Under the pieces are notes generated by a model, which saw only the letters and a program-made list of their open reading frames with translations, was not told the origin of the DNA and ran no database searches. The position numbers and the translations under genes were made by a program. Positions 1 to 64,000 of a stretch of DNA of 64,000 bases are shown here, in pieces. Within the stretch, counting starts at the first letter, position 1. Each line of letters begins with the position of its first letter. Origin of the DNA: Adlercreutzia muris (GTDB lineage Bacteria; Actinomycetota; Coriobacteriia; Coriobacteriales; Eggerthellaceae). The stretch spans positions 1 to 64,000 of the forward strand of contig NZ_WAJS01000015.1 in NCBI RefSeq assembly GCF_008831045.1, in the 5' to 3' direction.

Positions 1-176
1 CCTCCCTCCCACCCTGGGCGGCCGGAAAGCGGTTTGGGATTGCCGGCGGCGTCCTGCCGCCGCCCATTGCAGCGCAAGAACGGCGTCCTTCCGCGCGGAA
101 GACGAGGGCGTGGTTTTCGAGGATGCGGTTCTTGCCCTACAATGAATGGAACATCGAACTGAGAGAGAGGGTGCTT
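1..176. other. Non-coding leader upstream of torD-like gene
   Basis: No gene is recognised here. A GC-rich inverted repeat (GGCGGC at 45-50 against GCCGCC at 56-61) could be the terminator of a gene outside the window. TACAAT at 138-143 is a plausible -10 element; no good -35 is visible. It lies inside the upstream extension of the next reading frame, which argues against the ATG at 123 being its start. Confidence 0.4.
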
Positions 177-920
177 ATGGAGCAGACTGGCCAGAGGGCC
201 GAAGGGGAGGCTCTGGAAACGACCGCGCAGGTGAATGAGGCCATGATCGAGGCTCTCAAGGGCCGTGCGGCGTTCTACGACCTCTTGGCCGCCATCTACT
301 TCCGTCCGCTCACGGCTGAGCAGATCGAGAACATCGCGAATTTGGATATGTCGGAGTACGCCGACATGAACGAGCTGTTCGCCGAGGGGGCCAACGACAT
401 CTCGCGCTACCTGCGCCGCCGCCATTCCGGCACGCGCCAGGAGCTCGCGGTGGACTTCACGAGCGCCTTCGCGGGCACGCAGTCGTGGAAGGGCCGCTAC
501 GCCGTGCCCTACGAGTCCGTGCACACGAGCGAGGAAGGTCTCATGTTCCAGGACGCCTACCACGAGGTGTTCCAGCTCTATAAGCAGAACCACGTGGCGA
601 AGGCCGAGGGCTACGATTTCCCCCACGATCACCTCTCGTTCATGTGCGAGTTCATGGTGGTGCTCTCCGATCGCATCGCGGCCGCCATCGAAGCCGGCGA
701 CGACGCCGGAGCGCTCGAGCAGGTGAACGTGTCGGCGGCGTTTCTGCACGATCACATCCTGTCCTGGTTCGACACGTTCCAGGAGCTGGCGCTGCTGCTT
801 CTGGAGACGCGCTTCTACCGCGGCGTCCTCAAGATCAGCAAGGGCTTCTTCCTGGAGGACGCGGAGCTTCTCAAGAGCATCGCCGTGGAACTGGAGCAGC
901 GTCTGGAAGACGAGGAGTAG
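177..920 (+). CDS. TorD/DmsD-family molybdoenzyme chaperone
   Basis: Predicted 247-residue cytoplasmic protein, the normal size and all-helical composition of TorD/DmsD-type chaperones, which hold apo-molybdoenzymes of the DMSO-reductase family until cofactor insertion and Tat export. The central stretch with VPYESVHTSEEGLMFQ and the later PHDHLSFMCEFM is the family signature region (YxSvy...pDHlxxEL). An in-frame ATG at 123 also exists, but ATG 177 has a GAGAGAGGG ribosome site about 6 bases upstream and the earlier one would sit upstream of a -10-like box. It is followed 9 bases later by a membrane protein, so the pair probably forms the end of a molybdoenzyme operon starting left of the window. 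moaA and moaC lie 2.4 kb downstream. The client enzyme is not visible. Confidence 0.8.
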   Translation: MEQTGQRAEGEALETTAQVNEAMIEALKGRAAFYDLLAAIYFRPLTAEQIENIANLDMSEYADMNELFAEGANDISRYLRRRHSGTRQELAVDFTSAFAGTQSWKGRYAVPYESVHTSEEGLMFQDAYHEVFQLYKQNHVAKAEGYDFPHDHLSFMCEFMVVLSDRIAAAIEAGDDAGALEQVNVSAAFLHDHILSWFDTFQELALLLLETRFYRGVLKISKGFFLEDAELLKSIAVELEQRLEDEE

Positions 921-929
921 GAGGCTCCC

Positions 930-1658
930 ATGGATTTCGCTATCATCCTGGCCGCGACTGTCGCCGCGTGCTTCGCGCTGCGCAACCCCCTGAAGGCGTG
1001 CCCGCTCGCCTTCTACCTGGCGGCTATCGCCGTGGACGTGCTGTACGTGTACGGCGTGTTCTTCGGGCTGCCGCGCGCGGTGTGGAGCCCGCTGTTCGTG
1101 CTCGTGCAGAAGTGCGAGCTGGCGCTCGCGCTGTTCACGGTGGTCATGTTCATCGGCTGCCTGTCCCGGGAAGGGCGCGCCTATAAGTGGCTCAAGCCGG
1201 TGCGCAGCGAGCTGTCCATCGTGGCGTGGTTCCTCTCGCTCGGGCACATGGCGGTGTACCTGGAGAACTATCTGCCGCGCCTTCTCGACGCCGGCGCGGT
1301 GAGCAGCAACGTGGTGGCCTCCTTCGCCCTGGCCGTGGTCCTGCTCGTGCTGCTCGTGGTGCTCGGCGTGACGTCGTTCGCCTTCGTGAAGAAGCGCATG
1401 CGCACCGATACCTGGAAGCGGGTGCAGAAACTGGCCTATCCCTTCTTCGCGCTCGTGTACGTGCATCTGCTGCTGATGCTTCTGCCCTCCGCCCTGCACG
1501 GAGGCGCGGCCTCCTCCGCATCGGTGGCGGTGTACTCCATCGTGTTCGTCGCCTACGGGCTCACCCGCGCGGGTCGTGCGCTGGCCGACGGGCACGAGGC
1601 TGCTGCAACTGCCCGCTCCGCGGCCGCCTTCTCCGATGAGCTGGAAGTAGTATCGTAG
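930..1658 (+). CDS. Polytopic membrane protein, ferric-reductase/MsrQ-like haem membrane domain
   Basis: 242 residues with about six hydrophobic segments (roughly 20-45, 50-72, 95-115, 127-152, 168-188 and 198-218). Two membrane-embedded histidines, in SLGHMAVY and in LVYVHLLLML, are placed as haem ligands would be, and the stretch TDTWKRVQKLAYPFFALVY resembles the W-x-x-hQ-hx-Y pattern of ferric-reductase-like (YedZ/MsrQ) membrane domains. The likely role is passing electrons between the quinone pool and a partner redox enzyme. It starts 9 bases after the TorD-like chaperone, so it may serve the same upstream molybdoenzyme. No flavin or iron-sulphur domain is attached. The family assignment is an inference from motif pattern and topology. 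Confidence 0.6.
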   Translation: MDFAIILAATVAACFALRNPLKACPLAFYLAAIAVDVLYVYGVFFGLPRAVWSPLFVLVQKCELALALFTVVMFIGCLSREGRAYKWLKPVRSELSIVAWFLSLGHMAVYLENYLPRLLDAGAVSSNVVASFALAVVLLVLLVVLGVTSFAFVKKRMRTDTWKRVQKLAYPFFALVYVHLLLMLLPSALHGGAASSASVAVYSIVFVAYGLTRAGRALADGHEAAATARSAAAFSDELEVVS

Positions 1659-1723
1659 CTGGAAGACGGTAACGGGAGGCGCTCCGCCATGGGCGGGGCG
1701 CCTCCCTGCTAAGGGGGAGGAAT

Positions 1724-3289
1724 ATGACCGCGACGCGGACGTTTCTGGCGAGGCTCGTGAAGGCGTGGCCGGCGCTGCCGTACCTGTCGTTGGGCGCATG
1801 GCTCGCGTCCATCCACATCGCCAGCTCGGGGACGGCATGGCTTTCGGATACCGAGATGAATGGTGGTAACCTGTCCACGCTGTATATCTACGCCTCGCTG
1901 GCGGCGGGAGCGGTTCTTCTGGCTGCCACGTTCGCCGCTCCCCGGGTGAGGGAGACGCTCCGGCGCCCGCGGACGGCGATTGCCGCCGGTGCGCTAGCTG
2001 CTGCGGGCAACGCCCTCGTCATCGCCATCGGCCCCTACTACCTGACGGCGTACCTCCCGGTGGAGGTCGTCTACGCGCTCTTCCGCGTGGGAGGCTTCTG
2101 CCTCGGTGCGGGTCTGGGCATCATCGCTTTGCGCTGCGCCCAGCTCTACGGCGCGTTGCCGCCGCGTCAGGTGATCGCCTACGTCGCCTTCTCCCAGGTG
2201 CTTGTGGCCTGTGCATTTTTCATCGTCGTGGGGTCGCCTTCCTGGGGACCGGTGTCGGGAGGCCCGGCCTTGGCCGGCATCGTGGCCTTTGTGGGGCTGC
2301 CCTTATTGGCAGGCTGCATGGCCTCGCTCTCCCGCTACAGCGATGAGACTGTTCCCGCAAGCGGCCGCGTCGTCACGCGGTCTGCGCTTCCGCGGTCGTT
2401 CTGGAAGCTTCTGGCCGTGGTGTTCGTGTTCTCGTGCATCGTGTCGTCGGTGTACGCATCGGTGGTGGCCGTGTCTCCCATCGGCACCACGCTGGACGGA
2501 TCGCGCCTCGTCATGGTGGTGCGGATGCTCTTGGCTGCGGCCCTGGCATGCGTGGCCGTCGGCACCGAAGGCGATAAGCTCAACTTCGGCAAGGCCTATT
2601 CCATCGTGATGGTGGCCTCGGTGGCGCTCGTGGCCTGCCTGCCGCTCATGTCGGTGCTGCACACGGTGCTCGCCCAGGTGGTTTCGTTGGCGAGCGTGGT
2701 ATTCGAGCTGTTTTTGTGGTGCACGCTCGCCTTCATCGTGTATCAGCGGCGCATCTCCGCAGTGATCGTGTTCGGCTACGGCTACGGGGCCTATCTGCTC
2801 GGCAGCGGCCTAGGGTGGCTCTTCGGCGTGCAGGCGCTCGGCTCCCTGTTCGGGGCTATCGGCGAGTCGTTCGCCTACATGGCCATGGCGCTCGTGGTGC
2901 TTGCCTGCGCCTTCATCATCTTCTCGGAGCGCGAGTTCGATCGGCTGTTCGCCCCCATAGAGGAGGGTGCGCCCTCGCTCGGCGACCTGCTGCGGCAGGA
3001 TCTGGCCGCAGGCGAGGAGGCCGACGGCTCTGCGGAAGGCGAGCCGGTGCGCAAGGGGCGTTTCGGCGTGGCCATCGACCAGCTGGCGACAGCCTACCAA
3101 CTCTCGCCGCGCGAGACCGATGTGCTGCGCTGCCTGGCCATGGGCTACAACTCCTCCACTACCGCCAGCAAGCTCTCCATCTCCTGGAACACGGTGCGCA
3201 CCCACACCCGCAACATCTACGGGAAGCTGGGGGTGCACTCCCATCAGGAGCTGATCCGCCTCGTGGACGAGGCGACGGCGGGGGAGTAG
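1724..3289 (+). CDS. LuxR-family regulator with about 12 N-terminal membrane segments
   Basis: 521 residues. Residues 1-400 are a run of about twelve hydrophobic helices laid out like a transporter. A charged linker follows, then a C-terminal LuxR/GerE helix-turn-helix (about 455-515) starting LSPRETDVLRCLAMGYNSS and containing WNTVRTHTRNIYGKLGVHS. The fusion of a transporter-like sensor to a DNA-binding domain is a hallmark of Eggerthellaceae, where dozens occur per genome and often regulate adjacent respiratory enzymes. The start follows a GGGGGAGG ribosome site. It sits between the TorD/membrane pair and the moaAC pair, so regulation of molybdoenzyme genes is plausible; the ligand is unknown. 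Confidence 0.85.
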   Translation: MTATRTFLARLVKAWPALPYLSLGAWLASIHIASSGTAWLSDTEMNGGNLSTLYIYASLAAGAVLLAATFAAPRVRETLRRPRTAIAAGALAAAGNALVIAIGPYYLTAYLPVEVVYALFRVGGFCLGAGLGIIALRCAQLYGALPPRQVIAYVAFSQVLVACAFFIVVGSPSWGPVSGGPALAGIVAFVGLPLLAGCMASLSRYSDETVPASGRVVTRSALPRSFWKLLAVVFVFSCIVSSVYASVVAVSPIGTTLDGSRLVMVVRMLLAAALACVAVGTEGDKLNFGKAYSIVMVASVALVACLPLMSVLHTVLAQVVSLASVVFELFLWCTLAFIVYQRRISAVIVFGYGYGAYLLGSGLGWLFGVQALGSLFGAIGESFAYMAMALVVLACAFIIFSEREFDRLFAPIEEGAPSLGDLLRQDLAAGEEADGSAEGEPVRKGRFGVAIDQLATAYQLSPRETDVLRCLAMGYNSSTTASKLSISWNTVRTHTRNIYGKLGVHSHQELIRLVDEATAGE

Positions 3290-3308
3290 CGGCGCGGCCC
3301 GTCGGCGC

Positions 3309-3337
3309 TTGGCGGTTTATTCGCGCTTGTGTATAAT
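3309..3337 (+). promoter_or_regulatory. Promoter for moaA-moaC
   Basis: TTGGCG at 3309-3314, a 17-base spacer and a perfect TATAAT at 3332-3337. Transcription would begin near 3344, which excludes an ATG at 3329 as the moaA start and supports the TTG at 3368. Confidence 0.7.
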
Positions 3338-3367
3338 GGCTTCCGAGAGACGAAGCAAGGGGGAGCC

Positions 3368-4369
3368 TTGAAAGATTCGCATGGGCGCGTGATCGATTAT
3401 CTGCGCATCTCGCTGACGGATCGGTGCAATTTCCGCTGCGTGTACTGCATGCCTGCCGACGGCGTGTGCTCCATGGGCCACGACGAGATCCTGCGTATCG
3501 AGGAGATCGAGCGCTTGGTGCGGGTGGCCGCCGGCCTCGGCATCAAGAGCGTGCGCCTCACGGGCGGCGAGCCGCTCGTACGCAAGGGCGTGGTCGATCT
3601 GGTGGACGCCATCACCGATATCCCCGGAATCGAGAACGTGTCTATGACCACTAACGGGGTGCTCCTACCGGCCATGATCGACGATTTGCGGGCCGCGGGC
3701 CTGTCGCGGGTGAACATCTCCCTGGACACGCTGGATCCCGACCAGTTCCGCACCATCACTCGGGTGGGACGGCTTGAGGATACGCTCGCCGGCATCGATG
3801 CCGCGCTCGCGGCCGGGCTCAACCCCGTGAAGGTGAACGCCGTGGCCGTGCGCAGCCTCGAACAGGACTTCCTCGCCTTCGCCAAGCTGTCCATCGACCG
3901 GCCCCTCCATGTGCGCTTCATCGAGTACATGCCCGTGGGAGACACGAGCGAGGATGCCGGGACCGGGTGGGGGAAGGGCGACGTCATTCCCTCCGAGGAG
4001 CTGTTCCAGACCATCAACCGCCGGGCCGTGGCGGCGGGGCTGCCCTCGCTGCGGGCCGCCGGGGCCGCCAAGCCCCTTGGCTGGGGGCCGGCCCGCTACT
4101 TCGAGTTTCCCGGAGCCCGAGGCAGCGTGGGGTTCATCAGCCCGCTGTCGCGCCACTTCTGCAGCGAGTGCAACCGCCTGCGGGTGACTGCCGATGGCAA
4201 GGTGCGCCCCTGCCTGTTCTCCGATACGGAGTACGATGTGCGGGCCGCCCTGCGGGCCGGCGACGACGGGGCCGTGCGCGCCGTGCTTCTGCGCGCCCTG
4301 GGCGCCAAGCCTGACGAGCACCACGACAAGGTGGGCACTGACCGCAAGATGAGTCAAATAGGAGGATAA
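3368..4369 (+). CDS. moaA: GTP 3',8-cyclase MoaA (molybdopterin biosynthesis)
   Basis: 333-residue radical-SAM enzyme that converts GTP to 3',8-cyclo-dihydro-GTP, the first step of molybdenum cofactor synthesis. The N-terminal cluster motif is C-N-F-R-C-V-Y-C within SLTDRCNFRCVYCMP, the SAM-binding LTGGEPL follows, and the second cluster is in CSECNRLRVTADGKVRPC. The protein ends in the Gly-Gly tail needed for activity. The start is taken as TTG 3368, just after an AAGGGGGAG ribosome site and 24 bases downstream of the predicted transcription start. The stop codon directly abuts the moaC ATG, so the two are translationally coupled. Confidence 0.95.
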   Translation: MKDSHGRVIDYLRISLTDRCNFRCVYCMPADGVCSMGHDEILRIEEIERLVRVAAGLGIKSVRLTGGEPLVRKGVVDLVDAITDIPGIENVSMTTNGVLLPAMIDDLRAAGLSRVNISLDTLDPDQFRTITRVGRLEDTLAGIDAALAAGLNPVKVNAVAVRSLEQDFLAFAKLSIDRPLHVRFIEYMPVGDTSEDAGTGWGKGDVIPSEELFQTINRRAVAAGLPSLRAAGAAKPLGWGPARYFEFPGARGSVGFISPLSRHFCSECNRLRVTADGKVRPCLFSDTEYDVRAALRAGDDGAVRAVLLRALGAKPDEHHDKVGTDRKMSQIGG

Positions 4370-4867
4370 ATGAGCGAGCTGACCCATATCGACGAGAACG
4401 GCGACGTGCGTATGGTGGACGTGTCGCAAAAGGCCGACACCGAGCGCGTGGCCGTGGCCGAGGGCTTCATCTCCATGAAGCCGGAGACGCTGGCGCTCAT
4501 CGTGGAGGGCAAGGCGGCCAAAGGCGATGTACTCGCCTGCGCGCGCGTGGCCGGCGTCATGGCCGCGAAGAAGACGAGCGAGCTTATTCCCATGTGCCAT
4601 CCGCTGAACATCACCAAGGCGAAGGTGGAGTGTGCGCCGGCGACCGACGGCGAGCGCGCCGACGGTCGGGTGGGCATCCATGTGACGTGCACCTGCGGCG
4701 TGACCGGTAAGACCGGCATCGAGATGGAGGCGCTCACGGCGGCTTCCGTGGCGTGTCTGACCATCTACGACATGTGCAAGGCGGTGGACCGCGGCATGGA
4801 GATCAGCGAGGTACGCCTGCTGAAGAAGGACGGCGGCAAGACGGGCCTGTGGCTCCGGGAGGAGTAG
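4370..4867 (+). CDS. moaC: Cyclic pyranopterin monophosphate synthase MoaC
   Basis: 165 residues. MoaC turns the MoaA product into cyclic pyranopterin monophosphate, completing step one of the molybdenum cofactor pathway. Family landmarks are MCHPLNITK (about 80-88), the [16 protein letters not shown] segment and [13 protein letters not shown], which contains the catalytic Asp/Lys region. It begins at the base after the moaA stop, with GGAGG serving as its ribosome site inside the moaA end. It closes the operon; a strong bidirectional terminator follows. Confidence 0.96.
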
Positions 4868-4941
4868 GAGCACCAGATTCGCCGCATGCAACGAAGGCGA
4901 CGATGTCCGGCCGGGAGCCGGACATTCTTTTCACAAAAGCG

Positions 4942-4978
4942 AAAGCCCCCGGCCGGGGAGGGAGCGGCCGGGGGCTTT
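4942..4978. terminator. Bidirectional intrinsic terminator between moaC and the flavoprotein gene
   Basis: A 14-bp perfect stem (4942-4955 with 4965-4978) with a 9-base loop, flanked by A and T runs on both sides. It serves moaC on the plus strand and the convergent flavoprotein gene on the minus strand. Confidence 0.85.
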
Positions 4979-5086
4979 ATTGATGATCTGCGGCAGCCGG
5001 GAGGGAGAAGGCCCCGCAGCGGGAATGGCGTTTCAGATGGGTCGGAGCGCGGCCGATGTCGGCGGCGCTCCGACCTGCTGGCATTA

Positions 5087-6883
5087 CTAGCCGAGGAACT
5101 TCGCCACGGACTTGCCGCACTCGCGGCCGAGCACCAGCGCGAAAGCGAGCGAGCAGCCGGGAATGGGGGTCACGTATTCGGTGCCGAAGCGGCGGCCGCA
5201 GTCGTTGCCCGACACATACAGGCCGGGGATGGGCTCATAGTTGGCGTCCAGCGCGTTCTGCTCGCCGTCGGTGATGATGCCGCCCATGGTGACCATGGTC
5301 TCGCCGAGCACCAGGTCGAAGGTGCAGGCGTAGAAGGGGCCGTCCTTCACCGGGAAGAGCACTTCCTTCGCGCGGCCAAACTCCTCGTCCACGCCAGCGT
5401 CGCAGTAACCGTTCCAACGCTCCATCTGAGCGACGAACTCGGTGACGGCGTCGCCAGAAAGGCCCATCTGGGAGGCGAGGCCCTCGAGGGTGTCGTCGGC
5501 GATCCACTCCACCTGGGTCATGGGGCCGTGGCCGCCCGGGCCTTCTTCCTCGGTCTGCTCGGGCTCTTCGTAGGTGCCCTTGAACTTGGCGTAGGCGGTG
5601 TCCAGGGACTCGCGCAGGGAGGAGATGTTCTCCTCGTTGGCAGTGAAGCCGGCGTGCTGGGGCAGGGTGTACTGGCGGTAGTCGGTGAAGCTGTTGTCCA
5701 CCACGGCGTACTTGGTCTTGCGGCTCATGAACACCGTCTGGTAGCCGCGCTGCTCGCTGGTAGGATAGTACTCGTTGGCGAAGCGCTTGCCAGACTCATC
5801 GATCCATACGGCCTGGGGCAGGCAGTTCATCTTGCCGGGCACAGCCAGGCCCTTCATGTTCATGCCGGCCACCGGGGTCGTCTCCAGGTGCGCGCCGGCC
5901 CAGTAGGCCATCTGCACGCCGCGGCCGTCATTGGCCGACATGGAGGTCAGCGCGTCGTTGCCGGCAAGGGCCTGGGCCATGTCGGGCATGAAGTAGGCCA
6001 TCATCTCGGGATTGCCGCCCATGCCGCCGCAGGCGATGACGACGGCCTTGCTGTTCACCTTGATGTAGCCGCTGTCGTCCTTCGCCACGAGGCCCGCGAC
6101 CGCGCCGTTCTCCATGATGACGTACTCGGCGGTAGTGCCGAAGTGGAACTCGGCGCCTTTGTCCTCGGCAACGGCCTTGTTGGAGAGGATGATCTTGGTC
6201 TGGTTACACTCCTGGCCGTAGAACGAGCAGACGCTGGCCCAGAACTTGATGCCGGAAAGCTCGCTCATCTGATGCTCGGTGGGCGGGAAGAACGCCGTGG
6301 TCATGGATGCGAAGTCATCGTCGGTCAGCTGATCGAGGTACCAGTTGGAGTTGGCCTCGGAGTTCTGGGCGAACTTCATGACCAAAGACGGGTTCGGCAT
6401 ATTCGAGGTGATCTTCATGAAGTTCTGGTAGAACTCCACCGGATCGATGTGCGGCACGCCGCGCTCCTTCAAGATAGCTGCGTTCAGCGAAGCGAACTCG
6501 TTGCCCACGGCGGCGAAGGTGTCCTCGGGCTGCTTTTCGATCATGACGACCTTCTTGCCCTGCTCGGCCAGCTCGCGGCATGCGCACATGCCGGCGTAGC
6601 CCATGCCCGCGACGACAACGTCGCAGTCGATTTCGGTGGCGAACTCGGTCACCTCGGCCGGGGGCGTCATCCAGCTGGTATCGGTGACGTTATGGATGTG
6701 CACGTCGCTCGCGCCGGCTCCCTGGGCTGCCGGGTCAGTGCCGGCGGTGTCGGTTGCGCTCGCGTTGCCGTTGGCGGTCGGCGCGCAGCCGGCCAGGCCC
6801 GCCACGCCGGCCGCCGCGGCGGCCATGGCGCCCATGCCGATGAACGAGCGACGGGACATGCCCTTCAGGTTCTCCTTGCTCAT
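5087..6883 (-). CDS. Tat-exported FAD-dependent fumarate-reductase-like flavoprotein
   Basis: 598 residues. The N-terminus has a Tat motif (SRRSFIGMG), an alanine-rich hydrophobic core and a lipobox ending in LAGC at about residue 33, so it is probably an exported lipoprotein. The FAD-binding fold begins with VVAGMGYAGMCACRELAEQG and ends with the family C-terminal GLYVSGNDCGRRFGTEY and IPGCSLAFALVLGR. This is the fumarate reductase/urocanate reductase/KstD superfamily, which Eggerthellaceae have expanded for respiration on dietary, steroid and drug substrates. No FMN-binding or cytochrome domain is attached, so its electron donor must be separate. The divergent LuxR-membrane regulator next door (starting near 7156) is the likely controller. 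The substrate cannot be read from the sequence. Confidence 0.85.
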   Translation of the reverse strand: MSKENLKGMSRRSFIGMGAMAAAAAGVAGLAGCAPTANGNASATDTAGTDPAAQGAGASDVHIHNVTDTSWMTPPAEVTEFATEIDCDVVVAGMGYAGMCACRELAEQGKKVVMIEKQPEDTFAAVGNEFASLNAAILKERGVPHIDPVEFYQNFMKITSNMPNPSLVMKFAQNSEANSNWYLDQLTDDDFASMTTAFFPPTEHQMSELSGIKFWASVCSFYGQECNQTKIILSNKAVAEDKGAEFHFGTTAEYVIMENGAVAGLVAKDDSGYIKVNSKAVVIACGGMGGNPEMMAYFMPDMAQALAGNDALTSMSANDGRGVQMAYWAGAHLETTPVAGMNMKGLAVPGKMNCLPQAVWIDESGKRFANEYYPTSEQRGYQTVFMSRKTKYAVVDNSFTDYRQYTLPQHAGFTANEENISSLRESLDTAYAKFKGTYEEPEQTEEEGPGGHGPMTQVEWIADDTLEGLASQMGLSGDAVTEFVAQMERWNGYCDAGVDEEFGRAKEVLFPVKDGPFYACTFDLVLGETMVTMGGIITDGEQNALDANYEPIPGLYVSGNDCGRRFGTEYVTPIPGCSLAFALVLGRECGKSVAKFLG

Positions 6884-7155
6884 TTCCCTTGTCCTCCCTT
6901 AGGTATCGGGGATGTTGCCTCGCGGCGCCTCTTGCCCCGCGATGGCCCCATGGTGGCATGGCGTCGGGGGCGCGAGAAATCGTTGAATCGGGGTATTTGG
7001 GGGGAAGCGGCTCTCGCGGAATTGGGGTAGATACAACTAAACACCAGGTCACAGTTGATTTTGAAAAGATGGCGGAACGGTTACGTCCCCTATCGGAAAC
7101 TTTGGGTATACTAGGCAGCGATCTGCTGCGACGTGAACCGGGGAGGGTTGTGCCG

Positions 7156-8616
7156 TTGCATCTCAGCTCGTCATTCAAATTGGAAACGCTCATGCTGGCG
7201 GCCTTCTTGGTCACCCTGCCCATATACGCGCCGAACCACCTGCTCTTCGAAGCGGGGGTCTACGATGCGGGCGCCTATATGGCCCCTTTCGCTAACACGC
7301 TGCTCGGCGGCTCTGTCGCGGGTGGTATGCTGGCCGCATGGCTCTCCTCCCGAGAGGGCGGCCGTGCGCGGCTGCTCGGAAGCCGGTGGGTGTATGCGGG
7401 GGCGGCGTGCTATCTTGCCGGCTACGGGCTGTTCATTCTGGCGGCTGCCGTTCCCGGTTTCGCGGCGTCGGGCCTGGCCGTGGCCGCTGGTGCGCTCCTT
7501 GCCGCGGGCACGGTGGAGCTGGCCGTGGCGTGGGGCGCCTACATGGCTCAGTACGATTTGCGTCAGGCGCTTCTGTGGGTGGCGGTTATGGTGGGACTTT
7601 CGTCCCTTCTGGAGATGCTGCTAGCCTCGGTGACGTTTGCCGTGGGTCTGCTCGTGTTCTGTGTGCTGCTGCCCCTCAGCTGCTTTCTGCCCTGTTGGAA
7701 GGCGCGCCGAGGCGAATTGGGGGCGTCCCGCGGGGCCGTCGGGGAGGCGGCTGGCTGCAGCCTGGCCCGTGGATTCGCCATCATGGTCCGCCTTCTGGCC
7801 ATGCCCTTTGCGGGGCTCATGGTGTTCGCCTTCCTCATGGGCGCGCGCAGGTTCATCTTGTTCGACGTGGTGCACACGGAGGTGCTCGGCTGCGTGCTGG
7901 GGGCGCTGGTGGTGGTGCCATTGTGCTTCGTGCGCTCGTCGCGGCCGCTTCTGCCCGTCATCTACCGGCTCGCGCTGCCGACCTTCGCGCTGGCGCTCGT
8001 CTTTCTGAACAGCTTTCCCGCGGGCACGCCGCCTCTGTGGTTCGCGGCGTGGCTGACCTATGTGTTCTTTGGCATGCTCGCTATTCTGGCTCTGGCGAGC
8101 CTGGCGGCCCTTGCCCATGGGGGCGAGCTGCCCTGCGGTTTCGTCTACGGCGTGGCTGTGGCCGGCTTCGCCCTGTGCTCCATCGCCGGCGTGGCGGCGG
8201 CGTGGCTGCCTCCCTTCCAGGAGCAGGGCGGAGGTCCGGCGCTTCTGGTGGTGAGCACGCTGTTCTTCGTGGCGCTTATCGGCGATGCGCTGGCGGCGCT
8301 GTGGCGTGCATCGCGGGGTGCGACCTCGCATGACGCGGGGGAGGGAGAAGCCGACGACCTGCCCGGCCGCCCGCCCGCGCCAGTGCCGGCTGCGCGCGAC
8401 GTGGCCGCCCGCTGCGCGCTGCTGGCCGATGGGGCGGCGCTCACCCCGCGCGAGCGGGAGATTCTGGGGTATCTGGGCCGCGGCCACGGCATCGCGTTCA
8501 TTGCGGGAACGCTCGTCATCTCCGAGAGCACGGTGCGCACCCACGTGAAGGCCATCTACCGCAAGGTCGGCGTGAGCTCCCGCGAGGAGCTGCTGGAGCG
8601 GGTGGACGAGGGGTAG
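7156..8616 (+). CDS. LuxR-family regulator with N-terminal membrane domain
   Basis: Second protein of this architecture in the window: about 486 residues, around twelve hydrophobic helices up to residue 390, then a linker and a LuxR helix-turn-helix with LTPREREILGYLGRGHG and STVRTHVKAIYRKVGVSS. The reading frame is open from 6889, but TTG 7156 has a GGGAGGG ribosome site 8 bases upstream and begins just before the first membrane helix; GTG 7150 is the alternative. It is divergent from the Tat flavoprotein gene across about 270 bases, the usual arrangement for this regulator type and its target. Confidence 0.8.
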   Translation: MHLSSSFKLETLMLAAFLVTLPIYAPNHLLFEAGVYDAGAYMAPFANTLLGGSVAGGMLAAWLSSREGGRARLLGSRWVYAGAACYLAGYGLFILAAAVPGFAASGLAVAAGALLAAGTVELAVAWGAYMAQYDLRQALLWVAVMVGLSSLLEMLLASVTFAVGLLVFCVLLPLSCFLPCWKARRGELGASRGAVGEAAGCSLARGFAIMVRLLAMPFAGLMVFAFLMGARRFILFDVVHTEVLGCVLGALVVVPLCFVRSSRPLLPVIYRLALPTFALALVFLNSFPAGTPPLWFAAWLTYVFFGMLAILALASLAALAHGGELPCGFVYGVAVAGFALCSIAGVAAAWLPPFQEQGGGPALLVVSTLFFVALIGDALAALWRASRGATSHDAGEGEADDLPGRPPAPVPAARDVAARCALLADGAALTPREREILGYLGRGHGIAFIAGTLVISESTVRTHVKAIYRKVGVSSREELLERVDEG

Positions 8617-8669
8617 GAGCTGTGATACCATGAACCGCTGTTGTATTCGTGTTTTGAAGGGACGTATCC

Positions 8670-9470
8670 ATGTCAGGGCATTCTAAGTGGGCAACCACCA
8701 AACATCGCAAGGCCGCGCAGGACGCTAAGCGCTCGGCTCTGTTCTCCAAGCTGGCTCGCAACATCACCGTGGCTGCCAAGGAGGGTGGCGACCCGAACCC
8801 CGACAACAACGCGTCGCTGGCCGCTGCCATCGAGAAGGCCAAGGGCTATTCCATGCCCAAGGACAAGATCAAGACCGCTATCGACAAGGCCTTCGGCTCC
8901 GGCAAGGACGCCGCCAGCTACGAGACCGTGGTCTATGAGGGCTACGGCCCGGCCGGCGTGGCCGTGCTCTGCGAGGCCCTGACCGACAACCGCAACCGCA
9001 CCGCTGCCGACGTGCGCGCGGCGTTCTCCCATTCCGGGGGCAACCTGGGCACCTCGGGTTCGGTGGCGTTCCAGTTCGACCGCAAGGGCCAGATCATCGT
9101 GTCCAAGGAAGTGGAGACCGGCGACAAGAAGAACCCGGTGGGCCCCAACGGCGCTGCGGCCGACGAAGAGGAGTTCATGCTGGCCGTGGCCGAGGCCGGC
9201 GGCGACGACTACGAGGACGCCGACGAGGAGTGGATCGTCTACACCGCGCCGAGCGACCTCATGGCCGTGGTGAAGGAGCTGGAGGCCCAGGGCATCCAGG
9301 TGAAGGGTGCTGAGATGACCATGATCGCCGGCACTCCCACCGAGGTGAGCGTGGCCGACGCGAAGAAGGTCATGCGCCTCATCGACAAGCTAGAAGAACT
9401 GGAGGATCTGCAGGCGGTGTACCACACCATGGACATCACCGACGAGATCGCCGAGGCGCTCGACGAGTAA
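8670..9470 (+). CDS. yebC: YebC/PmpR (TACO1) family protein
   Basis: 266 residues, slightly longer than the typical 240-250. The N-terminus MSGHSKWATTKHRKAAQDAKR is diagnostic of the family, as is the GYGPAGVAVLCEALTDN segment (about 90-107). Family members act as DNA-binding regulators or, as shown more recently, as ribosome-associated factors that ease translation of difficult sequences. yebC is commonly followed by ruvC-ruvA-ruvB. Here those genes lie 15 kb away, separated by an accessory island that starts just after this gene. A strong terminator follows. Confidence 0.95.
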   Translation: MSGHSKWATTKHRKAAQDAKRSALFSKLARNITVAAKEGGDPNPDNNASLAAAIEKAKGYSMPKDKIKTAIDKAFGSGKDAASYETVVYEGYGPAGVAVLCEALTDNRNRTAADVRAAFSHSGGNLGTSGSVAFQFDRKGQIIVSKEVETGDKKNPVGPNGAAADEEEFMLAVAEAGGDDYEDADEEWIVYTAPSDLMAVVKELEAQGIQVKGAEMTMIAGTPTEVSVADAKKVMRLIDKLEELEDLQAVYHTMDITDEIAEALDE

Positions 9471-9500
9471 TCGCGCAGCCTCACATAGCGTGCACCTGCA

Positions 9501-9533
9501 AGGGGCGCCGGACTCAGGCTCGGCGCCCCTTTT
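9501..9533 (+). terminator. Intrinsic terminator after yebC
   Basis: Perfect 10-bp stem (9501-9510 with 9521-9530), a 10-base loop and a short T run. Confidence 0.85.
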
Positions 9534-9565
9534 GTCATGCGGGCGGTGGCGGCGCCTCTTCTCAT

Positions 9566-9575
9566 GGGGGGGGGG
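9566..9575. repeat. Homopolymeric tract of 10 G
   Basis: Uninterrupted run of ten G residues in the yebC-SDR intergenic region. Such tracts are slippage-prone. Two similar 9-G tracts occur in the island at 14238-14246 and 16099-16107. Confidence 0.6.
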
Positions 9576-9740
9576 CTGTCAGGGGCAGCTCCCTCGTCGT
9601 GGTGCCTTTCGGGGACGCAGACGCCCCGTGCAACATTCCGGAAACATCGGGGCGGGGAAATCTGGTAGGGTAAAGGCACGTAAACGCGCGGGAGACATGC
9701 TGCCGAGCGCGGTGCCCCGCCATTCGACAAGGGAGGCTCC

Positions 9741-10541
9741 ATGGGTTTTCTCGAAGGTAAGACCGCCATCATCACCGGCGCCGGCTTCGCGGCACTGAAG
9801 GACGGCAGCGCCGGTTCCATCGGCTACGGCATCGCCACGGCCTATGCCAAGGAGGGCGCGAACCTGGTCATCACCGGCCGCAACGTGCAGAAGCTGGAGA
9901 CGGCCAAGGAGAAGCTGGAGGCCGAGTTCGGCATCCAGGTGCTCTGCGTGGCCGCCGACGTGAACGCGGGCGCCGACAACAAAGCGGTGGTGCAGAATGT
10001 GGTGGATTTGGCCATCGAGAAGTTCGGCCGCATCGACGTGCTGGTGAACAACGCTCAGGCCTCCGCTTCCGGCGTTACCCTGGCCGACCACACCACCGAC
10101 CAGTTCGATCTGGCCATCTACTCGGGCCTGTACGCCACCTTCTACTACATGCAGGCGTGCTACCCGCACTTGAAAGAGACGAAGGGCTCGGTCATCAACT
10201 TCGCCAGCGGTGCGGGGCTGTTCGGCAACTTCGGCCAGTGCGCCTACGCGGCGGCCAAGGAGGGCATCCGCGGCCTTACCCGCGTGGCCGCCACCGAGTG
10301 GGGCCCCGACGGCATCAACGTGAACGTGGTGTGCCCGCTGGCCTGGACCGCCGCCCTGGAGAACTTCCAGGAGGCCTACCCCGACGCCTTCGAGGCCAAT
10401 GTGCACATGCCTCCCATGGGCCACTACGGCAACGTGGAGACCGAGATCGGGCGCGTGGTGGTGCAGCTCGCGAACCCCGACTTCAAGTTCATGAGCGGCG
10501 AGACCCTCACCCTGGAAGGCGGCATGGGCCTGCGTCCGTAA
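9741..10541 (+). CDS. Short-chain dehydrogenase/reductase (SDR)
   Basis: 266-residue classical SDR. The nucleotide-binding region is TAIITGAGFAALKDGSAGS (a longer glycine loop than the plain TGxxxGxG), followed by VLVNNAQ. The catalytic Ser lies in INFASGAG and the Tyr-x-x-x-Lys pair in CAYAAAKEG. The C-terminus has NPDFKFMSGETLTLEGG, typical of the family. The substrate is unknown; SDRs of this organism group often act on steroids or other alcohols. The ribosome site is AGGGAGG before ATG 9741. The last 180 bases of this gene recur at 12179 and, more briefly, at 13120, making it the probable insertion point of two downstream cassettes. Confidence 0.9.
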   Translation: MGFLEGKTAIITGAGFAALKDGSAGSIGYGIATAYAKEGANLVITGRNVQKLETAKEKLEAEFGIQVLCVAADVNAGADNKAVVQNVVDLAIEKFGRIDVLVNNAQASASGVTLADHTTDQFDLAIYSGLYATFYYMQACYPHLKETKGSVINFASGAGLFGNFGQCAYAAAKEGIRGLTRVAATEWGPDGINVNVVCPLAWTAALENFQEAYPDAFEANVHMPPMGHYGNVETEIGRVVVQLANPDFKFMSGETLTLEGGMGLRP

Positions 10542-10568
10542 GCGCGCCGCGGAAAACCTGCAGCATCA

Positions 10569-10606
10569 AACCGGCCCGGAAGGTGCGAGCGCCTTCCGGG
10601 CCGGTT
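10569..10606 (+). terminator. Hairpin terminator after the SDR gene
   Basis: Perfect 15-bp stem (10569-10583 with 10592-10606) and an 8-base loop. Only GGCTTT follows, so the T run is weak. Confidence 0.65.
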
Positions 10607-10674
10607 GGCTTTGGGAGGGGCGCGTCGCCGTTGTGCGGATGTCTCGAAGGTTCAGATACTCTTCGGGAGAATTT

Positions 10675-10733
10675 CCCTTATTTCTTCCCTTATTCCCTTA
10701 TTTCTTCCCTTATTCCCTTATTTCTTCCCTTAT
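10675..10733. repeat. Three tandem copies of a 20-bp pyrimidine-rich repeat
   Basis: Unit CCCTTATTTCTTCCCTTATT repeated at 10675, 10695 and 10715 (the last one base short). It lies 30 bases before the AlbA-type gene. The composition (A+T and pyrimidine rich on one strand) is unlike the surrounding GC-rich DNA. Confidence 0.9.
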
Positions 10734-10762
10734 CTTGTATCTATGAAAAGAAAGGGGGAGTG

Positions 10763-12154
10763 GTGGAGCATTCTGTATTCGAGGACATTCTACGGCGAGG
10801 GGAATCTACGACAATCGAGTTCAAGCGTTGCGGCTCAAGGCCGGAGCGGGATTCCCTTGAAACAATTTGCTCTTTTGCCAACAGAAACGGGGGCAGCCTC
10901 TTTCTGGGCGTGACGGATAGCGGGGAAATCCAAGGCATCCCCTACCAAAATCTACTTGAGATAGAGCGCAATCTCATCAACTGCACATGCAACCCCGACT
11001 TGTTCAACATGCCGCCTAGCTTGGAGTTCGAGCAGATAGAGTACGGAGGACAGTGGGTCTTGCGCGTTTGGGTGCCTCCTACCCAGGGAGTGTACCGCTT
11101 TAAAGGACGCGTATACGATAGGCTTGCCGATGCGGATATTGTCTTGAAGGCCGATACTCAGATCGCATCCCTCTATCTGAGGAAGTACTCCATTTTTACC
11201 GAGCAGCACATCTTTCCTCATCTGCGCATCGAGGATTTGGAGCCTGGCCTTATCGACAAGTGCCGGCAGATTGCCTCATCTCGAAGACCGGGTCATCCCT
11301 GGGCCGAAATGGATGACATGGAGCTGCTGCGAAGTGCGCAGCTCTACACGAGGGATATCGAGACGGGCGCCGAAGGCCTCAATCGAGCTGCGGCGCTGCT
11401 TCTCGGGCGCCGCGAAGTGGTACTGGCGGCTTGCCCGGCTTACAAGACGGATGCGGTGTTTCGCGAGCGGCAGGCTGATCGCTATGATGACCGGGAGACC
11501 GTGAGGGATAATCTTGTGACAGCCTACGGAACGTTGCGCGATTTCTGCGCGAAGCATCTTCTCGACCCGTTCTATCTTGAAGGCGACCGGAGGGTGAGCG
11601 TGCGCGATATCGTAGTGAGGGAAATGGTGTCCAACACGCTTATCCATCGTGAGTTCACGAGCCCCTTTCCCGCAAAACTCATTATTGACGAGTCGGGGTT
11701 TCGGACCGAGAACGCGAGTCGAGCCCTCTTCGAGGGGCGCTTGACGTTGTCGGACTTCAACCCCATGCCGAAAAATCCCATCATTGCCAGCTTCTTTACG
11801 CAAATCGGCTATGCCGAAGAACTGGGAAGCGGACTGAGGAACCTGGAGAAGTACTCGAAAGCGCTTCTCGGGGCCGATCCCGTGTTGAGCGAGGGGGATG
11901 TTTTCGTAGCGCAGATTCCGCGGAAGAAGGGCTTGGCCGAGGGAGATCGGGCTTCCGGTGCATTGAAAGAGAATACGCGACTTGCGGTTCTTGCTCTCTT
12001 GGAAGAAAGAGGGGCGCTCTCGGCGGGTGATGTGGCCGCTGAGTTGCACATTACGTCGAAAACTGCAGCGAAGTACCTGAAGGGCCTCGCTTCGGATGGG
12101 CTTGCGGAGACTGATGGAAATGTGAGGACACGGCGATACTTCTGGGCCGGGTAG
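10763..12154 (+). CDS. AlbA_2/Schlafen-type ATP-binding protein with C-terminal winged helix
   Basis: About 463 residues. The N-terminal AlbA_2 (Schlafen-like) domain contains STTIEFKRCG, SFANRNGGSLFLGVTDSG and IQGIP. A GHKL-like ATP-binding segment follows, with VREMVSNTLIHREF as its N-box. The C-terminal 70 residues (NTRLAVLALLEERGALSAGD onward) form a winged helix. Such proteins are annotated as transcriptional regulators and are frequent in defence islands. The start is taken as GTG 10763 (GTG 10760 is possible) after AAAGGGGGAG; the open frame upstream is only the SDR shadow. GC content is visibly lower than in its neighbours and the gene is bounded by SDR 3'-end copies, so it was probably acquired. 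Confidence 0.8.
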   Translation: MEHSVFEDILRRGESTTIEFKRCGSRPERDSLETICSFANRNGGSLFLGVTDSGEIQGIPYQNLLEIERNLINCTCNPDLFNMPPSLEFEQIEYGGQWVLRVWVPPTQGVYRFKGRVYDRLADADIVLKADTQIASLYLRKYSIFTEQHIFPHLRIEDLEPGLIDKCRQIASSRRPGHPWAEMDDMELLRSAQLYTRDIETGAEGLNRAAALLLGRREVVLAACPAYKTDAVFRERQADRYDDRETVRDNLVTAYGTLRDFCAKHLLDPFYLEGDRRVSVRDIVVREMVSNTLIHREFTSPFPAKLIIDESGFRTENASRALFEGRLTLSDFNPMPKNPIIASFFTQIGYAEELGSGLRNLEKYSKALLGADPVLSEGDVFVAQIPRKKGLAEGDRASGALKENTRLAVLALLEERGALSAGDVAAELHITSKTAAKYLKGLASDGLAETDGNVRTRRYFWAG

Positions 12155-12178
12155 CTTGGCAACGCCGCAAGGGGGCTG

Positions 12179-12389
12179 GGAGAACTTCCAGGAGGCCTAC
12201 CCCGACGCCTTCGAGGCCAACGTGCACATGCCTCCCATGGGCCACTACGGCAACGTGGAGACCGAGATCGGGCGCGTGGTGGTGCAGCTTGCCAACCCCG
12301 ACTTCAAGTTCATGAGCGGCGAGACTCTCACCCCGGAAGGCGGCATGGGCCTGCGCCTGTAAGTACGCCGCGGAGAACCTTGCAGCATC
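12179..12389 (+). pseudogene. Second copy of the SDR gene 3' end (fragment)
   Basis: Bases 12179-12362 repeat 10358-10541, the last 60 codons and stop of the SDR gene, with only a handful of substitutions. The similarity continues about 27 bases beyond the stop. There is no start or N-terminal domain, so it is not a working dehydrogenase. It begins 24 bases after the AlbA-type gene and ends before the antitoxin repeats. The substitutions (for example TTGCC for TCGCG) show it is a diverged allele, not a fresh copy. Confidence 0.9.
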
Positions 12390-12426
12390 TTTCCGTGGAA
12401 TGCTGCGACGGTTTTCGGAAACACCC

Positions 12427-12455
12427 TTGATTTCTCGCTTGTATTACAGCACACT
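12427..12455 (+). promoter_or_regulatory. Candidate promoter for the type III antitoxin RNA
   Basis: TTGATT at 12427-12432, then 17 bases, then CACACT at 12450-12455. The -10 is weak, but the position is right for transcription into the repeats that begin at 12463. Confidence 0.3.
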
Positions 12456-12462
12456 AGCGTCA

Positions 12463-12573
12463 TTCAAGGTGTTCCGCCACCGATAAGAGCGGCTGGTTTA
12501 TTCAAGGTGTTCCGCCACCGATAAGAGCGGCTGGTTTATGCAAGGTGTTCCGCCACCGATAAGAGCGGCTGGT
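12463..12573 (+). ncRNA. Type III antitoxin RNA: three 38-bp tandem repeats (ToxI-like)
   Basis: Units start at 12463, 12501 and 12539, are 38 bp each and nearly identical; the last is cut three bases short. Each unit has GGTG, then CCGC, then CACC, then GCGG in that order, so GGTG pairs with CACC and CCGC pairs with GCGG in an interleaved way. This is an H-type pseudoknot, the fold of the repeats in known type III antitoxins. A hairpin follows and then a ToxN/AbiQ-like gene: the full type III layout. By analogy the toxin processes the precursor into single-repeat pseudoknots that inhibit it in a cyclic complex. Confidence 0.85.
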
Positions 12574-12574
12574 A

Positions 12575-12610
12575 AGCAGAGCGGTTCGGCTTCGGTCGGG
12601 CCGCTCGCTT
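12575..12610 (+). terminator. Hairpin between antitoxin repeats and toxin gene
   Basis: AAGC-A-GAGCGG (12574-12584) pairs with CCGCTCGCTT (12601-12610) with one bulged A. It sits where type III systems carry an attenuating terminator that keeps RNA antitoxin in excess over toxin mRNA. Confidence 0.65.
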
Positions 12611-12632
12611 GGTACAGGGGGAAGGGGCTGGC

Positions 12633-13118
12633 ATGAAGGAGATGAACTTCTATACGGTTGATCCGGACTACATCGAGGCGCTGCAGGCCGTCGATCCGAA
12701 AGTGCCGAACATCAAATACGAGACGCACGACAAGTTCGCCTGCGGTGTGCTCTTCGAAATTGCGGGCCATGAGTACTTCGCGCCCATATCTTCGTTTAAG
12801 CGCCAGCAGAAGACGAACTTCATCATCAAGAATTCCAAAGGCAAGCTGGTGGGGTGCGTGCGGTTTAGCTTCATGTTTCCCATCCCGAAGGGTCTCCAGG
12901 TGATTAAGGACTTCTCGGCAGAAGATCCGAAGCGCAAGCGACTGCTGATCGAAGAGCTAGCATACTGCAACAAGCATGCGCGACGGATTAAATCCAAGGC
13001 GCTCCACGTGTACCGCACCGCCACGTCTGGAGAGGACGCGCAGATGGCCGCGGTTTGCTGCGATTTCAAGGCTCTAGAGCGCTACGTGCGCGAGCGTTAC
13101 GGAGACGATCGCGGCTAG
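12633..13118 (+). CDS. Type III toxin-antitoxin endoribonuclease, ToxN/AbiQ family
   Basis: Predicted 161 residues, the normal ToxN/AbiQ size. The match runs along the whole chain: FYTVDPDYIEALQAVDPKVP at the N-terminus, then CGVLFEIAGHEYFAPISSFK, where the S-S-x-K group corresponds to the catalytic (T/S)-S-x-K of ToxN, then FMFPIPKG and a C-terminal AVCCDFKALE. ToxN cleaves cellular and phage mRNA and is held inactive by its RNA antitoxin, giving abortive phage defence. The start is ATG 12633 after GGGGGAAGGGG; GTG 12609 would lie in the terminator hairpin. The gene ends right at the third SDR fragment. Confidence 0.85.
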   Translation: MKEMNFYTVDPDYIEALQAVDPKVPNIKYETHDKFACGVLFEIAGHEYFAPISSFKRQQKTNFIIKNSKGKLVGCVRFSFMFPIPKGLQVIKDFSAEDPKRKRLLIEELAYCNKHARRIKSKALHVYRTATSGEDAQMAAVCCDFKALERYVRERYGDDRG

Positions 13119-13119
13119 C

Positions 13120-13210
13120 TGGTGGTGCAGCTCGCGAACCCCGACTTCAAGTTCATGAGCGGCGAGACTCTCACCCCGGAAGGCGGCATGGGCCTGCGTC
13201 TGTAAGTACG
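13120..13210 (+). pseudogene. Third copy of the SDR gene 3' end (short fragment)
   Basis: Bases 13120-13205 repeat 10456-10541 of the SDR gene, the last 28 codons and stop. It shares some substitutions with the second copy (CTCACCCCG, and TAAGTACG after the stop) but matches the first elsewhere (CTCGCGAAC). It begins within a few bases of the ToxN-like stop codon. Confidence 0.88.
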
Positions 13211-13316
13211 CTCCAGATTGGGAAATTGTTTTCTTGCGCCGCGGTGGCCGCTCGGGCCATCGGGCCGCTCTCGTGTTACACTGGCGGTGAGCATTTGGAG
13301 CGCGAGAGGAGGCGTG

Positions 13317-13688
13317 GTGGAAAACTCGGCAATACGGACGCCCGCTCACCCGGTGGGCATTTCCGATGGGCTGATAGAAGAGTTGGCCTCGGCCATTGCG
13401 GGCCGCGTGCCCGGTGTGCGCGAGCTTATTCTCTTCGGCTCTCGCGCCGACGGCACTTATTCTTCCGACAGCGACTTGGATCTTTTCGTACTCGTCGATG
13501 GGTACGAACGGGATCGTCTCCATACGACCATGGCATGCGCGGCGGCAGCTGCCGCACCGGCGCGACGCCGAGGGCTCAAGCGCGACGTGATCGCAGCGAG
13601 CGTCGGCGATTACCGACAGAGAAGAGCCATGGCGGGGTCGGTGGAGCAAGAAGTGTATCTTAAGGGCGTGACCATCTATGCAGCTTAG
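13317..13688 (+). CDS. MNT-type nucleotidyltransferase (antitoxin of a MNT-HEPN pair)
   Basis: About 123 residues with the minimal nucleotidyltransferase signature LILFGSRADGTYSSDSDLDL, that is G-S-x9-D-x-D. In MNT-HEPN toxin-antitoxin modules this enzyme AMPylates or otherwise inactivates the HEPN RNase. The start is GTG 13317 (GTG 13314 possible) after AGAGGAGG. Its stop overlaps the ATG (13678) of the expected HEPN partner, the usual coupling of these pairs; that partner carries an early stop. Confidence 0.82.
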   Translation: MENSAIRTPAHPVGISDGLIEELASAIAGRVPGVRELILFGSRADGTYSSDSDLDLFVLVDGYERDRLHTTMACAAAAAAPARRRGLKRDVIAASVGDYRQRRAMAGSVEQEVYLKGVTIYAA

Positions 13689-14094
13689 CAATGCGTAAGA
13701 GCTCGTAGCCGCTGCCGAACGTGATGCCCGCGCCTGTTCCGTTCTCATGAACTCCGATCCTGATTATCTCGGTGGCCAGGCGTCTTTCCATGCGCAACAA
13801 CGTGCCGAGAAATATGCCAAAGCAGTTGCCTTGGAGGTTCTGGGAAGCTATGGTCGCACCCATCAGATTGACGATCTTATCGAGGCTGTGGCTCAGGCGA
13901 AGGAAATTGAAGTTCCAGAGGAAATACTTGATCATGCTGCGCAGCTGTCAGCCTATGTCACCATGGCTCGTTATCCTGCGGGTTTCGAGATAAGCGCCGA
14001 GGACGCTCGCGAGGCTATCGCTTATTCCGACGAGGTGGTTGGTTTTCTCGTCGATATCGGATTCGGCAAGATTCTTGGCATGGAGGGCGAATAG
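13678..14094 (+). pseudogene. HEPN-domain protein with in-frame stop at codon 7
   Basis: Reading from ATG 13678, which overlaps the MNT stop, gives a normal HEPN N-terminus (MQLSNA, stop, ELVAAAERDARACSVL) that runs in frame into the open stretch from ATG 13747. The TAA at 13696-13698 interrupts it. The rest has FHAQQRAEKYAKAV, a RTHQIDDLIEAV segment and ARYPAGFEISAEDAREAI, typical of the HEPN family (PF05168-type). Either it is inactivated by a nonsense mutation or translation restarts at ATG 13747 to give 115 residues lacking the first helix. No ribosome site is evident before 13747. Confidence 0.75.
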
Positions 14095-14402
14095 CTTCAG
14101 AAGGCTTGCGGCTTGCTGGCGGCATTCGCCACTCGATGCGCGTTCTGCGTTCCTGTCAGCGGAAATCGTCGTGCGGTGTTGCCAACTTGTGATACACTTG
14201 CGCTCATGCTGTTAACCAAGCGCACATACACATGCCTGGGGGGGGGTCTCACCGTTAAATCGGCGTAGGCCGCCGCGCTTTAGGGCAGTAATTTCGCGGG
14301 GCAGGTTTCCGCAGCAATCACGGAGATACAACCGAATAGAGGGTAGCCACAAGACGTTTCTCGGCGCCTTGGCTCGTTGCGCGCTCAGAAGGGTGGTTTC
14401 TG
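14095..14402. other. Intergenic stretch with a 9-G tract
   Basis: About 310 bases with no recognisable gene. It holds a run of nine G at 14238-14246. No SDR fragment is found here, unlike the two preceding cassette boundaries. Confidence 0.5.
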
Positions 14403-14921
14403 GTGGATTCGATCGCTGAGTATATTCTAAACGGATTAGTTGATGTGGCTATCATTGTTGGAGCGGCCACGATAGCTGCCATCATGTTCGTTGGCGTTAC
14501 TTGTGTCTTTCAAAAAACTGGCTTGATCGCGACACGGATGGGCGGAACGTGTCTCTACGGCGCGTACGTCATTGTTTTCTTCGCAATACTTCTAGTGTGC
14601 TTTTTGTGCACGGGATCGACGTTCCTTGAAGTAAGATCGCCAGCGATACCCGTTCTCATCCTTCTTACGGCACTCGTGCTTTTGTTTGCCCGCTCGGCTT
14701 TGGAGGAGCGGGGTTTTAGCCAAAACATCGACTGTGTCATGGGGCTGATGTTTAGTGTGCTGGCGCTCGTGGCGTTTTTTGTTCCTTATCCGAAAACATT
14801 GTGCGGAGAAGTATTCAGCTTGACGTTGGAGATAAGCGCTGTCGCTTGCGGAGGCTCCTTTCTTGTGAAGAAAGCCATATATCACTTTGCCAAAAAGAAG
14901 AGTAATGAGAAAGGTAGGTAA
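14403..14921 (+). CDS. Small membrane protein of unknown function
   Basis: 172 residues starting at GTG 14403, with four strongly hydrophobic segments (about 12-35, 48-70, 80-98 and 113-130), a possible fifth near 140-155, and a basic C-terminus (HFAKKKSNEKGR). I do not recognise a family. Base composition is distinctly more A+T rich than the flanks, as for the other island genes. It ends two bases before the DGR target gene, so the two may be cotranscribed. Confidence 0.55.
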   Translation: MDSIAEYILNGLVDVAIIVGAATIAAIMFVGVTCVFQKTGLIATRMGGTCLYGAYVIVFFAILLVCFLCTGSTFLEVRSPAIPVLILLTALVLLFARSALEERGFSQNIDCVMGLMFSVLALVAFFVPYPKTLCGEVFSLTLEISAVACGGSFLVKKAIYHFAKKKSNEKGR

Positions 14922-14923
14922 GT

Positions 14924-16060
14924 ATGTTTTGTCCGAAGTGCGGGAACGAGGTTGCGGAAGGGTCGGCCTTCTGCGGGAAGTGCGGGGCGCCGGTGGGCGG
15001 CCCGGCGGCGGCCGCGGAGACGCCCGGTGCCGCGGCGGCCGGGCTGAAGCCCGCCCCCATGGGGGTGCCCGGGGTGCCGAGTCCGAAGAAGGGCGGCGCG
15101 AAGGTCGGCATCATTGCGGCTGCGGCCGTGGTCGTAGTGGTGCTCGTGGCTGGGTTCGCGACGAACTGGTTCGGGCTGGCGGGCGTGCAGCCGAAGGAGG
15201 CCGTGGACGTACCGGTGGCAAGCCAGAGCGCGAATGATGCGCCAGATGCCGACGGCCAGGACGCTGCGGGCGATCAGGGCGGCGAAGCCGCCACGGTGAA
15301 GTCGGCGGTGGAGGCCTACACGTGGGACGAGCTGGCGCAGATCTCCGATGAGATCGGCGCGGCCGGCGACGAGGCAGCGGCCATCGAGGTCGCGAAGAAG
15401 TACAACCTGTGTACGCCCGAGGGCAAGCTGGACGGCACCCAGGTGAAGCTGGTGACGCTTACCAACAACATGACGGTGCCCGTCCAGATCGTCGGCTTCG
15501 CCCACGACGACAAGACCGCCGGCGGCAAGGCCGGCATCACCTTCATGTTCGGCGATGCCATAGCCGAGGCCCCCATGAATCAGACCGACACCAACGCCGG
15601 CGGCTGGGAGGCCTCGCAGATGCGCGCCTACCTGAACGGCGACGGCATGGCGCTGCTCCCCGAGGATTTAAAGAAGGTCGTTGCTCCCGTGGACAAGCTC
15701 ACCAACAACGTGGGCGAGACCCAGGACGTGTCGGCGGTGACGACCACCTCCGACTCGCTGTGGCTGCTCTCGGCCGCGGAGCTGTGTGGGAGCATCGACT
15801 GGTACAGCGATCCCTCTTACAACGCCGTGCTCAACGCCGAGGGCTTCGAGTATCAGCTCTTTCGCGACACGGCTGTCGATTCCTCTAATGCCAACGACAT
15901 CCTCGTGAAGAACTACCAGAACTCGCCGATCTTCTGGTGGGTGCGTTCTCCGATTCCGCTCTACTCGGACCGCTTCCGGTACGTGGGCTCCGACGGCTAC
16001 CCGGGCTACTACGGCTACGCCAGCTCTTCCCGTGGCGTGGTTCCCGGCTTCTGTCTATAA
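14924..16060 (+). CDS. DGR target: zinc-ribbon, single-pass membrane protein with diversified C-terminal domain
   Basis: 378 residues. A zinc ribbon with Cys 3, 6, 17 and 20 (MFCPKCGNEVAEGSAFCGKC) is followed by an Ala/Pro/Gly linker, one membrane helix (about 61-79) and a large outer domain. The last 200 residues resemble the DUF6273 type: GGWEASQMRAYLNGDG, LWLLSAAELCGS and WWVRSP. Residues 334-377 are encoded by the variable repeat; they are rich in Tyr, Gly and Ser and end in GVVPGFC, with one more residue before the stop. The diversified codons sit at the extreme C-terminus, as in other DGR targets where they form the ligand-binding face of a C-type-lectin fold. The predicted topology is zinc ribbon inside, variable domain outside. 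Confidence 0.85.
   Translation: MFCPKCGNEVAEGSAFCGKCGAPVGGPAAAAETPGAAAAGLKPAPMGVPGVPSPKKGGAKVGIIAAAAVVVVVLVAGFATNWFGLAGVQPKEAVDVPVASQSANDAPDADGQDAAGDQGGEAATVKSAVEAYTWDELAQISDEIGAAGDEAAAIEVAKKYNLCTPEGKLDGTQVKLVTLTNNMTVPVQIVGFAHDDKTAGGKAGITFMFGDAIAEAPMNQTDTNAGGWEASQMRAYLNGDGMALLPEDLKKVVAPVDKLTNNVGETQDVSAVTTTSDSLWLLSAAELCGSIDWYSDPSYNAVLNAEGFEYQLFRDTAVDSSNANDILVKNYQNSPIFWWVRSPIPLYSDRFRYVGSDGYPGYYGYASSSRGVVPGFCL
15923..16054 (+). repeat. DGR variable repeat (VR)
   Basis: 132 bp (44 codons) at the end of the target gene, aligning without gaps to the template repeat at 16657-16788. There are 26 differences, all at positions where the template has A: 12 are A to T and the rest A to G or C. The final 20 bases differ only by one A to C, consistent with the initiation-of-mutagenic-homology end. 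Confidence 0.95.
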
Positions 16061-16078
16061 ACCATCCTGCAATCTAAA

Positions 16079-16103
16079 CCCCCATGCCTATATGGCATGG
16101 GGG
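16079..16103. promoter_or_regulatory. Hairpin 25 bp downstream of the VR
   Basis: Perfect 10-bp inverted repeat (16079-16088 with 16094-16103) and a TATAT loop, embedded in a run of nine G. It is placed like the hairpin/cruciform that other DGRs need just after the VR for efficient homing. It could instead terminate target-gene transcription, though no T run follows. Confidence 0.6.
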
Positions 16104-16123
16104 GGGGACGGAAAGGGCTTGCG

Positions 16124-16609
16124 ATGAGCAACGTACCCCCATCGAAACGCGAACTTTCAAGCGTCGAATACGTGTACAACGCAGCGCGGCTGTACAGTTT
16201 TACCCTGGACTGCGCTATGAAGTTGCCGAAGCGCTGGATGTTCCTGCTGACTGAGCGCACCGTGGATGCGGCGGCTCGGGTGCTCGAGCACGCCAAGGCC
16301 GCCAACAGCATCTACGTCACCTGCGCGGTAGATGCCGACCTGCGGCGGTTTCACCTGAACCAGGCCTACTGCTACGCTCAGGTGCTCGCCAGCTACGTAG
16401 ATGAGATGTTCGAGCGCTTTCCCTCTCGCGAGGACGGCGGCGGCGCGTGTATCTCGCAGGCGAGCTACTTGCGCTGGGTGGAGTCCATCGATCGGGAGTT
16501 CAAGCTCGTGAAGGGCGTGATGGCCTCCGATAAAAAGCGCTTCGGAGGCTACTACGCCAAGGAGAGTGCGGCGGCCGTGTCGGCCCAGCTGGGGCTCTTC
16601 GATACCTGA
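16124..16609 (+). CDS. avd: DGR accessory variability determinant (Avd-like)
   Basis: 161 residues, mostly helical, with many basic and aromatic residues (SVEYVYNAARLYSFTLDCAM, KLPKRWMFLLTERTVDAA, RRFHLNQAYCYAQVLASYVD). This fits the four-helix-bundle Avd family (related to the 23S rRNA intervening-sequence protein), which forms a pentamer, binds the template RNA and partners with the reverse transcriptase. Assignment rests on composition, size and position between VR and TR. The start is ATG 16124 after GAAAGGG; the frame is open a little further upstream. Confidence 0.8.
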   Translation: MSNVPPSKRELSSVEYVYNAARLYSFTLDCAMKLPKRWMFLLTERTVDAAARVLEHAKAANSIYVTCAVDADLRRFHLNQAYCYAQVLASYVDEMFERFPSREDGGGACISQASYLRWVESIDREFKLVKGVMASDKKRFGGYYAKESAAAVSAQLGLFDT

Positions 16610-16656
16610 TTTTTGGGAAATGCCGGCCCAGGCCGGTTTTCCGGGGTGCATCCTGA

Positions 16657-16788
16657 TCGCCGAACAACTGGTGGGAGCGTTCTCCGAATCCGAACAACTC
16701 GGACAACTTCCAGAACGTGAACTCCGACGGCAACCCGAACAACAACGACAACGCCAGCAATTCCAATGGCGTGGTTCCCGGATTCTGT
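16657..16788 (+). ncRNA. DGR template repeat (TR)
   Basis: 132 bp of non-coding template. Read in the target frame it holds 15 AAC/AAT codons, the classic DGR design since adenine mutagenesis of AAY can give up to 15 amino acids and no stop. Its RNA is copied by the reverse transcriptase with errors at A and the cDNA replaces the VR. It lies between avd and the reverse transcriptase gene in the canonical order. Confidence 0.95.
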
Positions 16789-17056
16789 TCATGGACGGCT
16801 CAGTAACCGCCTTGCGGCGAACACGGATGAACGGACAGAAGGAGGAGGCATCCCTTCCGCTGCGGCGGATAAACCATGGGTCCCGACGGCGGTGGGCGAA
16901 CGCTGCTTGCATGGGGGCGCGGCCGTGCCCGAGCGCCCTTTCATGCCCAGCTGCCAGGGGCGGCCTGATACGGCAGGGCCTTCGGTGCCAGGGCTGCCTG
17001 CGGGGCCCTATGAGAACGCTGCCGCCTTCGGGCGGCCAGTCAGATCGAGAGGAGGC
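16789..17056. other. Spacer between TR and reverse transcriptase gene
   Basis: About 270 bases with no gene. In characterised DGRs this region is transcribed with the TR and is needed for cDNA priming, so a structured RNA is expected. Several short GC inverted repeats are present, but none stands out. Confidence 0.4.
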
Positions 17057-18205
17057 ATGGCTTTGAGAAGCGAGGAGCGCCGCGAGCGCCGTTACCGGCG
17101 GCGCCGGATGTCGCGCGAAGCGCGGAGGCGCGATGCCATTTTGGCGGCGGGCGGCTTGGACGCCGCCTTGTCGCTGCGCTCGCTGGTGGATGCCTCGCAT
17201 CATTGTCAGCGAGGGGTTGCCTGGAAGCGCAATGTGCAGGGATTCTGCCTGAACCGCGTGCTGCAGTGCGCCCGCCTGCACCAGATGTGGCTTTCCGGCG
17301 CCTATGCGCCCGGCGAGGCCAAGCGCTTCACGGTGAGCGAGCGAGGCAAAACGCGCTCGATCAGCGCAGTGCCCTTCCGCGACCGCGTGGTGCAGCGAGC
17401 GCTGTGCGATACGGTGCTGGTGCCGCTTGTGCGCCGGACGCTCATCTACGACAACGGCGCGAGCCTGAAGGGGAAGGGGACGTCGTTCTCGCTCGATAGG
17501 CTGGAACGGCACCTGCGGGAGCATTACCGTCGCCATGGCGCGGTCGGGGGTATTTTGCTGTTCGACTTCTCGAAGTTCTTCGAGTCCATAGACGTGAACA
17601 AGCTGGTGGCGATGATGGACGGCGCGTTGGGCTATCCGCCGCTGGTGCGGTTCGTGGAGCTGTTTCTGCGCAGCGAGGAACGCGGCTTGGGCCTGGGCAA
17701 CCAAACCTCCCAGACCGGGGCTATTTTCTACCCCAGCGGCATAGACCATTGGGTGAAGGAGACGTGGCGCGTGCGCGGTTACGGCCGATACATGGACGAC
17801 GGTTACGCTCTGTTCGCCGACTGGGATGAGATGAAGCGGTTCGCCATTGCGTTCCAGAAGCAATGCGCGGCGCTGGGTATTGCGGTGAACCCGCGCAAGT
17901 TCCGTATGGTGCCCGCGACAGCGCCATTCGTGTTTCTGAAGACGCGGTTCCAGCTGGACGAGCGGGGACGGGTGCACCGCCGAGTGTGCGCCGAGGGCCT
18001 CAAACGCGAAAAAAGACGACTGCGGAAGTTTCGGAGCATGATAGGCGAGGGACGCATCAGCTATGGGGATGCAGCGCGATCCTATGCCTCTTGGCGCGGC
18101 ACCCTGGCCCGAGGCGATGCGGCGGGTTTTCTGCAATGCAAGATGGACCGTTACTTCTATGCGGTATTCGGTGTCCCCTGGCGGGAATGCCTGGCATGTC
18201 AGTGA
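17057..18205 (+). CDS. DGR reverse transcriptase
   Basis: 382 residues. After a basic N-terminus come the RT blocks: RFTVSERGKTRSISAVPFRD, FDFSKFFESID with the first catalytic Asp at about 170, GNQTSQTGAIFY (214-225), and the catalytic YMDD at 245-248. The GNxTSQ form replaces the QG motif of other reverse transcriptases and is typical of DGR enzymes. There is no maturase, endonuclease or retron msr-type feature. The start is ATG 17057 after GAGAGGAGG; the frame is open upstream through part of the template region, but nothing supports an earlier start. It copies the TR at 16657 with adenine-specific errors. Confidence 0.92.
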   Translation: MALRSEERRERRYRRRRMSREARRRDAILAAGGLDAALSLRSLVDASHHCQRGVAWKRNVQGFCLNRVLQCARLHQMWLSGAYAPGEAKRFTVSERGKTRSISAVPFRDRVVQRALCDTVLVPLVRRTLIYDNGASLKGKGTSFSLDRLERHLREHYRRHGAVGGILLFDFSKFFESIDVNKLVAMMDGALGYPPLVRFVELFLRSEERGLGLGNQTSQTGAIFYPSGIDHWVKETWRVRGYGRYMDDGYALFADWDEMKRFAIAFQKQCAALGIAVNPRKFRMVPATAPFVFLKTRFQLDERGRVHRRVCAEGLKREKRRLRKFRSMIGEGRISYGDAARSYASWRGTLARGDAAGFLQCKMDRYFYAVFGVPWRECLACQ

Positions 18206-18240
18206 GATAGATGCAAGGATCGAGTAAGGAAAGGATGACC

Positions 18241-18858
18241 ATGGGATTTCTGGACAACGTGACCTCGGCGGTGAACCGGGGGACGGCGGCCGCGGGACGC
18301 GGCGCTGACAAGATCAAGCTGAACGCTCGCATCGGCGAGCTGAACCGCCAGCGACAGAACCTGGCGGCTCAGCTGGGGGCGAGCCTGTACGAGGCCACGC
18401 GGGGCGACGCGGCACTCACGGCCGGTCGCGAGGCGCTCTACGACGGCATCGCCCGCATCGACGCCGAGCGCGAGGAGTGCCAGCGGCAGATTGCGGCCAT
18501 CGACGAGCAGGCCGCGGCTGCGGCGACCGCCGCCACGGGCTTTGCCTGTGCGGTGTGCGGGGCGCACATGACCGGCGCCGACCTGTTCTGCGCCGGCTGC
18601 GGCACCCCGGCCGAGAAAGCCCGGGCCCAGGCGCCCGCCGCGCCGACTCCCGCGCACGCGGCCGGACCTGCGTGCGCGAGCTGCGGGGCGCCGCTCGGCG
18701 CGGGTGATATGTTCTGCATGAGCTGCGGGGCCAAGGTGGCAGCGCTCGCGGTTAGCGCCGGCGCCGGAGTGGGCGCGTCCGAGCTGGTGGAGGCAGCCGG
18801 CGACGGCAACGTGACCGTGACGCCCGGCGGCGAGAGCGCCCCGAAGGGAGGCGAGTAG
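18241..18858 (+). CDS. Double zinc-ribbon protein with N-terminal coiled coil
   Basis: 205 residues. A helical region (about 20-100, with GELNRQRQNLAAQLGASLYE and IDAEREECQRQIAAI) probably forms a coiled coil. Two zinc ribbons follow, CAVCGAHMTGADLFCAGCG and CASCGAPLGAGDMFCMSCG, separated by an Ala/Pro linker. There is no membrane segment. The ribbons are of the same type as those of the four membrane neighbours, so this may be their cytoplasmic partner. The start is taken at ATG 18241 after AAGGAAAGG; ATG 18235 and 18211 are alternatives. It ends 2 bases before the next gene. Confidence 0.7.
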   Translation: MGFLDNVTSAVNRGTAAAGRGADKIKLNARIGELNRQRQNLAAQLGASLYEATRGDAALTAGREALYDGIARIDAEREECQRQIAAIDEQAAAAATAATGFACAVCGAHMTGADLFCAGCGTPAEKARAQAPAAPTPAHAAGPACASCGAPLGAGDMFCMSCGAKVAALAVSAGAGVGASELVEAAGDGNVTVTPGGESAPKGGE

Positions 18859-18860
18859 CC

Positions 18861-19637
18861 ATGTTCTGTCCCCAGTGCGGCAACCAGCTGCCCGACGGCA
18901 GCGCCTTCTGCGGCAAATGCGGCGCCCAGCTCGGTGCGGCGCCGGCTTCTGCCCCCGTTGCGGGCGCGAGGGGGCCGGTTGCGGCGGCGCCCAAAGCCCC
19001 GTCGGCTGCTGGCACGTTCCCTCCTTTGCGCATCGCCGCCGTTGTGGCGGCCGCCGTCGCTCTGGTATTCGCCCTTATGCCGTGGTTCACCACGAGTTCC
19101 GCGGCGGTGACGGCGAGCGGCTACGCCTCGGGCGGCGCCGACCTTCTCGCAGGGCTTACCGGCGCCGATGTGTCGCTGCCCGAGTTCGAGGAGAGTTACT
19201 CGGTGTTCCAGTTCGGCGAGCTGGCGGCCACGGCGACGACCTATCTGGACGCCGAGGCACAGATAGCCGATGCGGTGGAGGCCGCCGATGCCGCGGCGTC
19301 GGGCCGCGCGCGGGCCATTAGCCTCGCCGAGCCCCAGGGGTCGCGTGAACCGGCCGAGGCGCTGCTCGGGGCGATGGTGCGCTGGGCTGCGTCCTGCCTC
19401 GTGGTCGTCGCCGGTGCCGTGTGCGCTCTGGCAACCCGCGGCCGCAACGGCCTGGTGCTGGGCATCGGCGCCGGGCTTCTGGCGGCTGAGGCCTTTGCCT
19501 GGGCCTTCATTTCCTACGGTGTTTTGGAATCGGCGGGCCTGGCCGCCTCGGGCGGCGCAACGAACGCCATCGTGTGCGGCGTGGCCTCCCTTGCCGCTAT
19601 CGTGTGTGTGCTCATTTCCCGCCAGGCGAAGGCATAA
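18861..19637 (+). CDS. Zinc-ribbon protein with four membrane segments
   Basis: 258 residues. Zinc ribbon MFCPQCGNQLPDGSAFCGKC at the N-terminus, an Ala/Pro linker, then hydrophobic helices at about 53-75, 170-190, 195-215 and 225-252. Between the first and second lies an outer loop of about 90 residues (TTSSAAVTASGYASGGADLL onward). I recognise no enzymatic motif. It is tightly packed with its neighbours (2 and 10 bases), so the zinc-ribbon genes probably form one operon. Confidence 0.65.
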   Translation: MFCPQCGNQLPDGSAFCGKCGAQLGAAPASAPVAGARGPVAAAPKAPSAAGTFPPLRIAAVVAAAVALVFALMPWFTTSSAAVTASGYASGGADLLAGLTGADVSLPEFEESYSVFQFGELAATATTYLDAEAQIADAVEAADAAASGRARAISLAEPQGSREPAEALLGAMVRWAASCLVVVAGAVCALATRGRNGLVLGIGAGLLAAEAFAWAFISYGVLESAGLAASGGATNAIVCGVASLAAIVCVLISRQAKA

Positions 19638-19647
19638 GGAGGTGTCC

Positions 19648-21993
19648 GTGTTCTGTGCCAAATGCGGCAACGAGATGCCGGATGGCTCCAAGTTCTGCAC
19701 GAAGTGCGGTGCTGCCTTCGGGGGCGCCGTGACCCCGAAGACTCCGACGGGTGCTGCGGCGCTTAGTTCCGGCGCGCGGCTGTCTCCCCGCAAGGTGAAG
19801 ATGGTCGCAGCCATCGCTGCGGCGACGGTCGCGGTTGTGGGCGCGTCCTTCGCTATCTGGACGGTCTTCTTTGCTCCTTACGACATCGACGAGAGCCGCT
19901 TTCCCGATCCGGTCCTGAGGCAGGCGATCCTGGACCAGGTCGATCCCGATGGCGACGGCAAGGTGGCCCGCGACGAGGCGGCGGCCGTCGAGTCGTTCTC
20001 CGTGGACGGCGCCTCGAGCGTGGCAGGGCTGGGCATCTTCCCCAACCTGAAGGCCCTGGCGCTGTCGGGCGAGGCCCTGCGCTCGGTCGACGTCGCCGAT
20101 TGCACGGCCCTGGAGTCGCTCTCAGCCGAGGGGTGCGTACAGCTGGCCGAGGTGATCTTGGGCGAAAAGCCCGCTCTGCGCGTCTTCTCAGCGCCAAATG
20201 CCGAGATTGCGAGCATCGATCTTTCCCGAGCGCCCGCTCTGGAGACCTTGGACCTGGAGGGAAGTCCCCTGACCGAGCTCGCCTTGGGTGCATGCACCGG
20301 CCTGGCGTCGCTCAACGTGCGGGGAACCGCCCTGACGGCGCTCGATTTGTCAGGTAACGGCGTCCTGTCCGAGCTGCTCGTCGACGATGCCGTGCGGTTG
20401 GATAACCTGGACGCAACGCCCCTGCACGAGCATTGGGCTGTCAGCTCGTTTACGCGAGCGGTTCCCGACCTGGGCGATATCGAGGGCTATGAAGTGCGCG
20501 CCGAGGGCGAGTTCGATGATGCCGGCAGGCTCATCGCCCTTTCCACGTACCAGTACGACCAGGAAGAGCGCTACGAGTACTCCTACGACGAGGCAGGGCG
20601 CCTTGTGGCCATGGAAGACAGCGGGACCAACGGCTCGCCGGCCGTCCACTGGGACGTCTCCTACGACGAGGCGGGGCGCCTGTCCCAGGCATCGTCCGAT
20701 ATGGGCGACAGGTACACGGTGGGCTACGGCGCCAACGGGCTGCCCGAGACGTGCCGGGCGGTGGTAGGCCAGGGAGGCGCGAGCACGCTCGTCTTCTCGT
20801 ACGACACTGACGGCCGCCTTGCCTCGTGGAGCCACCGCTACGAGGGCGGCAATGATTCCGTGCTGGTCGTCGCTTACGGGGATGATGGGCGTATATCGTC
20901 GGTATCGAGCCCTGACGCCGGCTCCTTTGAAGCGAAGGCCTATGGCGTGGAGCGCAATGGCGACGGCGAGCCGGTTCGGGTGTCGTACCGCTGGGGGCAC
21001 TACGGCTCCTATGCGCAGACGATGTCCTATGCCGACTCCGGTGCGCTGTCCGATGCGGTCCGCGATGTCGAGGCGAACACGGGCGTCATGCGCTGGAGCT
21101 TTCCGACCGTCTCCTCCACGTCGTTCGAGTACGACGACCGAGGCCGCTTGGTGAAGTGGCAGCCGCAATACGGGGACACGGCAAGCGACGGGGCTGCGAA
21201 GTCGGGGGAGTGCACGTTGTCCTACAAGCGGTTCGTCACCCTGGAGGAGGACTACGACGCGCCGCGTTTCGCGCAGATCGACAATATCCTGTCCGCCTGC
21301 CTCGATCCGTACTTCTGGAACCCCTTCCGCGCGTTCGCGGAGGATCGGGCCGACTCCCAGCTGATTTACGGCGGCGTCCCGGCTGCCTTCGAGGTTGCGG
21401 ATGGGGGCGCGACGGCTGCAGCTGGCGAAACGTCGGCGAAGGGCCAGAGCGGCGCTTCTCCCGAGGCCGAGCGCGGCTCTTCCGAGGGCGGGCAGGCTGA
21501 TGAGGCGGAGACCCAGCCCGAGGCTGCGGTTCCCGAGGAGGCCGTCGAGCCCGTGGCCTTCAAGGGCATCACATCGGCCGAGGCGAGCAGCGCGCTGCCT
21601 GTGGACGAGGTAAACACGAGCGGCTACGATGCGTCGAATGTTCTCGACGGCGACTTGAAGAGCGCTTGGGTCGAGGGCGTTTCCGGGTCGGGTCTGAACG
21701 AGTGGATTTCCCTCTCGGGTGGCGGTGAGCAGGGGTTCAGCGGCTTCACCATTTGGAGCGGGTATCAGAAGTCCGACCGCCACTACGAGATGAACGCGCG
21801 CCCGTCGCGTGTCGGCGTGTACGTCGATGGGGAGCTTGTGGGTCGCTTCGACCTTGAGGACGCCGGGCTGACCTCCCAGCGTATCGACTTCGGCAGCACC
21901 TATCCCGGCAGCGAACTGCGGATAGCGGTGGAGAGCGCGTATCCCGGCTCGAAGTACGAGGACTGCGCCATTTCCGAGATCGAAGTGTTCTAA
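19648..21993 (+). CDS. Zinc-ribbon membrane protein with LRR, YD-like repeats and C-terminal carbohydrate-binding-type domain
   Basis: 781 residues from GTG 19648 (AAGGAGG ribosome site). Order: zinc ribbon (CAKCGNEMPDGSKFCTKCG), membrane helix (about 52-72), a leucine-rich-repeat-like region (about 120-250: FPNLKALALSGEALRSVDV, ALETLDLEGSPLTELALG), YD/RHS-like repeats (YSYDEAGRLVAMED, VSYDEAGRLSQASS, FSYDTDGRLASWSH), an acidic Ser/Glu linker (about 585-640) and a final beta-rich domain with SNVLDGDLKSAWVEG and FSGFTIWSGY. The last resembles discoidin/NADase-type glycan-binding domains. The likely role is surface binding, with the outer part exposed. The first 75 bases are nearly identical to the next gene's. 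Confidence 0.7.
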   Translation: MFCAKCGNEMPDGSKFCTKCGAAFGGAVTPKTPTGAAALSSGARLSPRKVKMVAAIAAATVAVVGASFAIWTVFFAPYDIDESRFPDPVLRQAILDQVDPDGDGKVARDEAAAVESFSVDGASSVAGLGIFPNLKALALSGEALRSVDVADCTALESLSAEGCVQLAEVILGEKPALRVFSAPNAEIASIDLSRAPALETLDLEGSPLTELALGACTGLASLNVRGTALTALDLSGNGVLSELLVDDAVRLDNLDATPLHEHWAVSSFTRAVPDLGDIEGYEVRAEGEFDDAGRLIALSTYQYDQEERYEYSYDEAGRLVAMEDSGTNGSPAVHWDVSYDEAGRLSQASSDMGDRYTVGYGANGLPETCRAVVGQGGASTLVFSYDTDGRLASWSHRYEGGNDSVLVVAYGDDGRISSVSSPDAGSFEAKAYGVERNGDGEPVRVSYRWGHYGSYAQTMSYADSGALSDAVRDVEANTGVMRWSFPTVSSTSFEYDDRGRLVKWQPQYGDTASDGAAKSGECTLSYKRFVTLEEDYDAPRFAQIDNILSACLDPYFWNPFRAFAEDRADSQLIYGGVPAAFEVADGGATAAAGETSAKGQSGASPEAERGSSEGGQADEAETQPEAAVPEEAVEPVAFKGITSAEASSALPVDEVNTSGYDASNVLDGDLKSAWVEGVSGSGLNEWISLSGGGEQGFSGFTIWSGYQKSDRHYEMNARPSRVGVYVDGELVGRFDLEDAGLTSQRIDFGSTYPGSELRIAVESAYPGSKYEDCAISEIEVF

Positions 21994-22004
21994 GGAGATA
22001 CTAC

Positions 22005-23624
22005 ATGTTCTGTACCAAATGCGGCAATGAGATGCCGGATGGTTCCAAGTTCTGCACGAAGTGCGGTGCTGCCTTCGGGGGCGCCGCAACACCGGAGGCT
22101 CCGACGGCCGCCGGCAGCGCGTCTGGCCAGGGTGTTCCTGCTGCCGGCGCGCCCGAGGCTGCGGTGACGCCCAAGAAGAAGCGCGGGGCGCTCGTAGCGG
22201 GCATAGCCGCGTCGGCGGTGGTGGCGCTGGCGGCGGTGGGCATCGCCGTGGCGAACCCCTTCGCGGCACCGGAACCCGCGCCTGAGCCCGCGTCCGCGCC
22301 GGTCGAGGAGCCAGCCGCCGAGCCCGAGGCGGCCGATCCCGAGCCCAAGGGGGCTGTCGACGCCGAGCCCGCAGCCGCGTCGGAGCCGGCGGTGCCGGCG
22401 CTTCCCGCGGTGTGGTTCGGCGCCCATGCTAGCGACGGCTTCTCCCTGGTGAACGAGTACGGCAACGTCACGGTGCCGGCGGTTTCCGATGCCGTGCTTA
22501 AGACGCCCTTCGCGGGTGGCTTCTCGCTGGGCATCTGGGAGACGAGCGAGTACGACGCCGAGTGGGACGCCGTGCACGACGAGCAGACCCATTACGCGCT
22601 CTTCGACAGCACCGGCGCGGCGGCGGTGGACCTCGATCCCGTTCTGGCGGCAGCCGGCATCACGGGGCAGTCCAGCGTGTCGGGCGACGTGACCTCCTAT
22701 GCTGACGGTCGCCTCGTTCTGACGGTGATCGCCCAGGAGGCCGGCCAGAGCAACGTGTTCTTGGTGCTTAACGAGCAGGGCGGCCTTGCGTTCGAGCTGG
22801 GGAAGGCGGCGGAGGGCCCGCTTTCGGGGTGGCCCGCGGCCGACGCCTTCCACGACGGGGTGCTGCTGGCCCGCGCGGGCCACGGCGAGGAGTACCTTCT
22901 GGACGGGAGCGGCAACGTGCTCGCTTCGAGTCAGGAGGCAGGCGCCCCGATCGTCTCCCTCGGCTACGGGTACTACCGCAAGGACGCCCCGGACGACCAG
23001 AAGGTCTACGGCTACGACGGCCAGCCGCTGTTCGACGCTGCCAGCGTGAACGAGGGCGACATCATTGGCGGGGAGCTGGACTACGACCAGCCCGGCGGCA
23101 GTGGCATCGTGCAGGTGTCCGCCGAGCGCCAGAACCCCTATGGCGGCGCCAACAAGTCTCTGGCCGGCCTGTACTCGGTGGGCGCCGGCGCGTGGATCGT
23201 GCCGCTGGGCGAGGGGCTGGACGCCTTCAGCGATGCAAACGACGGCATGCTGTGGGTGCGCACGGCGGGCCCGATCGGTTCTGCGGCCAGCGGGGACGGC
23301 GCGGCCGCTGCGACGAGCGGGGACGGCGCCGCTGCGGCTGGCGGGGATGCCGCCGGCGCATCCGGCGGCGACGCGGCGCTCCGGTCGGCTATCGTGAGCG
23401 CTTCGGGAGAGGTGGTTTTCGACGCCTCCATGGCCGATGCCGCGCTGACCATCCCCGAGGACTTCCGCGCCTGCTACCTCCACGACGGGTGGTGGGGCAT
23501 CTGCAATGACACCACCTCGGCGCCCTATGCGCTGGTGTGCATCCAGGACGGGAAGTTCCTCGGCGCCATCGACGCGCCTGCGAATCTGGCCAACTATCCC
23601 AACTCGGGCATGTACAACGTGTAG
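22005..23624 (+). CDS. Zinc-ribbon single-pass membrane protein with large outer domain
   Basis: 539 residues. Zinc ribbon CTKCGNEMPDGSKFCTKCG, linker, membrane helix (about 64-85), a Pro/Glu/Ala-rich stalk (PEPAPEPASAPVEEPAAEPE) and an outer domain of about 400 residues of beta-type sequence with GYDGQPLF and related turns like WG or propeller repeats. An Ala/Gly/Ser low-complexity insert (about 425-450) carries imperfect repeats of SGDGAAAA type. The N-terminal coding block matches the upstream gene almost base for base while the rest is unrelated, showing exchange of the anchor module. Function not recognised. Confidence 0.65.
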   Translation: MFCTKCGNEMPDGSKFCTKCGAAFGGAATPEAPTAAGSASGQGVPAAGAPEAAVTPKKKRGALVAGIAASAVVALAAVGIAVANPFAAPEPAPEPASAPVEEPAAEPEAADPEPKGAVDAEPAAASEPAVPALPAVWFGAHASDGFSLVNEYGNVTVPAVSDAVLKTPFAGGFSLGIWETSEYDAEWDAVHDEQTHYALFDSTGAAAVDLDPVLAAAGITGQSSVSGDVTSYADGRLVLTVIAQEAGQSNVFLVLNEQGGLAFELGKAAEGPLSGWPAADAFHDGVLLARAGHGEEYLLDGSGNVLASSQEAGAPIVSLGYGYYRKDAPDDQKVYGYDGQPLFDAASVNEGDIIGGELDYDQPGGSGIVQVSAERQNPYGGANKSLAGLYSVGAGAWIVPLGEGLDAFSDANDGMLWVRTAGPIGSAASGDGAAAATSGDGAAAAGGDAAGASGGDAALRSAIVSASGEVVFDASMADAALTIPEDFRACYLHDGWWGICNDTTSAPYALVCIQDGKFLGAIDAPANLANYPNSGMYNV

Positions 23625-23643
23625 AGGTGCGATAGGCTGAATT

Positions 23644-23775
23644 CCGGCTTGCAATCAGCAAACATATGTTCTATGATAAGCCCCACCGATTTTGGAAAGT
23701 GGGGCTTATCTGTTGGCTGGCACGGCGCGCATCATACTGGGAATCGACCCGGGCCTGGCCCATACGGGCTGGGGC
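23644..23775. repeat. Direct repeat copy 1: ruvC promoter and 5' end (132 bp)
   Basis: Identical over all 132 bases to 24786-24917. It contains the -35 TTGCAA, a LexA-type box, the -10 TATGAT, a 12-bp-arm palindrome and the first 21 codons of ruvC. From TTG 23713 it yields a 38-codon truncated RuvC peptide that leaves the repeat at 23776 and stops at 23827-23829, overlapping the ribosome site of the following cassette gene. Confidence 0.95.
23649..23677 (+). promoter_or_regulatory. Duplicated SOS-type promoter upstream of the toxin-like cassette
   Basis: -35 TTGCAA (23649-23654), 17-base spacer, -10 TATGAT (23672-23677). The spacer holds CAAACATATGTTCT (23659-23672), a near match to the Gram-positive/actinobacterial LexA box CGAACATATGTTCG. 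It reads toward the DUF3791 gene at 23843. Confidence 0.75.
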
Positions 23776-23805
23776 TTGAGGGGCCGGCCGGCGCCTTGGT
23801 ACAAT
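23776..23805 (+). promoter_or_regulatory. Possible own promoter of the DUF3791/DUF3990 cassette
   Basis: TTGAGG at 23776-23781, 18-base spacer, TACAAT at 23800-23805. The -35 begins exactly at the first base beyond the 132-bp repeat, so the cassette may also carry its own promoter. Confidence 0.5.
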
Positions 23806-23842
23806 AAAGCGTGGTTGCTGGTAGGATGAAGGAGGTGTCTTC

Positions 23843-24058
23843 GTGTCGAAGCGAGAGGTTGAATTCGTAACGTACTGCATCGGCAATTTGTCCGAGCGAC
23901 TTGGGCGGAGCCAAACCGAGATTTACAACCTGCTGGCACGCAGCGGTATTCTCCAGGATTACATCGTTGCCTCTTACGATGTGCTGCACACCTTCGGCAA
24001 AGACTACCTCATGGAAGACCTCATCGGTTATATGCGTGAGAAGAAGCTGGTCGCATGA
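23843..24058 (+). CDS. Small DUF3791-like protein, probable cassette partner
   Basis: 71 residues from GTG 23843 with a strong AAGGAGG ribosome site. The pattern EFVTYCIGNLSERLGRSQTE followed by VLHTFGKDYLMEDLIGYM is that of DUF3791 proteins, small helical proteins found in TA-like cassettes next to DUF3990. By position it could be the antitoxin. Its stop overlaps the next start (ATGA at 24055), so expression is coupled. Confidence 0.65.
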   Translation: MSKREVEFVTYCIGNLSERLGRSQTEIYNLLARSGILQDYIVASYDVLHTFGKDYLMEDLIGYMREKKLVA

Positions 24059-24531
24059 GGGTCTACCATGCATCCGACTGCGTGGTGAGCAGTCCCGACA
24101 CCGAGCATTCCCGCGATAACCTCGATTTCGGGCGTGGCTTCTACGTCACGACTATTAAGGAGCAGGCGGTCAGCTACGCCCAGCGCTTCCTTCGCCGTGG
24201 CCGAAAGGCCTATGTGGGGGAGTACGGCCTTGATGAAGATGCGCTTGCATCCCTGGCCGTCCTCGAGTTCTCGGCCTACGATGAGCAATGGCTCGATTTC
24301 GTCATGGCATGCCGCGGGGGCGCTGACGACACCTCTTGGGACGTTGTTATGGGCGGCATTGCCAACGACCGTGTGTTCACCACGGTCGATTTGTACTTCG
24401 CGGGCGAGATAACCAAAGACGAGGCGTTGGGGCGATTGACCTACGTGAAGCCCAACGACCAGCTATGTTTCCGAACTCAGCGGGCAATCGATCGCGCGTT
24501 AAGATTTTGCGGGGCGGAGGAACTCTCGTGA
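24055..24531 (+). CDS. DUF3990 family protein, toxin-like
   Basis: 158 residues. The opening VYHASDCVVSSPDTEHSRDN followed by LDFGRGFYVTTIKEQAVSYA is the DUF3990 signature (H-x-S... then DFGxGFYxT). From memory this family has been grouped with ADP-ribosyltransferase-like folds, where the H and the GFY-T strand would help bind NAD. A toxin that ADP-ribosylates a cell target is a reasonable inference, but not shown. It is coupled by 4-base overlaps to small genes on both sides and the whole set is bounded by the 132-bp repeats. Confidence 0.72.
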   Translation: MRVYHASDCVVSSPDTEHSRDNLDFGRGFYVTTIKEQAVSYAQRFLRRGRKAYVGEYGLDEDALASLAVLEFSAYDEQWLDFVMACRGGADDTSWDVVMGGIANDRVFTTVDLYFAGEITKDEALGRLTYVKPNDQLCFRTQRAIDRALRFCGAEELS

Positions 24532-24785
24532 GCAATGCAGGAAAGCAGACCGTATTGCAGATGAAGTACGCTCGCATTATTGATGCTATGGCCCGGCTCG
24601 GGCAGATGACGCCCGAGGAGGCGATGGACGTCTTCTATAACGCGCCTTTGATGCCGTTGATCCAGGAGGGTGTTGCCGATCTTCATTGCCGAAGCGATGA
24701 GTACTTGGCGAAGGAGATACTTCGGGATGCGGGGCTTCCTGCCTGTGATTCGCCGGGACCTTCCTCGCAATCCGTTGAGAGATAG
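24528..24785 (+). CDS. Small helical protein ending the DUF3990 cassette
   Basis: 85 residues from GTG 24528, overlapping the DUF3990 stop by four bases. The core LQMKYARIIDAMARLGQMTP, EEAMDVFYNAPLMPLIQEG and VADLHCRSDEYLAKEI is a conserved type I have seen beside DUF3990 genes, probably also within DUF3791-type annotations. It could be a second antitoxin subunit. Its stop codon is directly followed by the first base of repeat copy 2 (24786). Confidence 0.5.
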   Translation: MSNAGKQTVLQMKYARIIDAMARLGQMTPEEAMDVFYNAPLMPLIQEGVADLHCRSDEYLAKEILRDAGLPACDSPGPSSQSVER

Positions 24786-24790
24786 CCGGC

Positions 24791-24819
24791 TTGCAATCAG
24801 CAAACATATGTTCTATGAT
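24791..24819 (+). promoter_or_regulatory. SOS-type promoter of ruvCAB
   Basis: -35 TTGCAA (24791-24796), 17-base spacer, -10 TATGAT (24814-24819), with the LexA-type box CAAACATATGTTCT at 24801-24814 in the spacer. LexA control of ruv genes is well known in other bacteria. Confidence 0.78.
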
Positions 24820-24852
24820 AAGCCCCACCGATTTTGGAAAGTGGGGCTTATC
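24817..24852. promoter_or_regulatory. Palindrome overlapping the ruvC transcription start and ribosome site
   Basis: Perfect 12-bp arms (24817-24828 and 24841-24852) around a 12-base loop; the same structure is at 23675-23710 in repeat copy 1. The left arm begins within the -10, so a transcript from this promoter would not carry the whole hairpin. It may be a further operator, or a hairpin that acts on read-through transcripts and hides the ruvC ribosome site. Confidence 0.55.
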
Positions 24853-24854
24853 TG

Positions 24855-25352
24855 TTGGCTGGCACGGCGCGCATCATACTGGGAATCGACCCGGGCCTGG
24901 CCCATACGGGCTGGGGCGTGGTGGAGCAGTGCGGCTCGCGGCTGGGATGCGTGGCCTACGGGTGCGTGGCCACGCCGGCCGATGCGCCCTTGGCCGAGCG
25001 GCTGCTGAAGATACACCATCAGGTGGGAGCCGTGATCGAGCGGTTCCGGCCCAGCTGCGTGGGCATCGAGACGGTGTGGTTCGGCAACAACGTGACGGCG
25101 GCCTTCGCCACGGGCCAGGCCCGCGGTGCGGCGCTGGTGGCCTGCGCCGAGATGGGGCTTGCTGTGGGCGAGTACTCGCCGAGCCAGATAAAGCTGGCCG
25201 TGGTGGGCGAGGGCACGGCCGAGAAGGAGCAGGTGCAATACATGGTACGCCACCTGCTGAAACTCGAGCGCGATCCGGCGCCCGACCACGCGGCCGACGC
25301 CCTGGCCGCGGCCATTTGCTATACGACCCACGAGACGGGGAGGTTCGCATGA
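24855..25352 (+). CDS. ruvC: Holliday junction endonuclease RuvC
   Basis: About 165 residues. RuvC resolves Holliday junctions by paired cuts. The first catalytic Asp is in IILGIDPGLAHTGWGVV; further acidic residues are in GIETVWFGNN and in the C-terminal DHAADALAAAI. The start is uncertain: TTG 24855 gives MAGTARIILGIDPG, close to the usual N-terminus, while TTG 24834 lies in the palindrome loop. The stop overlaps the ruvA ATG. The gene has a 132-bp duplicate of its 5' end 1.1 kb upstream. Confidence 0.93.
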   Translation: MAGTARIILGIDPGLAHTGWGVVEQCGSRLGCVAYGCVATPADAPLAERLLKIHHQVGAVIERFRPSCVGIETVWFGNNVTAAFATGQARGAALVACAEMGLAVGEYSPSQIKLAVVGEGTAEKEQVQYMVRHLLKLERDPAPDHAADALAAAICYTTHETGRFA

Positions 25353-25951
25353 TAGCGTTTCTGAGCGGGGAAGTGGCGGCGGTGCTGCCGCCGAATACGG
25401 CCTACATCGACGTGGCCGGGGTGGGCTATGCCGTGTCCATGCCCCAGGGAGATTTGGGCAAGCTGGAAGTGGGCAAGTCGGCGCGCGTGCTCACCTACCT
25501 GTCGGTGAGCGACAACGGCCTGGGGCTCTACGGGTTCCTCTCCGACGAGGAGAAGGCCCTGTTCGAGAAGCTTATCGGCGTGTCGAAGGTGGGGCCGAAG
25601 ATGGCCCTGGCGGCCCTTTCCACCTACACCCCCCGCGAGCTGGCCGACGCCATCGCAGCCCAGGATATCGCGCGGGTGTCCCACATTCCCGGTGTGGGCA
25701 AGAAGACGGCCGAGCGCATCATTTTGGAGCTGAAGGGCACGCTGGAGCGCGGTTTGGAAACGCTGTTCGACAGCGGTGCCGCGGACGGGGTCGCCTCGGC
25801 GGCCAGCGTGGCGCTGACCGGCGCCACCGAGGCGCTGCTCTCCATGGGCTTCACCTCCGCCGAGGCCGAGGTGGCCTTGAAGGGCGCTCCCGAGGGCGCT
25901 GGCGAGGGCGCGCTGCTACAATATGCGCTGAAACGTTTGGGAAACCGATAG
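25349..25951 (+). CDS. ruvA: Holliday junction branch migration protein RuvA
   Basis: 200 residues, the normal size. N-terminal OB-fold domain (MIAFLSGEVAAVLPPNTAYI), a central helix-hairpin-helix pair with GVSKVGPKMALAALS and IPGVGKKTAERIILELK, and the C-terminal domain III (TEALLSMGFTSAEAEVAL) that contacts RuvB. ATG 25349 overlaps the ruvC stop. ruvB follows 12 bases later. Confidence 0.96.
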   Translation: MIAFLSGEVAAVLPPNTAYIDVAGVGYAVSMPQGDLGKLEVGKSARVLTYLSVSDNGLGLYGFLSDEEKALFEKLIGVSKVGPKMALAALSTYTPRELADAIAAQDIARVSHIPGVGKKTAERIILELKGTLERGLETLFDSGAADGVASAASVALTGATEALLSMGFTSAEAEVALKGAPEGAGEGALLQYALKRLGNR

Positions 25952-25963
25952 CGATAGGTAGCC

Positions 25964-27046
25964 ATGGCATTTGATCTGGACATAGAGGGCATCGGGTACG
26001 TGGCCGAGGGCGGCGCGTCTTCGGGGCGCGCGACGGCCGAGGGCCGCGAGCGGGCTGTGGCCCCCACCTTCACCGAAGACGACCTGGAGCTTGATTTCTC
26101 GCTGCGCCCGAAGCGGCTGGACGACTATTTGGGCCAGACCAAGGTGAAGGAGTCGCTCGGCATTATGATCGACGCGGCCCGGGCCCGGGGCGATGTGGCC
26201 GACCACATTTTGTTCTCGGGGCCTCCGGGCCTGGGCAAGACCACGCTCGCCACGGTGGTGGCCAACGAGCTGGGAGCTTCCATCCGCACCACCTCGGGGC
26301 CGGCTATCGCCCGCACGGGGGACTTGGCCGCCATCCTCACGAACCTCGAAGAGGGCGACGTGCTGTTCATCGACGAGATTCACCGTCTGAACCGCATGGT
26401 GGAGGAGGTGCTGTACCCGGCGCTGGAGGATTTCGAGCTGGACATCGTGGTGGGCAAGGGGCCGGCGGCCCGCTCCATCCGCCTCGATCTGCCGCGCTTC
26501 ACGCTCATCGGAGCCACCACGCGCACGGGCCTGCTCACCGGCCCTTTGCGCGATCGCTTCGGCGTGGCCTTCCGCCTGCAGTACTACACGCCCGAGGAGC
26601 TGGCGCTCATCGTGTGCCGGTCAGCCACTATCTTGAACGTGTCCATCGACGAGGAGGGCGCGCTGGAAATCGCGCGGCGCTCGCGGGGCACGCCCCGTCT
26701 GGCGAACCGCCTGCTGAAGCGCGTGCGCGACTGGGCCCAGGTGCGCGGCGACGGCGCCATCACCGAAGACGTGGCCGCCGAGGCCCTCACCTTCTTCGAG
26801 GTTGACCACCTGGGGCTCGATGCGGTGGACAACCGCCTTTTGGAGGTGCTCTGCGTGCAGTTCTCGGGGCGCCCGGTGGGGCTGACCACCCTGGCGAGCG
26901 CCCTGGCGGAAGACCCCGACACAGTGGAAGACGTCTACGAGCCCTACCTCATGCAGCAGGGCCTGATGATGCGCACGCCCAAGGGCCGCCAGGCCACCCC
27001 CGGCGCCTGGGAGCACTTGGGCCTTATGGCGCCCGAGGGTTGTTAG
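25964..27046 (+). CDS. ruvB: Holliday junction ATP-dependent helicase RuvB
   Basis: 360-residue AAA+ motor for branch migration. An N-terminal extension of about 40 residues precedes the canonical [11 protein letters not shown]. Walker A is GPPGLGKTT, Walker [10 protein letters not shown], sensor 1 [18 protein letters not shown], and the C-terminal winged helix ends with [13 protein letters not shown]. Third gene of the ruvCAB operon. Confidence 0.97.
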
Positions 27047-27082
27047 CTCGGTCCGAGTCGATTTCGGCCGCCCCTCCCTGCG

Positions 27083-27126
27083 GCCGCTGACGTTGTCGGG
27101 CGGCCGGCCTGAAGGCCCGCCCCTAC
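27083..27126 (+). terminator. Possible terminator after ruvB
   Basis: GGGCGGCCGGCCTGAAGGCCCGCCCC forms an imperfect GC-rich hairpin (GGGCG with CGCCC, GGCC with GGCC, offset by bulges). There is no T run, so this is tentative. Confidence 0.35.
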
Positions 27127-27212
27127 GAAGGTGCGAAAGAGGCTTGTTCCATTTGGAGGAGGAAGGCAGGCGCCCCGAAAGGCGCCCCTGCGGAGTTATT
27201 GGAGGAGCAACT

Positions 27213-27620
27213 GTGTTCGAGCAAGATTATCTGATGCGCATTATCGCCCAGCTCATGGGAGCTATTCGGCGGTCCATGGAGCGGGCGGCGGGAGAGGAGG
27301 ATCCCGACGGGGCCGCGCGGATGCTGGATATGGCAGTGGGGGAGGCCGCCGATCTGGACGGCGAGGCGCTGCTTTCCCTGGCACCGGAGTCTATGGCCGC
27401 TATCCTGCAGGTGTCGGGGGTGGACCCGCACCTGACGGAGTCCATCGCCCGCAGCCTCTTGCTCTCGTCCCGCTACTACGCCGAGGCGGGCAACAATGAC
27501 ATGGCCGCCTTGCGCTCGAATCAGGCTCGGGCCCTGGCCGCCGCTTTTGGGCACGAACTGCCCTCGGAGGCGATGACCGATCAAGAACTTGAGGCTTTTC
27601 TTGAGGAAGCGGCAGAATAG
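27213..27620 (+). CDS. Hypothetical protein, DUF6483-like
   Basis: 135 residues from GTG 27213, preceded by GGAGGAG. The N-terminus MFEQDYLMRIIAQLMGAIRR resembles DUF6483 proteins (xEQDYhMRhI), which are small helical proteins of unknown function in Gram-positive anaerobes. The rest is helical with short tetratricopeptide-like spacing (SRYYAEAGNNDMAALRSNQA). A GC hairpin (about 27167-27191) lies in the leader. The family match is tentative. Confidence 0.55.
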   Translation: MFEQDYLMRIIAQLMGAIRRSMERAAGEEDPDGAARMLDMAVGEAADLDGEALLSLAPESMAAILQVSGVDPHLTESIARSLLLSSRYYAEAGNNDMAALRSNQARALAAAFGHELPSEAMTDQELEAFLEEAAE

Positions 27621-27752
27621 CGGGAATTCCCCGCGAAAAACCGCGCAACTTAGCGTATAGTGATGGGGCGCTCCTAAATGGGGAGCTGGGGCCTCAGGGC
27701 CCGTGTTACTATCCCCTCTCGGAGGACGGGAGGGAGGAAAGAGGAAAGCATC

Positions 27753-27956
27753 ATGGCGGAAGGCACTGTCAAGTGGTTCAACCCCGAGAAGGGCTACGGC
27801 TTCATTTCTCAGAACGACGGCGAGGATCTGTTCGTTCACTTCTCTGAGATCAAGATGTCGGGCTTCAAGACCCTCAACGAGGGCGACGCCGTTACCTTCG
27901 AGGTGACCGAGGGCCAGAACGGCAAGCTGCAGGCGAGCAACGTGGAACGTCTCTAA
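27753..27956 (+). CDS. Cold-shock domain protein (CspA family)
   Basis: 67 residues, a single cold-shock domain with both RNA-binding motifs: KGYGFI (RNP1, as EKGYGFISQ) and DLFVHFSEI (RNP2). It acts as an RNA chaperone. The leader from the -10-like TATAGT (about 27654) to ATG 27753 is roughly 90 bases and includes inverted repeats, in keeping with the structured leaders of csp genes. A strong terminator follows. Confidence 0.95.
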
Positions 27957-27980
27957 GCTTTAGATACTCCATCAACGCCG

Positions 27981-28013
27981 AAGGGCTCCGGAATTTCCGG
28001 AGCCCTTCTTTTT
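27981..28013 (+). terminator. Intrinsic terminator after the cold-shock gene
   Basis: A 13-bp near-perfect stem (27981-27993 with 27995-28007, effective loop GAATTTC trimmed), then C and a T run. Confidence 0.9.
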
Positions 28014-28090
28014 TCTTTCGCATGGATCGCGGCGTGGAGGGCCCTCATGTTCGGTGCGCGGAAGGAGGGGGCTGCCTGTCCGGAACGCCC

Positions 28091-28996
28091 TTACGCGGTG
28101 CCGTCGGTGTTCCAGGCGAGGAAGGCCCAGGTGACGGTGCGGGGCTCGGCGAGGCGCCAGGCGCCTTGGGCCACGCCCTTGCAATCGGGTTCGCCAGCGT
28201 GCTCGTTGGGCACCAGGTTGACGGCAAGCCATTCGCGCAGGTTGGCGCGGGCGCGCTCCCGCTCGGCAGCAGAGGCCTGCACGGCCGAGGAATCGTCGAT
28301 CATGGCGGCCAGCTTCTCGAAGGCGTCCTCAGGGGTTGCGAACGTGTCCTCGCGGGTGCTCGCGATGTAGCGTACTTCTGCCTTGATGCCCTCGGCCGCC
28401 AAGATGTTGAAGGCGTAGAGGTAGTCGCGCCCGATCAGGCAGGGCAGCCCCGCGGCGGCCAGGATGCGCTCGTCCACACGCGGGGAGGAAGCGGTGGCCA
28501 GGGTGATGCACACGCGCCGGCGCGCCACCTCGGAAAGCCGCAGCAGGGAGTCGCGCAGATCGACGGTGGCGATGGAGCGCGAGGCGATGGCCACGTCGGT
28601 CATGCCCGCGCGCACGCCGAAGGCAGGCCAATCGTCTTCCCAGCTCATGAGCTTGGGGAAGACCGTGCGCACGCCTGCGGCATCGAGCCGGGCCTGCATC
28701 TGGTCGAGCATGCCCCGGGAGAAGTCGGCGGCCACCACCTTGTGCCCGGCCTCGCCGAGGGGCACGGCCAAAGCGCCGGTGCCGCAGCCCATATCGAACA
28801 CTGTCTCGCCGGGGCGGATGGCGGCATAGGCCAGGAACTGCTCCACGTAGCGGTTCGGGGCGTCTTTGGTGGTGAAAGTGGCCGAGCGCTTGTCCCAGAA
28901 CGAAGCGTCGTCGGCATGGCGCCGCAGCTTCTGGAGCTGTTTCCACTCCTCGTTCCAATCCGTTGAGCCGAGCAGGGGTGTAAATTCGTCGTGCAT
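28091..28996 (-). CDS. Class I SAM-dependent methyltransferase
   Basis: 301 residues from ATG 28996 (GGGAGG ribosome site); the longer open frame to 29080 lacks support. Motif I is VFDMGCGTGALAVPLGEAG, followed by VVAADFSRGMLDQMQ (acidic loop). The N-terminus has WNEEWKQLQ. The substrate is not recognisable; the family includes small-molecule and cobalamin-type methyltransferases. It is transcribed opposite to its neighbours and convergent with the cold-shock gene. Confidence 0.8.
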   Translation of the reverse strand: MHDEFTPLLGSTDWNEEWKQLQKLRRHADDASFWDKRSATFTTKDAPNRYVEQFLAYAAIRPGETVFDMGCGTGALAVPLGEAGHKVVAADFSRGMLDQMQARLDAAGVRTVFPKLMSWEDDWPAFGVRAGMTDVAIASRSIATVDLRDSLLRLSEVARRRVCITLATASSPRVDERILAAAGLPCLIGRDYLYAFNILAAEGIKAEVRYIASTREDTFATPEDAFEKLAAMIDDSSAVQASAAERERARANLREWLAVNLVPNEHAGEPDCKGVAQGAWRLAEPRTVTWAFLAWNTDGTA

Positions 28997-29134
28997 GGGG
29001 CCTCCCAGCCATATCGTCGGTCGTCCAGCCATTATACTTCTCCGGAATGAAAAGAATCGCTGATAGCGGCTCCCGAGCAAGGAGGAGTGCGGAGGAGGCG
29101 GCCGGCGTCCTGACCGAGCGAGTTCCGCAGCGAC

Positions 29135-29159
29135 GAGAACAGCCCAGCGGGCTGTTCTC
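29135..29159. promoter_or_regulatory. 11-bp perfect hairpin upstream of thyX
   Basis: GAGAACAGCCC (29135-29145) and GGGCTGTTCTC (29149-29159) with an AGC loop, in the gap between the divergent methyltransferase and thyX. It lacks a T run. It may be a leader structure or operator. Confidence 0.4.
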
Positions 29160-29245
29160 CTAAGCGAGGACTGTCTGAGCGAATCAGGATGCCGGCCGTC
29201 TCCGACAGGCGAAGACTCTCAGCGAACGACTTCAAGGAGAGCCTC

Positions 29246-29938
29246 ATGCAGGTAGAGCTTCTGTACCATACGCCCGACCCCGAGCGCGCCATCGCCACGG
29301 CCGCGCGCCTGTGCTACGCGCCCGTGGGCGCGAGCGAGCTCATGGAGACCATGCCGCCCGAGCGGGTGCGGTCGGTGCTGTCCACCATCATGGGCTCGGG
29401 GCACTTCTCCACCTTGGAGCACGCGAGCTACACCTTCGCCGTGGACGGTGTGTCCCGGGCGCTCACCCACCAGCTGGTGCGCCACCGCATCGCCAGTTTC
29501 AACCAGCAGTCCCAGCGCTATGTGAAGTTCAAGGGCGAGATTCCCGTGGTGAAGCCGGCCAGTGTGGCCGCCGACCCCGAGACGGACGCCCTGTTCGACG
29601 AGGCCATCGCGAAGGTGACCGAGGCCTACCGCGTGTTGGTGGAGGCCGGTATTCCCGCCGAGGACGCGCGCTACCTTCTTCCCAACGCCGCTGAGACGAA
29701 GATCGTCATCACCATGAACGTGCGCGAGCTGCTGCACTTCTTCGAGCTGCGCTGCTGCAACCGCGCTCAGTGGGAGATTCGCGATCTGGCCTGGAAGATG
29801 CTGGAGCTGGCGCGGCCCACGGCTCCCTACATCTTCGCCGACGCCGGCGCGCCCTGCGTGCACGGCATTTGCCCCGAGGGGAAGATGACCTGCGGCAACC
29901 CCTTCCCGCGCGTGGATCGCGCGACGTTGGACCAGTAG
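29246..29938 (+). CDS. thyX: Flavin-dependent thymidylate synthase ThyX
   Basis: 230 residues. ThyX makes dTMP from dUMP using FAD and methylene-tetrahydrofolate. The signature RHRxxSxNxxSxRY is present as RHRIASFNQQSQRY (about 92-105). The C-terminal region has NVRELLHFFELRCCNRAQWE, the substrate-binding segment. The start is ATG 29246 after AAGGAGA; the in-frame ATG at 29189 has no ribosome site. Confidence 0.95.
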   Translation: MQVELLYHTPDPERAIATAARLCYAPVGASELMETMPPERVRSVLSTIMGSGHFSTLEHASYTFAVDGVSRALTHQLVRHRIASFNQQSQRYVKFKGEIPVVKPASVAADPETDALFDEAIAKVTEAYRVLVEAGIPAEDARYLLPNAAETKIVITMNVRELLHFFELRCCNRAQWEIRDLAWKMLELARPTAPYIFADAGAPCVHGICPEGKMTCGNPFPRVDRATLDQ

Positions 29939-30013
29939 GCGGTTCGGCGCCGCCCCGCTTGTCGGGGCGCGTCAAGCGAGGTATTCGAGAGCGAAAAGAG
30001 ATACGAAGGACCC

Positions 30014-31111
30014 ATGGCAAAGCAGAAGAGCGATCTGTCCCGCGCCTTTTCCGAGGACGGAGCTATTAAGACCCACGTGGGCGGCCAGGCCCTCATCGAG
30101 GGCGTGATGATGCGCGGCAAGTACAACTGGGCCGTGGCCGTGCGCGAGCCGAGCGGCGCCATCTACGTGGAAGAGCACGACCTGAAGAGCGGCCAGGATA
30201 AGAACGGCTGGATGTACTGGCCGCTCGTGCGCGGCTGCCGGGCACTCGTGGAATCGCTCATGCTGGGCTTCAAGGCCTTGGAGATTGCCGCCCTGCACGC
30301 CTTCGGCGATGCGGAGGGCGAGCAGAAAGCTGCCGCCGAGGCTTCGACCGAGGCCGTGGACTACGAGACGACGCTGACCGAAGATGCCGAGACGCGCGAG
30401 GAGGAAGAGGAGTTCGGGCACCGCGAGATGATGATCTCCATGATCGTGGGGCTCGTGCTGGGTGTGGTGCTGTTCATCGTGGCGCCGGCGGCTATCACGA
30501 ACCTCATCGTGGGAGAATACGACGACCATACCTTGGCCTGGAACATCGTGGACGGCATCCTGCGCGTGGCCGTGTTCGTCTTCTATATCTGGCTCATCGG
30601 GCGCATGGAGGACATCAAGCGCATGTTCATGTACCACGGCGCCGAGCACAAGGCCATCCACTGCTTCGAGCACGGGCTGCCCATGACGCCCGAGAACGCC
30701 CGGCAGTTCCCGCGCCTGCACGTGCGCTGCGGCACGGCCTTTCTCATCATGGTCATGGTCATCGCCATTCTGGTGTACACCATCTTCCCCCTGAACGCTA
30801 TCATCGCCGGCTTCGGGGTGCCCGACGGCCTGCCCAAGTTGCTCTTGGTCATCGTGGCGCGCATCGTGCTCATGCCCGTGATCGCCGGCATCTCCTACGA
30901 GATCACGGTGAAGTGGGCGGGAAGCCACCCGGACAACCCGCTTGTGAAGGTGATTCTGTGGCCGGGCATGCAGATGCAGTACCTGACCACCCACGAGCCC
31001 GACGATGCCCAGATGGAGTGCGCCATCGCCGCCATGCAGACGGTGCTGGCCCGCGAGGACGCCGAGGCGGCCCGGGCAACTGATGCGACGGAGGCGATCG
31101 CCGCGTCGTGA
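30014..31111 (+). CDS. DUF1385 (YqhQ-type) membrane protein
   Basis: 365 residues. The family motifs are GGQALIEGVMMRG at the N-terminus and MYHGAEHKAIHCFEHG in the middle, with histidines that could bind a metal. Membrane helices lie at about 140-165, 180-205, 245-270 and 275-295. In many Gram-positives this gene is next to prfA/prmC or rpmE; here its neighbours are thyX and an ABC transporter. An acidic insert (EDAETREEEEEF) lies before the first helix. Molecular function is unknown. Confidence 0.85.
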   Translation: MAKQKSDLSRAFSEDGAIKTHVGGQALIEGVMMRGKYNWAVAVREPSGAIYVEEHDLKSGQDKNGWMYWPLVRGCRALVESLMLGFKALEIAALHAFGDAEGEQKAAAEASTEAVDYETTLTEDAETREEEEEFGHREMMISMIVGLVLGVVLFIVAPAAITNLIVGEYDDHTLAWNIVDGILRVAVFVFYIWLIGRMEDIKRMFMYHGAEHKAIHCFEHGLPMTPENARQFPRLHVRCGTAFLIMVMVIAILVYTIFPLNAIIAGFGVPDGLPKLLLVIVARIVLMPVIAGISYEITVKWAGSHPDNPLVKVILWPGMQMQYLTTHEPDDAQMECAIAAMQTVLAREDAEAARATDATEAIAAS

Positions 31112-31230
31112 CAGCCTGTCAATGAGCCGTGAAAAAGCCGTTGCGGCGGCGAAACCACGACCTGCAAGCTGAACGTTACAATCCCACCAATCTATTCGGT
31201 GCAACCTGCCAGATAGGAGCGTGGGATGTG

Positions 31231-31962
<732 letters not shown>

Positions 31963-31973
31963 GGGGGGCTGTC

Positions 31974-32936
31974 ATGGGAAAGCGACTTCTCACGCGCCGC
32001 GTCTTCGTTCGCACGGCAGCCGCGGCGGCCGGTGCGGTGGCCCTGGGCGCTGCGCTGCCTATGGCCGGCTGCGCGCCGGCCGGCGACGTGCTGCGGGTGG
32101 GCACCAAGGTAGACGTGCCCGGCTTCGGCTTCCAGAACCCCGAGACGGGCAACGTGGAGGGCCTGGAGGTGGATGTGGCCCGCGAGCTCGCCGCCCGCAT
32201 CAAGGGCGATGCGAACGCGCTCGAGCTCACCGGGGTGAACGCCACCACCCGCGGCGCCATGCTGGACAACGGGGCGCTCGACGCGGCGCTGGCCACCTTC
32301 ACCATCACCGAGGACCGCCGCCGCAGCTACGATTTCTCGCGGCCGTACTACATCGATACCATCGGCATTCTGGTGAAGAAGGACTCGGGTATTTCGGATT
32401 TGGCCGGCCTTGACGGCAAGACCGTGGGCGTGGCGCTGTCGGCCACCACGAAGGACAAGCTGCGCGAGGCGGCCGATGCGCTCGGCATCACGCTGAACTT
32501 CGCCGAGTACGCCACCTATCCCGAGATCAAGATCGCGCTCGTGGTGGGGCGGGTGGACGCCTTCTCGGTGGACCGCTCCATTCTGCTGGGCTACCAGGAC
32601 GATACGACACAGCTGCTCGACACGCAGTTCGCGCCCCAGGAGTACGGCGTGGCCACGGCCAAGGGCAGCGAGCTGACAGGCCAGGTGGATGCGGCCATCG
32701 CGACCATGGAGGCCGACGGCACGCTGGCATCGCTGAAGGAACGCTGGGGGCTGTCGCTCGTGACCGAGGCCGACGTGGAGGCGGAGCAGGCGGCCGGCAG
32801 CACGGGACTCGGCGCGGGGGATGCGGCCGACGATGCGCCGGCGGGCGGGTCCGACGGCGTAGCCGCGGATGCGGGCGTCTCGGCCGATGGCGCTGTTGCG
32901 GCCGGTGGAGCCCCGGCGGCGGGGGGAGGTGCGTGA
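31974..32936 (+). CDS. Amino-acid ABC transporter substrate-binding lipoprotein
   Basis: 320 residues. The signal has twin arginines (LTRRVFVRTAAAAAG) and a lipobox MAGC at about residue 31, so it may be a Tat-exported lipoprotein. The SBP_bac_3 fold is clear: LRVGTKVDVPGFGFQNPETG, GLEVDVARELAARI, and YDFSRPYYIDTIGILVKKDS. The last 50 residues are an Ala/Gly/Asp-rich tail not seen in most family members. It overlaps the next gene by a few bases. Confidence 0.9.
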   Translation: MGKRLLTRRVFVRTAAAAAGAVALGAALPMAGCAPAGDVLRVGTKVDVPGFGFQNPETGNVEGLEVDVARELAARIKGDANALELTGVNATTRGAMLDNGALDAALATFTITEDRRRSYDFSRPYYIDTIGILVKKDSGISDLAGLDGKTVGVALSATTKDKLREAADALGITLNFAEYATYPEIKIALVVGRVDAFSVDRSILLGYQDDTTQLLDTQFAPQEYGVATAKGSELTGQVDAAIATMEADGTLASLKERWGLSLVTEADVEAEQAAGSTGLGAGDAADDAPAGGSDGVAADAGVSADGAVAAGGAPAAGGGA

Positions 32937-33949
32937 TGGGGGAGATCTTCGCGCCCTATAAGTGGGAGGCGCTCTTCGCGCGCTGGCCCGACATCCTCGC
33001 CGCCTTCGGCACCACCGTGGGCATCTCGGCCGGCGCCCTCGTGCTGGCGCTGGCGCTGGGGTTCGTCTTCAGCATGCTGTCGGTGTCGCGTTTCAAGCCC
33101 CTGCGCGCCGTGGCCCGCCTGTACGTGGAGGTGGTGCAGAACGTGCCGCTACTTTTGCAGGTGTTCGTGCTGTACGCGGTGTTTCCGCTGCTGGGGCTCT
33201 CGCTCGCGTCGTTCTGGATCGGCGTGCTGGCCATCGGGGTGTACCACGGCGCCTACATGTCCGAAGTGGTGCGCAGCGGCATCGGGTCCATCCACCGCGG
33301 GCAGTTCGAGGCGGCAAAGAGCCAGGGCTTTACCTACCTGCAGACCATGATGCTCGTCATTCTGCCCCAGGCCATGCGCATCATCCTGCCTCCTTTGGCC
33401 GTGCAAGCGGCGAATTTGGTGAAGAACACGAGTGTGCTGGCCCTTATCGCCGGCGGCGAGCTCATGTACTTCTCCAACTCCTTCGCCGGCGACACGAGCT
33501 ACTACGGGCCGGCCTACGGGGCGGCCGCGGTGCTGTACTTCGCCATCTGCTTCCCCCTGTCGCGGGCGGCGGTGTACCTGGAGCGCCGTATGCGCAGCCG
33601 CCGCCACGTGGTGACGGGTGACGCCACCGAGGTGCTGGAGGCCGACGGCGCCGAGGTGACCCCGGGCACCCACGACCTGACCGGGCGGGCGGCCGCGGCG
33701 GCTCTGGCCGGCGGCGTGACGACGATGATGGAGGGCACGACCTCGCTCGTGCCGCCGGTGAGCGACAAGGGCCGCTACCTCACCTACGCCGAGCTGTACG
33801 GGGTTGACCGCGGGGCCTGGCCCGACCCGGCCCACGGCAGCTATCCGCGCCCCCGCAAGCCCCGCAAGGGCCACGCGAAGCGCTTTGCCTCGCGGGATCG
33901 GCGGCGTCAGGCCGGTGGCGCGCGTCGCGGGAGAGGAGGCCGGAAATGA
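32936..33949 (+). CDS. Amino-acid ABC transporter permease with long C-terminal tail
   Basis: 337 residues from ATG 32936 (GTG 32933 possible). The HisM-type membrane domain covers residues 1-225, with the EAA loop EAAKSQGFTYLQTMMLVILP. The remaining 110 residues are a hydrophilic tail ending in many Arg/Lys residues (HAKRFASRDRRRQAGGARR), absent from typical permeases of about 220 residues. The gene overlaps its partner permease by four bases. Confidence 0.9.
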   Translation: MGEIFAPYKWEALFARWPDILAAFGTTVGISAGALVLALALGFVFSMLSVSRFKPLRAVARLYVEVVQNVPLLLQVFVLYAVFPLLGLSLASFWIGVLAIGVYHGAYMSEVVRSGIGSIHRGQFEAAKSQGFTYLQTMMLVILPQAMRIILPPLAVQAANLVKNTSVLALIAGGELMYFSNSFAGDTSYYGPAYGAAAVLYFAICFPLSRAAVYLERRMRSRRHVVTGDATEVLEADGAEVTPGTHDLTGRAAAAALAGGVTTMMEGTTSLVPPVSDKGRYLTYAELYGVDRGAWPDPAHGSYPRPRKPRKGHAKRFASRDRRRQAGGARRGRGGRK

Positions 33950-34602
33950 GCGATATCATGGCGCTGCTCACCTGGACGAACCTGCGGTTCCTTCTGGAGG
34001 GCCTGGGGCTCACGCTCGTCATCTCGGCGCTGTCCATCGCCTGCTCGGTGGCGCTCGGCGCGGTCATCTCCATCATGCGCGGCTCGCGGCTGCGCGCGCT
34101 GCGGGGCATCTCCATCGCCTACGTGGAGCTGTTCAAGAACACGCCGCTTTTGCTGTGGATCATGTTCACGTTCTTCGTGGCCCAGCTGCCGCCCCTGCCC
34201 GCAGCCGTGGTGGCGTTCACTCTGTTCACAGCGGCCTCGGTGGCCGAGATCGTGCGCGGGGGCTTGGCCAGCGTGCCCGCGGGCCAGTACGAGGCGGCCC
34301 GCTCCCAGGGCTTCTCGGCGCCGCAGATGTACGTGCTCATCATCTTGCCCCAGGCACTGCGCAACATGGTGCCGGCGCTGCTGTCGCAGTTCGTGACCAC
34401 CATCAAGGACACGTCGTATCTGTGGGGCGCCATGGCGCTGCAGGAGCTGATGGGCCGCGGCATGATCCTCATGAACAGCTTCAACTCCACGGTGCAGATC
34501 TTCGCCATCTTCGGGCTTCTGGCGCTCATCTACTTCGCGGTGTGCTTCACCCTCTCTCAGTTCGTGCGCGCCTACCAGAAGCGCCTCAAGGGCGCGCGGT
34601 AG
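33946..34602 (+). CDS. Amino-acid ABC transporter permease
   Basis: 218 residues, the standard HisQ/GlnP length. The EAA loop is EAARSQGFSAPQMYVLIILP and five hydrophobic segments are evident. It starts within the end of the preceding permease (ATGA overlap), so the pair is expected to form the heterodimeric channel. Confidence 0.93.
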   Translation: MSDIMALLTWTNLRFLLEGLGLTLVISALSIACSVALGAVISIMRGSRLRALRGISIAYVELFKNTPLLLWIMFTFFVAQLPPLPAAVVAFTLFTAASVAEIVRGGLASVPAGQYEAARSQGFSAPQMYVLIILPQALRNMVPALLSQFVTTIKDTSYLWGAMALQELMGRGMILMNSFNSTVQIFAIFGLLALIYFAVCFTLSQFVRAYQKRLKGAR

Positions 34603-34617
34603 GGGTATGCAGAAGCC

Positions 34618-35109
34618 CTACCCCAAATATCCCAAAAACGGCAGGTAGTCCTGGGCGGAGTCGGGCACGGCGAGGGTGACGTCCTGCCCCATGGCGTTCA
34701 CGGTGACGACGCTCGGGTCATCATAGGTGGTCACGGTGGCGTCGGTGCCGCCGTAGCTGATGGAGCTGGAGCCGGTCTTGGTGGCGCCGTCAGGCAGGCT
34801 CGTTACCTCCCAGCTGTCGATGTCGAGCGCGGCGATGGCGGCGTCCACCTCCGCGTCGGACATGCCCGTGGCCGCGGCGATCTTGTCGCGGTTGCCTTCC
34901 AGAGCGGCCTTCGCCTTGCTCTTCAGGCCCGTGGCGTCCAGGGCGGCGTTGGCGGCGGCGTTCTTGCCTTGCTCGAACAGCCCCGCCAGGGGGTTCTGGA
35001 AATTTGCGAAAGGGGATTCCAGGCCCAATTGGGGCAGGATGCCGAAAATGCCCACCAGGGCGATGAATGCAAAGATGAGGCCGATGAGGGCCTTGATGAT
35101 CTTGTCCAT
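34618..35109 (-). CDS. Secreted or membrane-anchored protein of unknown function
   Basis: 163 residues from ATG 35109 (GAGGAGG ribosome site). An N-terminal hydrophobic helix (IKALIGLIFAFIALVGIFGI, residues 5-24) is a signal anchor or signal peptide with no clear cleavage site. The middle is helical and Ala/Lys-rich, and the C-terminal 60 residues are beta-type with SSISYGGTDATVTTYDDPSV. I recognise no family. It converges on the permease gene and diverges from topA. Confidence 0.65.
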   Translation of the reverse strand: MDKIIKALIGLIFAFIALVGIFGILPQLGLESPFANFQNPLAGLFEQGKNAAANAALDATGLKSKAKAALEGNRDKIAAATGMSDAEVDAAIAALDIDSWEVTSLPDGATKTGSSSISYGGTDATVTTYDDPSVVTVNAMGQDVTLAVPDSAQDYLPFLGYLG

Positions 35110-35613
35110 AGGGGCCTCCTCGCGCCAGCGGCTCTCGGGCCGCCTCCCTGCTATCCTCCATGGGTCCGCGCAGACCCACTCTCGTCAGCTCCCGACCAGA
35201 AGGGTCGGCGAAAGGCGCCGTCGGTGGTGCGTACCGTGGTCGGTTTCGGCGAATCTGTGCTGCAATTCGACGGTGCCGTAGGTCCATGGTACCTTGGGCG
35301 GTCCTTCCTTCATAAATACCCCGCAGCATCTTCAAAGGTTGGCGATGAGATGTCCAGGGAATGACCACGGCCGCTGATGGCGCTCCGCTGCCCGGGCCGG
35401 CTGGTCGCGGCCGGCGGAGGCGGATGCGGGCGGCCGTCGTATTCTTCTTGCGCCGCTGCCGAAATCGTGTATCCTTTAGCCCCACGCGGAAACGCGGCCC
35501 CGAGCGCCGTCCTTCGCGTTCCTGCAAAACCCCGCGCACGTAAAACTTGAATGGGGAATCGTGCGAATGTCATTGGCCCGCGCCCGAGCGCGGCCCTAGG
35601 GAGGAGATCGTAT
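35110..35613. other. Intergenic region before topA
   Basis: About 500 bases. The only supported element is a promoter for topA at 35448-35475. No convincing small gene or RNA is seen in the rest. Confidence 0.5.
35448..35475 (+). promoter_or_regulatory. Candidate topA promoter
   Basis: TTGCGC (35448-35453), 16-base spacer, TATCCT (35470-35475). This implies a leader of about 130 bases before ATG 35614. Confidence 0.5.
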
Positions 35614-38142
35614 ATGAAGCTGATCGTCACCGAGAAGAATGATGCGGCGGTCAAGATCGCCGATCTGCTGGGTGTCACGAAGCCCAAGGCCGACAAGGTG
35701 TTCAACACCCCAGTGTACCGATTCGATGTGGACGGCGAGGAGTGGGTGACCATCGGCCTGCGCGGTCACATCCTGGAGCCCGACTTCACCCCGTCCCTTA
35801 TATATAAGAAGCGCGGCGGTTGGTCCGGCGTGACCGCCGAAGGCGAGGCCGTGCCCGCCGTGCTGCCGGCCGCCTTGCCGGTGCCCCCCTTCAAAAAGAA
35901 GAAGCCCTTCACTGCTGACGGCGTGGAGCTGAAGGGCTGGAAGATGGAGGCGCTGCCCTATCTCATCTACGCGCCCATCGAGAAGCTGCCCAAGGAGAAG
36001 GACATCATCCGCTCTCTGAAGAACCTGGCGAAGAAGGCCGACTCCATCGTGATCGCCACCGACTTCGACCGCGAGGGCGAGCTTATCGGCTCGGATGCTT
36101 TGGCCTGCTGCCGCGAGGTGAACGCCACGGCTCCGGTGTCCCGCGCCCGCTACTCGGCATTCACCAAGCCCGAGATCACCCATGCCTTCGCGAACCTGGT
36201 GCCCATGGACGACGATCTGGCCGCGGCCGGCGGGTCACGCCGCGACATCGACCTTATCTGGGGTGCGGTGCTCACCCGCTACCTCACCCTGGTGAAGTTC
36301 GCCGGTTATGGCAACGTGCGCTCCTCGGGCCGCGTGCAGACGCCCACGCTCGCCATCATCGTCGAGCGCGAGCGCGAGCGCATGGCCTTTGTGCCCGAGG
36401 ACTACTGGGTCATCCGTGGCGCCTTCGACGCCGGCGCGACGGCCGGTCCCACCCCGGGGGAGGGCCCCGAGGCCTTCGAGGCCCCGCACGCCACGGCCCG
36501 CTTCAAGGTGGAGGTCGAGGCCAGCGCGGCTATGGACCATGTCGCGGGTGCCACGAGCGCGCGCGTGGTGTCGGTGGAGAAGAAGAAGCGCACCGTGGCC
36601 CCGCCCGTGCCCTTCAACACCACCTCGCTCATGGCGGCCGCCTCGGCCGAGGGCATCAGCCCGGCCCGCTGCATGCGCATCGCCGAGAGCCTGTACATGG
36701 ACGGCTACATCTCCTACCCCCGTGTGGACAACACGGTGTACCCCGACTCGCTCGATCTGGCCGAAGTGGTGAACGCCATCGCGGGCAACCCGGCCTATGG
36801 CCCCTACTGTCGCGAGCTTTTGGCGGCCGGGCCCCTGAAGGCCACCCGCGGCAAGACCGAGACCACCGACCACCCGCCCATCTATCCCACGGCGGCGGCC
36901 ACGCCCGACGACCTGTCGGCGGCCGACTACAAGCTGTACAACCTGATCGCGCGCCGCTTTTTGGCCACGCTGTCGGGACCGGCCACGGTGGAGGGCACGA
37001 AGGTGACCCTGGATGTGGCCGGCGAGCCCTTCGTGGCCAAGGGCGACGTGCTGGCGGTGCCCGGTTTCCGTGCTATCTACCCCTATGGCCTGAAAAAGGA
37101 CGAGACGCTGCCCGCCATGGCCGAGGGCGCCACCATCGCCTTCAACGGTGCCACCTGCACGAAGAAGCAGACCGAGCCGCCCGCCCGCTACTCCCAGGGC
37201 AAGCTCGTCCAGGAGATGGAGAAGCTGGGGCTGGGCACGAAGTCGACCCGCGCCTCCATCATCGAGCGCCTCTACCAGGTGAAGTACGTGCAGAACGACC
37301 CCATCGAGCCCTCGCAGCTGGGCATCGCCGTCATCGAGGCCCTCGATAAGTTCGCCCCTCACATCACCCATGCCGAGATGACCGCCGAGCTGGAGCATTC
37401 CATGGACCGCATCGCCGAGGGCGCGGTGACCAAGGCCGAGGTGGTGGAGAAGTCGCGCCAGCTTCTGTCCGAGCAGCTGGCCACGTTGATGCCCCATTCC
37501 GAGGAAGTGGCCGAGGCCCTGTCGGACGCCGTGGCGGCCGATGCCTACGTGGGGCCGTGCCCGAAATGCGGCAAGGATCTCCAGCTGCGGGCGAGTCACA
37601 AGACCAAGTCGATGTTCATCGGCTGCGCCGGCTGGCCCGACTGCGACGTGACCTTCCCGCTTCCCAAGGGCAAGATCGAGGCGGTGCCCGAGAAGTGCCC
37701 CACCTGCGGCATGCCCCAGGTGAAGGTGACGGCGTTCCGCAGCAAGCCTCGCACTCAGTGCATCGACCCGAACTGCCCCACGAACCAGGAGCCCGAGGTG
37801 GTGGTGGGGAAGTGCCCCGCCTGCGCGGCCAAGGGTCTCGACAAGCAGCTCATCGCGCGGCGCAACCCGCGCACCCTGAAGCGTTCGGTCACCTGCGAGA
37901 ACTTCGATGAGTGCGCCACGCGCTACCCGCTGCCCCAGTACGGCGACATCGTCCCCACCGAGGAGGTGTGCGAGCACTGCGGCGCGCCTATGGTGGTGAT
38001 CAAGACCGCCCGCGGCCCGTGGAAGCTGTGCCCGAACTTCGATTGCCCGGGGAAAGAGGAAGAGGAGAAGGCCAAGGCGGAGAAGAAGGGCGCCAAGGGC
38101 TCCACGAAGAAGGGTTCCGCAGGGAGCGGCCGGGGGAAATAG
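35614..38142 (+). CDS. topA: Type IA DNA topoisomerase
   Basis: 842 residues. N-terminal Toprim domain (MKLIVTEKNDAAVKIADLLG; DFDREGELIG), the nicking Tyr in YISYPRVDNTVYP (about 368), SSGRVQTPTLAIIVERE, and four C-terminal zinc motifs (CPKCG, CPTCG, CPAC and CEHCG groups) plus a Lys-rich tail. It relaxes negative supercoils. The early part, with EWVTIGLRGHILEPDF and DLIWGAVLTRYLTL, looks more like archaeal TopA than Escherichia-type TopA. The start is ATG 35614 after GGGAGGAG. No second topA is in the window. Confidence 0.92.
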   Translation: MKLIVTEKNDAAVKIADLLGVTKPKADKVFNTPVYRFDVDGEEWVTIGLRGHILEPDFTPSLIYKKRGGWSGVTAEGEAVPAVLPAALPVPPFKKKKPFTADGVELKGWKMEALPYLIYAPIEKLPKEKDIIRSLKNLAKKADSIVIATDFDREGELIGSDALACCREVNATAPVSRARYSAFTKPEITHAFANLVPMDDDLAAAGGSRRDIDLIWGAVLTRYLTLVKFAGYGNVRSSGRVQTPTLAIIVERERERMAFVPEDYWVIRGAFDAGATAGPTPGEGPEAFEAPHATARFKVEVEASAAMDHVAGATSARVVSVEKKKRTVAPPVPFNTTSLMAAASAEGISPARCMRIAESLYMDGYISYPRVDNTVYPDSLDLAEVVNAIAGNPAYGPYCRELLAAGPLKATRGKTETTDHPPIYPTAAATPDDLSAADYKLYNLIARRFLATLSGPATVEGTKVTLDVAGEPFVAKGDVLAVPGFRAIYPYGLKKDETLPAMAEGATIAFNGATCTKKQTEPPARYSQGKLVQEMEKLGLGTKSTRASIIERLYQVKYVQNDPIEPSQLGIAVIEALDKFAPHITHAEMTAELEHSMDRIAEGAVTKAEVVEKSRQLLSEQLATLMPHSEEVAEALSDAVAADAYVGPCPKCGKDLQLRASHKTKSMFIGCAGWPDCDVTFPLPKGKIEAVPEKCPTCGMPQVKVTAFRSKPRTQCIDPNCPTNQEPEVVVGKCPACAAKGLDKQLIARRNPRTLKRSVTCENFDECATRYPLPQYGDIVPTEEVCEHCGAPMVVIKTARGPWKLCPNFDCPGKEEEEKAKAEKKGAKGSTKKGSAGSGRGK

Positions 38143-38194
38143 ATTCGGTGATGGGCGGTCGGCGGGCAGTCCATCTTTTCGGAAGAGGTGAGCT

Positions 38195-39130
38195 GTGGAA
38201 GAGGTTCTGAGCAAAGAGGCGGTGGCCCGGGCTGTGTACGGTGCCATCCGGGAATGCGCGGTGACGCTGCGCCCGGATTTCCGCGCTGCCGTTGAGCGGG
38301 CGCGGGAGGAGGCCTCATGCCAAGAGCGCGCCGGCGGCGTTTCGACGGCTGATCCGCGTCCCGGCGGGGCGCCTTCCGCCTCAAGGGCGGCGGGGGTGCT
38401 CGACCGCATTCTGGAAAACGCCGCTATCGCCGCGGCCGACGGGGTGCCGCTGTGCCAGGACACGGGCAGCGTGTGGGTGTGCCTGGAGGTGGGCGAGGCG
38501 CTGATGGTGCCGGGGGATGTGCTCTCGGGCGTGAACGGCGCTGTGGCCCGGGCCTACGAGGACGGCCGCCTGCGCATGTCGCTCGTGCGCGACGCCCTGT
38601 TCGACCGCGCGAACACCGGGGACAACACGCCCGCCTTCTGCGAGGTGAGGTTCGTGCCCGGCGCCGATGCGACACTGCACGTGCTGTTGAAGGGGGGCGG
38701 CTCCGACAATGCGTCGCGCGTGGTCATGCTGCCGCCCGGGGCCGGTGCGGCCGGCGTGCGGGAGGTGGTGCTCGACTGCGTGAGGGAAAAGGCCGCCAAC
38801 GCCTGTCCGCCGCTCGTGATCGGACTCGGTGTGGGGGCCACTTTCGACAAGGTGGCGGGGCTGGCCAAGCACGCGCTTTTGCGCGAGGTGGGATCGCCTG
38901 CTGCCTCGGACGCTGCCGCGGCCTTCGAGGAGGAGCTGCTCGCCGAGGTGAATGCCTTGTGCGTCGGTCCCGCCGCCCTGGGGGGACTGCCCACGGCCGT
39001 GGCCGTGCATGTGGAGACGGCCCCCTGCCATATCGCGGCGCTGCCCGTGGCGGTGAACATGGGCTGCTGCGCGATGCGCAGCGCGAGTGTTCCGCTGGTG
39101 AGAGACGGAAGGGCGGTGCACTGTGGGTAG
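38195..39130 (+). CDS. Class I fumarate hydratase/tartrate dehydratase, alpha subunit
   Basis: 311 residues from GTG 38195. Iron-sulphur hydratase of the two-subunit kind, interconverting fumarate and malate. Cluster and substrate residues are in PLCQDTGSVWVCLEVG, NTGDNTPAFCEVRF, LLKGGGSDNASR and VAVNMGCCAMRSASV (Cys ligands). A 20-residue Gly/Ala-rich insert lies near residue 50. The beta subunit gene overlaps its end by eight bases. Malic enzyme is downstream, giving a malate/fumarate module. Confidence 0.88.
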   Translation: MEEVLSKEAVARAVYGAIRECAVTLRPDFRAAVERAREEASCQERAGGVSTADPRPGGAPSASRAAGVLDRILENAAIAAADGVPLCQDTGSVWVCLEVGEALMVPGDVLSGVNGAVARAYEDGRLRMSLVRDALFDRANTGDNTPAFCEVRFVPGADATLHVLLKGGGSDNASRVVMLPPGAGAAGVREVVLDCVREKAANACPPLVIGLGVGATFDKVAGLAKHALLREVGSPAASDAAAAFEEELLAEVNALCVGPAALGGLPTAVAVHVETAPCHIAALPVAVNMGCCAMRSASVPLVRDGRAVHCG

Positions 39131-39683
39131 AATCGTGTCGCTTTCCCTGCCGCTGTCCCGCGAGGATGTCGCGGAGCTTCGCGCTGGCGATGAGGTGCTG
39201 TTGTCGGGTCCGGTGTACACCATGCGGGACGCTGGACACGAGCGAGCGCTTCAATGCCTGGAAGAAACCGGGGAGCTGCCCTTCGGCCTGGCTGGCGCCA
39301 CGCTGTTCTATGCGGGTCCCACGCCGTCGGCGGCCGGCCGGCCTTTGGGCTCGGTAGGGCCCACGACGGCCAGTCGCATGGACTTCGCCACGCCGCAGCT
39401 CTTCGCTGCGGGCATCGTGGCGGCCATCGGCAAGGGAAAGCGCTCGCCGGCAGTGGTGGAGGCGTGCCGCGAGACGGGCAGCGTGTACCTGTGCACCGTA
39501 GGCGGCGTCGCGGCTCTGTTGGCGAAGGCGGTCGTTGCCAGCGAGATGGTGGGCTGGGATGATTTGGGCACCGAGGCGCTCCGGCGGCTCACGCTGGTGG
39601 ACTTCCCCTGCTATGTGGCCGTCGATGCTTGCGGCCGCGATCTGTATCGTGAGATAGAAGCAGCGGCTTCGTCGATGGCGTGA
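39123..39683 (+). CDS. Class I fumarate hydratase/tartrate dehydratase, beta subunit
   Basis: 186 residues from GTG 39123. The family core is AGDEVLLSGPVYTMRDAGHE, FYAGPTPSAAGRPLGSVGPT and TASRMD; GKGKR follows, with the Lys used in substrate binding. The length matches the separate C-terminal half of FumA. The L-tartrate enzyme has the same layout, so the exact substrate is not settled. Confidence 0.88.
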   Translation: MGRIVSLSLPLSREDVAELRAGDEVLLSGPVYTMRDAGHERALQCLEETGELPFGLAGATLFYAGPTPSAAGRPLGSVGPTTASRMDFATPQLFAAGIVAAIGKGKRSPAVVEACRETGSVYLCTVGGVAALLAKAVVASEMVGWDDLGTEALRRLTLVDFPCYVAVDACGRDLYREIEAAASSMA

Positions 39684-39840
39684 TCGCGGCGCAGTTGCCC
39701 GTGGAGCCGCGGTGCCCCTCGACTGCGCGGCTGCGGTGCTGCCGACGATGGGGGCTGGTGTCGCCCGCCGTGCGGCTGTGATGCTGTCGGCAGCGCGATC
39801 GCGCCGCGGTACTGCGGGCAATGCGATTGCAGTCGTGGTG

Positions 39841-39930
39841 CTGCCGACGACGCGATTGCGATGTTGCGGTACTGCCGACGACGCGATTGCAATGTTGCGG
39901 TACTGCCGACGACGCGATTGCGATGTTGCC
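39841..39930. repeat. Three tandem copies of a 31-bp repeat
   Basis: Units start at 39841, 39872 and 39903 (last cut short), with one or two substitutions. A decayed further copy may lie at about 39783. The core is CTGCCGACGACGCGATTGCG. No coding potential is evident. Confidence 0.9.
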
Positions 39931-39981
39931 GGTGGTAGTCGGCGTTGCTGTGACGCGATCGCGCCAGCGCCGTTCTGCCCG

Positions 39982-40270
39982 CCCGAAAGTGCGATGTGCC
40001 CGGGTGGATCGTGCATTCGGGTCGCAAGTCGGCCCGCCGAGGCCTTGCTGCGGTGTCTTTCTGCCCCGAAAGTGCGATGCGCTCAGGTGAATCGTGCATT
40101 CGGGGCGGAAAAAGAGGATAGGGTGCCCTTCGGACATATGGATATGTCCCAAATGTGCGATCCGCCCGGGCACATTGCACTTTCGGGGCAGAAAGAGAGG
40201 GGTCGCGGGCGATTTTGCTCTGTTTGGCGGCGCGAAATCGCGATCCGCCCGGGTGCATCGTGCATTTGGG
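39982..40270. repeat. Four 40-bp palindromic repeats at exact 83-bp intervals
   Basis: Elements at 39982-40021, 40065-40104, 40148-40187 and 40231-40270, each an imperfect hairpin with CCCGAA-type and TTCGGG-type ends and a GCCCGGG-like centre. The three spacers are 43 bp each and unrelated in their interiors. Element 3 is inverted relative to element 2: its right half is the reverse complement of the left half of element 2 over 18 bases. They fill the gap between the fumarase and malic enzyme genes. Confidence 0.85.
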
Positions 40271-40340
40271 GCGGGAGGGATCGCAGCGCGGCTTTTTCGT
40301 GGCTTATGGGCTGGTGCGGCCCTCGTCCGTCGCTATGGGT

Positions 40341-40346
40341 TACAAT
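40341..40346 (+). promoter_or_regulatory. Candidate -10 of the malic enzyme gene
   Basis: TACAAT at 40341-40346, 38 bases before ATG 40385. No good -35 is seen. Confidence 0.4.
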
Positions 40347-40384
40347 AAGCAGGTTAAAAGAACCTGTTCAAAGGATGCGAAACC

Positions 40385-41530
40385 ATGGACATTGCTGAGG
40401 AGGCCCTGGCGGCTCACGCCGACTGGAAGGGCAAGCTGGCCTTTGACCCGAAGATGGACATTGCCACCCGCCACGATCTGGCCGTGGCCTACACGCCTGG
40501 CGTGGCCGAGCCCTGCAAGGTGATCGCCGAGAACCCGGAGGCGGCCTACGAGTACACCATCAAGGGCAACACCGTGGCCGTTGTCTCCGACGGCAGCGCG
40601 GTGCTGGGCCTGGGCAACATCGGCCCCGCGGCGGCCATGCCGGTCATGGAGGGCAAGGCCGTGCTGTTCAAGCGCTTCGGCGACGTGGACGCCTTCCCCA
40701 TCTGCCTGGACACCCAGGACACCGAGGAGATCATCGAGACGGTCATCCGCATCGCCCCGGCCTTCGGCGGCATCAACTTGGAGGACATCGCGGCGCCCCG
40801 CTGCTTCGAGATCGAGGCGCGCCTGAACGACGCCCTGGACATTCCCGTATTCCACGACGATCAGCACGGCACGGCCATCGTGGTGCTGTCGGGCATCATC
40901 AACGCCCTGCGTCTGACCGGTAAGGACACTACGGCCCGCGTGGTGGTCAACGGCGCAGGGTCGGCCGGCATCGCCATTGCGAAGCTGCTGCTGAGCTACG
41001 GCTTCGAAAACGTCACCATGTGCGACATCCGCGGTATTCTGAGCAGCGCCTACGAGGGCATGAACGATGCCCAGCGCGCTATGCTGGCGGTGACGAATCT
41101 GGATGACGCCCAGGGCACCCTGGTCGATGCCATGGCCGGGGCCGATATCGTCATCGGCGTATCGGCGCCCGGGGCCATCACCGGCGAGATGGTGGCCTCC
41201 ATGGCCGATGACGCCATCGTATTCGCCATGGCCAACCCCACTCCTGAAATTTTCCCCGACGAGGCGAAGGCCGCCGGGGCCCGCGTCGTGGGCACGGGGC
41301 GCTCGGACTTCCCGAATCAGGTGAACAACGTCGTGGCCTTCCCGGGCATCTTCAAGGGCGCCCTCCAGGCCCGGGCCGAGCGCATCACCGAGCCCATGAA
41401 GCTGGCCGCCGCCCGGGCCCTGGCCGCCTTGGTGTCCGACGAGGAGCTGTGCGAGGATTTCATCATGCCCGACCCCTTCGATCCGCGAGCTGCCGACGCT
41501 GTGGCCGCCGCCGTGCGCGCCGAGGCCTAG
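40385..41530 (+). CDS. NAD(P)-dependent malic enzyme
   Basis: 381 residues, the short bacterial form without a phosphotransacetylase domain. It decarboxylates malate to pyruvate. Motifs: VAYTPGVAEPCK, catalytic Lys in IKGNTVAVVSDG, metal-binding FGGINLEDIAAPRC and FHDDQHGTA, nucleotide-binding VVNGAGSAGIAIAKLL, and IVFAMANPTPEIFPDEA. With the upstream fumarase it links fumarate, malate and pyruvate. Confidence 0.96.
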   Translation: MDIAEEALAAHADWKGKLAFDPKMDIATRHDLAVAYTPGVAEPCKVIAENPEAAYEYTIKGNTVAVVSDGSAVLGLGNIGPAAAMPVMEGKAVLFKRFGDVDAFPICLDTQDTEEIIETVIRIAPAFGGINLEDIAAPRCFEIEARLNDALDIPVFHDDQHGTAIVVLSGIINALRLTGKDTTARVVVNGAGSAGIAIAKLLLSYGFENVTMCDIRGILSSAYEGMNDAQRAMLAVTNLDDAQGTLVDAMAGADIVIGVSAPGAITGEMVASMADDAIVFAMANPTPEIFPDEAKAAGARVVGTGRSDFPNQVNNVVAFPGIFKGALQARAERITEPMKLAAARALAALVSDEELCEDFIMPDPFDPRAADAVAAAVRAEA

Positions 41531-41532
41531 CT

Positions 41533-42600
41533 GTGGCTGAATCTCGGCGACAGGACGGTTGCGGACTGCTCATCACCTTCGAGGGCGGTGACGGAGCGGG
41601 GAAATCGACCCAGATCCGCTTTCTGGCCCGGCTGTTGGAAGGGGCCGGCCGCGAGGTGGTATGTCTGCGCGAGCCTGGCGGCACAGCCGTGGGGGAGGCC
41701 CTGCGGCGCGTGGTGCTGGATCCGGCCCACGGCGCCATGAGCGACCGGGCCGAGCTACTCATTTACGAGGCGGCTCGGGCCCAGATCGTCGACGAGGTGA
41801 TCGCGCCGGCTCTGGCGCGGGGCGCCGTGGTGCTGTGCGACCGCTTCTTCGACTCCACCGTGGCCTACCAGGGGGCGGGCCGGGGGCTGGACGGCGCCTT
41901 CATCGCGGCGGCGAACCGCTTCGCCTGCGACGGCCTGGTACCCGACGCCACCATTCTGCTTGTGGCTCCCGAGGAGGCCGTGCGCTCGCGCATGGGCCGC
42001 CGCGGCGGCGCCGACCGCCTGGAGCGGGCCGGAGACGCCTTCCACAGTCGTGTGGCCGAGGGCTTCGCGGCCCTGGCCGCCGCCGAGCCCGAGCGGGTGC
42101 GCATCGTGAGCTCCCAGCTGCACCGCACCGACACCTTCCGCGCCGTGCTGGCCGAGTTGGCGCCGCTGCTGCCCGAGGCCGCCGCGGCCCTGGCCGCCGA
42201 CGGTGATGACCCGGCGGCCCTGACGGAGCTCGTGGTCGCCGTCATGGAGGAAAAGCGCCGCGAGCGGGAGCGCGAGAGGAAGCGGGCCGCCCGGCGCGAC
42301 CGCCACCGCGCTTCGGGGCGCGGCCGCCAGGGGGGCGCGCCGGCGCCCAAGGGCGGCCGGCATCCGCAGGGCGCCCGCGGCAAGAGCGCGAAGGGCGGCA
42401 AGGCCCCCCGGGACTCTCAGAAAGCGAAGGGTCCCACGGGCGGTAAGGCCCCCCGGGACCCTCAAAAGGCAGAGGGACCCAAGGGGCCCCGGAACGCCCC
42501 GGGCGGCGCGGCGTCCCGCGACGGCCGCCGCGCTTCGGGCGCCCCGGCCCCCGCGAGCAGCCGCGGCGACGGGGCGGGGAAGGGAGACCGCCGTGGCTGA
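41533..42600 (+). CDS. tmk: Thymidylate kinase with long basic C-terminal extension
   Basis: 355 residues from GTG 41533; ordinary Tmk has about 210. The kinase has P-loop FEGGDGAGKST, the DR motif CDRFFDSTVAYQG, and LREPGGT. It phosphorylates dTMP; thyX upstream makes that dTMP. From about residue 237 a low-complexity Arg/Lys/Gly/Ala/Pro tail begins (KRRERERERKRAARRDRHRA), with an imperfect tandem repeat GGKAPRDSQKAKGPT/GGKAPRDPQKAEGP. The tail overlaps the start of holB by eight bases. Confidence 0.92.
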   Translation: MAESRRQDGCGLLITFEGGDGAGKSTQIRFLARLLEGAGREVVCLREPGGTAVGEALRRVVLDPAHGAMSDRAELLIYEAARAQIVDEVIAPALARGAVVLCDRFFDSTVAYQGAGRGLDGAFIAAANRFACDGLVPDATILLVAPEEAVRSRMGRRGGADRLERAGDAFHSRVAEGFAALAAAEPERVRIVSSQLHRTDTFRAVLAELAPLLPEAAAALAADGDDPAALTELVVAVMEEKRRERERERKRAARRDRHRASGRGRQGGAPAPKGGRHPQGARGKSAKGGKAPRDSQKAKGPTGGKAPRDPQKAEGPKGPRNAPGGAASRDGRRASGAPAPASSRGDGAGKGDRRG

Positions 42601-43750
42601 CGCCTTCGAGAACATCCTGGGCCAGCCGAAGGTGCGCGAGTTCCTGCGCGCCTCGGTGGTGTCCGAGCGCGTGACCCAGGCCTACCTGTTCGTGGGACCG
42701 GCCGGCTCCAACAAGACTCTGGCGGCCTACGCGCTCGCCCAGGCGCTCATGTGCCCCAAGGGCCCTCACGGCCCCCGGGGAGGCATGTGCGGCGACTGCA
42801 ACCGCTGCGACAAGGTCATGCGGCGCAAGCACCCCGATGTGCGCTATTTCGCCCCAGCCGGCGCCAACGGCTATCTGGTGGAGCAGGTGCGCGAGATCGT
42901 GGCCGACACGGCCATGGCCCCCATTCAGGCCGACCGGAAGATCTACATCCTCGACCGGGTGGATCAGCTGGGGGCCAGCGCCGCCAACGCCTTCCTGAAG
43001 ACGCTGGAGGAGCCCGAGGACGACGTGGTGCTCATCCTGCTCGGACGCACCCGCGCCTCGGTGCTGCCCACCATCGTCTCCCGCTGCCAGGTGGTGCCCT
43101 TCCGCCATATCCCCGCTTCCGAGGCGGCCGGCATCGTGGCCCAAAACACCGGGGCGGCGCTCCCCCAGGCCCGTATGGCCATCGAGGCCTGTGGCGGCTC
43201 CATCACCGCGGCGGTGGCCTTTCTCCAAGCGCCGGGCAACGAGCGGCTCGCCTTCCGCAGCCGGCTCTTCGCGGCCCTGGCTCGCCTGGCCCGGGCCGAC
43301 GACTGGGACATCGTGGAGATGGCCCGGGAGCTGTTGGAGGCCTCCAAGGCCCCCCTCGATGTGGTGCGGGCCTCTCAGGAGACGGAGCTGGCCGAGAATG
43401 CCGACTTCCTCGCGAAGTCGGCTATCCGCCAGATCGAGGCGCGCAACAAGCGCTCGCTGTCGGCCAAGACCACCGAGTACTTGCGCCAGACCACGTCGCT
43501 CGTGCGCTCGTGGCTGCGGGACGGCATGATGGTGGCCGCCGGCACCCCCGATCTGATCATCAACACCGACGTGCGCGAGGTGCTCGTCGATCTGTTCTCG
43601 ACGGCCGATGCGGGCCGCTTGGCCGCGGCCGCCGCCAAGGTGGACGACTGCGAGCGGGCCCTTGCCTATAATGTATCCCCAGAAACGTGCATCGACGCGT
43701 TGCTGTTCGACGTAAGAGAGGTTCTCAATGATTCGGGTCGCACCGATTAA
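42593..43750 (+). CDS. holB: DNA polymerase III subunit delta' (HolB-type clamp-loader ATPase)
   Basis: 385 residues from GTG 42593. It lacks the hydrolysing Walker A consensus (GPAGSNKTLAAYAL) but keeps the AAA+ fold, the zinc-binding cysteines C-x8-C-x2-C (CPKGP..., CGDCNRCDK), SRC of SRCQVVPF and the sensor region KTLEEPEDDVVLILL. It loads the sliding clamp with the tau and delta subunits. The order tmk-holB-ricT matches that of many Gram-positives. Confidence 0.92.
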   Translation: MADAFENILGQPKVREFLRASVVSERVTQAYLFVGPAGSNKTLAAYALAQALMCPKGPHGPRGGMCGDCNRCDKVMRRKHPDVRYFAPAGANGYLVEQVREIVADTAMAPIQADRKIYILDRVDQLGASAANAFLKTLEEPEDDVVLILLGRTRASVLPTIVSRCQVVPFRHIPASEAAGIVAQNTGAALPQARMAIEACGGSITAAVAFLQAPGNERLAFRSRLFAALARLARADDWDIVEMARELLEASKAPLDVVRASQETELAENADFLAKSAIRQIEARNKRSLSAKTTEYLRQTTSLVRSWLRDGMMVAAGTPDLIINTDVREVLVDLFSTADAGRLAAAAAKVDDCERALAYNVSPETCIDALLFDVREVLNDSGRTD

Positions 43751-45254
43751 CCTGACCTTCAATCCCAAGACGCTGTGGTTCGACCCCGGCGACCTGGAGA
43801 TTAAGAAAGACGATCCCGTAGTGGTGCGCACCGCCCGCGGCACCGAGTTCGGTATTGCCGCTAGCGAGGTGATCGAGGTGGGCGAAGAGCAGGTGCGCGC
43901 CTTGAAGAGCGCCCTGCGCCCCGTGGAGCGCGTGGCCACGGAAGAGGATGTGCAGCGTGCCGCTGAGATGGAGGAGAAGTCCCGCGAGGCGCTGCCCATC
44001 TTCAAGGAGATGGCCCGGGAGGCCCACGAGGACATGCACCCGGTGTCGGTGGAGTTCCTGCTGGACGGCGACAAGGCTGTGTTCTACTTCGAGGCCGAGG
44101 AGCGCATCGATTTTCGCGAGCTGGTGCGCAAGCTGGCCAGCCGCTTCCATGTGCGCATCGACATGCGTCAGATCGGCGTGCGCGACGAGGCCCGCATGGT
44201 GGGCGGCGTGGGCCACTGCGGCCAGGAGTTGTGCTGCAAGCGCCTCGGCGGCGAGTTCTGCCCTGTGTCCATCCGCATGGCCAAGGAGCAGGGGCTCTCG
44301 CTGAACCCCCAGAAGATCTCGGGGCTGTGCGGGCGCCTCATGTGCTGCCTGCGCTACGAGTTCGACGCCTACAAGGATTTCAAGGGCCGCGCCCCCAAGC
44401 TGAACGCCACGGTGTCCACGCCGGCCGGTCCGGCCAAGGTGGTGGACCACGACGTGCCCCGGGAGATCATCTCCCTGAAGGTTGAGGGGGAGAAGCCCGT
44501 GAAGGTGCCCCTGGCCGACTTCGACCCGGCGCCCGAGGGGGCCAACCGCCCCAATGCCGTGGGAGAGGAGGCCTGGGAGGAGGCCACGAGCGAGCGCGGC
44601 ACGGGGCTCGGCGAAGCGCTCATCTTCTCGACGAGCCAGTTCACCGGCTCCGATAAGCTGGCCGAGGGGGCGAAGGTGCGCCACACCGGCGGTGGCGGCT
44701 CGCGCCGGGGCTCCTCGTCGCCCCGCAGCCGGGCCGAGGGATCCGCACCGGGCCGTTCCCGCGGCAAGCGCTCGGGCCGTGGCGACAATGCCGCCCCCGC
44801 TGCCGCACCGGCCCCCCGCAAGCGCCGTCGGTCCACGAAGCTGGCGGCGGCCGAGGACGGCCATGCCCTAGAGCGTGTGTCCACCTCCCGGGAAGAGAAG
44901 GACGCCGCCGCCCCCAAGCCGCGCCGCTCCCGTCGTCCCAAGGACGGCGGCCGTGCCTCGGGCGAGGGCCGCAGCGCCCAGCAGGGCCGCGGCGGCCAGG
45001 GCTCGTCCCGCACCAAGGGCCCCGGCGCCTCCGAGCGCGGCAACGGCTCCAAGCAGCGCAATGGCGCCCGGCCGGGCCAGAGGTCCTCGGGCCTGGCGGC
45101 GAGCCGCCCCGACCGCGACAACCGCGCCGAGGGCGCTCCGCGCGGCGAGGGGGATGTCGCCCCCAAGCCACGCCGCCGCCGGCGCAGCCGCCGTCCCAAG
45201 GGAGAGGGCGGCGCGGCGGGCGCCGGCGCCTCCGACAAGGGAGGGAACGCCTAG
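43728..45254 (+). CDS. PSP1-domain protein (RicT/YaaT-like) with long basic C-terminal tail
   Basis: 508 residues. The PSP1 core (1-280) has PHPxx-like GEEQVRALKSALRPVER, a GGVGHCGQELCCKRLGGEFC cysteine cluster and LCGRLMCCLRYEFD, ligands of the [4Fe-4S] centre in Bacillus RicT, which with RicA and RicF controls RNA processing by RNase Y. The last 200 residues are low-complexity Arg/Gly/Ser/Ala (for example RSRGKRSGRGDNAAP), likely disordered and RNA-binding. The gene starts inside the end of holB. Identification of the core is firm, the RNA role is by analogy. Confidence 0.88.
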   Translation: MIRVAPINLTFNPKTLWFDPGDLEIKKDDPVVVRTARGTEFGIAASEVIEVGEEQVRALKSALRPVERVATEEDVQRAAEMEEKSREALPIFKEMAREAHEDMHPVSVEFLLDGDKAVFYFEAEERIDFRELVRKLASRFHVRIDMRQIGVRDEARMVGGVGHCGQELCCKRLGGEFCPVSIRMAKEQGLSLNPQKISGLCGRLMCCLRYEFDAYKDFKGRAPKLNATVSTPAGPAKVVDHDVPREIISLKVEGEKPVKVPLADFDPAPEGANRPNAVGEEAWEEATSERGTGLGEALIFSTSQFTGSDKLAEGAKVRHTGGGGSRRGSSSPRSRAEGSAPGRSRGKRSGRGDNAAPAAAPAPRKRRRSTKLAAAEDGHALERVSTSREEKDAAAPKPRRSRRPKDGGRASGEGRSAQQGRGGQGSSRTKGPGASERGNGSKQRNGARPGQRSSGLAASRPDRDNRAEGAPRGEGDVAPKPRRRRRSRRPKGEGGAAGAGASDKGGNA

Positions 45255-46709
45255 ATGAACGTGGACTACGCCCTCCTGACCGATCTGTACCAGATCACCA
45301 TGGCCCAGGGCTACTGGGACGCGGGCAAGACCGAGGAGGAAGCCTGCTTCACCATGTATTTCCGCGATTACCCCTTCAAGGGGGGCTATGCGGTGGCCTG
45401 CGGCATGGCCCAGCTGGCCGATATGGTGGAGAACTTCCGCTTCAGCGAGGAGGACATCGCCTACTTGGCCAGCCTGGAAGCGCCGGGTGGCGGCCCGCTG
45501 TTCAGTGGAGACTTCCTTGCCTACCTGGCCGATCTGCGCCTGACCGTCGATGTTGACGCGGTGCCCGAGGGCACCATCGTGTTCCCCCACGAGCCCATCG
45601 TGCGGGTCACGGGCCCCATTATGCAGTGCCAGCTCATGGAGACGGCCCTGCTGAACATGGTGAACTTCCAAACGCTCATCGCCACCAAGGCCGCCCGGGT
45701 CGTGCGGGCCGCCCGGGGTCGGGCCGTGGCCGAGTTCGGCCTGCGCCGGGCCCAGGGGCTCGGAGGCGTGTGGGCGAGCCGGGCCGCCGTGGTGGGCGGC
45801 TGCGCCTCCACCTCCGACGTGCTGGCCGGGCGCCTGTTCGACATTCCCGTGTCAGGCACCCACGCCCATTCCTGGGTCATGTCCTTCGACGACGAACTAA
45901 CGGCCTTCCGGGAGTACGCCCGCGTTTTCCCGCGCAACTGCATCCTGCTCGTGGACACCTACGATGTGGAGCAGGGCATCGAGCACGCTATCACCGTGGG
46001 GCTGGAGATGCGCGAGCGCGGCGAGCGCCTGGCGGGCATCCGCATCGACTCGGGCGACCTGTCGTGGCTCTCGAAGATGGCCCGGCGCATGCTGGATGGG
46101 GCGGGGCTGACCGACTGCGGTATCGTGCTCTCCAATGACTTGGACGAGTACACCATCCAGTCCATCCTGGACGAGGGGGCCGACGTCATGTCCTTCGGCG
46201 TGGGTACGAAGCTGGCGAGCGCCTACGACCAGCCCACCCTGGGCGGCGTCTACAAGCTGGCTGCCGTGCGGCCCGGCCCCGGCGCGCCCTGGGAGGATCG
46301 CCTCAAGATATCGGAATCGACGGCGAAGCTGACGACGCCGGGCGTGCTGGACGTGCGCCGCTACTACCACGGCAACGGTACCGTGGCCGGGGACATGGTC
46401 TTCGACGTGAACCGGCCGCCCGCCGGTCGCGAGGTCATCGTGGATCCCCTGGACGACCTGCGCCAGAAGAACCTGTCGGGCCTTTCTTTCGAGACGCTGT
46501 TGGCGCCTTTGGCTCGTGGGGGCCGGGTGGTGCTCGCGCCTCAGTTCCGCAACGCCTGCGCCGCCCGGGAGCGAGCCGCGGCCGGCCTTGATAGGCTGGA
46601 CGAGACCCAGCTGCGCATGCTGAACCCCCATACGTACCCCGTGGGGCTAGAGGCGGGTCTGAGCGATCGGCGCCGGGGGCTTGTGGCCGAGCTGCGCCAC
46701 ATTCTATAG
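45255..46709 (+). CDS. pncB: Nicotinate phosphoribosyltransferase
   Basis: 484 residues. Converts nicotinate and PRPP to nicotinate mononucleotide in NAD salvage. N-terminal LLTDLYQITMAQGYWDAGK, FGLRRAQGLGGVWASRAAVV (catalytic His replaced by the surrounding Arg pattern, as in other pncB2-type enzymes), VSGTHAHSWVMSFDDE and IDSGDLSWLSK mark the family. ATG 45255 directly follows the previous stop, TAG, so translation is coupled. Confidence 0.92.
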   Translation: MNVDYALLTDLYQITMAQGYWDAGKTEEEACFTMYFRDYPFKGGYAVACGMAQLADMVENFRFSEEDIAYLASLEAPGGGPLFSGDFLAYLADLRLTVDVDAVPEGTIVFPHEPIVRVTGPIMQCQLMETALLNMVNFQTLIATKAARVVRAARGRAVAEFGLRRAQGLGGVWASRAAVVGGCASTSDVLAGRLFDIPVSGTHAHSWVMSFDDELTAFREYARVFPRNCILLVDTYDVEQGIEHAITVGLEMRERGERLAGIRIDSGDLSWLSKMARRMLDGAGLTDCGIVLSNDLDEYTIQSILDEGADVMSFGVGTKLASAYDQPTLGGVYKLAAVRPGPGAPWEDRLKISESTAKLTTPGVLDVRRYYHGNGTVAGDMVFDVNRPPAGREVIVDPLDDLRQKNLSGLSFETLLAPLARGGRVVLAPQFRNACAARERAAAGLDRLDETQLRMLNPHTYPVGLEAGLSDRRRGLVAELRHIL

Positions 46710-46800
46710 GTTGAAGCGGCGCAGGGGCCCGACCCGAGCGGTCGGAGCCCGCGCCGATGCGAGAGAGGCGGCTCCGTGGGGTCGCCGGGAAGGGGCGTTC

Positions 46801-47727
46801 ATGGCGAACTGCCATCTCATTATCGACTCCTGCTGCGACCTGCCGCCGCAGGTGGTGAAGCGCGAGGACGTCACCCTCATGGGCTTTCCCTACATGATGG
46901 ACGGAGGCACGTTCACCGACGATTTGTTCGAGTCCTCCACGGCCCAGGAGTTCTACGATGCCATGCGCAAAGGCTCCGAGCCCTCCACGGCCCAGGTGGC
47001 CCTCTCGACGCTGACCGACACCTTCACGGCGGCCGCCCAGGAGGGAACGCCCTGCGTGTACCTGGCGTTCTCAAGCGGGCTGTCGGCTACCTACGATGCT
47101 GCCTGCGTGGTGGCCGATCAGGTGCGGGCGCAGTATCCCGACTTCGAGCTGCACCTGGTGGACACCCATCTGGCCTCCGTGGCCGAGGGGCTGCTCATCT
47201 ACGAGGCCCTCGTGCAGCACGAGAAGGGCATGACCGCCGCCGAGCTGGCCGCCTGGGCCGAGGAGGCCCGCTGCTTCGTGAACGAGGAGTTCATGGTGGA
47301 CGACCTGGGGGCTTTGCGCCGGGGCGGTCGCATCCCGGCCTCGGTGGCCGTTGCCGGCGCCGCCCTGGATGTGAAGCCGCTGCTCGTTATCGGGGAGGAC
47401 GGCAAGCTGGCCCTCACGGGCGTGGCCCGCGGCCGTAAGAAGGGCATCAAGCAGCTGGCGGAGTTCTACAAGAAGAACGTGGATGCCTCGGGGCCGAGCC
47501 ATGTGGCCCTCATCGGCCACGCCGACTGCCCCAAGGACGCTGGCCGCCTGCGGGAGCTGCTGCTGAAAGAGGACCCGAACCTGTTCGTGCTGGAGTGCAG
47601 CATCGGGCCAGTCATCGGCAGCCATGTGGGGCCCGAGATGCTGGCCGTGGTGTTCTGGGGCGCTGACAAGCGCGACAACATGTCCGTGGCCGACCGCATC
47701 GCCCGCAAGGTGAAGGGGGAGAGGTAA
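46801..47727 (+). CDS. DegV family fatty-acid-binding protein
   Basis: 308 residues. DegV/FakB proteins bind a fatty acid for phosphorylation by FakA. Landmarks are LIIDSCCDLPPQ at the start (an extra Cys where family members have DS-x-x-D-L-P), VYLAFSSGLSATYDAA, and DDLGALRRGGRIPASVA. The start is ATG 46801; a longer frame from 46681 overlaps the pncB end and has no ribosome site. It ends one base before the next gene's ATG. Confidence 0.9.
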   Translation: MANCHLIIDSCCDLPPQVVKREDVTLMGFPYMMDGGTFTDDLFESSTAQEFYDAMRKGSEPSTAQVALSTLTDTFTAAAQEGTPCVYLAFSSGLSATYDAACVVADQVRAQYPDFELHLVDTHLASVAEGLLIYEALVQHEKGMTAAELAAWAEEARCFVNEEFMVDDLGALRRGGRIPASVAVAGAALDVKPLLVIGEDGKLALTGVARGRKKGIKQLAEFYKKNVDASGPSHVALIGHADCPKDAGRLRELLLKEDPNLFVLECSIGPVIGSHVGPEMLAVVFWGADKRDNMSVADRIARKVKGER

Positions 47728-47728
47728 C

Positions 47729-48694
47729 ATGGCCGCATCCTATGCCTACGTGGGCGCGCCCACATTCATCAAGGCCGTTCAGGGCCGCCTTGCCGATGCC
47801 GGGCTCGTCCGTGCGGATGACACGGCCTCGGCCGATATCGTCGTCACTTTCTGCACGACCGCCTCGGCCCTGGAGGATCTCTATTTCGGCGACGACGGCC
47901 TGGTGGGCAGCGCTGGGCCGGGCACCGTGCTCGTGGATCTGTCGGCCACCACGCCGAACTTCGCCCGAGAGATCAACGCTGTGGCGACGGTGAACGACCT
48001 GGTCATGGTGGAAGCGCCCCTCACGGTGCGCTCGCTCGTGGCCGAGGATGCCTTCGCCCGGGAGAACCTGCTAGGGCCCGTGGCTTCGGAAAGCGAGCTG
48101 TCCGAGGAAGTGCGCACGCTCCTGGAGGCCATCTTCGGGGAAGTAGTGGAAGTGGGCGCTCCCGGGCGCGCCCAGCTCATGCGCAGCACGCACACCCTGC
48201 CCCTCGCGGCCAACCTGGCTTCGGCTATCGAGGCCGTGGCCCTCGACGATGCGGCCGCCCGCTCGGTGGGGGCCCTCGATGCCGATCAGGTGCCGCTGTT
48301 CTGCACGGTGAGCACCGACCCGGTGGTGCGGGCCGTGCAGCAGCGGCGCTTCGCCGGAGACTACACGGCTGAGATGCTGCTGGCCGAGCTGTCGGCCGCT
48401 CTCATGGCCGCCGACGATGCCGAGGTGATCCTGCCCGGCGTGGAGGCGACTATGCATCTGCTGGAGCTTCTGGCCGTGATCGGCGGGGCGGACATGGCCC
48501 CGGCGGCCCTGGCCCTGGTGTACCGCGACGAGGCCGCCGGCGCCGCGGCGGGGCTCGACTGGACCCGTGCCGAGCAGGCCTACGGACGTGGCAGTGACCA
48601 TAGTCGGGACGAGGACGAGGACTGGAGCGACTATGACGACCCGGACTGGGCCGACGACTCCGATTACGACGACTTCGACTACACCGCAAACTAG
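47729..48694 (+). CDS. NAD-binding 6-phosphogluconate-dehydrogenase-like protein
   Basis: 321 residues. The pattern of alpha-beta segments (DIVVTFCTTASALEDLYFG, GTVLVDLSATTPNFAREI, VMVEAPLTVRSLVAEDAF) matches beta-hydroxyacid dehydrogenases, but the N-terminal glycine loop is degenerate (YAYVGAPTFIKAVQGRL, not GxGxxG) and the middle catalytic segment (RAQLMRSTHTLP) lacks the usual GxxGxGxxxKxxxN. It may be an inactive or divergent member. The C-terminal 40 residues are very acidic (SRDEDEDWSDYDDPDWADDS). Confidence 0.65.
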   Translation: MAASYAYVGAPTFIKAVQGRLADAGLVRADDTASADIVVTFCTTASALEDLYFGDDGLVGSAGPGTVLVDLSATTPNFAREINAVATVNDLVMVEAPLTVRSLVAEDAFARENLLGPVASESELSEEVRTLLEAIFGEVVEVGAPGRAQLMRSTHTLPLAANLASAIEAVALDDAAARSVGALDADQVPLFCTVSTDPVVRAVQQRRFAGDYTAEMLLAELSAALMAADDAEVILPGVEATMHLLELLAVIGGADMAPAALALVYRDEAAGAAAGLDWTRAEQAYGRGSDHSRDEDEDWSDYDDPDWADDSDYDDFDYTAN

Positions 48695-48987
48695 GGCACT
48701 TCCGCGCGCTTTGGCGGCGCGCGGACTGCTCGACGCTGCGGACTGTCGCCGGTGTCGGGGATGGGGGATGCCTTGATTCGTCGTTTTGTTTCCGTCGACC
48801 GTCGTTTCGCGCAGTAATCGCCGCGAAATAGACTGCGCCGCGCGAGGGGTCTCGCAAAAAGTTTTCCATGGAAAACCATGAACAGGTGTTATAGCGCCTG
48901 CTACGGATAGATTTGCCTCATAGTGAGAGATTGGAATTTGGAAAGATCTATCTCGCGGCGTTTGCTGCGCAGATTGAGGGGTTTGAG
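48695..48987. other. Intergenic region with a perfect palindrome
   Basis: About 290 bases. GTTTTCCATGGAAAAC at 48861-48876 is a perfect 16-bp palindrome and CAGGTG-TTATAG-CGCCTG at 48883-48900 is an imperfect one, both upstream of the radical-SAM gene. They could be operator sites. No gene is seen. Confidence 0.5.
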
Positions 48988-49977
48988 ATGCGAGAACTGA
49001 AGTCGGTCGGTCAAGGTGGCCCGCGCCCCCTCTGCGCAGCGCCATCGTCGTGCGATCTGTGCCCCCGCGCCTGCGGGGCGAATCGGGCGGCGGGGAAGCG
49101 CGGGGTGTGCGGGGCCGACGGGCGCCTGCTCGTGGCCCGCGCGGCGCTGCATTTCTGGGAGGAGCCGCCTATTTCTGGAGAAGGCGGTTCCGGCACGATC
49201 TTCTTCGCGGGCTGTCCCCTGCGCTGCGTCTACTGTCAGAACGCCGAGATCGCGCTGGCCGAGCATGCCCGAGAGATCACCGTGGAGCGGTTGGCGGCCA
49301 TCATGGGGGAGTTGGAGGCGGCGGGCGCCCTGAACATCAACTGCGTGACGCCCACGCACTACGCGCCGCAGATTCGCGCGGCGGTGGGACTCGCGCGGGC
49401 GGCGGGGATGTGTCTGCCGGTGCTGTGGAACACGAGCGGGTACGAGACCGTGGCCGCCGTGGAGGCGAACGCGGGGTGTGTGGACGCCTATCTCACCGAC
49501 TTCAAGTACGCCGACGGCGTGCTCGCGCGCCGCTACTCCCACGCAGCCGACTACCCGGAGACGGCCCTGGCCGCCCTTGAGGCTATGGTGCGGGCGGTGG
49601 GGCCCTGCGCCTACGATGAGTACCGCGGCCAAGAGCGCTTGACCGGCGGCGTGGTGGTACGCCATCTTATGTTGCCCGGGGCCCTGGAGAACTCCAAGGC
49701 CGTGGTGCGGCTTTTGTACGGGCGCTTCGGCGGCGCCATCCGCCTCTCGCTCATGAACCAGTACACGCCGGTGCTCGTTCGCGCGGCCGAAGCGGGCAGC
49801 GCCCGGGCCGCCTCGGCGCTGGCGGGCTGTCCCGAACTGGCCGAAACTGTGCCCGATGAGGAGTACGAGGCGCTGCTGGACTTCGCCGACGAGCTGGGGG
49901 TGTCGGACTACTTCTGGCAGGAGGGTGGCGCGGCCGAGGAGAGCTTCATCCCCGCCTTCGACTTCACAGGGCTGTAA
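48988..49977 (+). CDS. Radical-SAM protein, PflA-like (COG1313 type)
   Basis: 329 residues from ATG 48988. The radical-SAM cluster is C-x3-C-x2-C in FAGCPLRCVYCQNAEIALAE. An N-terminal cysteine motif, CDLCPRACGANR with a following CG, is a second cluster site usual in this subfamily (CxLCPRxC). Members resemble pyruvate-formate-lyase activating enzymes but the target is often unassigned. A longer frame back to 48913 would put the start in the palindrome region without a ribosome site. No glycyl-radical enzyme is next to it. Confidence 0.8.
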   Translation: MRELKSVGQGGPRPLCAAPSSCDLCPRACGANRAAGKRGVCGADGRLLVARAALHFWEEPPISGEGGSGTIFFAGCPLRCVYCQNAEIALAEHAREITVERLAAIMGELEAAGALNINCVTPTHYAPQIRAAVGLARAAGMCLPVLWNTSGYETVAAVEANAGCVDAYLTDFKYADGVLARRYSHAADYPETALAALEAMVRAVGPCAYDEYRGQERLTGGVVVRHLMLPGALENSKAVVRLLYGRFGGAIRLSLMNQYTPVLVRAAEAGSARAASALAGCPELAETVPDEEYEALLDFADELGVSDYFWQEGGAAEESFIPAFDFTGL

Positions 49978-50089
49978 ACTTCCCTCGCTGTGGCGGGCGG
50001 CTCGGGCCCAATAGTGTAGGATGAAGAGGTGAAAGCGCGCGGGCCCCGTAGGGGCGCGCATCGGCCCGTCTCTTCGAAAGGAGACCCCC

Positions 50090-50992
50090 GTGATCAAGAT
50101 CGTCACCGATTCCGTGGCCTCGATTCCCGCTGATGTGGTGCGCGAGCGCGATATCGAAGTGGTGTCGCTGTACGTGAACCGCGATGGTCGCGAGTACCGC
50201 GAGACCGACATGGACGTGGATGCGTTCTACGAGGATATCTATGACATGATCGAGCAACCGCCGACCTCGAGCCAGCCGTCGCTGCACGCGCTGGAGGCGA
50301 TCTTCGATCGGGCGGCCGAGGCACGCGATGAAGTGCTGGGCATCTTCCTGTCGTCGAAGATGTCGGGCACCTTCGAGAGCGCCGTGCACAGCGCCCGGGC
50401 CTGCAAGGAACGCTATGAGCAGTTCCGCTGCACGCTGATCGATTCCACGTCGAACTGCGGCGATGAGATGTTCGCGGTGCTGGATGCCGCCGATGCCCGC
50501 GATGGCGGTGCCGATTTGGAGGGCTGCGCGGCGGCGGCCACCGATGCCGTGGCGGCATCGCGGTTCATCTTTGCTCCCGAGAGCCTGGCGTTCCTGAAGG
50601 CGGGCGGTCGCATCGGGGGCGCTTCGGCCCTGCTCGGCGGCTTGCTGCAGATCTCCCCGGTGCTGACCGTGGCCGATTGGGAGACTACCACCCTGGCCAA
50701 GGTGCGCACGTGGAAGAAGACGCTGGCGCGCATGGTGGACGTGTTCAAGGAGGACATTGGGGCCTGTGGCCTCAAGCGCGTGGTGGTGCACTATATCGGA
50801 TCGGCTGCGCCGGCGGTGACGTGGGCTCGCGAAGCTATCGAGCCGGTGGTGGGGCGGGCCGTGGACGTGCTGCCCGTGAGTCCCGTGATCGGCGTGCACG
50901 TGGGGCCGGCCGTGGGACTGGCCTACGAGTGCGAGCGCCCGGTGCCCGGTAAGCTGACGGCTCCGGCGAGCGAGCTGCTGTTCAGCCTGTAG
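50090..50992 (+). CDS. DegV family fatty-acid-binding protein
   Basis: 300 residues from GTG 50090 (AAAGGAGA ribosome site). The N-terminal KIVTDSVASIPADV has the fatty-acid-carboxylate-binding TDS, followed by TSSQPSLHALEAIF, FLSSKMSGTFESAVHSAR and FLKAGGRIGGASALLGGLL. Second FakB-like protein in the window, only about 25-30 percent similar by eye to the one at 46801; two with different chain preferences is a known arrangement. Confidence 0.92.
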   Translation: MIKIVTDSVASIPADVVRERDIEVVSLYVNRDGREYRETDMDVDAFYEDIYDMIEQPPTSSQPSLHALEAIFDRAAEARDEVLGIFLSSKMSGTFESAVHSARACKERYEQFRCTLIDSTSNCGDEMFAVLDAADARDGGADLEGCAAAATDAVAASRFIFAPESLAFLKAGGRIGGASALLGGLLQISPVLTVADWETTTLAKVRTWKKTLARMVDVFKEDIGACGLKRVVVHYIGSAAPAVTWAREAIEPVVGRAVDVLPVSPVIGVHVGPAVGLAYECERPVPGKLTAPASELLFSL

Positions 50993-51090
50993 AGGGGCGT
51001 GCGCGAAACGAGGGCCGCCCTGCGGGGCGCGTCGGTTCCAGGGAAGACGAGCGGGGGCGCCCAGGAGGTGTCCCCGCTTTGCGTGCGGGG

Positions 51091-52134
51091 CTAAGATCGG
51101 GCCGTGCGCAGGGTAGCGGGGCTCTCCTGAAGCTCGGTGAGGTTCTTCCAGAAGCGCTTGGGCATGAACTGTCGGCGCAGCTCGGGATGGTAGCGGGCAT
51201 CCACCGATACCGAACGGTAGAAGGTGCGCCAGGCCTCGCTGAAGAGGGCCTCGTCGGCCGTGGGATCGGGGAGGGCCCGGGCGAGATCGCCTTGGCCGGC
51301 GGTGGCCACGAGGTGCCAGTCGCCTCCGTCGTAGACGCCGGCCAACTCGTGCACCTCGTCGTAGATGATGAAGGGCTGCACGCCGAGCCGCTCCACGAAG
51401 TGGTCCATGACCAGTGGTACCACCGAGGCTTTGGGGTTCACCCGGGCGAACCACACTTCGGTGCCGGTGTCGTCGCCCACGCTCTCGCCCTGCAGGTGTT
51501 GGAAACGGACGAACTGGCGCAGGTGCTCGCATTCCTGACTGATGGAGCGGGAGATGCGGAAGAGCCGCTCCACGGCCGGATGGGTGATGTCTGAGAGGGC
51601 GCGGCCCCGCATCTTGGGGCAGGGGCCCGCACCGCTGCGCCCGGGGCAGGACGATCGCTTGCGGCAGCGCTCGCAGTTGTGGTGCTTCTGCTCGTCCATG
51701 GCGTAGCGCACGAAGCGGTAGGCAGCCGTGCCCGCATCGGGCTCGTCGGAGCAGCTGGCCTGCTTCACGGCATGGGCCGCCCGCCAGCCGCAGGCTCGCT
51801 TCACGCCGCGCAGCACCCGGGCCGCATGGCTCATGTTCGTGGGGATGGCCGCTACCCGCTGGCCCAGGCGGGGCTGCAGCCGACTTTCGGGCACTACGTC
51901 GGTCGGGTTCTCATGGCGCTCGTAGGCGGCGAAGATGGCCGAGAGCAGTCCCTCCAAGGTGCCGTCGTAGGCGTAGGCTACCTCGTCGTAGATGTCGTCA
52001 GGGGCGGCCGATGGGACGGCTGCGAGGGGAAGGTGGTGGGGGCTGCCCGCCGCGAAGGGGGACGCGTCCGCTCCGGCCGGGTATGCGCCGACCAGGGCGG
52101 GGCTTGCGGGCGCGGTAGCGTTTGCGCGGTGCAC
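51091..52134 (-). CDS. DUF4130 protein, partner of a radical-SAM DNA repair protein (TIGR03915 type)
   Basis: 347 residues. After a low-complexity N-terminus (1-45) the core has YAYDGTLEGLLSAIFAAYE, the family's opening, then EHLRQFVRFQHLQG, DDTGTEVWFARVNPKASVVP and IIYDEVHELAGVYDGG. In many anaerobes it follows a TIGR03916 radical-SAM gene, as here, and the pair is predicted to act on DNA damage, sharing features with spore photoproduct lyase neighbourhoods. Four Cys in CERCRKRSSCPGRSGAGPC suggest a metal centre. It is the second gene of an operon preceded by a LexA-type box. Confidence 0.85.
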   Translation of the reverse strand: MHRANATAPASPALVGAYPAGADASPFAAGSPHHLPLAAVPSAAPDDIYDEVAYAYDGTLEGLLSAIFAAYERHENPTDVVPESRLQPRLGQRVAAIPTNMSHAARVLRGVKRACGWRAAHAVKQASCSDEPDAGTAAYRFVRYAMDEQKHHNCERCRKRSSCPGRSGAGPCPKMRGRALSDITHPAVERLFRISRSISQECEHLRQFVRFQHLQGESVGDDTGTEVWFARVNPKASVVPLVMDHFVERLGVQPFIIYDEVHELAGVYDGGDWHLVATAGQGDLARALPDPTADEALFSEAWRTFYRSVSVDARYHPELRRQFMPKRFWKNLTELQESPATLRTARS

Positions 52135-52143
52135 GACGCTCTC

Positions 52144-53700
52144 CTAGGCTACGGAGAGCAGTGGCTCGCGGGCATCGTCATCGTGCGGGGCGTTCTCGCG
52201 CAGCGAGCTTTCATCTCTGGTGCGGGACGCTTCTGCGTCGAGGGCCGTCCGCCGCTCGCCCCCAGCGCCGTCGGCCATCGCCCGGGTCGGCGCCGCCGGG
52301 GCCAGAGCGCGGCGCTGGGCCTCGAAGGCGACATCGAGGGCGGCGCGGTTGGCGGGGCTCGCCTCGGGGAGCACCGGCGGCGCGTCCGCCGCCTCGAAGA
52401 GGCTCATCTGGCCCTGCACGGCCCGATCTGCTCGGCGCCCGTGGCGGCCGCCCTCGATGGGGGCGGAGAGGCGCGCGTGCAGCGCATCGCGGGAGAAGTC
52501 GATGCCGGAGCCTCCGTAGGCGCCGTTCATGGTGATGAAGTAGCGGGCGCGCTTGTAGGCGATGCCGAGGCGGCGCAGCTCCGCCTCGCCCAGGGTGGAT
52601 TGGCGCCGGGCCTGCAGGATGAGCCGCGCCCCGCGCACGCCGATGCCAGGCACGCGCAGCAGCGCCTCGAGGGGTGCGGTGTTCACCTCTACGGGGAAGA
52701 AATCCAGGTGGTTTAAGGCCCAGTTGGCCTTCGGATCCACATCGGGAGCGAGGAAGGGATTCTCCTCGTCGATGATCTCGCTCACGTTGAAACCGTAGTA
52801 GCGCAGAAGCCAATCGGCCTGGTACAGGCGGTGCTCGCGATTCAGCTGCACGGCATCGGTGGCGGGCAGGAGCGGGTCGGCCACCACGGGCAGATAGGCG
52901 CTGAAGAACACGCGCTTCAAGGACAGCTGGGTGTAGAGCGCTGCCGACAGGTTCAGGATCTGGTAGTCGCTTTCCGGGGTGGCGCCGATGATCATCTGGG
53001 TGGACTGGCCCGCCGGGGCGAAGGCCCGCGTCTTTCGGGCCATTCTCTTCTCCCGGTACACCGTGGTGCGGCGCTGGGCGAGGGCGCGGGATTCCTTATC
53101 TTCGGCCACCGACTCGAAGATGTGGCGCATGGGGGTTAGGATGGAGTGGCGCGACTTGTTGGGGGCCAGAAGCCCCAGGCTCTGCTTGCTCGGCAATTCC
53201 AGGTTCACCGAGAGGCGGTCGGACAGGCGGCCCAGCTCGTCGATGAGTTCCAGGGACGTGCCGGGGATGGTCTTGGTGTGGATGTAGCCGCGAAAGCCGT
53301 ATTCTTCCCGCAGGATGCGCAGGGCCTGCACCATGAGCTCAGTAGTGCGGTCGGGGCAGCCGGCCACCCCCGACGACAGGAAGAGCCCCTCGATGTAGTT
53401 GCGACGGTAGAACCCGATGGTAAGGTCGGCCAGTTCCCGCGGGGTGAAGGCCGTGCGCGGGACCATGGCGTTGCTGGCACGGTTCACGCAGTAGGCGCAG
53501 TCGTAGACACAAGCGTTGGTCATAAGCACCTTCAGCAGCGTGACGCAGCGTCCGTCGGGTGTGAAGGAATGGCAGCAGCCCGCCTGGTGCGCCGCGCCCA
53601 GCTGCCCCTTCTTCCCCGAACGCTGCACGCCGGAGGAAGTGCAGGCCACATCGTACTTCGCTGCATCGGCCAGCACTTCCAGCTTCTCGATAACGTTCAC
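52144..53700 (-). CDS. Putative DNA modification/repair radical-SAM protein (TIGR03916 type)
   Basis: 518 residues from GTG 53700 (GGAAGGAGG ribosome site; the frame is open to 53742). Radical-SAM motif C-x3-C-x2-C in TNACVYDCAYCVNRASN, preceded by KYDVACTSSGVQR, SGKKG and CHSFTPDGRC. The region LEALLRVPGIGVRGARLILQ is a helix-hairpin-helix DNA-binding element. The C-terminal 100 residues are low-complexity. It is predicted to repair or modify DNA; the LexA-type box in its promoter fits. Confidence 0.85.
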   Translation of the reverse strand: MNVIEKLEVLADAAKYDVACTSSGVQRSGKKGQLGAAHQAGCCHSFTPDGRCVTLLKVLMTNACVYDCAYCVNRASNAMVPRTAFTPRELADLTIGFYRRNYIEGLFLSSGVAGCPDRTTELMVQALRILREEYGFRGYIHTKTIPGTSLELIDELGRLSDRLSVNLELPSKQSLGLLAPNKSRHSILTPMRHIFESVAEDKESRALAQRRTTVYREKRMARKTRAFAPAGQSTQMIIGATPESDYQILNLSAALYTQLSLKRVFFSAYLPVVADPLLPATDAVQLNREHRLYQADWLLRYYGFNVSEIIDEENPFLAPDVDPKANWALNHLDFFPVEVNTAPLEALLRVPGIGVRGARLILQARRQSTLGEAELRRLGIAYKRARYFITMNGAYGGSGIDFSRDALHARLSAPIEGGRHGRRADRAVQGQMSLFEAADAPPVLPEASPANRAALDVAFEAQRRALAPAAPTRAMADGAGGERRTALDAEASRTRDESSLRENAPHDDDAREPLLSVA

Positions 53701-53767
53701 GGCCCGGCCTCCTTCCCTGAGATCGCTTCTAAACAAGCACACCCGTTCGCCCGAATGGATGTACGCT

Positions 53768-53797
53768 ATAATAACCGAATATATGTTCGGGTGTCAA
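53768..53797 (-). promoter_or_regulatory. SOS-type promoter with LexA box for the radical-SAM/DUF4130 operon
   Basis: Minus strand: -35 TTGACA (53797-53792), 18-base spacer, -10 TATTAT (53773-53768). The spacer contains CGAACATATATTCG (53789-53776 on this strand), a near-perfect LexA-type palindrome (arms CGAA/TTCG around an AT-rich centre). Confidence 0.8.
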
Positions 53798-53890
53798 CTA
53801 ACCGCTAACCTGTCGCCGCGCGGTCGCACCCTCTGCCGAATCGGGTATCATGGTGGCCATGGAAAATGAGAGGGTCCCCGGAGCGAAAGG

Positions 53891-54580
53891 ATGGCCATGG
53901 AGGCTTACAAGCGCGAGTTCATCGAGTTCATGGTGGAAAGCGACGTGCTGAAGTTCGGCGACTTCACGTTGAAGAGCGGGCGCAAGTCGCCGTTCTTCAT
54001 GAACGCGGGCGCCTATGTGACCGGCGAGCAGCTGCACCGTCTGGGCCTGTACTACGCCCAGGCCATCAACGACAACTTCGGGCTCGACTTCGACGTGGTG
54101 TTCGGGCCGGCCTACAAGGGCATCCCCCTGGCCGTGGTCACCGCCATGGCGCTGCAGGAGCTCTACGGCAAGGAAGTGAAGTACTGCTGCAACCGCAAGG
54201 AAGTGAAGGACCACGGGGCCGATGCGGGCAACCTGCTCGGCGCCGAGCTGCATGACGGCGATCGCGTCATCATGGTGGAGGACGTGACCACCTCGGGCAA
54301 GTCCATCGACGAGACGTACCCCATCCTGATGGCGGCGGCCGACGTGGACGTGCGCGGCCTCATCGTGTCTCTGAACCGCATGGAAGTGGGCAAGGGCGGC
54401 GTGACCACGGCCCAGAAGGAGATCGAGGCGAAGTACGGCTTCCCGGTGGCCTCCATCGTGTCCATGGCCGAGGTGAAGGAATGCCTGCACAACCACGAGG
54501 TGGCCGGCCGCGTGGTCATCGACGACGACATCGCGGCGGCCATCGATGCCTACTACGAGCAGTGGGGCGCCAAGGAGTAA
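53891..54580 (+). CDS. pyrE: Orotate phosphoribosyltransferase
   Basis: 229 residues (or 227 from ATG 53897, which is better spaced from AAAGG). Forms OMP from orotate and PRPP. Signatures are FGPAYKGIPLAVV, KDHGADAGNLLG and the PRPP loop RVIMVEDVTTSGKSIDE. The other pyrimidine genes are not in the window. Confidence 0.96.
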   Translation: MAMEAYKREFIEFMVESDVLKFGDFTLKSGRKSPFFMNAGAYVTGEQLHRLGLYYAQAINDNFGLDFDVVFGPAYKGIPLAVVTAMALQELYGKEVKYCCNRKEVKDHGADAGNLLGAELHDGDRVIMVEDVTTSGKSIDETYPILMAAADVDVRGLIVSLNRMEVGKGGVTTAQKEIEAKYGFPVASIVSMAEVKECLHNHEVAGRVVIDDDIAAAIDAYYEQWGAKE

Positions 54581-54663
54581 CCGCATCGGGGCACGCGGTC
54601 GCGGTCTTGTGCGCCGGCTGCGCCGTTGCGCTGTTGCAACTTCCCTAAATGGAAAGCTTGTCG

Positions 54664-54669
54664 TACAAT
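54664..54669 (+). promoter_or_regulatory. Candidate -10 for the tRNA-Thr gene
   Basis: TACAAT at 54664-54669, 50 bases before the tRNA; the TTCCCT 17 bases further upstream is a weak -35. Confidence 0.35.
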
Positions 54670-54719
54670 AAGCAGATGCGGCGTCATCTTCGGGGAGGGA
54701 GAGGTGCCGCATGCACGGT

Positions 54720-54794
54720 GCCGGTGTGGCTCAACGGTAGAGCAACTGATTTGTAATCAGTGGGTTGCGGGTTCGATTCCTGTCACCGGCTCCA
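54720..54794 (+). tRNA. tRNA-Thr (anticodon TGT)
   Basis: Folds as a cloverleaf: acceptor GCCGGTG with CACCGGC, anticodon arm CTGAT-TTGTAAT-CAG type stem with TGT at the anticodon position, T loop GGTTCGATTCC. Discriminator T, CCA encoded at 54792-54794. Confidence 0.95.
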
Positions 54795-54804
54795 TAACAA
54801 TGAG

Positions 54805-54843
54805 CAGGCCATCGTTGGTTTTCCAGCGGTGGCCTGTTTGGCT
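54805..54843 (+). terminator. Probable terminator after tRNA-Thr
   Basis: CAGGCCA (54805-54811) pairs with TGGCCTG (54830-54836), followed by TTTGGCTTT. Confidence 0.6.
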
Positions 54844-54910
54844 TTCAAGGCGGGGCCTCCGTCGTGCTAGAATGGCCCCTGAACCACAGAGACGGAAGGA
54901 CCGCCCGTTT

Positions 54911-55207
54911 ATGCAGACCTATGTTGCCCACTACCAGTCACCCAAGGGATCCCACGACCGCGAGCGCGGCCTCTTCGAATTCCAAAGCGAGGCGCGGGCC
55001 GGCACCAAGGCCAACGCCCACGACGCGCGGCTGAAGATGCTGGAGCTGTTCGGGGCCGGCGCGGTGTCCTGGACCATCGAGAAGGTGGAGCGCAAGGCCG
55101 CAGCCCCGGCGGAGAAGCAGGAGAAGATCACCGACGGCCAGCTGGCGCTCGATTTCCGGCCCCCCAAGCCCGAGCGCAAGCGGAAGCACTCGAAGGGGTA
55201 CTGGTAG
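54911..55207 (+). CDS. Small conserved-looking hypothetical protein
   Basis: 98 residues from ATG 54911. The start is a judgement; the open frame extends back to 54626 across the tRNA. The N-terminus (MQTYVAHYQSPKGSHDRERG) and centre (FEFQSEARAGTKANAHDARL) look structured; the C-terminus is very basic (FRPPKPERKRKHSKGYW). I recognise no family. The coding-type base pattern supports it being real. Confidence 0.5.
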   Translation: MQTYVAHYQSPKGSHDRERGLFEFQSEARAGTKANAHDARLKMLELFGAGAVSWTIEKVERKAAAPAEKQEKITDGQLALDFRPPKPERKRKHSKGYW

Positions 55208-55285
55208 GTGGCCGACCGCGCTTCCGTTGTCCGGCAGCATTGCGGCCCTCGCCCTGGGGCGGGGAAACAGATTGGAGCATCGTTT

Positions 55286-56422
55286 ATGAAGAAGAAGCAG
55301 ATCAAGTTTTTGAAGCAGCTGGTGGAAACCCCCTCGCCGACCGGGTTCGAGGAGCCGGTCGCCGCCCTGGTGCGCGAGCGGCTGGGGACTGTGGCCGACG
55401 AGGTGTCCACCGACACCATGGGCTCGGTGAGCGCGGTGCTTTCCGGCACCGACGAGGCCGCGCCCTCGCTCATGCTGGCGGCCCACATGGACGAGATCGG
55501 CCTTATGGTCACCTACATCTCCCCGGAGGGCTTCCTGTCGGTGGCCTCCCTCGGCGGTGTGGACGCGGCCATTCTGCCCGGCATGCGCGTGGACGTGCAC
55601 ACGGCCGCAGGCCCGCTGCGCGGTATCGTGGGCCGCAAGCCCATCCACCTCATCGAGCCTGACGAGCGCAAGGCGGTGACGCCGCTTTCGGGGCTCGTGA
55701 TCGATCTGGGCCTGAAGCCCAAGCGCGTGAAGAAGCTCGTGTCCGTGGGAGATCCCATTACCTTCGCCGTGGGCTTCGAGCGCTTCGGGGACGGCATGGC
55801 CGTGTCCAAGTGCTTCGACGACAAGTGCGGCGTGTGGGTGGCCTGCCGCGTCATGGAGAAGCTAGCCGCGGCCGGCCGCGCGGCGGGCGACTTCATCGCC
55901 GTGGCCACGACCCAGGAGGAGATCGGCACCCGCGGCGCCATGACGAGCGCCCATGCCATGAACCCCGATGTGGCCCTGGCCTTCGACGTGACCCATGCCA
56001 CCGACTACCCGGGCATCGACGCCGCCAAGTACGGCAAGATCGTCTGCGGCGCGGGCCCGGTCATCGCCCGCGGCCCGAACATCAACCCGGTGGTCTTCGA
56101 GCGCTTGGTGGCCGCGGCCAAGGCCGAGGGCATTCCCTATCAGCTGGAGGCCGAGCCGAGCGTGACCGGCACCGACGCCCGGGCCATCCAGGTGACCCGC
56201 GACGGCATTCCCACGGGCCTCATCTCGGTGCCGCTGCGCTACATGCACACCCCCACCGAGGTGGTATGTCTGGCCGATTTGGACGCCACGGTGCGCCTCA
56301 TCACGCGCTTCGCCCGCGATCTCGGCCCTCAGGTCAGCTTCGTGCCGGGCATGGGCGCCGTGACCGCCGATGACGCGGGTGTCGGCGGCGAGGCGGACAC
56401 CGAGGCAGTGGGGGAGGAGTAG
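55286..56422 (+). CDS. M42 family metallopeptidase
   Basis: 378 residues from ATG 55286. Di-metal aminopeptidase of the glutamyl aminopeptidase/cellulase-M kind. Metal ligands: His in LMLAAHMDEIGLMVTYI, Asp in CFDDKCGVWVAC, the general-base Glu pair in TTQEEIGTRGAM, Asp in LAFDVTHATDYP and the final His in LRYMHTPTEVV. Trims peptides in the cytoplasm. It ends 4 bases before smpB. Confidence 0.92.
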   Translation: MKKKQIKFLKQLVETPSPTGFEEPVAALVRERLGTVADEVSTDTMGSVSAVLSGTDEAAPSLMLAAHMDEIGLMVTYISPEGFLSVASLGGVDAAILPGMRVDVHTAAGPLRGIVGRKPIHLIEPDERKAVTPLSGLVIDLGLKPKRVKKLVSVGDPITFAVGFERFGDGMAVSKCFDDKCGVWVACRVMEKLAAAGRAAGDFIAVATTQEEIGTRGAMTSAHAMNPDVALAFDVTHATDYPGIDAAKYGKIVCGAGPVIARGPNINPVVFERLVAAAKAEGIPYQLEAEPSVTGTDARAIQVTRDGIPTGLISVPLRYMHTPTEVVCLADLDATVRLITRFARDLGPQVSFVPGMGAVTADDAGVGGEADTEAVGEE

Positions 56423-56426
56423 CACC

Positions 56427-56894
56427 GTGCCCAAGCGCGACGAGAAGACCATCGCGAAGAACCGCCGGGCCTTCCACGACTACGAGATCCTGGAGACCTA
56501 CGAGGCGGGCATCGAGCTGACGGGCACCGAGGTGCGCTCTCTGCGCGAGAATAACTGCCAGCTCACCGATTGCTTCGCCCTGATCCGCAACGGCGAGGTG
56601 TGGCTGAACAACGTGCACATCCCTCCCTACGCCAACGGGTCCATCTTCAACCCCGACCCCGATCGCAAGCGGCGTCTCTTGCTGCACAAGAAGCAGATTC
56701 GCTATCTGGACGGGAAGGTGGCCGAGAAGGGCCTGGCCATCGTGCCCTTGAAGATGTACTTCAACACCGATGGCCGGGTGAAGGTGGAACTGGCTCTGGC
56801 TCGGGGCAAGAAGCTCTACGACAAGCGGGCGAGCATGAAGGAGCGGGACGCCAAGCGCGAGATCGACCGCGCCATGAAAGAGCGTTCACGTTAG
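56427..56894 (+). CDS. smpB: SsrA-binding protein SmpB
   Basis: 155 residues from GTG 56427. Binds tmRNA and brings it to stalled ribosomes. Landmarks: KNRRAFHDYEILETYEAGIE, LTGTEVRSLREN, HIPPYANGS, LLLHKKQI, and the basic C-terminal tail with KLYDKRASMKERDAKREIDR that sits in the mRNA channel. The partner tmRNA gene is 2 kb downstream at 58865. Confidence 0.97.
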   Translation: MPKRDEKTIAKNRRAFHDYEILETYEAGIELTGTEVRSLRENNCQLTDCFALIRNGEVWLNNVHIPPYANGSIFNPDPDRKRRLLLHKKQIRYLDGKVAEKGLAIVPLKMYFNTDGRVKVELALARGKKLYDKRASMKERDAKREIDRAMKERSR

Positions 56895-57000
56895 GGAAAC
56901 GAAACCGCGCTCCGTGCCGGGGCACTGCGGCGGGATGGCATCATGGGAACGTGGTCGCCGAGGCGGCCCTGTAGGACGGACACGAAAAAGGAGCACCATC

Positions 57001-57624
57001 ATGGGTCTGGACGAAGAGCTGGAGAGCATGGAAGAGCCCGGCGAGACCGACGCCGAATGGATCGACCAGGAAACCGAGCTTCAGGACGTGGAGGGCGACG
57101 AGGACGAGATCTTCGGGGCCGACGCGGCGGAAAGCGACGTGGAGCACGCCTATGACAGCTTCATGACCGACAACGAGGCCGACTACGACGGCTGGGATGA
57201 GGGCGACGTGGATGAGGCCCTGGCCGCCGAGGAGGAGGCCGACGTTTTGAACTCCGAGGGCTACCATATCGAAGAGGAGCCCGAAGAGGAGAGCGAGATC
57301 ATCGAGATGGAGATCGAGGACGGTGACGTGCACGCGGTCATCGTGGACGAGTTCGACAACGAGATCGGCTTTATCCTGCTGGACGAGGACGGCAACGAGG
57401 TGGAGTACTACTACGTTGACGAGGACAATGACGACGACGGTGTGCGCGTGGAGCGCACCTCCGACGGCGACGAGTTCGATCTGGGCATTAGCCGCGAGGG
57501 CGTGGCGGCGGCCACCAAGGACGTGAACGCCATCTACAAGGACGGCGTCGCCGTGGCCGCGGAGCTGAAGGGCACTTTCGATGAGATCGCCGACTCTCTG
57601 AGCTTCCTCAAGAAGAAAAAGTAA
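57001..57624 (+). CDS. Strongly acidic protein of unknown function
   Basis: 207 residues from ATG 57001 (AAGGAG ribosome site). Over a third of residues are Asp/Glu up to about residue 165 (EEEPEEESEIIEMEIEDGD, VDEDNDDDGVRVERT). The middle could be a beta-rich domain (DVHAVIVDEFDNEIGFILLD). The end (KDVNAIYKDGVAVAAELKG) is a helix with a KKKK tail, which gives a bipolar charge distribution. I recognise no family. It lies between smpB and the bile salt hydrolase. Confidence 0.6.
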   Translation: MGLDEELESMEEPGETDAEWIDQETELQDVEGDEDEIFGADAAESDVEHAYDSFMTDNEADYDGWDEGDVDEALAAEEEADVLNSEGYHIEEEPEEESEIIEMEIEDGDVHAVIVDEFDNEIGFILLDEDGNEVEYYYVDEDNDDDGVRVERTSDGDEFDLGISREGVAAATKDVNAIYKDGVAVAAELKGTFDEIADSLSFLKKKK

Positions 57625-57748
57625 CGGCGACGCCGCGCTGTCAAAACGGCAACCAAGGGACCGCCCGCCCGCCCAGGGCGCAGCGGGGCCCTACTATGGA
57701 TGGGAGCGATCGGGTCGGTCGCTCCCGTTTCGTCGTTAGGAGACTATC

Positions 57749-58705
57749 ATGTGCACGGGCGTTCGCTTCGCTGACAGCAAGGGCAATCTGTACTTCGGCC
57801 GCAACCTGGATTGGTGCGAGCACTATGGGGAGGGCGTGGTCATCACCCCCCGTGTCGCCCGCATCCCCTCGCCGTTTCTGGGCACCATCGAGCCGAAGCA
57901 CGCCTGCATCGGCATGGCCATCATCGAGGCCGGGGCGCCTTTGTACTTCGACTGCGCCAACGAGACGGGCCTGGCCGTGGCGGGCCTGAACTTCCCCGGC
58001 TATGCCGTGTTCGCCCCCGAGCCCGTGGAAGGTACGGTGAACCTGGCCGCCTACGAGGTGCCCCTGTGGATCGCCTCGCAGTTCTCCACCGTGGCCGAGG
58101 TGCGTGCGGCTCTGGACAACGTCACCATCGTGAACAAGGCCGTGAACGACCTGTGGGCCGTGTCTCCCCTGCACTGGATCGTGGGCGACGGGACCGAGTC
58201 CCTCGTCATCGAGTGCGAGGCTGACGGCATGCACGTCTACGACAACGGTTTGGACGTGCTGACCAACCAGCCGCCCTTCCCCTGGCACGCCGAGAACGTG
58301 CGCAACTATATGCACGTGAGCTGCGAGCATCCCGAGCCGGTCACCTGGACCCGCGACACCTTGAAGGCCTTCGGCACCGGTGCCGGCATGGTGGGCTTCC
58401 CCGGCGGCTACGACCCGGCCAGCCGGTTTGTGCGGGCCGCCTTCCTGAACGCGAACTATCCGGCAGAGGAAGGGGAGGCCGCCAACGTGACGCGCCTGTT
58501 CCGCACGTTGGAGGGCGCCTCCATGTGCAAGGGCGGCGCGAAGATGACCGACGGCCGCTACGAGTACACCCTGTTCTCCGATGGCTTCTCGGCGGCGACG
58601 CGCACCTACTACTGGTGCACCTACGAGGAGCCGGCGCGGCGCAGCGCGTGCATGGACGACTACGACCTGGACGGTGCCGAGCTGCTGCGCGTGGCTGCGG
58701 CCTAG
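57749..58705 (+). CDS. bsh: Choloylglycine hydrolase family protein (bile salt hydrolase)
   Basis: 318 residues. N-terminal nucleophile hydrolase; Cys2 is the nucleophile after removal of Met (MCTGVRFADSKGN). Other active-site residues: Arg and Asp in YFGRNLDWCEHYGEG, Asn in GLAVAGLNFPGYA, Asn in LTNQPPFPWH, and Arg in PASRFVRAAFLNAN. This pattern fits deconjugation of bile salts; penicillin V acylases share it but the ASRFVR and NQPPFPWH forms favour bile salt hydrolase. No signal peptide, so cytoplasmic. It suits a gut habitat. Confidence 0.87.
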   Translation: MCTGVRFADSKGNLYFGRNLDWCEHYGEGVVITPRVARIPSPFLGTIEPKHACIGMAIIEAGAPLYFDCANETGLAVAGLNFPGYAVFAPEPVEGTVNLAAYEVPLWIASQFSTVAEVRAALDNVTIVNKAVNDLWAVSPLHWIVGDGTESLVIECEADGMHVYDNGLDVLTNQPPFPWHAENVRNYMHVSCEHPEPVTWTRDTLKAFGTGAGMVGFPGGYDPASRFVRAAFLNANYPAEEGEAANVTRLFRTLEGASMCKGGAKMTDGRYEYTLFSDGFSAATRTYYWCTYEEPARRSACMDDYDLDGAELLRVAAA

Positions 58706-58818
58706 AGTTGCGGAACCGCGCCCTTGACAGCGGAGCATGCGGCTCTGCGCCGCCGTCTGCTCGCGCTCCTCTCGTCGGCAGGAGCCTCGCCCGCGGGCGC
58801 GCGACATCGCCGACGCCC

Positions 58819-58846
58819 TTGACAGCGGAGCCGGGGCGGCTACAAT
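58819..58846 (+). promoter_or_regulatory. Promoter of the tmRNA gene
   Basis: TTGACA (58819-58824), 16-base spacer, TACAAT (58841-58846), about 19 bases before the RNA. An 18-bp sequence including TTGACA also occurs at about 58719-58736 (CCCTTGACAGCGGAGC shared), a short direct repeat. Confidence 0.8.
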
Positions 58847-58864
58847 AAACCGATACCCTTTATT

Positions 58865-59243
58865 GGGGGCGACTGGTTTCGACATGGTAAGTCCGAAACG
58901 AGGAGCAGGTCGTGGTCTCCTCGCCACGTTAAACAGGGGTAACGTCAAGTTAATTGGCAAAAACACTGCTAAGACCGGCTACTACATGCCGGCCGCCATG
59001 GCTGCCTAACAGCAACCTGGTGATCGCCGAAGCCGGTGTTTCCCCGAACCGGCCAAGGCGTCAACTTCAGGGGAATGCTCCCGGGCACGTAGCCGGTATG
59101 GCCCGGGAAAAGAGAGAACCGACTAGGAGCGGCCACGTTGGTTGGCGAACCGATCCGCTCCGAATCCCGATCGCCAACTAAGCTTGTAGAGCCTCGTGGA
59201 CGATTTAGTATGGACCGGAGTTCGATTCTCCGCGCCTCCACCA
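58865..59243 (+). ncRNA. ssrA: Transfer-messenger RNA (tmRNA)
   Basis: 379 nt. The 5' end GGGGGCGACTGGTTTCGACA and 3' end with TTCGATTCTCCGCGCCTCCA form the tRNA-like part (acceptor 58865-58871 with 59233-59239; CCA encoded). The tag reading frame (58956-59009) encodes GKNTAKTGYYMPAAMAA and a TAA stop. The tag marks stalled proteins for proteolysis. The resume codon is taken as GGC. Confidence 0.95.
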
Positions 59244-59253
59244 GAACCGTTCG

Positions 59254-59294
59254 GCCCCTCTGACCGGAAACCTGCCTGGTCAGAGGGGCTTTTT
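59254..59294 (+). terminator. Intrinsic terminator after tmRNA
   Basis: 12-bp perfect stem (59254-59265 with 59278-59289) followed by five T. Confidence 0.9.
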
Positions 59295-59683
59295 CTTCAC
59301 TGAATCGCAGTGTGATCGCCGGAGGGGCACCTCCCTTGTCGCCGGCGGGTGACCAGGGGTTCTCTCATCTCCCTTCCGACTTTTAACCAAAAAATAACCG
59401 ATGGCTTGGCTGAAAAACAGGACGGCGGTGGATATTCGCGAACCTTAAGAAAAGCAGTCATATTCAGGGGAAACGTCTGAATCTCGCGTAAGTCTTGTGA
59501 ACGGGTCGCGGAGAATGGCCCCTGTACGGGCCGTGAGGGGCGCTCCTGTGTGAAAGTGGCACCATGGCTGCGGGCGCGGAGCCGAACGGGCGGGGAGTGT
59601 CGTATAATAGGGCGAAACTCGCTGAGATCGGAGCGCCGGGCAGGCGGCCCTCCGTTGACGAATGACATCCATGGAAGCGCGAT
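59295..59683. other. Intergenic region before the L,D-transpeptidase gene
   Basis: About 390 bases with no gene. A TATAAT near 59602-59607 (in GTCGTATAATAGG) is a -10 for the next gene; the region before it includes an A+T-rich stretch near 59385-59400 (AACCAAAAAATAACCG). Confidence 0.5.
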
Positions 59684-61534
59684 ATGGCTCAGAATAAACA
59701 GGGACATCACGGTAAGAAGGACGGTGCGGCCAAGCCCAAGCGCGGCCGCGGGTTCCGCATCCCCTCGGGGGCGCCCCGGGCTGCCGGCTCCACGGGCGCC
59801 ATGCCCCCCGTCGGGAGCACGCCCTCGGCAACGGGGGCCATGGCACCGCTGCGCGAGAGCGGCCCCGCATCCACCGGCGCCCACGCCCCGGTCGCCCCGG
59901 GCCCCGCTGGCGCCCATGGCCCGGCGCCTTCCGCCCCTGCGACCTCGACCGTCCCGGTATCCCCCGTGCGCTCCGGCTCCACGGGCGCCATGGCGCCGCT
60001 GCGCCCTGCGTCCACCGGATCGATGCCGCCTGTGCCCCCTCAGGGGCCCGAGCAGGCCGCCTCCTTCGCCGGGGGCTACGTGCCCAGCTACCAGGCGAGC
60101 CCGGTGCCGCCGGAGGAGAAGCGCCATCGCGGTCTTAAGATCTTCGGCATCACCGTGGGCATCATCCTCGGTGTGCTCGCCGTCGTGTACCTCGCGGGCG
60201 TCTTTATCTTCATGGGCCGCTTCTTCCCCAACAGCTCCATCATCGACATGGACATCTCAGGCAAGACCCCCGAGGAAGTGCACCAGATGCTCGACGGGGT
60301 GCTCGGCGACTACACCTTCAAGGTGGAAGGTCACGGCCTGAGCCTCACCCTGTCCGCCGCCGACATGGGCATGTCCCTGGACAGCCAGTCTATAGCCGAC
60401 GGCCTCCTGTCCGAGATGAATCCCTGGGCCTGGCCCTACGAGGTGTTCCAGAGCCACGACGACACCGATGACTTGGTATCCACCTTCGAGGAGACCAAGC
60501 TCGCCGACACTATCCACAGCGCCGTGGAGGAGGCCAACGCCCGCGGCACGGCCCCCAAGAACGCCATGGTGGCCTACGACGCCGCCGAGCACGCCTTCGT
60601 CGTGGTGCCCGAGGAGGAGGGCAACACCCTGCTCGCCGACAAGGTCATGGACGAGGTGGCCCGCGGCACGGTGAACTTCGCCCCGAAGGTGACCTTGAGC
60701 GACGCGGTGCTCGCCCGGCCCGAGGTGCTCTCGAGCGACCCGGCCCTGGCCGCCGCTCGCGACGAGGCCAACAAGTACGTCTCGGCCCCCGTGAGCGTGA
60801 CCATGGAGGGCGTCGAGCGGCTGGCCATCGACGCCGATGCCATCGCGGCCCACATCACCATCGGCGACGACCTGTCCGTCGCCTACGATCCCGAGCCTTT
60901 GGTAGCCATGGTGAAGGAGCAGGTGAACGCCATGGACACCACGGGCGCCGAGCGCGCCTACGCGCGGCCCGATGGCAAGCAGGTCGTGGTGAAGGGCGGC
61001 GACTACGGTTGGATCACCGACAGCGAGGCTACGGCCGAGGCGGTGCGCGAGGCGCTCGTGAACGCTGAGGGCGGCCCCATCGAGATCACCATGAAGCAGC
61101 GGGCGGCCCAGGCCCCGGACCAGTACGGCCGCGATTTCGGCGCCCGCTATATCGACGTGGACCTGACCGAGCAGTACGCGCGCTTCTACGACGGCGACGG
61201 CTCCATCCTGTGGGAGAGCGACATCGTCTCGGGCAAGCCGGCCGACGGCCGGGCCACTCCCGAGGGCACTTACTACATCAAGACCAACGACGGGAAGTCG
61301 GTGCTGCGCGGCTACAAGCCGGACGGCACGAAGGATTACGAGACCGAGGTGGCCTACTGGATGCCCTTCAAGGATAACTCCATTGGCTTCCACGATGCCG
61401 GCTGGCAGGCCCAGTTCGGCGGCGATTGGTACCTGGAGCACGGCAGCCACGGCTGCATCAACCTGCCCCCCGAGAAGGCCGAGGAGCTTCACGGACTCCT
61501 CTCCGTCGGCGACGTCGTCGTTGTCCACAGCTAG
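59684..61534 (+). CDS. L,D-transpeptidase (YkuD) with disordered N-terminus and one membrane helix
   Basis: 616 residues. A disordered Pro/Ala/Ser/Gly region (1-145) contains imperfect repeats of STGAMPP/STGAMAPL type, followed by a membrane helix (about 155-180: GITVGIILGVLAVVYLAGVF). Next come two putative peptidoglycan-binding domains (PG_binding_4-type; about 195-480) and the YkuD catalytic domain, ending with HGSHGCINLPPEKAEEL, where His and Cys are the active pair. It makes 3-3 cross-links in the cell wall. N-terminus inside, catalytic domain outside. murI follows after 7 bases. Confidence 0.9.
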   Translation: MAQNKQGHHGKKDGAAKPKRGRGFRIPSGAPRAAGSTGAMPPVGSTPSATGAMAPLRESGPASTGAHAPVAPGPAGAHGPAPSAPATSTVPVSPVRSGSTGAMAPLRPASTGSMPPVPPQGPEQAASFAGGYVPSYQASPVPPEEKRHRGLKIFGITVGIILGVLAVVYLAGVFIFMGRFFPNSSIIDMDISGKTPEEVHQMLDGVLGDYTFKVEGHGLSLTLSAADMGMSLDSQSIADGLLSEMNPWAWPYEVFQSHDDTDDLVSTFEETKLADTIHSAVEEANARGTAPKNAMVAYDAAEHAFVVVPEEEGNTLLADKVMDEVARGTVNFAPKVTLSDAVLARPEVLSSDPALAAARDEANKYVSAPVSVTMEGVERLAIDADAIAAHITIGDDLSVAYDPEPLVAMVKEQVNAMDTTGAERAYARPDGKQVVVKGGDYGWITDSEATAEAVREALVNAEGGPIEITMKQRAAQAPDQYGRDFGARYIDVDLTEQYARFYDGDGSILWESDIVSGKPADGRATPEGTYYIKTNDGKSVLRGYKPDGTKDYETEVAYWMPFKDNSIGFHDAGWQAQFGGDWYLEHGSHGCINLPPEKAEELHGLLSVGDVVVVHS

Positions 61535-61541
61535 GGCACCC

Positions 61542-62450
61542 GTGCTTTCCGCCCAGGACCGCCCCCTCGTGGGCGAAGGCTACGACAACCGTCCCATCGG
61601 TGTATTCGATTCCGGCTACGGAGGCCTGACCGTGGCTCGGGAGCTCCAGCGGCGCCTGCCCGAGGAGAGCATCGTCTACTTCGGCGACTCGGCTCGGTGC
61701 CCCTACGGGCCGCGGGACCAGGCGGAAGTGGACCGCTTTGTCCAGCAGATCTGCACCTGGCTTCTGGGCCAGGACGTGAAGATGATCGTCATCGCCTGCA
61801 ACACCGCCACCGCCGCCGGGCTCTCCCATGCCCAGCGGGTCTTCGACGTGCCCGTGGTTGGCGTGGTGGAGCCGGGGGCGCGGGCCGCGGCCCACACCAC
61901 CATAAACCGTCGGGTGGGGGTCATCGCCACCAAGGGCACCGTGGACTCCAACGCCTACTCCGAGGCCATCCGCCACATCGACGCCGGCATCACGGTGTTC
62001 TCCACGGCTACGCCGCGCTTCGTGGAGATAGCCGAGATGGGCCTGAAACTGGCCGACGGCCCCATCGAGGACTACCTGTCCGGGGCCGCGAAGGTCTACA
62101 TCCGCCCCGAGTTCGAGGAGATCGCCCGGGAGTACCTAGAGCCCCTGCGCCGCTGCGAGATCGACACCCTCGTGCTCGGGTGCACCCACTACCCGCTGCT
62201 GAAGGCCCTCATCGGCGGGGTCGTGGGCCGACCGGTCACCCTGGTCTCCTCGGCCGAGGAGACGGCCCGGGATGTGGCCCACATCCTGCGCCGCCGCCGC
62301 AGCTTCGCCGAGCCGGGCAACGTGCCCGCGGCCGCCTTCTTCACCACGGGCGCTGACACCGCGGAGTTCCGCCGCTTTGGCGGCCGGGTGCTCTCGCGCC
62401 CCATGGACGTGGTGAAGCATGTCGATCTGCCCGAGCTGGTTGTTTCGTAG
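61542..62450 (+). CDS. murI: Glutamate racemase
   Basis: 302 residues. Makes D-glutamate for peptidoglycan. Motifs: RPIGVFDSGYGGLTV, YFGDSARCPYG, the first catalytic Cys in VIACNTATAAG and the second in LVLGCTHYPLL. The start is uncertain: GTG 61542 (used here, near AGGG) or GTG 61569. It lies between the L,D-transpeptidase and rdgB, a cell-wall and nucleotide housekeeping set. Confidence 0.94.
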   Translation: MLSAQDRPLVGEGYDNRPIGVFDSGYGGLTVARELQRRLPEESIVYFGDSARCPYGPRDQAEVDRFVQQICTWLLGQDVKMIVIACNTATAAGLSHAQRVFDVPVVGVVEPGARAAAHTTINRRVGVIATKGTVDSNAYSEAIRHIDAGITVFSTATPRFVEIAEMGLKLADGPIEDYLSGAAKVYIRPEFEEIAREYLEPLRRCEIDTLVLGCTHYPLLKALIGGVVGRPVTLVSSAEETARDVAHILRRRRSFAEPGNVPAAAFFTTGADTAEFRRFGGRVLSRPMDVVKHVDLPELVVS

Positions 62451-62545
62451 CAGTGGCTTGAGGCCCTTCGGGGCGTGGCGGAGGAGGGGTTCCGTGCGGT
62501 ATACTTTGTCGAGCGCATTGAGAAGAGCCCCCGAGAGGAATCCCT

Positions 62546-63160
62546 ATGAAGACCGTCGTCATCGCCACCAACAACGCCCACAAGGTATCCGAGATCCGCT
62601 CGGCCCTGAATTTCGAGGGTTGGGAGTTCAAGACCCTGGCCGAGGCCGGCTTGGTCTCCGCTCCGGTGGAGGACGCCGACAGCTTCGAGGGCAACGCCCG
62701 CATCAAGGCCCGGGCCGCGGCCGAGGCGGTGCGCGCCGCCGGTCTGACTGCGGCCGTGCTCGCCGACGACTCGGGCCTGGCTGTGGATGCCCTGGACGGG
62801 GCCCCGGGGGTGTACTCGTCCCGCTATGCCGGCGCCGACGGCGACGACGGGGCCAACAACGCCAAGCTTTTGGCCGAGCTGGCCGCTGTTCCCGATGGAG
62901 AGCGCACGGCCCGCTTCGTGTGCACCCTCGTGTTCATGGATGAGGATGGCACCGAGACCGTGGCCCGGGGCACCATCGAGGGGGCCATCGGCCGCGAAGC
63001 GCGGGGGAGCGAGGGCTTCGGCTACGACCCGCTGTTCATTCCCGACGCCTTCGGGGGCGCTCTCACTCTGGCCGAGGTGCCCCAGGCCCGCAAGAACGCC
63101 GTTTCCCACCGCGGCAACGCGCTGCGGGCCCTGCGCGACTCCCTGGCATCGGACCGCTAG
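62546..63160 (+). CDS. rdgB: XTP/dITP diphosphatase (RdgB/HAM1)
   Basis: 204 residues. Removes non-canonical purine nucleotides. Family motifs: VVIATNNAHKVSEI, SFEGNARIKARA, LADDSGLAVDALDGAPGV, YSSRYAGADGDD, EGFGYDPLF and AVSHRGNAL. It follows murI, the usual arrangement in Gram-positives. Confidence 0.96.
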   Translation: MKTVVIATNNAHKVSEIRSALNFEGWEFKTLAEAGLVSAPVEDADSFEGNARIKARAAAEAVRAAGLTAAVLADDSGLAVDALDGAPGVYSSRYAGADGDDGANNAKLLAELAAVPDGERTARFVCTLVFMDEDGTETVARGTIEGAIGREARGSEGFGYDPLFIPDAFGGALTLAEVPQARKNAVSHRGNALRALRDSLASDR

Positions 63161-63307
63161 TCCGTCGGCACTGCGCGGTCCCGGCACGTTCCCTTTGCGG
63201 CGGCGGCTTCGCCGGCTGCGACGCGCCGTTCCGGAGTCTGGGAGAGTTGGGGGTGCGCGGCGCCAGTGCCCCTGCGCGAGCGTTCGCGGAAATCTGGCAA
63301 AGCGCTC

Positions 63308-63338
63308 TTGACTTGTAGTCTACTCCATATGGTCTAAT
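63308..63338 (+). promoter_or_regulatory. MerR-type promoter with 19-bp spacer
   Basis: -35 TTGACT (63308-63313), 19-base spacer, -10 TCTAAT (63333-63338). The long spacer is the hallmark of MerR-activated promoters. A second TTGACGTGTAGTCTGTAC (63338 onward) repeats the first TTGACTTGTAGTCTAC, giving two similar half-sites. Confidence 0.65.
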
Positions 63339-63391
63339 TGACGTGTAGTCTGTACGGGACGACTGGTGCAGCCCCGCTCGAAAGGGACCGA

Positions 63392-63775
63392 ATGAAGATC
63401 GCGGAAGTCAGCAAGCGCTACGGTGTCTCCACCGATACGCTGCGCTATTACGAGCGCGTCGGCCTGTTGCGCCACGTTCCGCGCAATAGGAGCGGTATCC
63501 GCGACTACGACGAGGCCAGCTGCAACGCTGTGGAGTTCGTCAAGTGCATGCGCGATGCCGGCATGTCCATCGAGTCCCTCGTCGAGTACATGGAGCTCAT
63601 CGAGCAGGGAGACGAGACCCGAGCCGCCCGCAAGGAGCTGCTCGCTCGCCAGAGCATCGCCATCCGCGAGCGCATCGCCGATCTGGAGCGGGCCCTCGAG
63701 CGCCTGGAGTACAAGATCGATCACTACGACGATATCATGGCCGACAGCGAGCGGGCCCTTCGTCCCGAAGAGTAG
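63392..63775 (+). CDS. MerR family transcriptional regulator
   Basis: 127 residues from ATG 63392 (GAAAGGGA ribosome site). N-terminal winged helix-turn-helix MKIAEVSKRYGVSTDTLRYY then ERVGLLRHVPRNRSGIRDYD, followed by a long coiled-coil dimerisation helix (RERIADLERALERLEYKI). No effector domain with metal-binding Cys is seen, so it is nearer AdhR/NmlR-like aldehyde or thiol-stress regulators. It lies behind a MerR-type promoter, probably its own. Confidence 0.88.
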   Translation: MKIAEVSKRYGVSTDTLRYYERVGLLRHVPRNRSGIRDYDEASCNAVEFVKCMRDAGMSIESLVEYMELIEQGDETRAARKELLARQSIAIRERIADLERALERLEYKIDHYDDIMADSERALRPEE

Positions 63776-63800
63776 CCGCCGGCCATCCCTCGCTTTACCG

Positions 63801-63834
63801 AAGGCCCTTGCGAATCTTCCGTGGGCCTTTTTCT
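63801..63834 (+). terminator. Intrinsic terminator after the MerR gene
   Basis: AAGGCCC (63801-63807) pairs with GGGCCTT (63823-63829), then TTTC and T-rich sequence. Confidence 0.65.
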
Positions 63835-63903
63835 TTTCGCAATCCATGGAGCTAACTCCAAGATTTATCATGCAGAGAACGAGAACCGACCGAGGGAGGG
63901 CCC

Positions 63904-64000
63904 GTGGGCTGCGACCATCATGAGAGAGGGGAGGGGCTGAGCGCCTTCGCCCGCCCCGATTACAATCGGGCCTCCCGCCAGGGGGCCGGCGAGGTGATCT
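63904..64000 (+). CDS. Start of a probable larB (nickel-pincer cofactor synthesis), cut by the window end
   Basis: 32 codons from GTG 63904, preceded by GGGAGGG. The peptide ends PDYNRASRQGAGEVI, which resembles the conserved LarB start (DhxRxxRqGxpEVIy). LarB carboxylates nicotinic acid adenine dinucleotide for the cofactor of lactate racemase. With only 32 residues, this is a tentative call. Confidence 0.4.
   Translation, partial: MGCDHHERGEGLSAFARPDYNRASRQGAGEVI

Follow-up and report, generated by a model that had tools for sequence, protein, structure and literature searches.

The window, the 64,000-nucleotide stretch analyzed here, almost certainly contains a complete diversity-generating retroelement (DGR) that would diversify a chromosomal, membrane-anchored protein with a C-type-lectin-like domain. 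The cassette has the canonical order of target, Avd, template repeat (TR) and reverse transcriptase (RT), as an earlier note on this DNA had described with exact coordinates, and all of its reading frames are intact (Table 1). The nearest named genome is that of Adlercreutzia mucosicola, in line with the earlier placement in an actinobacterium.

Table 1. Features of the DGR cassette in the window and of the second DGR in the same genome
Feature	Position	Strand	Remarks
Target gene, 378 aa	14924-16060	+	Zinc ribbon aa 2-24; hydrophobic span aa 61-79; DUF6273 aa 215-378
Variable repeat (VR)	15923-16054	+	Target's last 44 codons but one; matches TR, differing only at TR adenines
Target-site hairpin	16079-16103	+	Perfectly paired GC-rich stem of 10 bp with TATAT as its 5-nt loop; 24 nt downstream of VR
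Avd-like accessory protein, 161 aa	16124-16609	+	Four-helix model, pLDDT 82; 4dwl Z 13.5, 8ub7_C Z 14.1
Template repeat (TR)	16657-16788	+	Identical in A. mucosicola
Rfam RT-2 RNA (RF03077), probable spacer part of the DGR RNA	16789-17028	+	Full-length match 1-222/222, 69.2 bits, E 8.2e-15
DGR reverse transcriptase, 382 aa	17057-18205	+	Motifs LGNQTSQ and YMDD; 8ub7_A E 1.2e-21; phrog_1423 2e-68; tree
Prophage DGR (L025; G000:C2:152000-168000)	RT 6849-8045, TR 8163-8293, Avd 8319-8726, target 8790-9701	-	

Cassette proteins and the target

The only solved relative of the RT at E < 1e-3 is the DGR RT of Bordetella phage BPP-1 (8ub7), and motif 4 reads SQ rather than SP. In a tree that compared it with the RTs of other DGRs, of BPP-1 and of group II introns, with retrons left out, the RT lies outside the 100/100 group II intron clade; the nearest relative sampled after A. 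mucosicola comes from G129, also an Eggerthellaceae genome. Both results agree with the DGR type that had been read from its GNxTSQ and YMDD motifs. The Pfam search gave no match for the 161-aa protein, and its modeled four-helix fold resembles those of the S23 family and of Bordetella Avd, as expected of the Avd-like gene proposed earlier. Since unrelated helical bundles reach Z 13.2 against the same model, the assignment as a predicted Avd leans also on the position of the gene and on a relative at another locus (L005) that weakly matches bAvd (E 0.003, below the cut-off).

The target was recognized as a zinc-ribbon, single-pass protein with a DUF6273-like outer domain from the letters alone, and the Pfam matches (PF13240 and PF19789) and a single strong hydrophobic span in the hydropathy profile bear this out. 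The fold prediction that had been proposed as a check matches the modeled DUF6273 domain to a domain of 9qa6 (Z 10.1) that its authors call C-type-lectin-like (PMC12237041), and a C-lec assignment of DUF6273 in phage DGR targets had been published before (PMC10743442). Confidence in the target model is middling (pLDDT 68, lower across VR); on this model VR sits in the C-type-lectin-like domain. The "surface receptor" of the earlier note thus has the topology and the fold on its side, and surface exposure and ligand binding are suggested by them: from the topology, the VR face would lie outside the cell and may bind something variable, such as a phage, a neighboring cell or host material.

The element is like the BPP-1 DGR (mtd-avd-TR-brt) in its gene order, its adenine-specific TR/VR pair, the folds of RT and Avd, the hairpin after VR and a structured RNA between TR and RT, which is RF03022 (Phage_DGR) in the corresponding TR-brt interval of BPP-1 and RF03077 in the window. 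It differs in that BPP-1 is a phage element with a tail receptor-binding target, whereas the target here is a chromosomal zinc-ribbon membrane protein, and the two RTs are 27% identical. The hairpin, which we regard as the counterpart of the BPP-1 hairpin/cruciform, falls within the published range of 4 to 34 bp from VR, but its TATAT loop is unlike the 4-nt GRNA loops of phage DGRs (PMC3240598).

By analogy with the BPP-1 model, from which we infer the biochemical steps, an RNA comprising TR and the RT-2 spacer would be copied by an RT-Avd complex with misincorporation opposite adenines, and the mutated cDNA would then replace VR, with the 3' end common to VR and TR (the IMH) and the hairpin as guides. 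The C-terminal tip would vary at some 20 residues with no loss of the fold.

Adenine-specific differences and comparison with A. mucosicola

TR and VR align over 132 bp without gaps and differ at 26 sites, each a TR adenine, which reproduces the earlier alignment; 26 of the 37 TR adenines are altered, and none of the other 95 bases (hypergeometric P = 3.5e-19). There are 15 AAY codons within TR in the target frame, the same number as counted before, and an adenine change in such a codon could not give a stop. The change at TR position 127, A to C (GGA to GGC), is common to A. mucosicola and every homologue compared without gaps, and it is probably a fixed difference between IMH and IMH* rather than a product of mutagenesis. 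With that position set aside as IMH/IMH*, 25 informative changes remain, so the mutational fingerprint claimed earlier stands with one site fewer. No further copies of TR or VR were found elsewhere in the genome assembly.

Only two genomes carry this cassette, that of the window and A. mucosicola DSM 19490 (L004), where TR and spacer are 100% identical and the RT is 99.9% identical to those of the window. The A. mucosicola VR differs from its own TR by 22 changes, 22/22 at adenines, and from the window VR at 21 sites, 21/21 at TR adenines; both VRs equal TR at 95/95 non-adenine sites. Over positions 15751 to 16000, by comparison, 75 of 247 sites differ between the two species, at most 21 of them within VR. 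The identity of the non-adenine VR backbone despite diverged upstream DNA argues that VR was rewritten from TR in both lineages. Such rewriting from a shared TR explains the pattern and ordinary divergence does not. These two genomes, read at the level of sequence, support a genuine DGR that appears to have been active recently, as measured against ordinary divergence. Of the "active or recently active" DGR of the earlier note, recent activity is thereby supported, by variation of the expected kind in a sister species. Neither outcome that the earlier note named as refuting its reading was observed: VR variation is adenine-biased, and the RT stands apart from the group II introns in the tree.

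It could be argued instead that the DGR is intact but silent today and that the VR differences are old or were swapped along with a diverged target allele. The target body is indeed a mosaic between the two species, and identical runs at 16162-18199 and 9999-11972 show regional recombination. Against this, the reading frames are all intact, and both VRs keep the shared TR sequence at every non-adenine site beside strongly diverged upstream DNA, a match that points to recent copying of both from TR. We consider a silent DGR unlikely and retain recent rewriting in both lineages as the preferred reading.

The window and A. mucosicola differ greatly in the target body just upstream of VR (15501-15922), where the window allele resembles a paralogue on A. 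mucosicola contig C3 (L074); this suggests allele exchange between target paralogues. The identity of the cassettes was considered as special proof of transfer and rejected because another identical run, of 1974 bp, lies nearby at 9999-11972; the recombination or close kinship of the two genomes is regional.

Chromosomal setting and traces of the cassette in relatives

The identified neighbors of the locus, whose flanking genes are annotated in part, are cellular: they encode ToxN-like and HEPN/nucleotidyltransferase proteins and further zinc-ribbon membrane proteins, with YebC and RuvA/RuvC farther away by inspection. None of the identified neighbors is a phage structural gene, and the target and the downstream zinc-ribbon genes are syntenic in genomes of the same genus that lack Avd-TR-RT. 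On the basis of these neighbors and this synteny, the locus is chromosomal and outside any recognizable prophage.

That the element is a prophage or phage remnant with a virion protein as its target might be entertained, given that many of the closest RTs are on phage or prophage contigs and that the other DGR of this genome sits in a prophage, but with cellular neighbors, a target syntenic in cassette-free relatives and a hydrophobic span in the target itself, we find it hardly credible; no viral contigs were found with the same Avd, target family or TR pattern. A different history is one of gain, in which the lineage that includes the window and A. mucosicola acquired Avd-TR-RT next to a target that was already present and static, and the relatives never lost it. 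Many Eggerthellaceae genomes carry the target family, most of them with no DGR at the locus, and the DUF6273 zinc-ribbon family reaches far wider than the cassette, as gain would have it. Remnants in the relatives speak against it. G058, from a different genus, still has, after the target, a perfect hairpin together with Avd codons 1 to 54 (81% identity; z 21.7 against shuffles). G004 retains an imperfect hairpin along with the avd start (z 13.4) and G001 the avd start (z 9.5), and for the avd ribosome-binding and start region of these two genomes 0/500 shuffles score as high. Furthermore, most differences between the window TR and the VR regions of G058 and G004 fall on adenine sites (Fisher 3.5e-9 and 4.1e-8, respectively). 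Gain therefore seems to us improbable, and the scars are most simply explained if the cassette disappeared and the target stayed: at least three relatives (G058, G004 and G001) appear, from alignment, to have lost Avd-TR-RT and kept the target with its last VR allele. Weaker avd traces occur in G032 and G117 (z 3.9 and 4.9), and in six other target homologues the shuffle-tested alignment revealed no scar.

We lean toward a composite picture in which the DGR of this family is a transient diversifier, varying a zinc-ribbon membrane receptor until deletion of the cassette leaves a single VR allele behind, as would have happened independently on several occasions, and in which, as a separate matter, RT-2 forms the spacer section of the DGR template RNA. 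In related species the last step would be deletion of Avd-TR-RT with the final VR allele retained.

The A. mucosicola C3 paralogue was considered as a frozen target and rejected, having no scar (z 0.0) and a weak adenine bias (P 0.05). An argument for frozen VRs from retention of third bases was likewise set aside as weak, with 9-10/15 kept in scar-free and 12-13/15 in scarred homologues.

Just upstream of the DGR are a gene of the ToxN family (type III toxin-antitoxin) and a nucleotidyltransferase/HEPN pair, at 12609-13118 and 13218-14094 of the window. After the DGR, a run of zinc-ribbon proteins with near-identical N-termini extends over 18229-23624, one of them with leucine-rich-like, RHS-like and NADase-translocation F5/8 domains.

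The RT-2 RNA and other retroelements

The RF03077 match begins at the first base after TR and, at 69 bits against a gathering score of 40, is the weakest match above that score in a search of the class (298 genomes), which gave 18 RT-2 matches in 15 genomes, the window included and one of them below the gathering score. A DGR-type RT is directly downstream in 18/18. In 16 of the 17 matches besides the window, the end of an adenine-specific TR falls somewhere from 12 nt ahead of the RT-2 start to 2 nt within RT-2; the remaining one, in G057, has a noisier TR/VR pair (97/104 non-adenine sites). The family also matched at seven other examined loci, six of which had a TR/VR pair in our scans. RT-2, always beside a DGR-type RT and nearly always at the end of a TR, is thus best read as the spacer part of the DGR RNA. 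Our literature search found no link between RT-2 and DGRs, and the link may have been published earlier. It would provide an RNA-based handle on a part of the DGR that protein searches miss and, if true, make the RT-2 family a marker for finding DGRs. RT-2 was seen between TR and RT across Coriobacteriia and on one viral contig (in the window and at L004, L005, L025-L028, L079 and L124-L140).

DGRs in Eggerthellaceae are already known from prophages of Eggerthella lenta, where activity was observed after growth in a chemostat (PMC8778435), and membrane-anchored cellular targets are known generally, as the main text of a global survey indicates (PMC8144416). The E. lenta elements (PMC8778435) come from the same bacterial family and have the same target-avd-TR-RT order, but they lie in prophages and have a putative virion target; their nearer counterpart is the prophage DGR of the present genome, which is accompanied by tape-measure and tail genes. 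The gut-phage DUF6273 targets, including tentaclins, likewise display VR on the surface of a DUF6273 C-type-lectin fold; they are phage proteins for which no zinc ribbon or membrane span is described (PMC10743442, PMC11792537). With the cellular membrane-bound targets in the main text of the survey, the window target shares an N-terminal membrane segment and a C-terminal VR domain; that main text had no match for Actinobacteria or Coriobacteria (PMC8144416). We found no published account of such a zinc-ribbon protein as a DGR target. The interest for specialists lies in this target, the comparison of two species, the scars of loss and the RT-2 assignment. One template with differently rewritten VRs in two species offers a natural comparison for a cellular DGR of a gut actinobacterium and, together with the apparent deletions, opens to testing the questions of what is varied by DGRs, what maintains them and what follows once they are gone.

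The third RT of the genome is a DRT4-type defense RT on the minus strand of contig G000:C59 (L003, 385-2208; PADLOC E 2.8e-170). In G129 (L076, L097-L108), one chromosomal DGR has as its target a leucine-rich-repeat and DUF6273 protein of about 1040 aa, and about a dozen homologues of this target are spread over the contigs, several of them with the same CTGCCGGGG...CCCCGGCAG hairpin downstream. A role of the 12 other DUF6273 proteins of G129 as current targets of its DGR is not supported, since only the local VR fits its TR closely (105/106 non-adenine sites, against 49-81/106 for the others); they are perhaps former or occasional targets.
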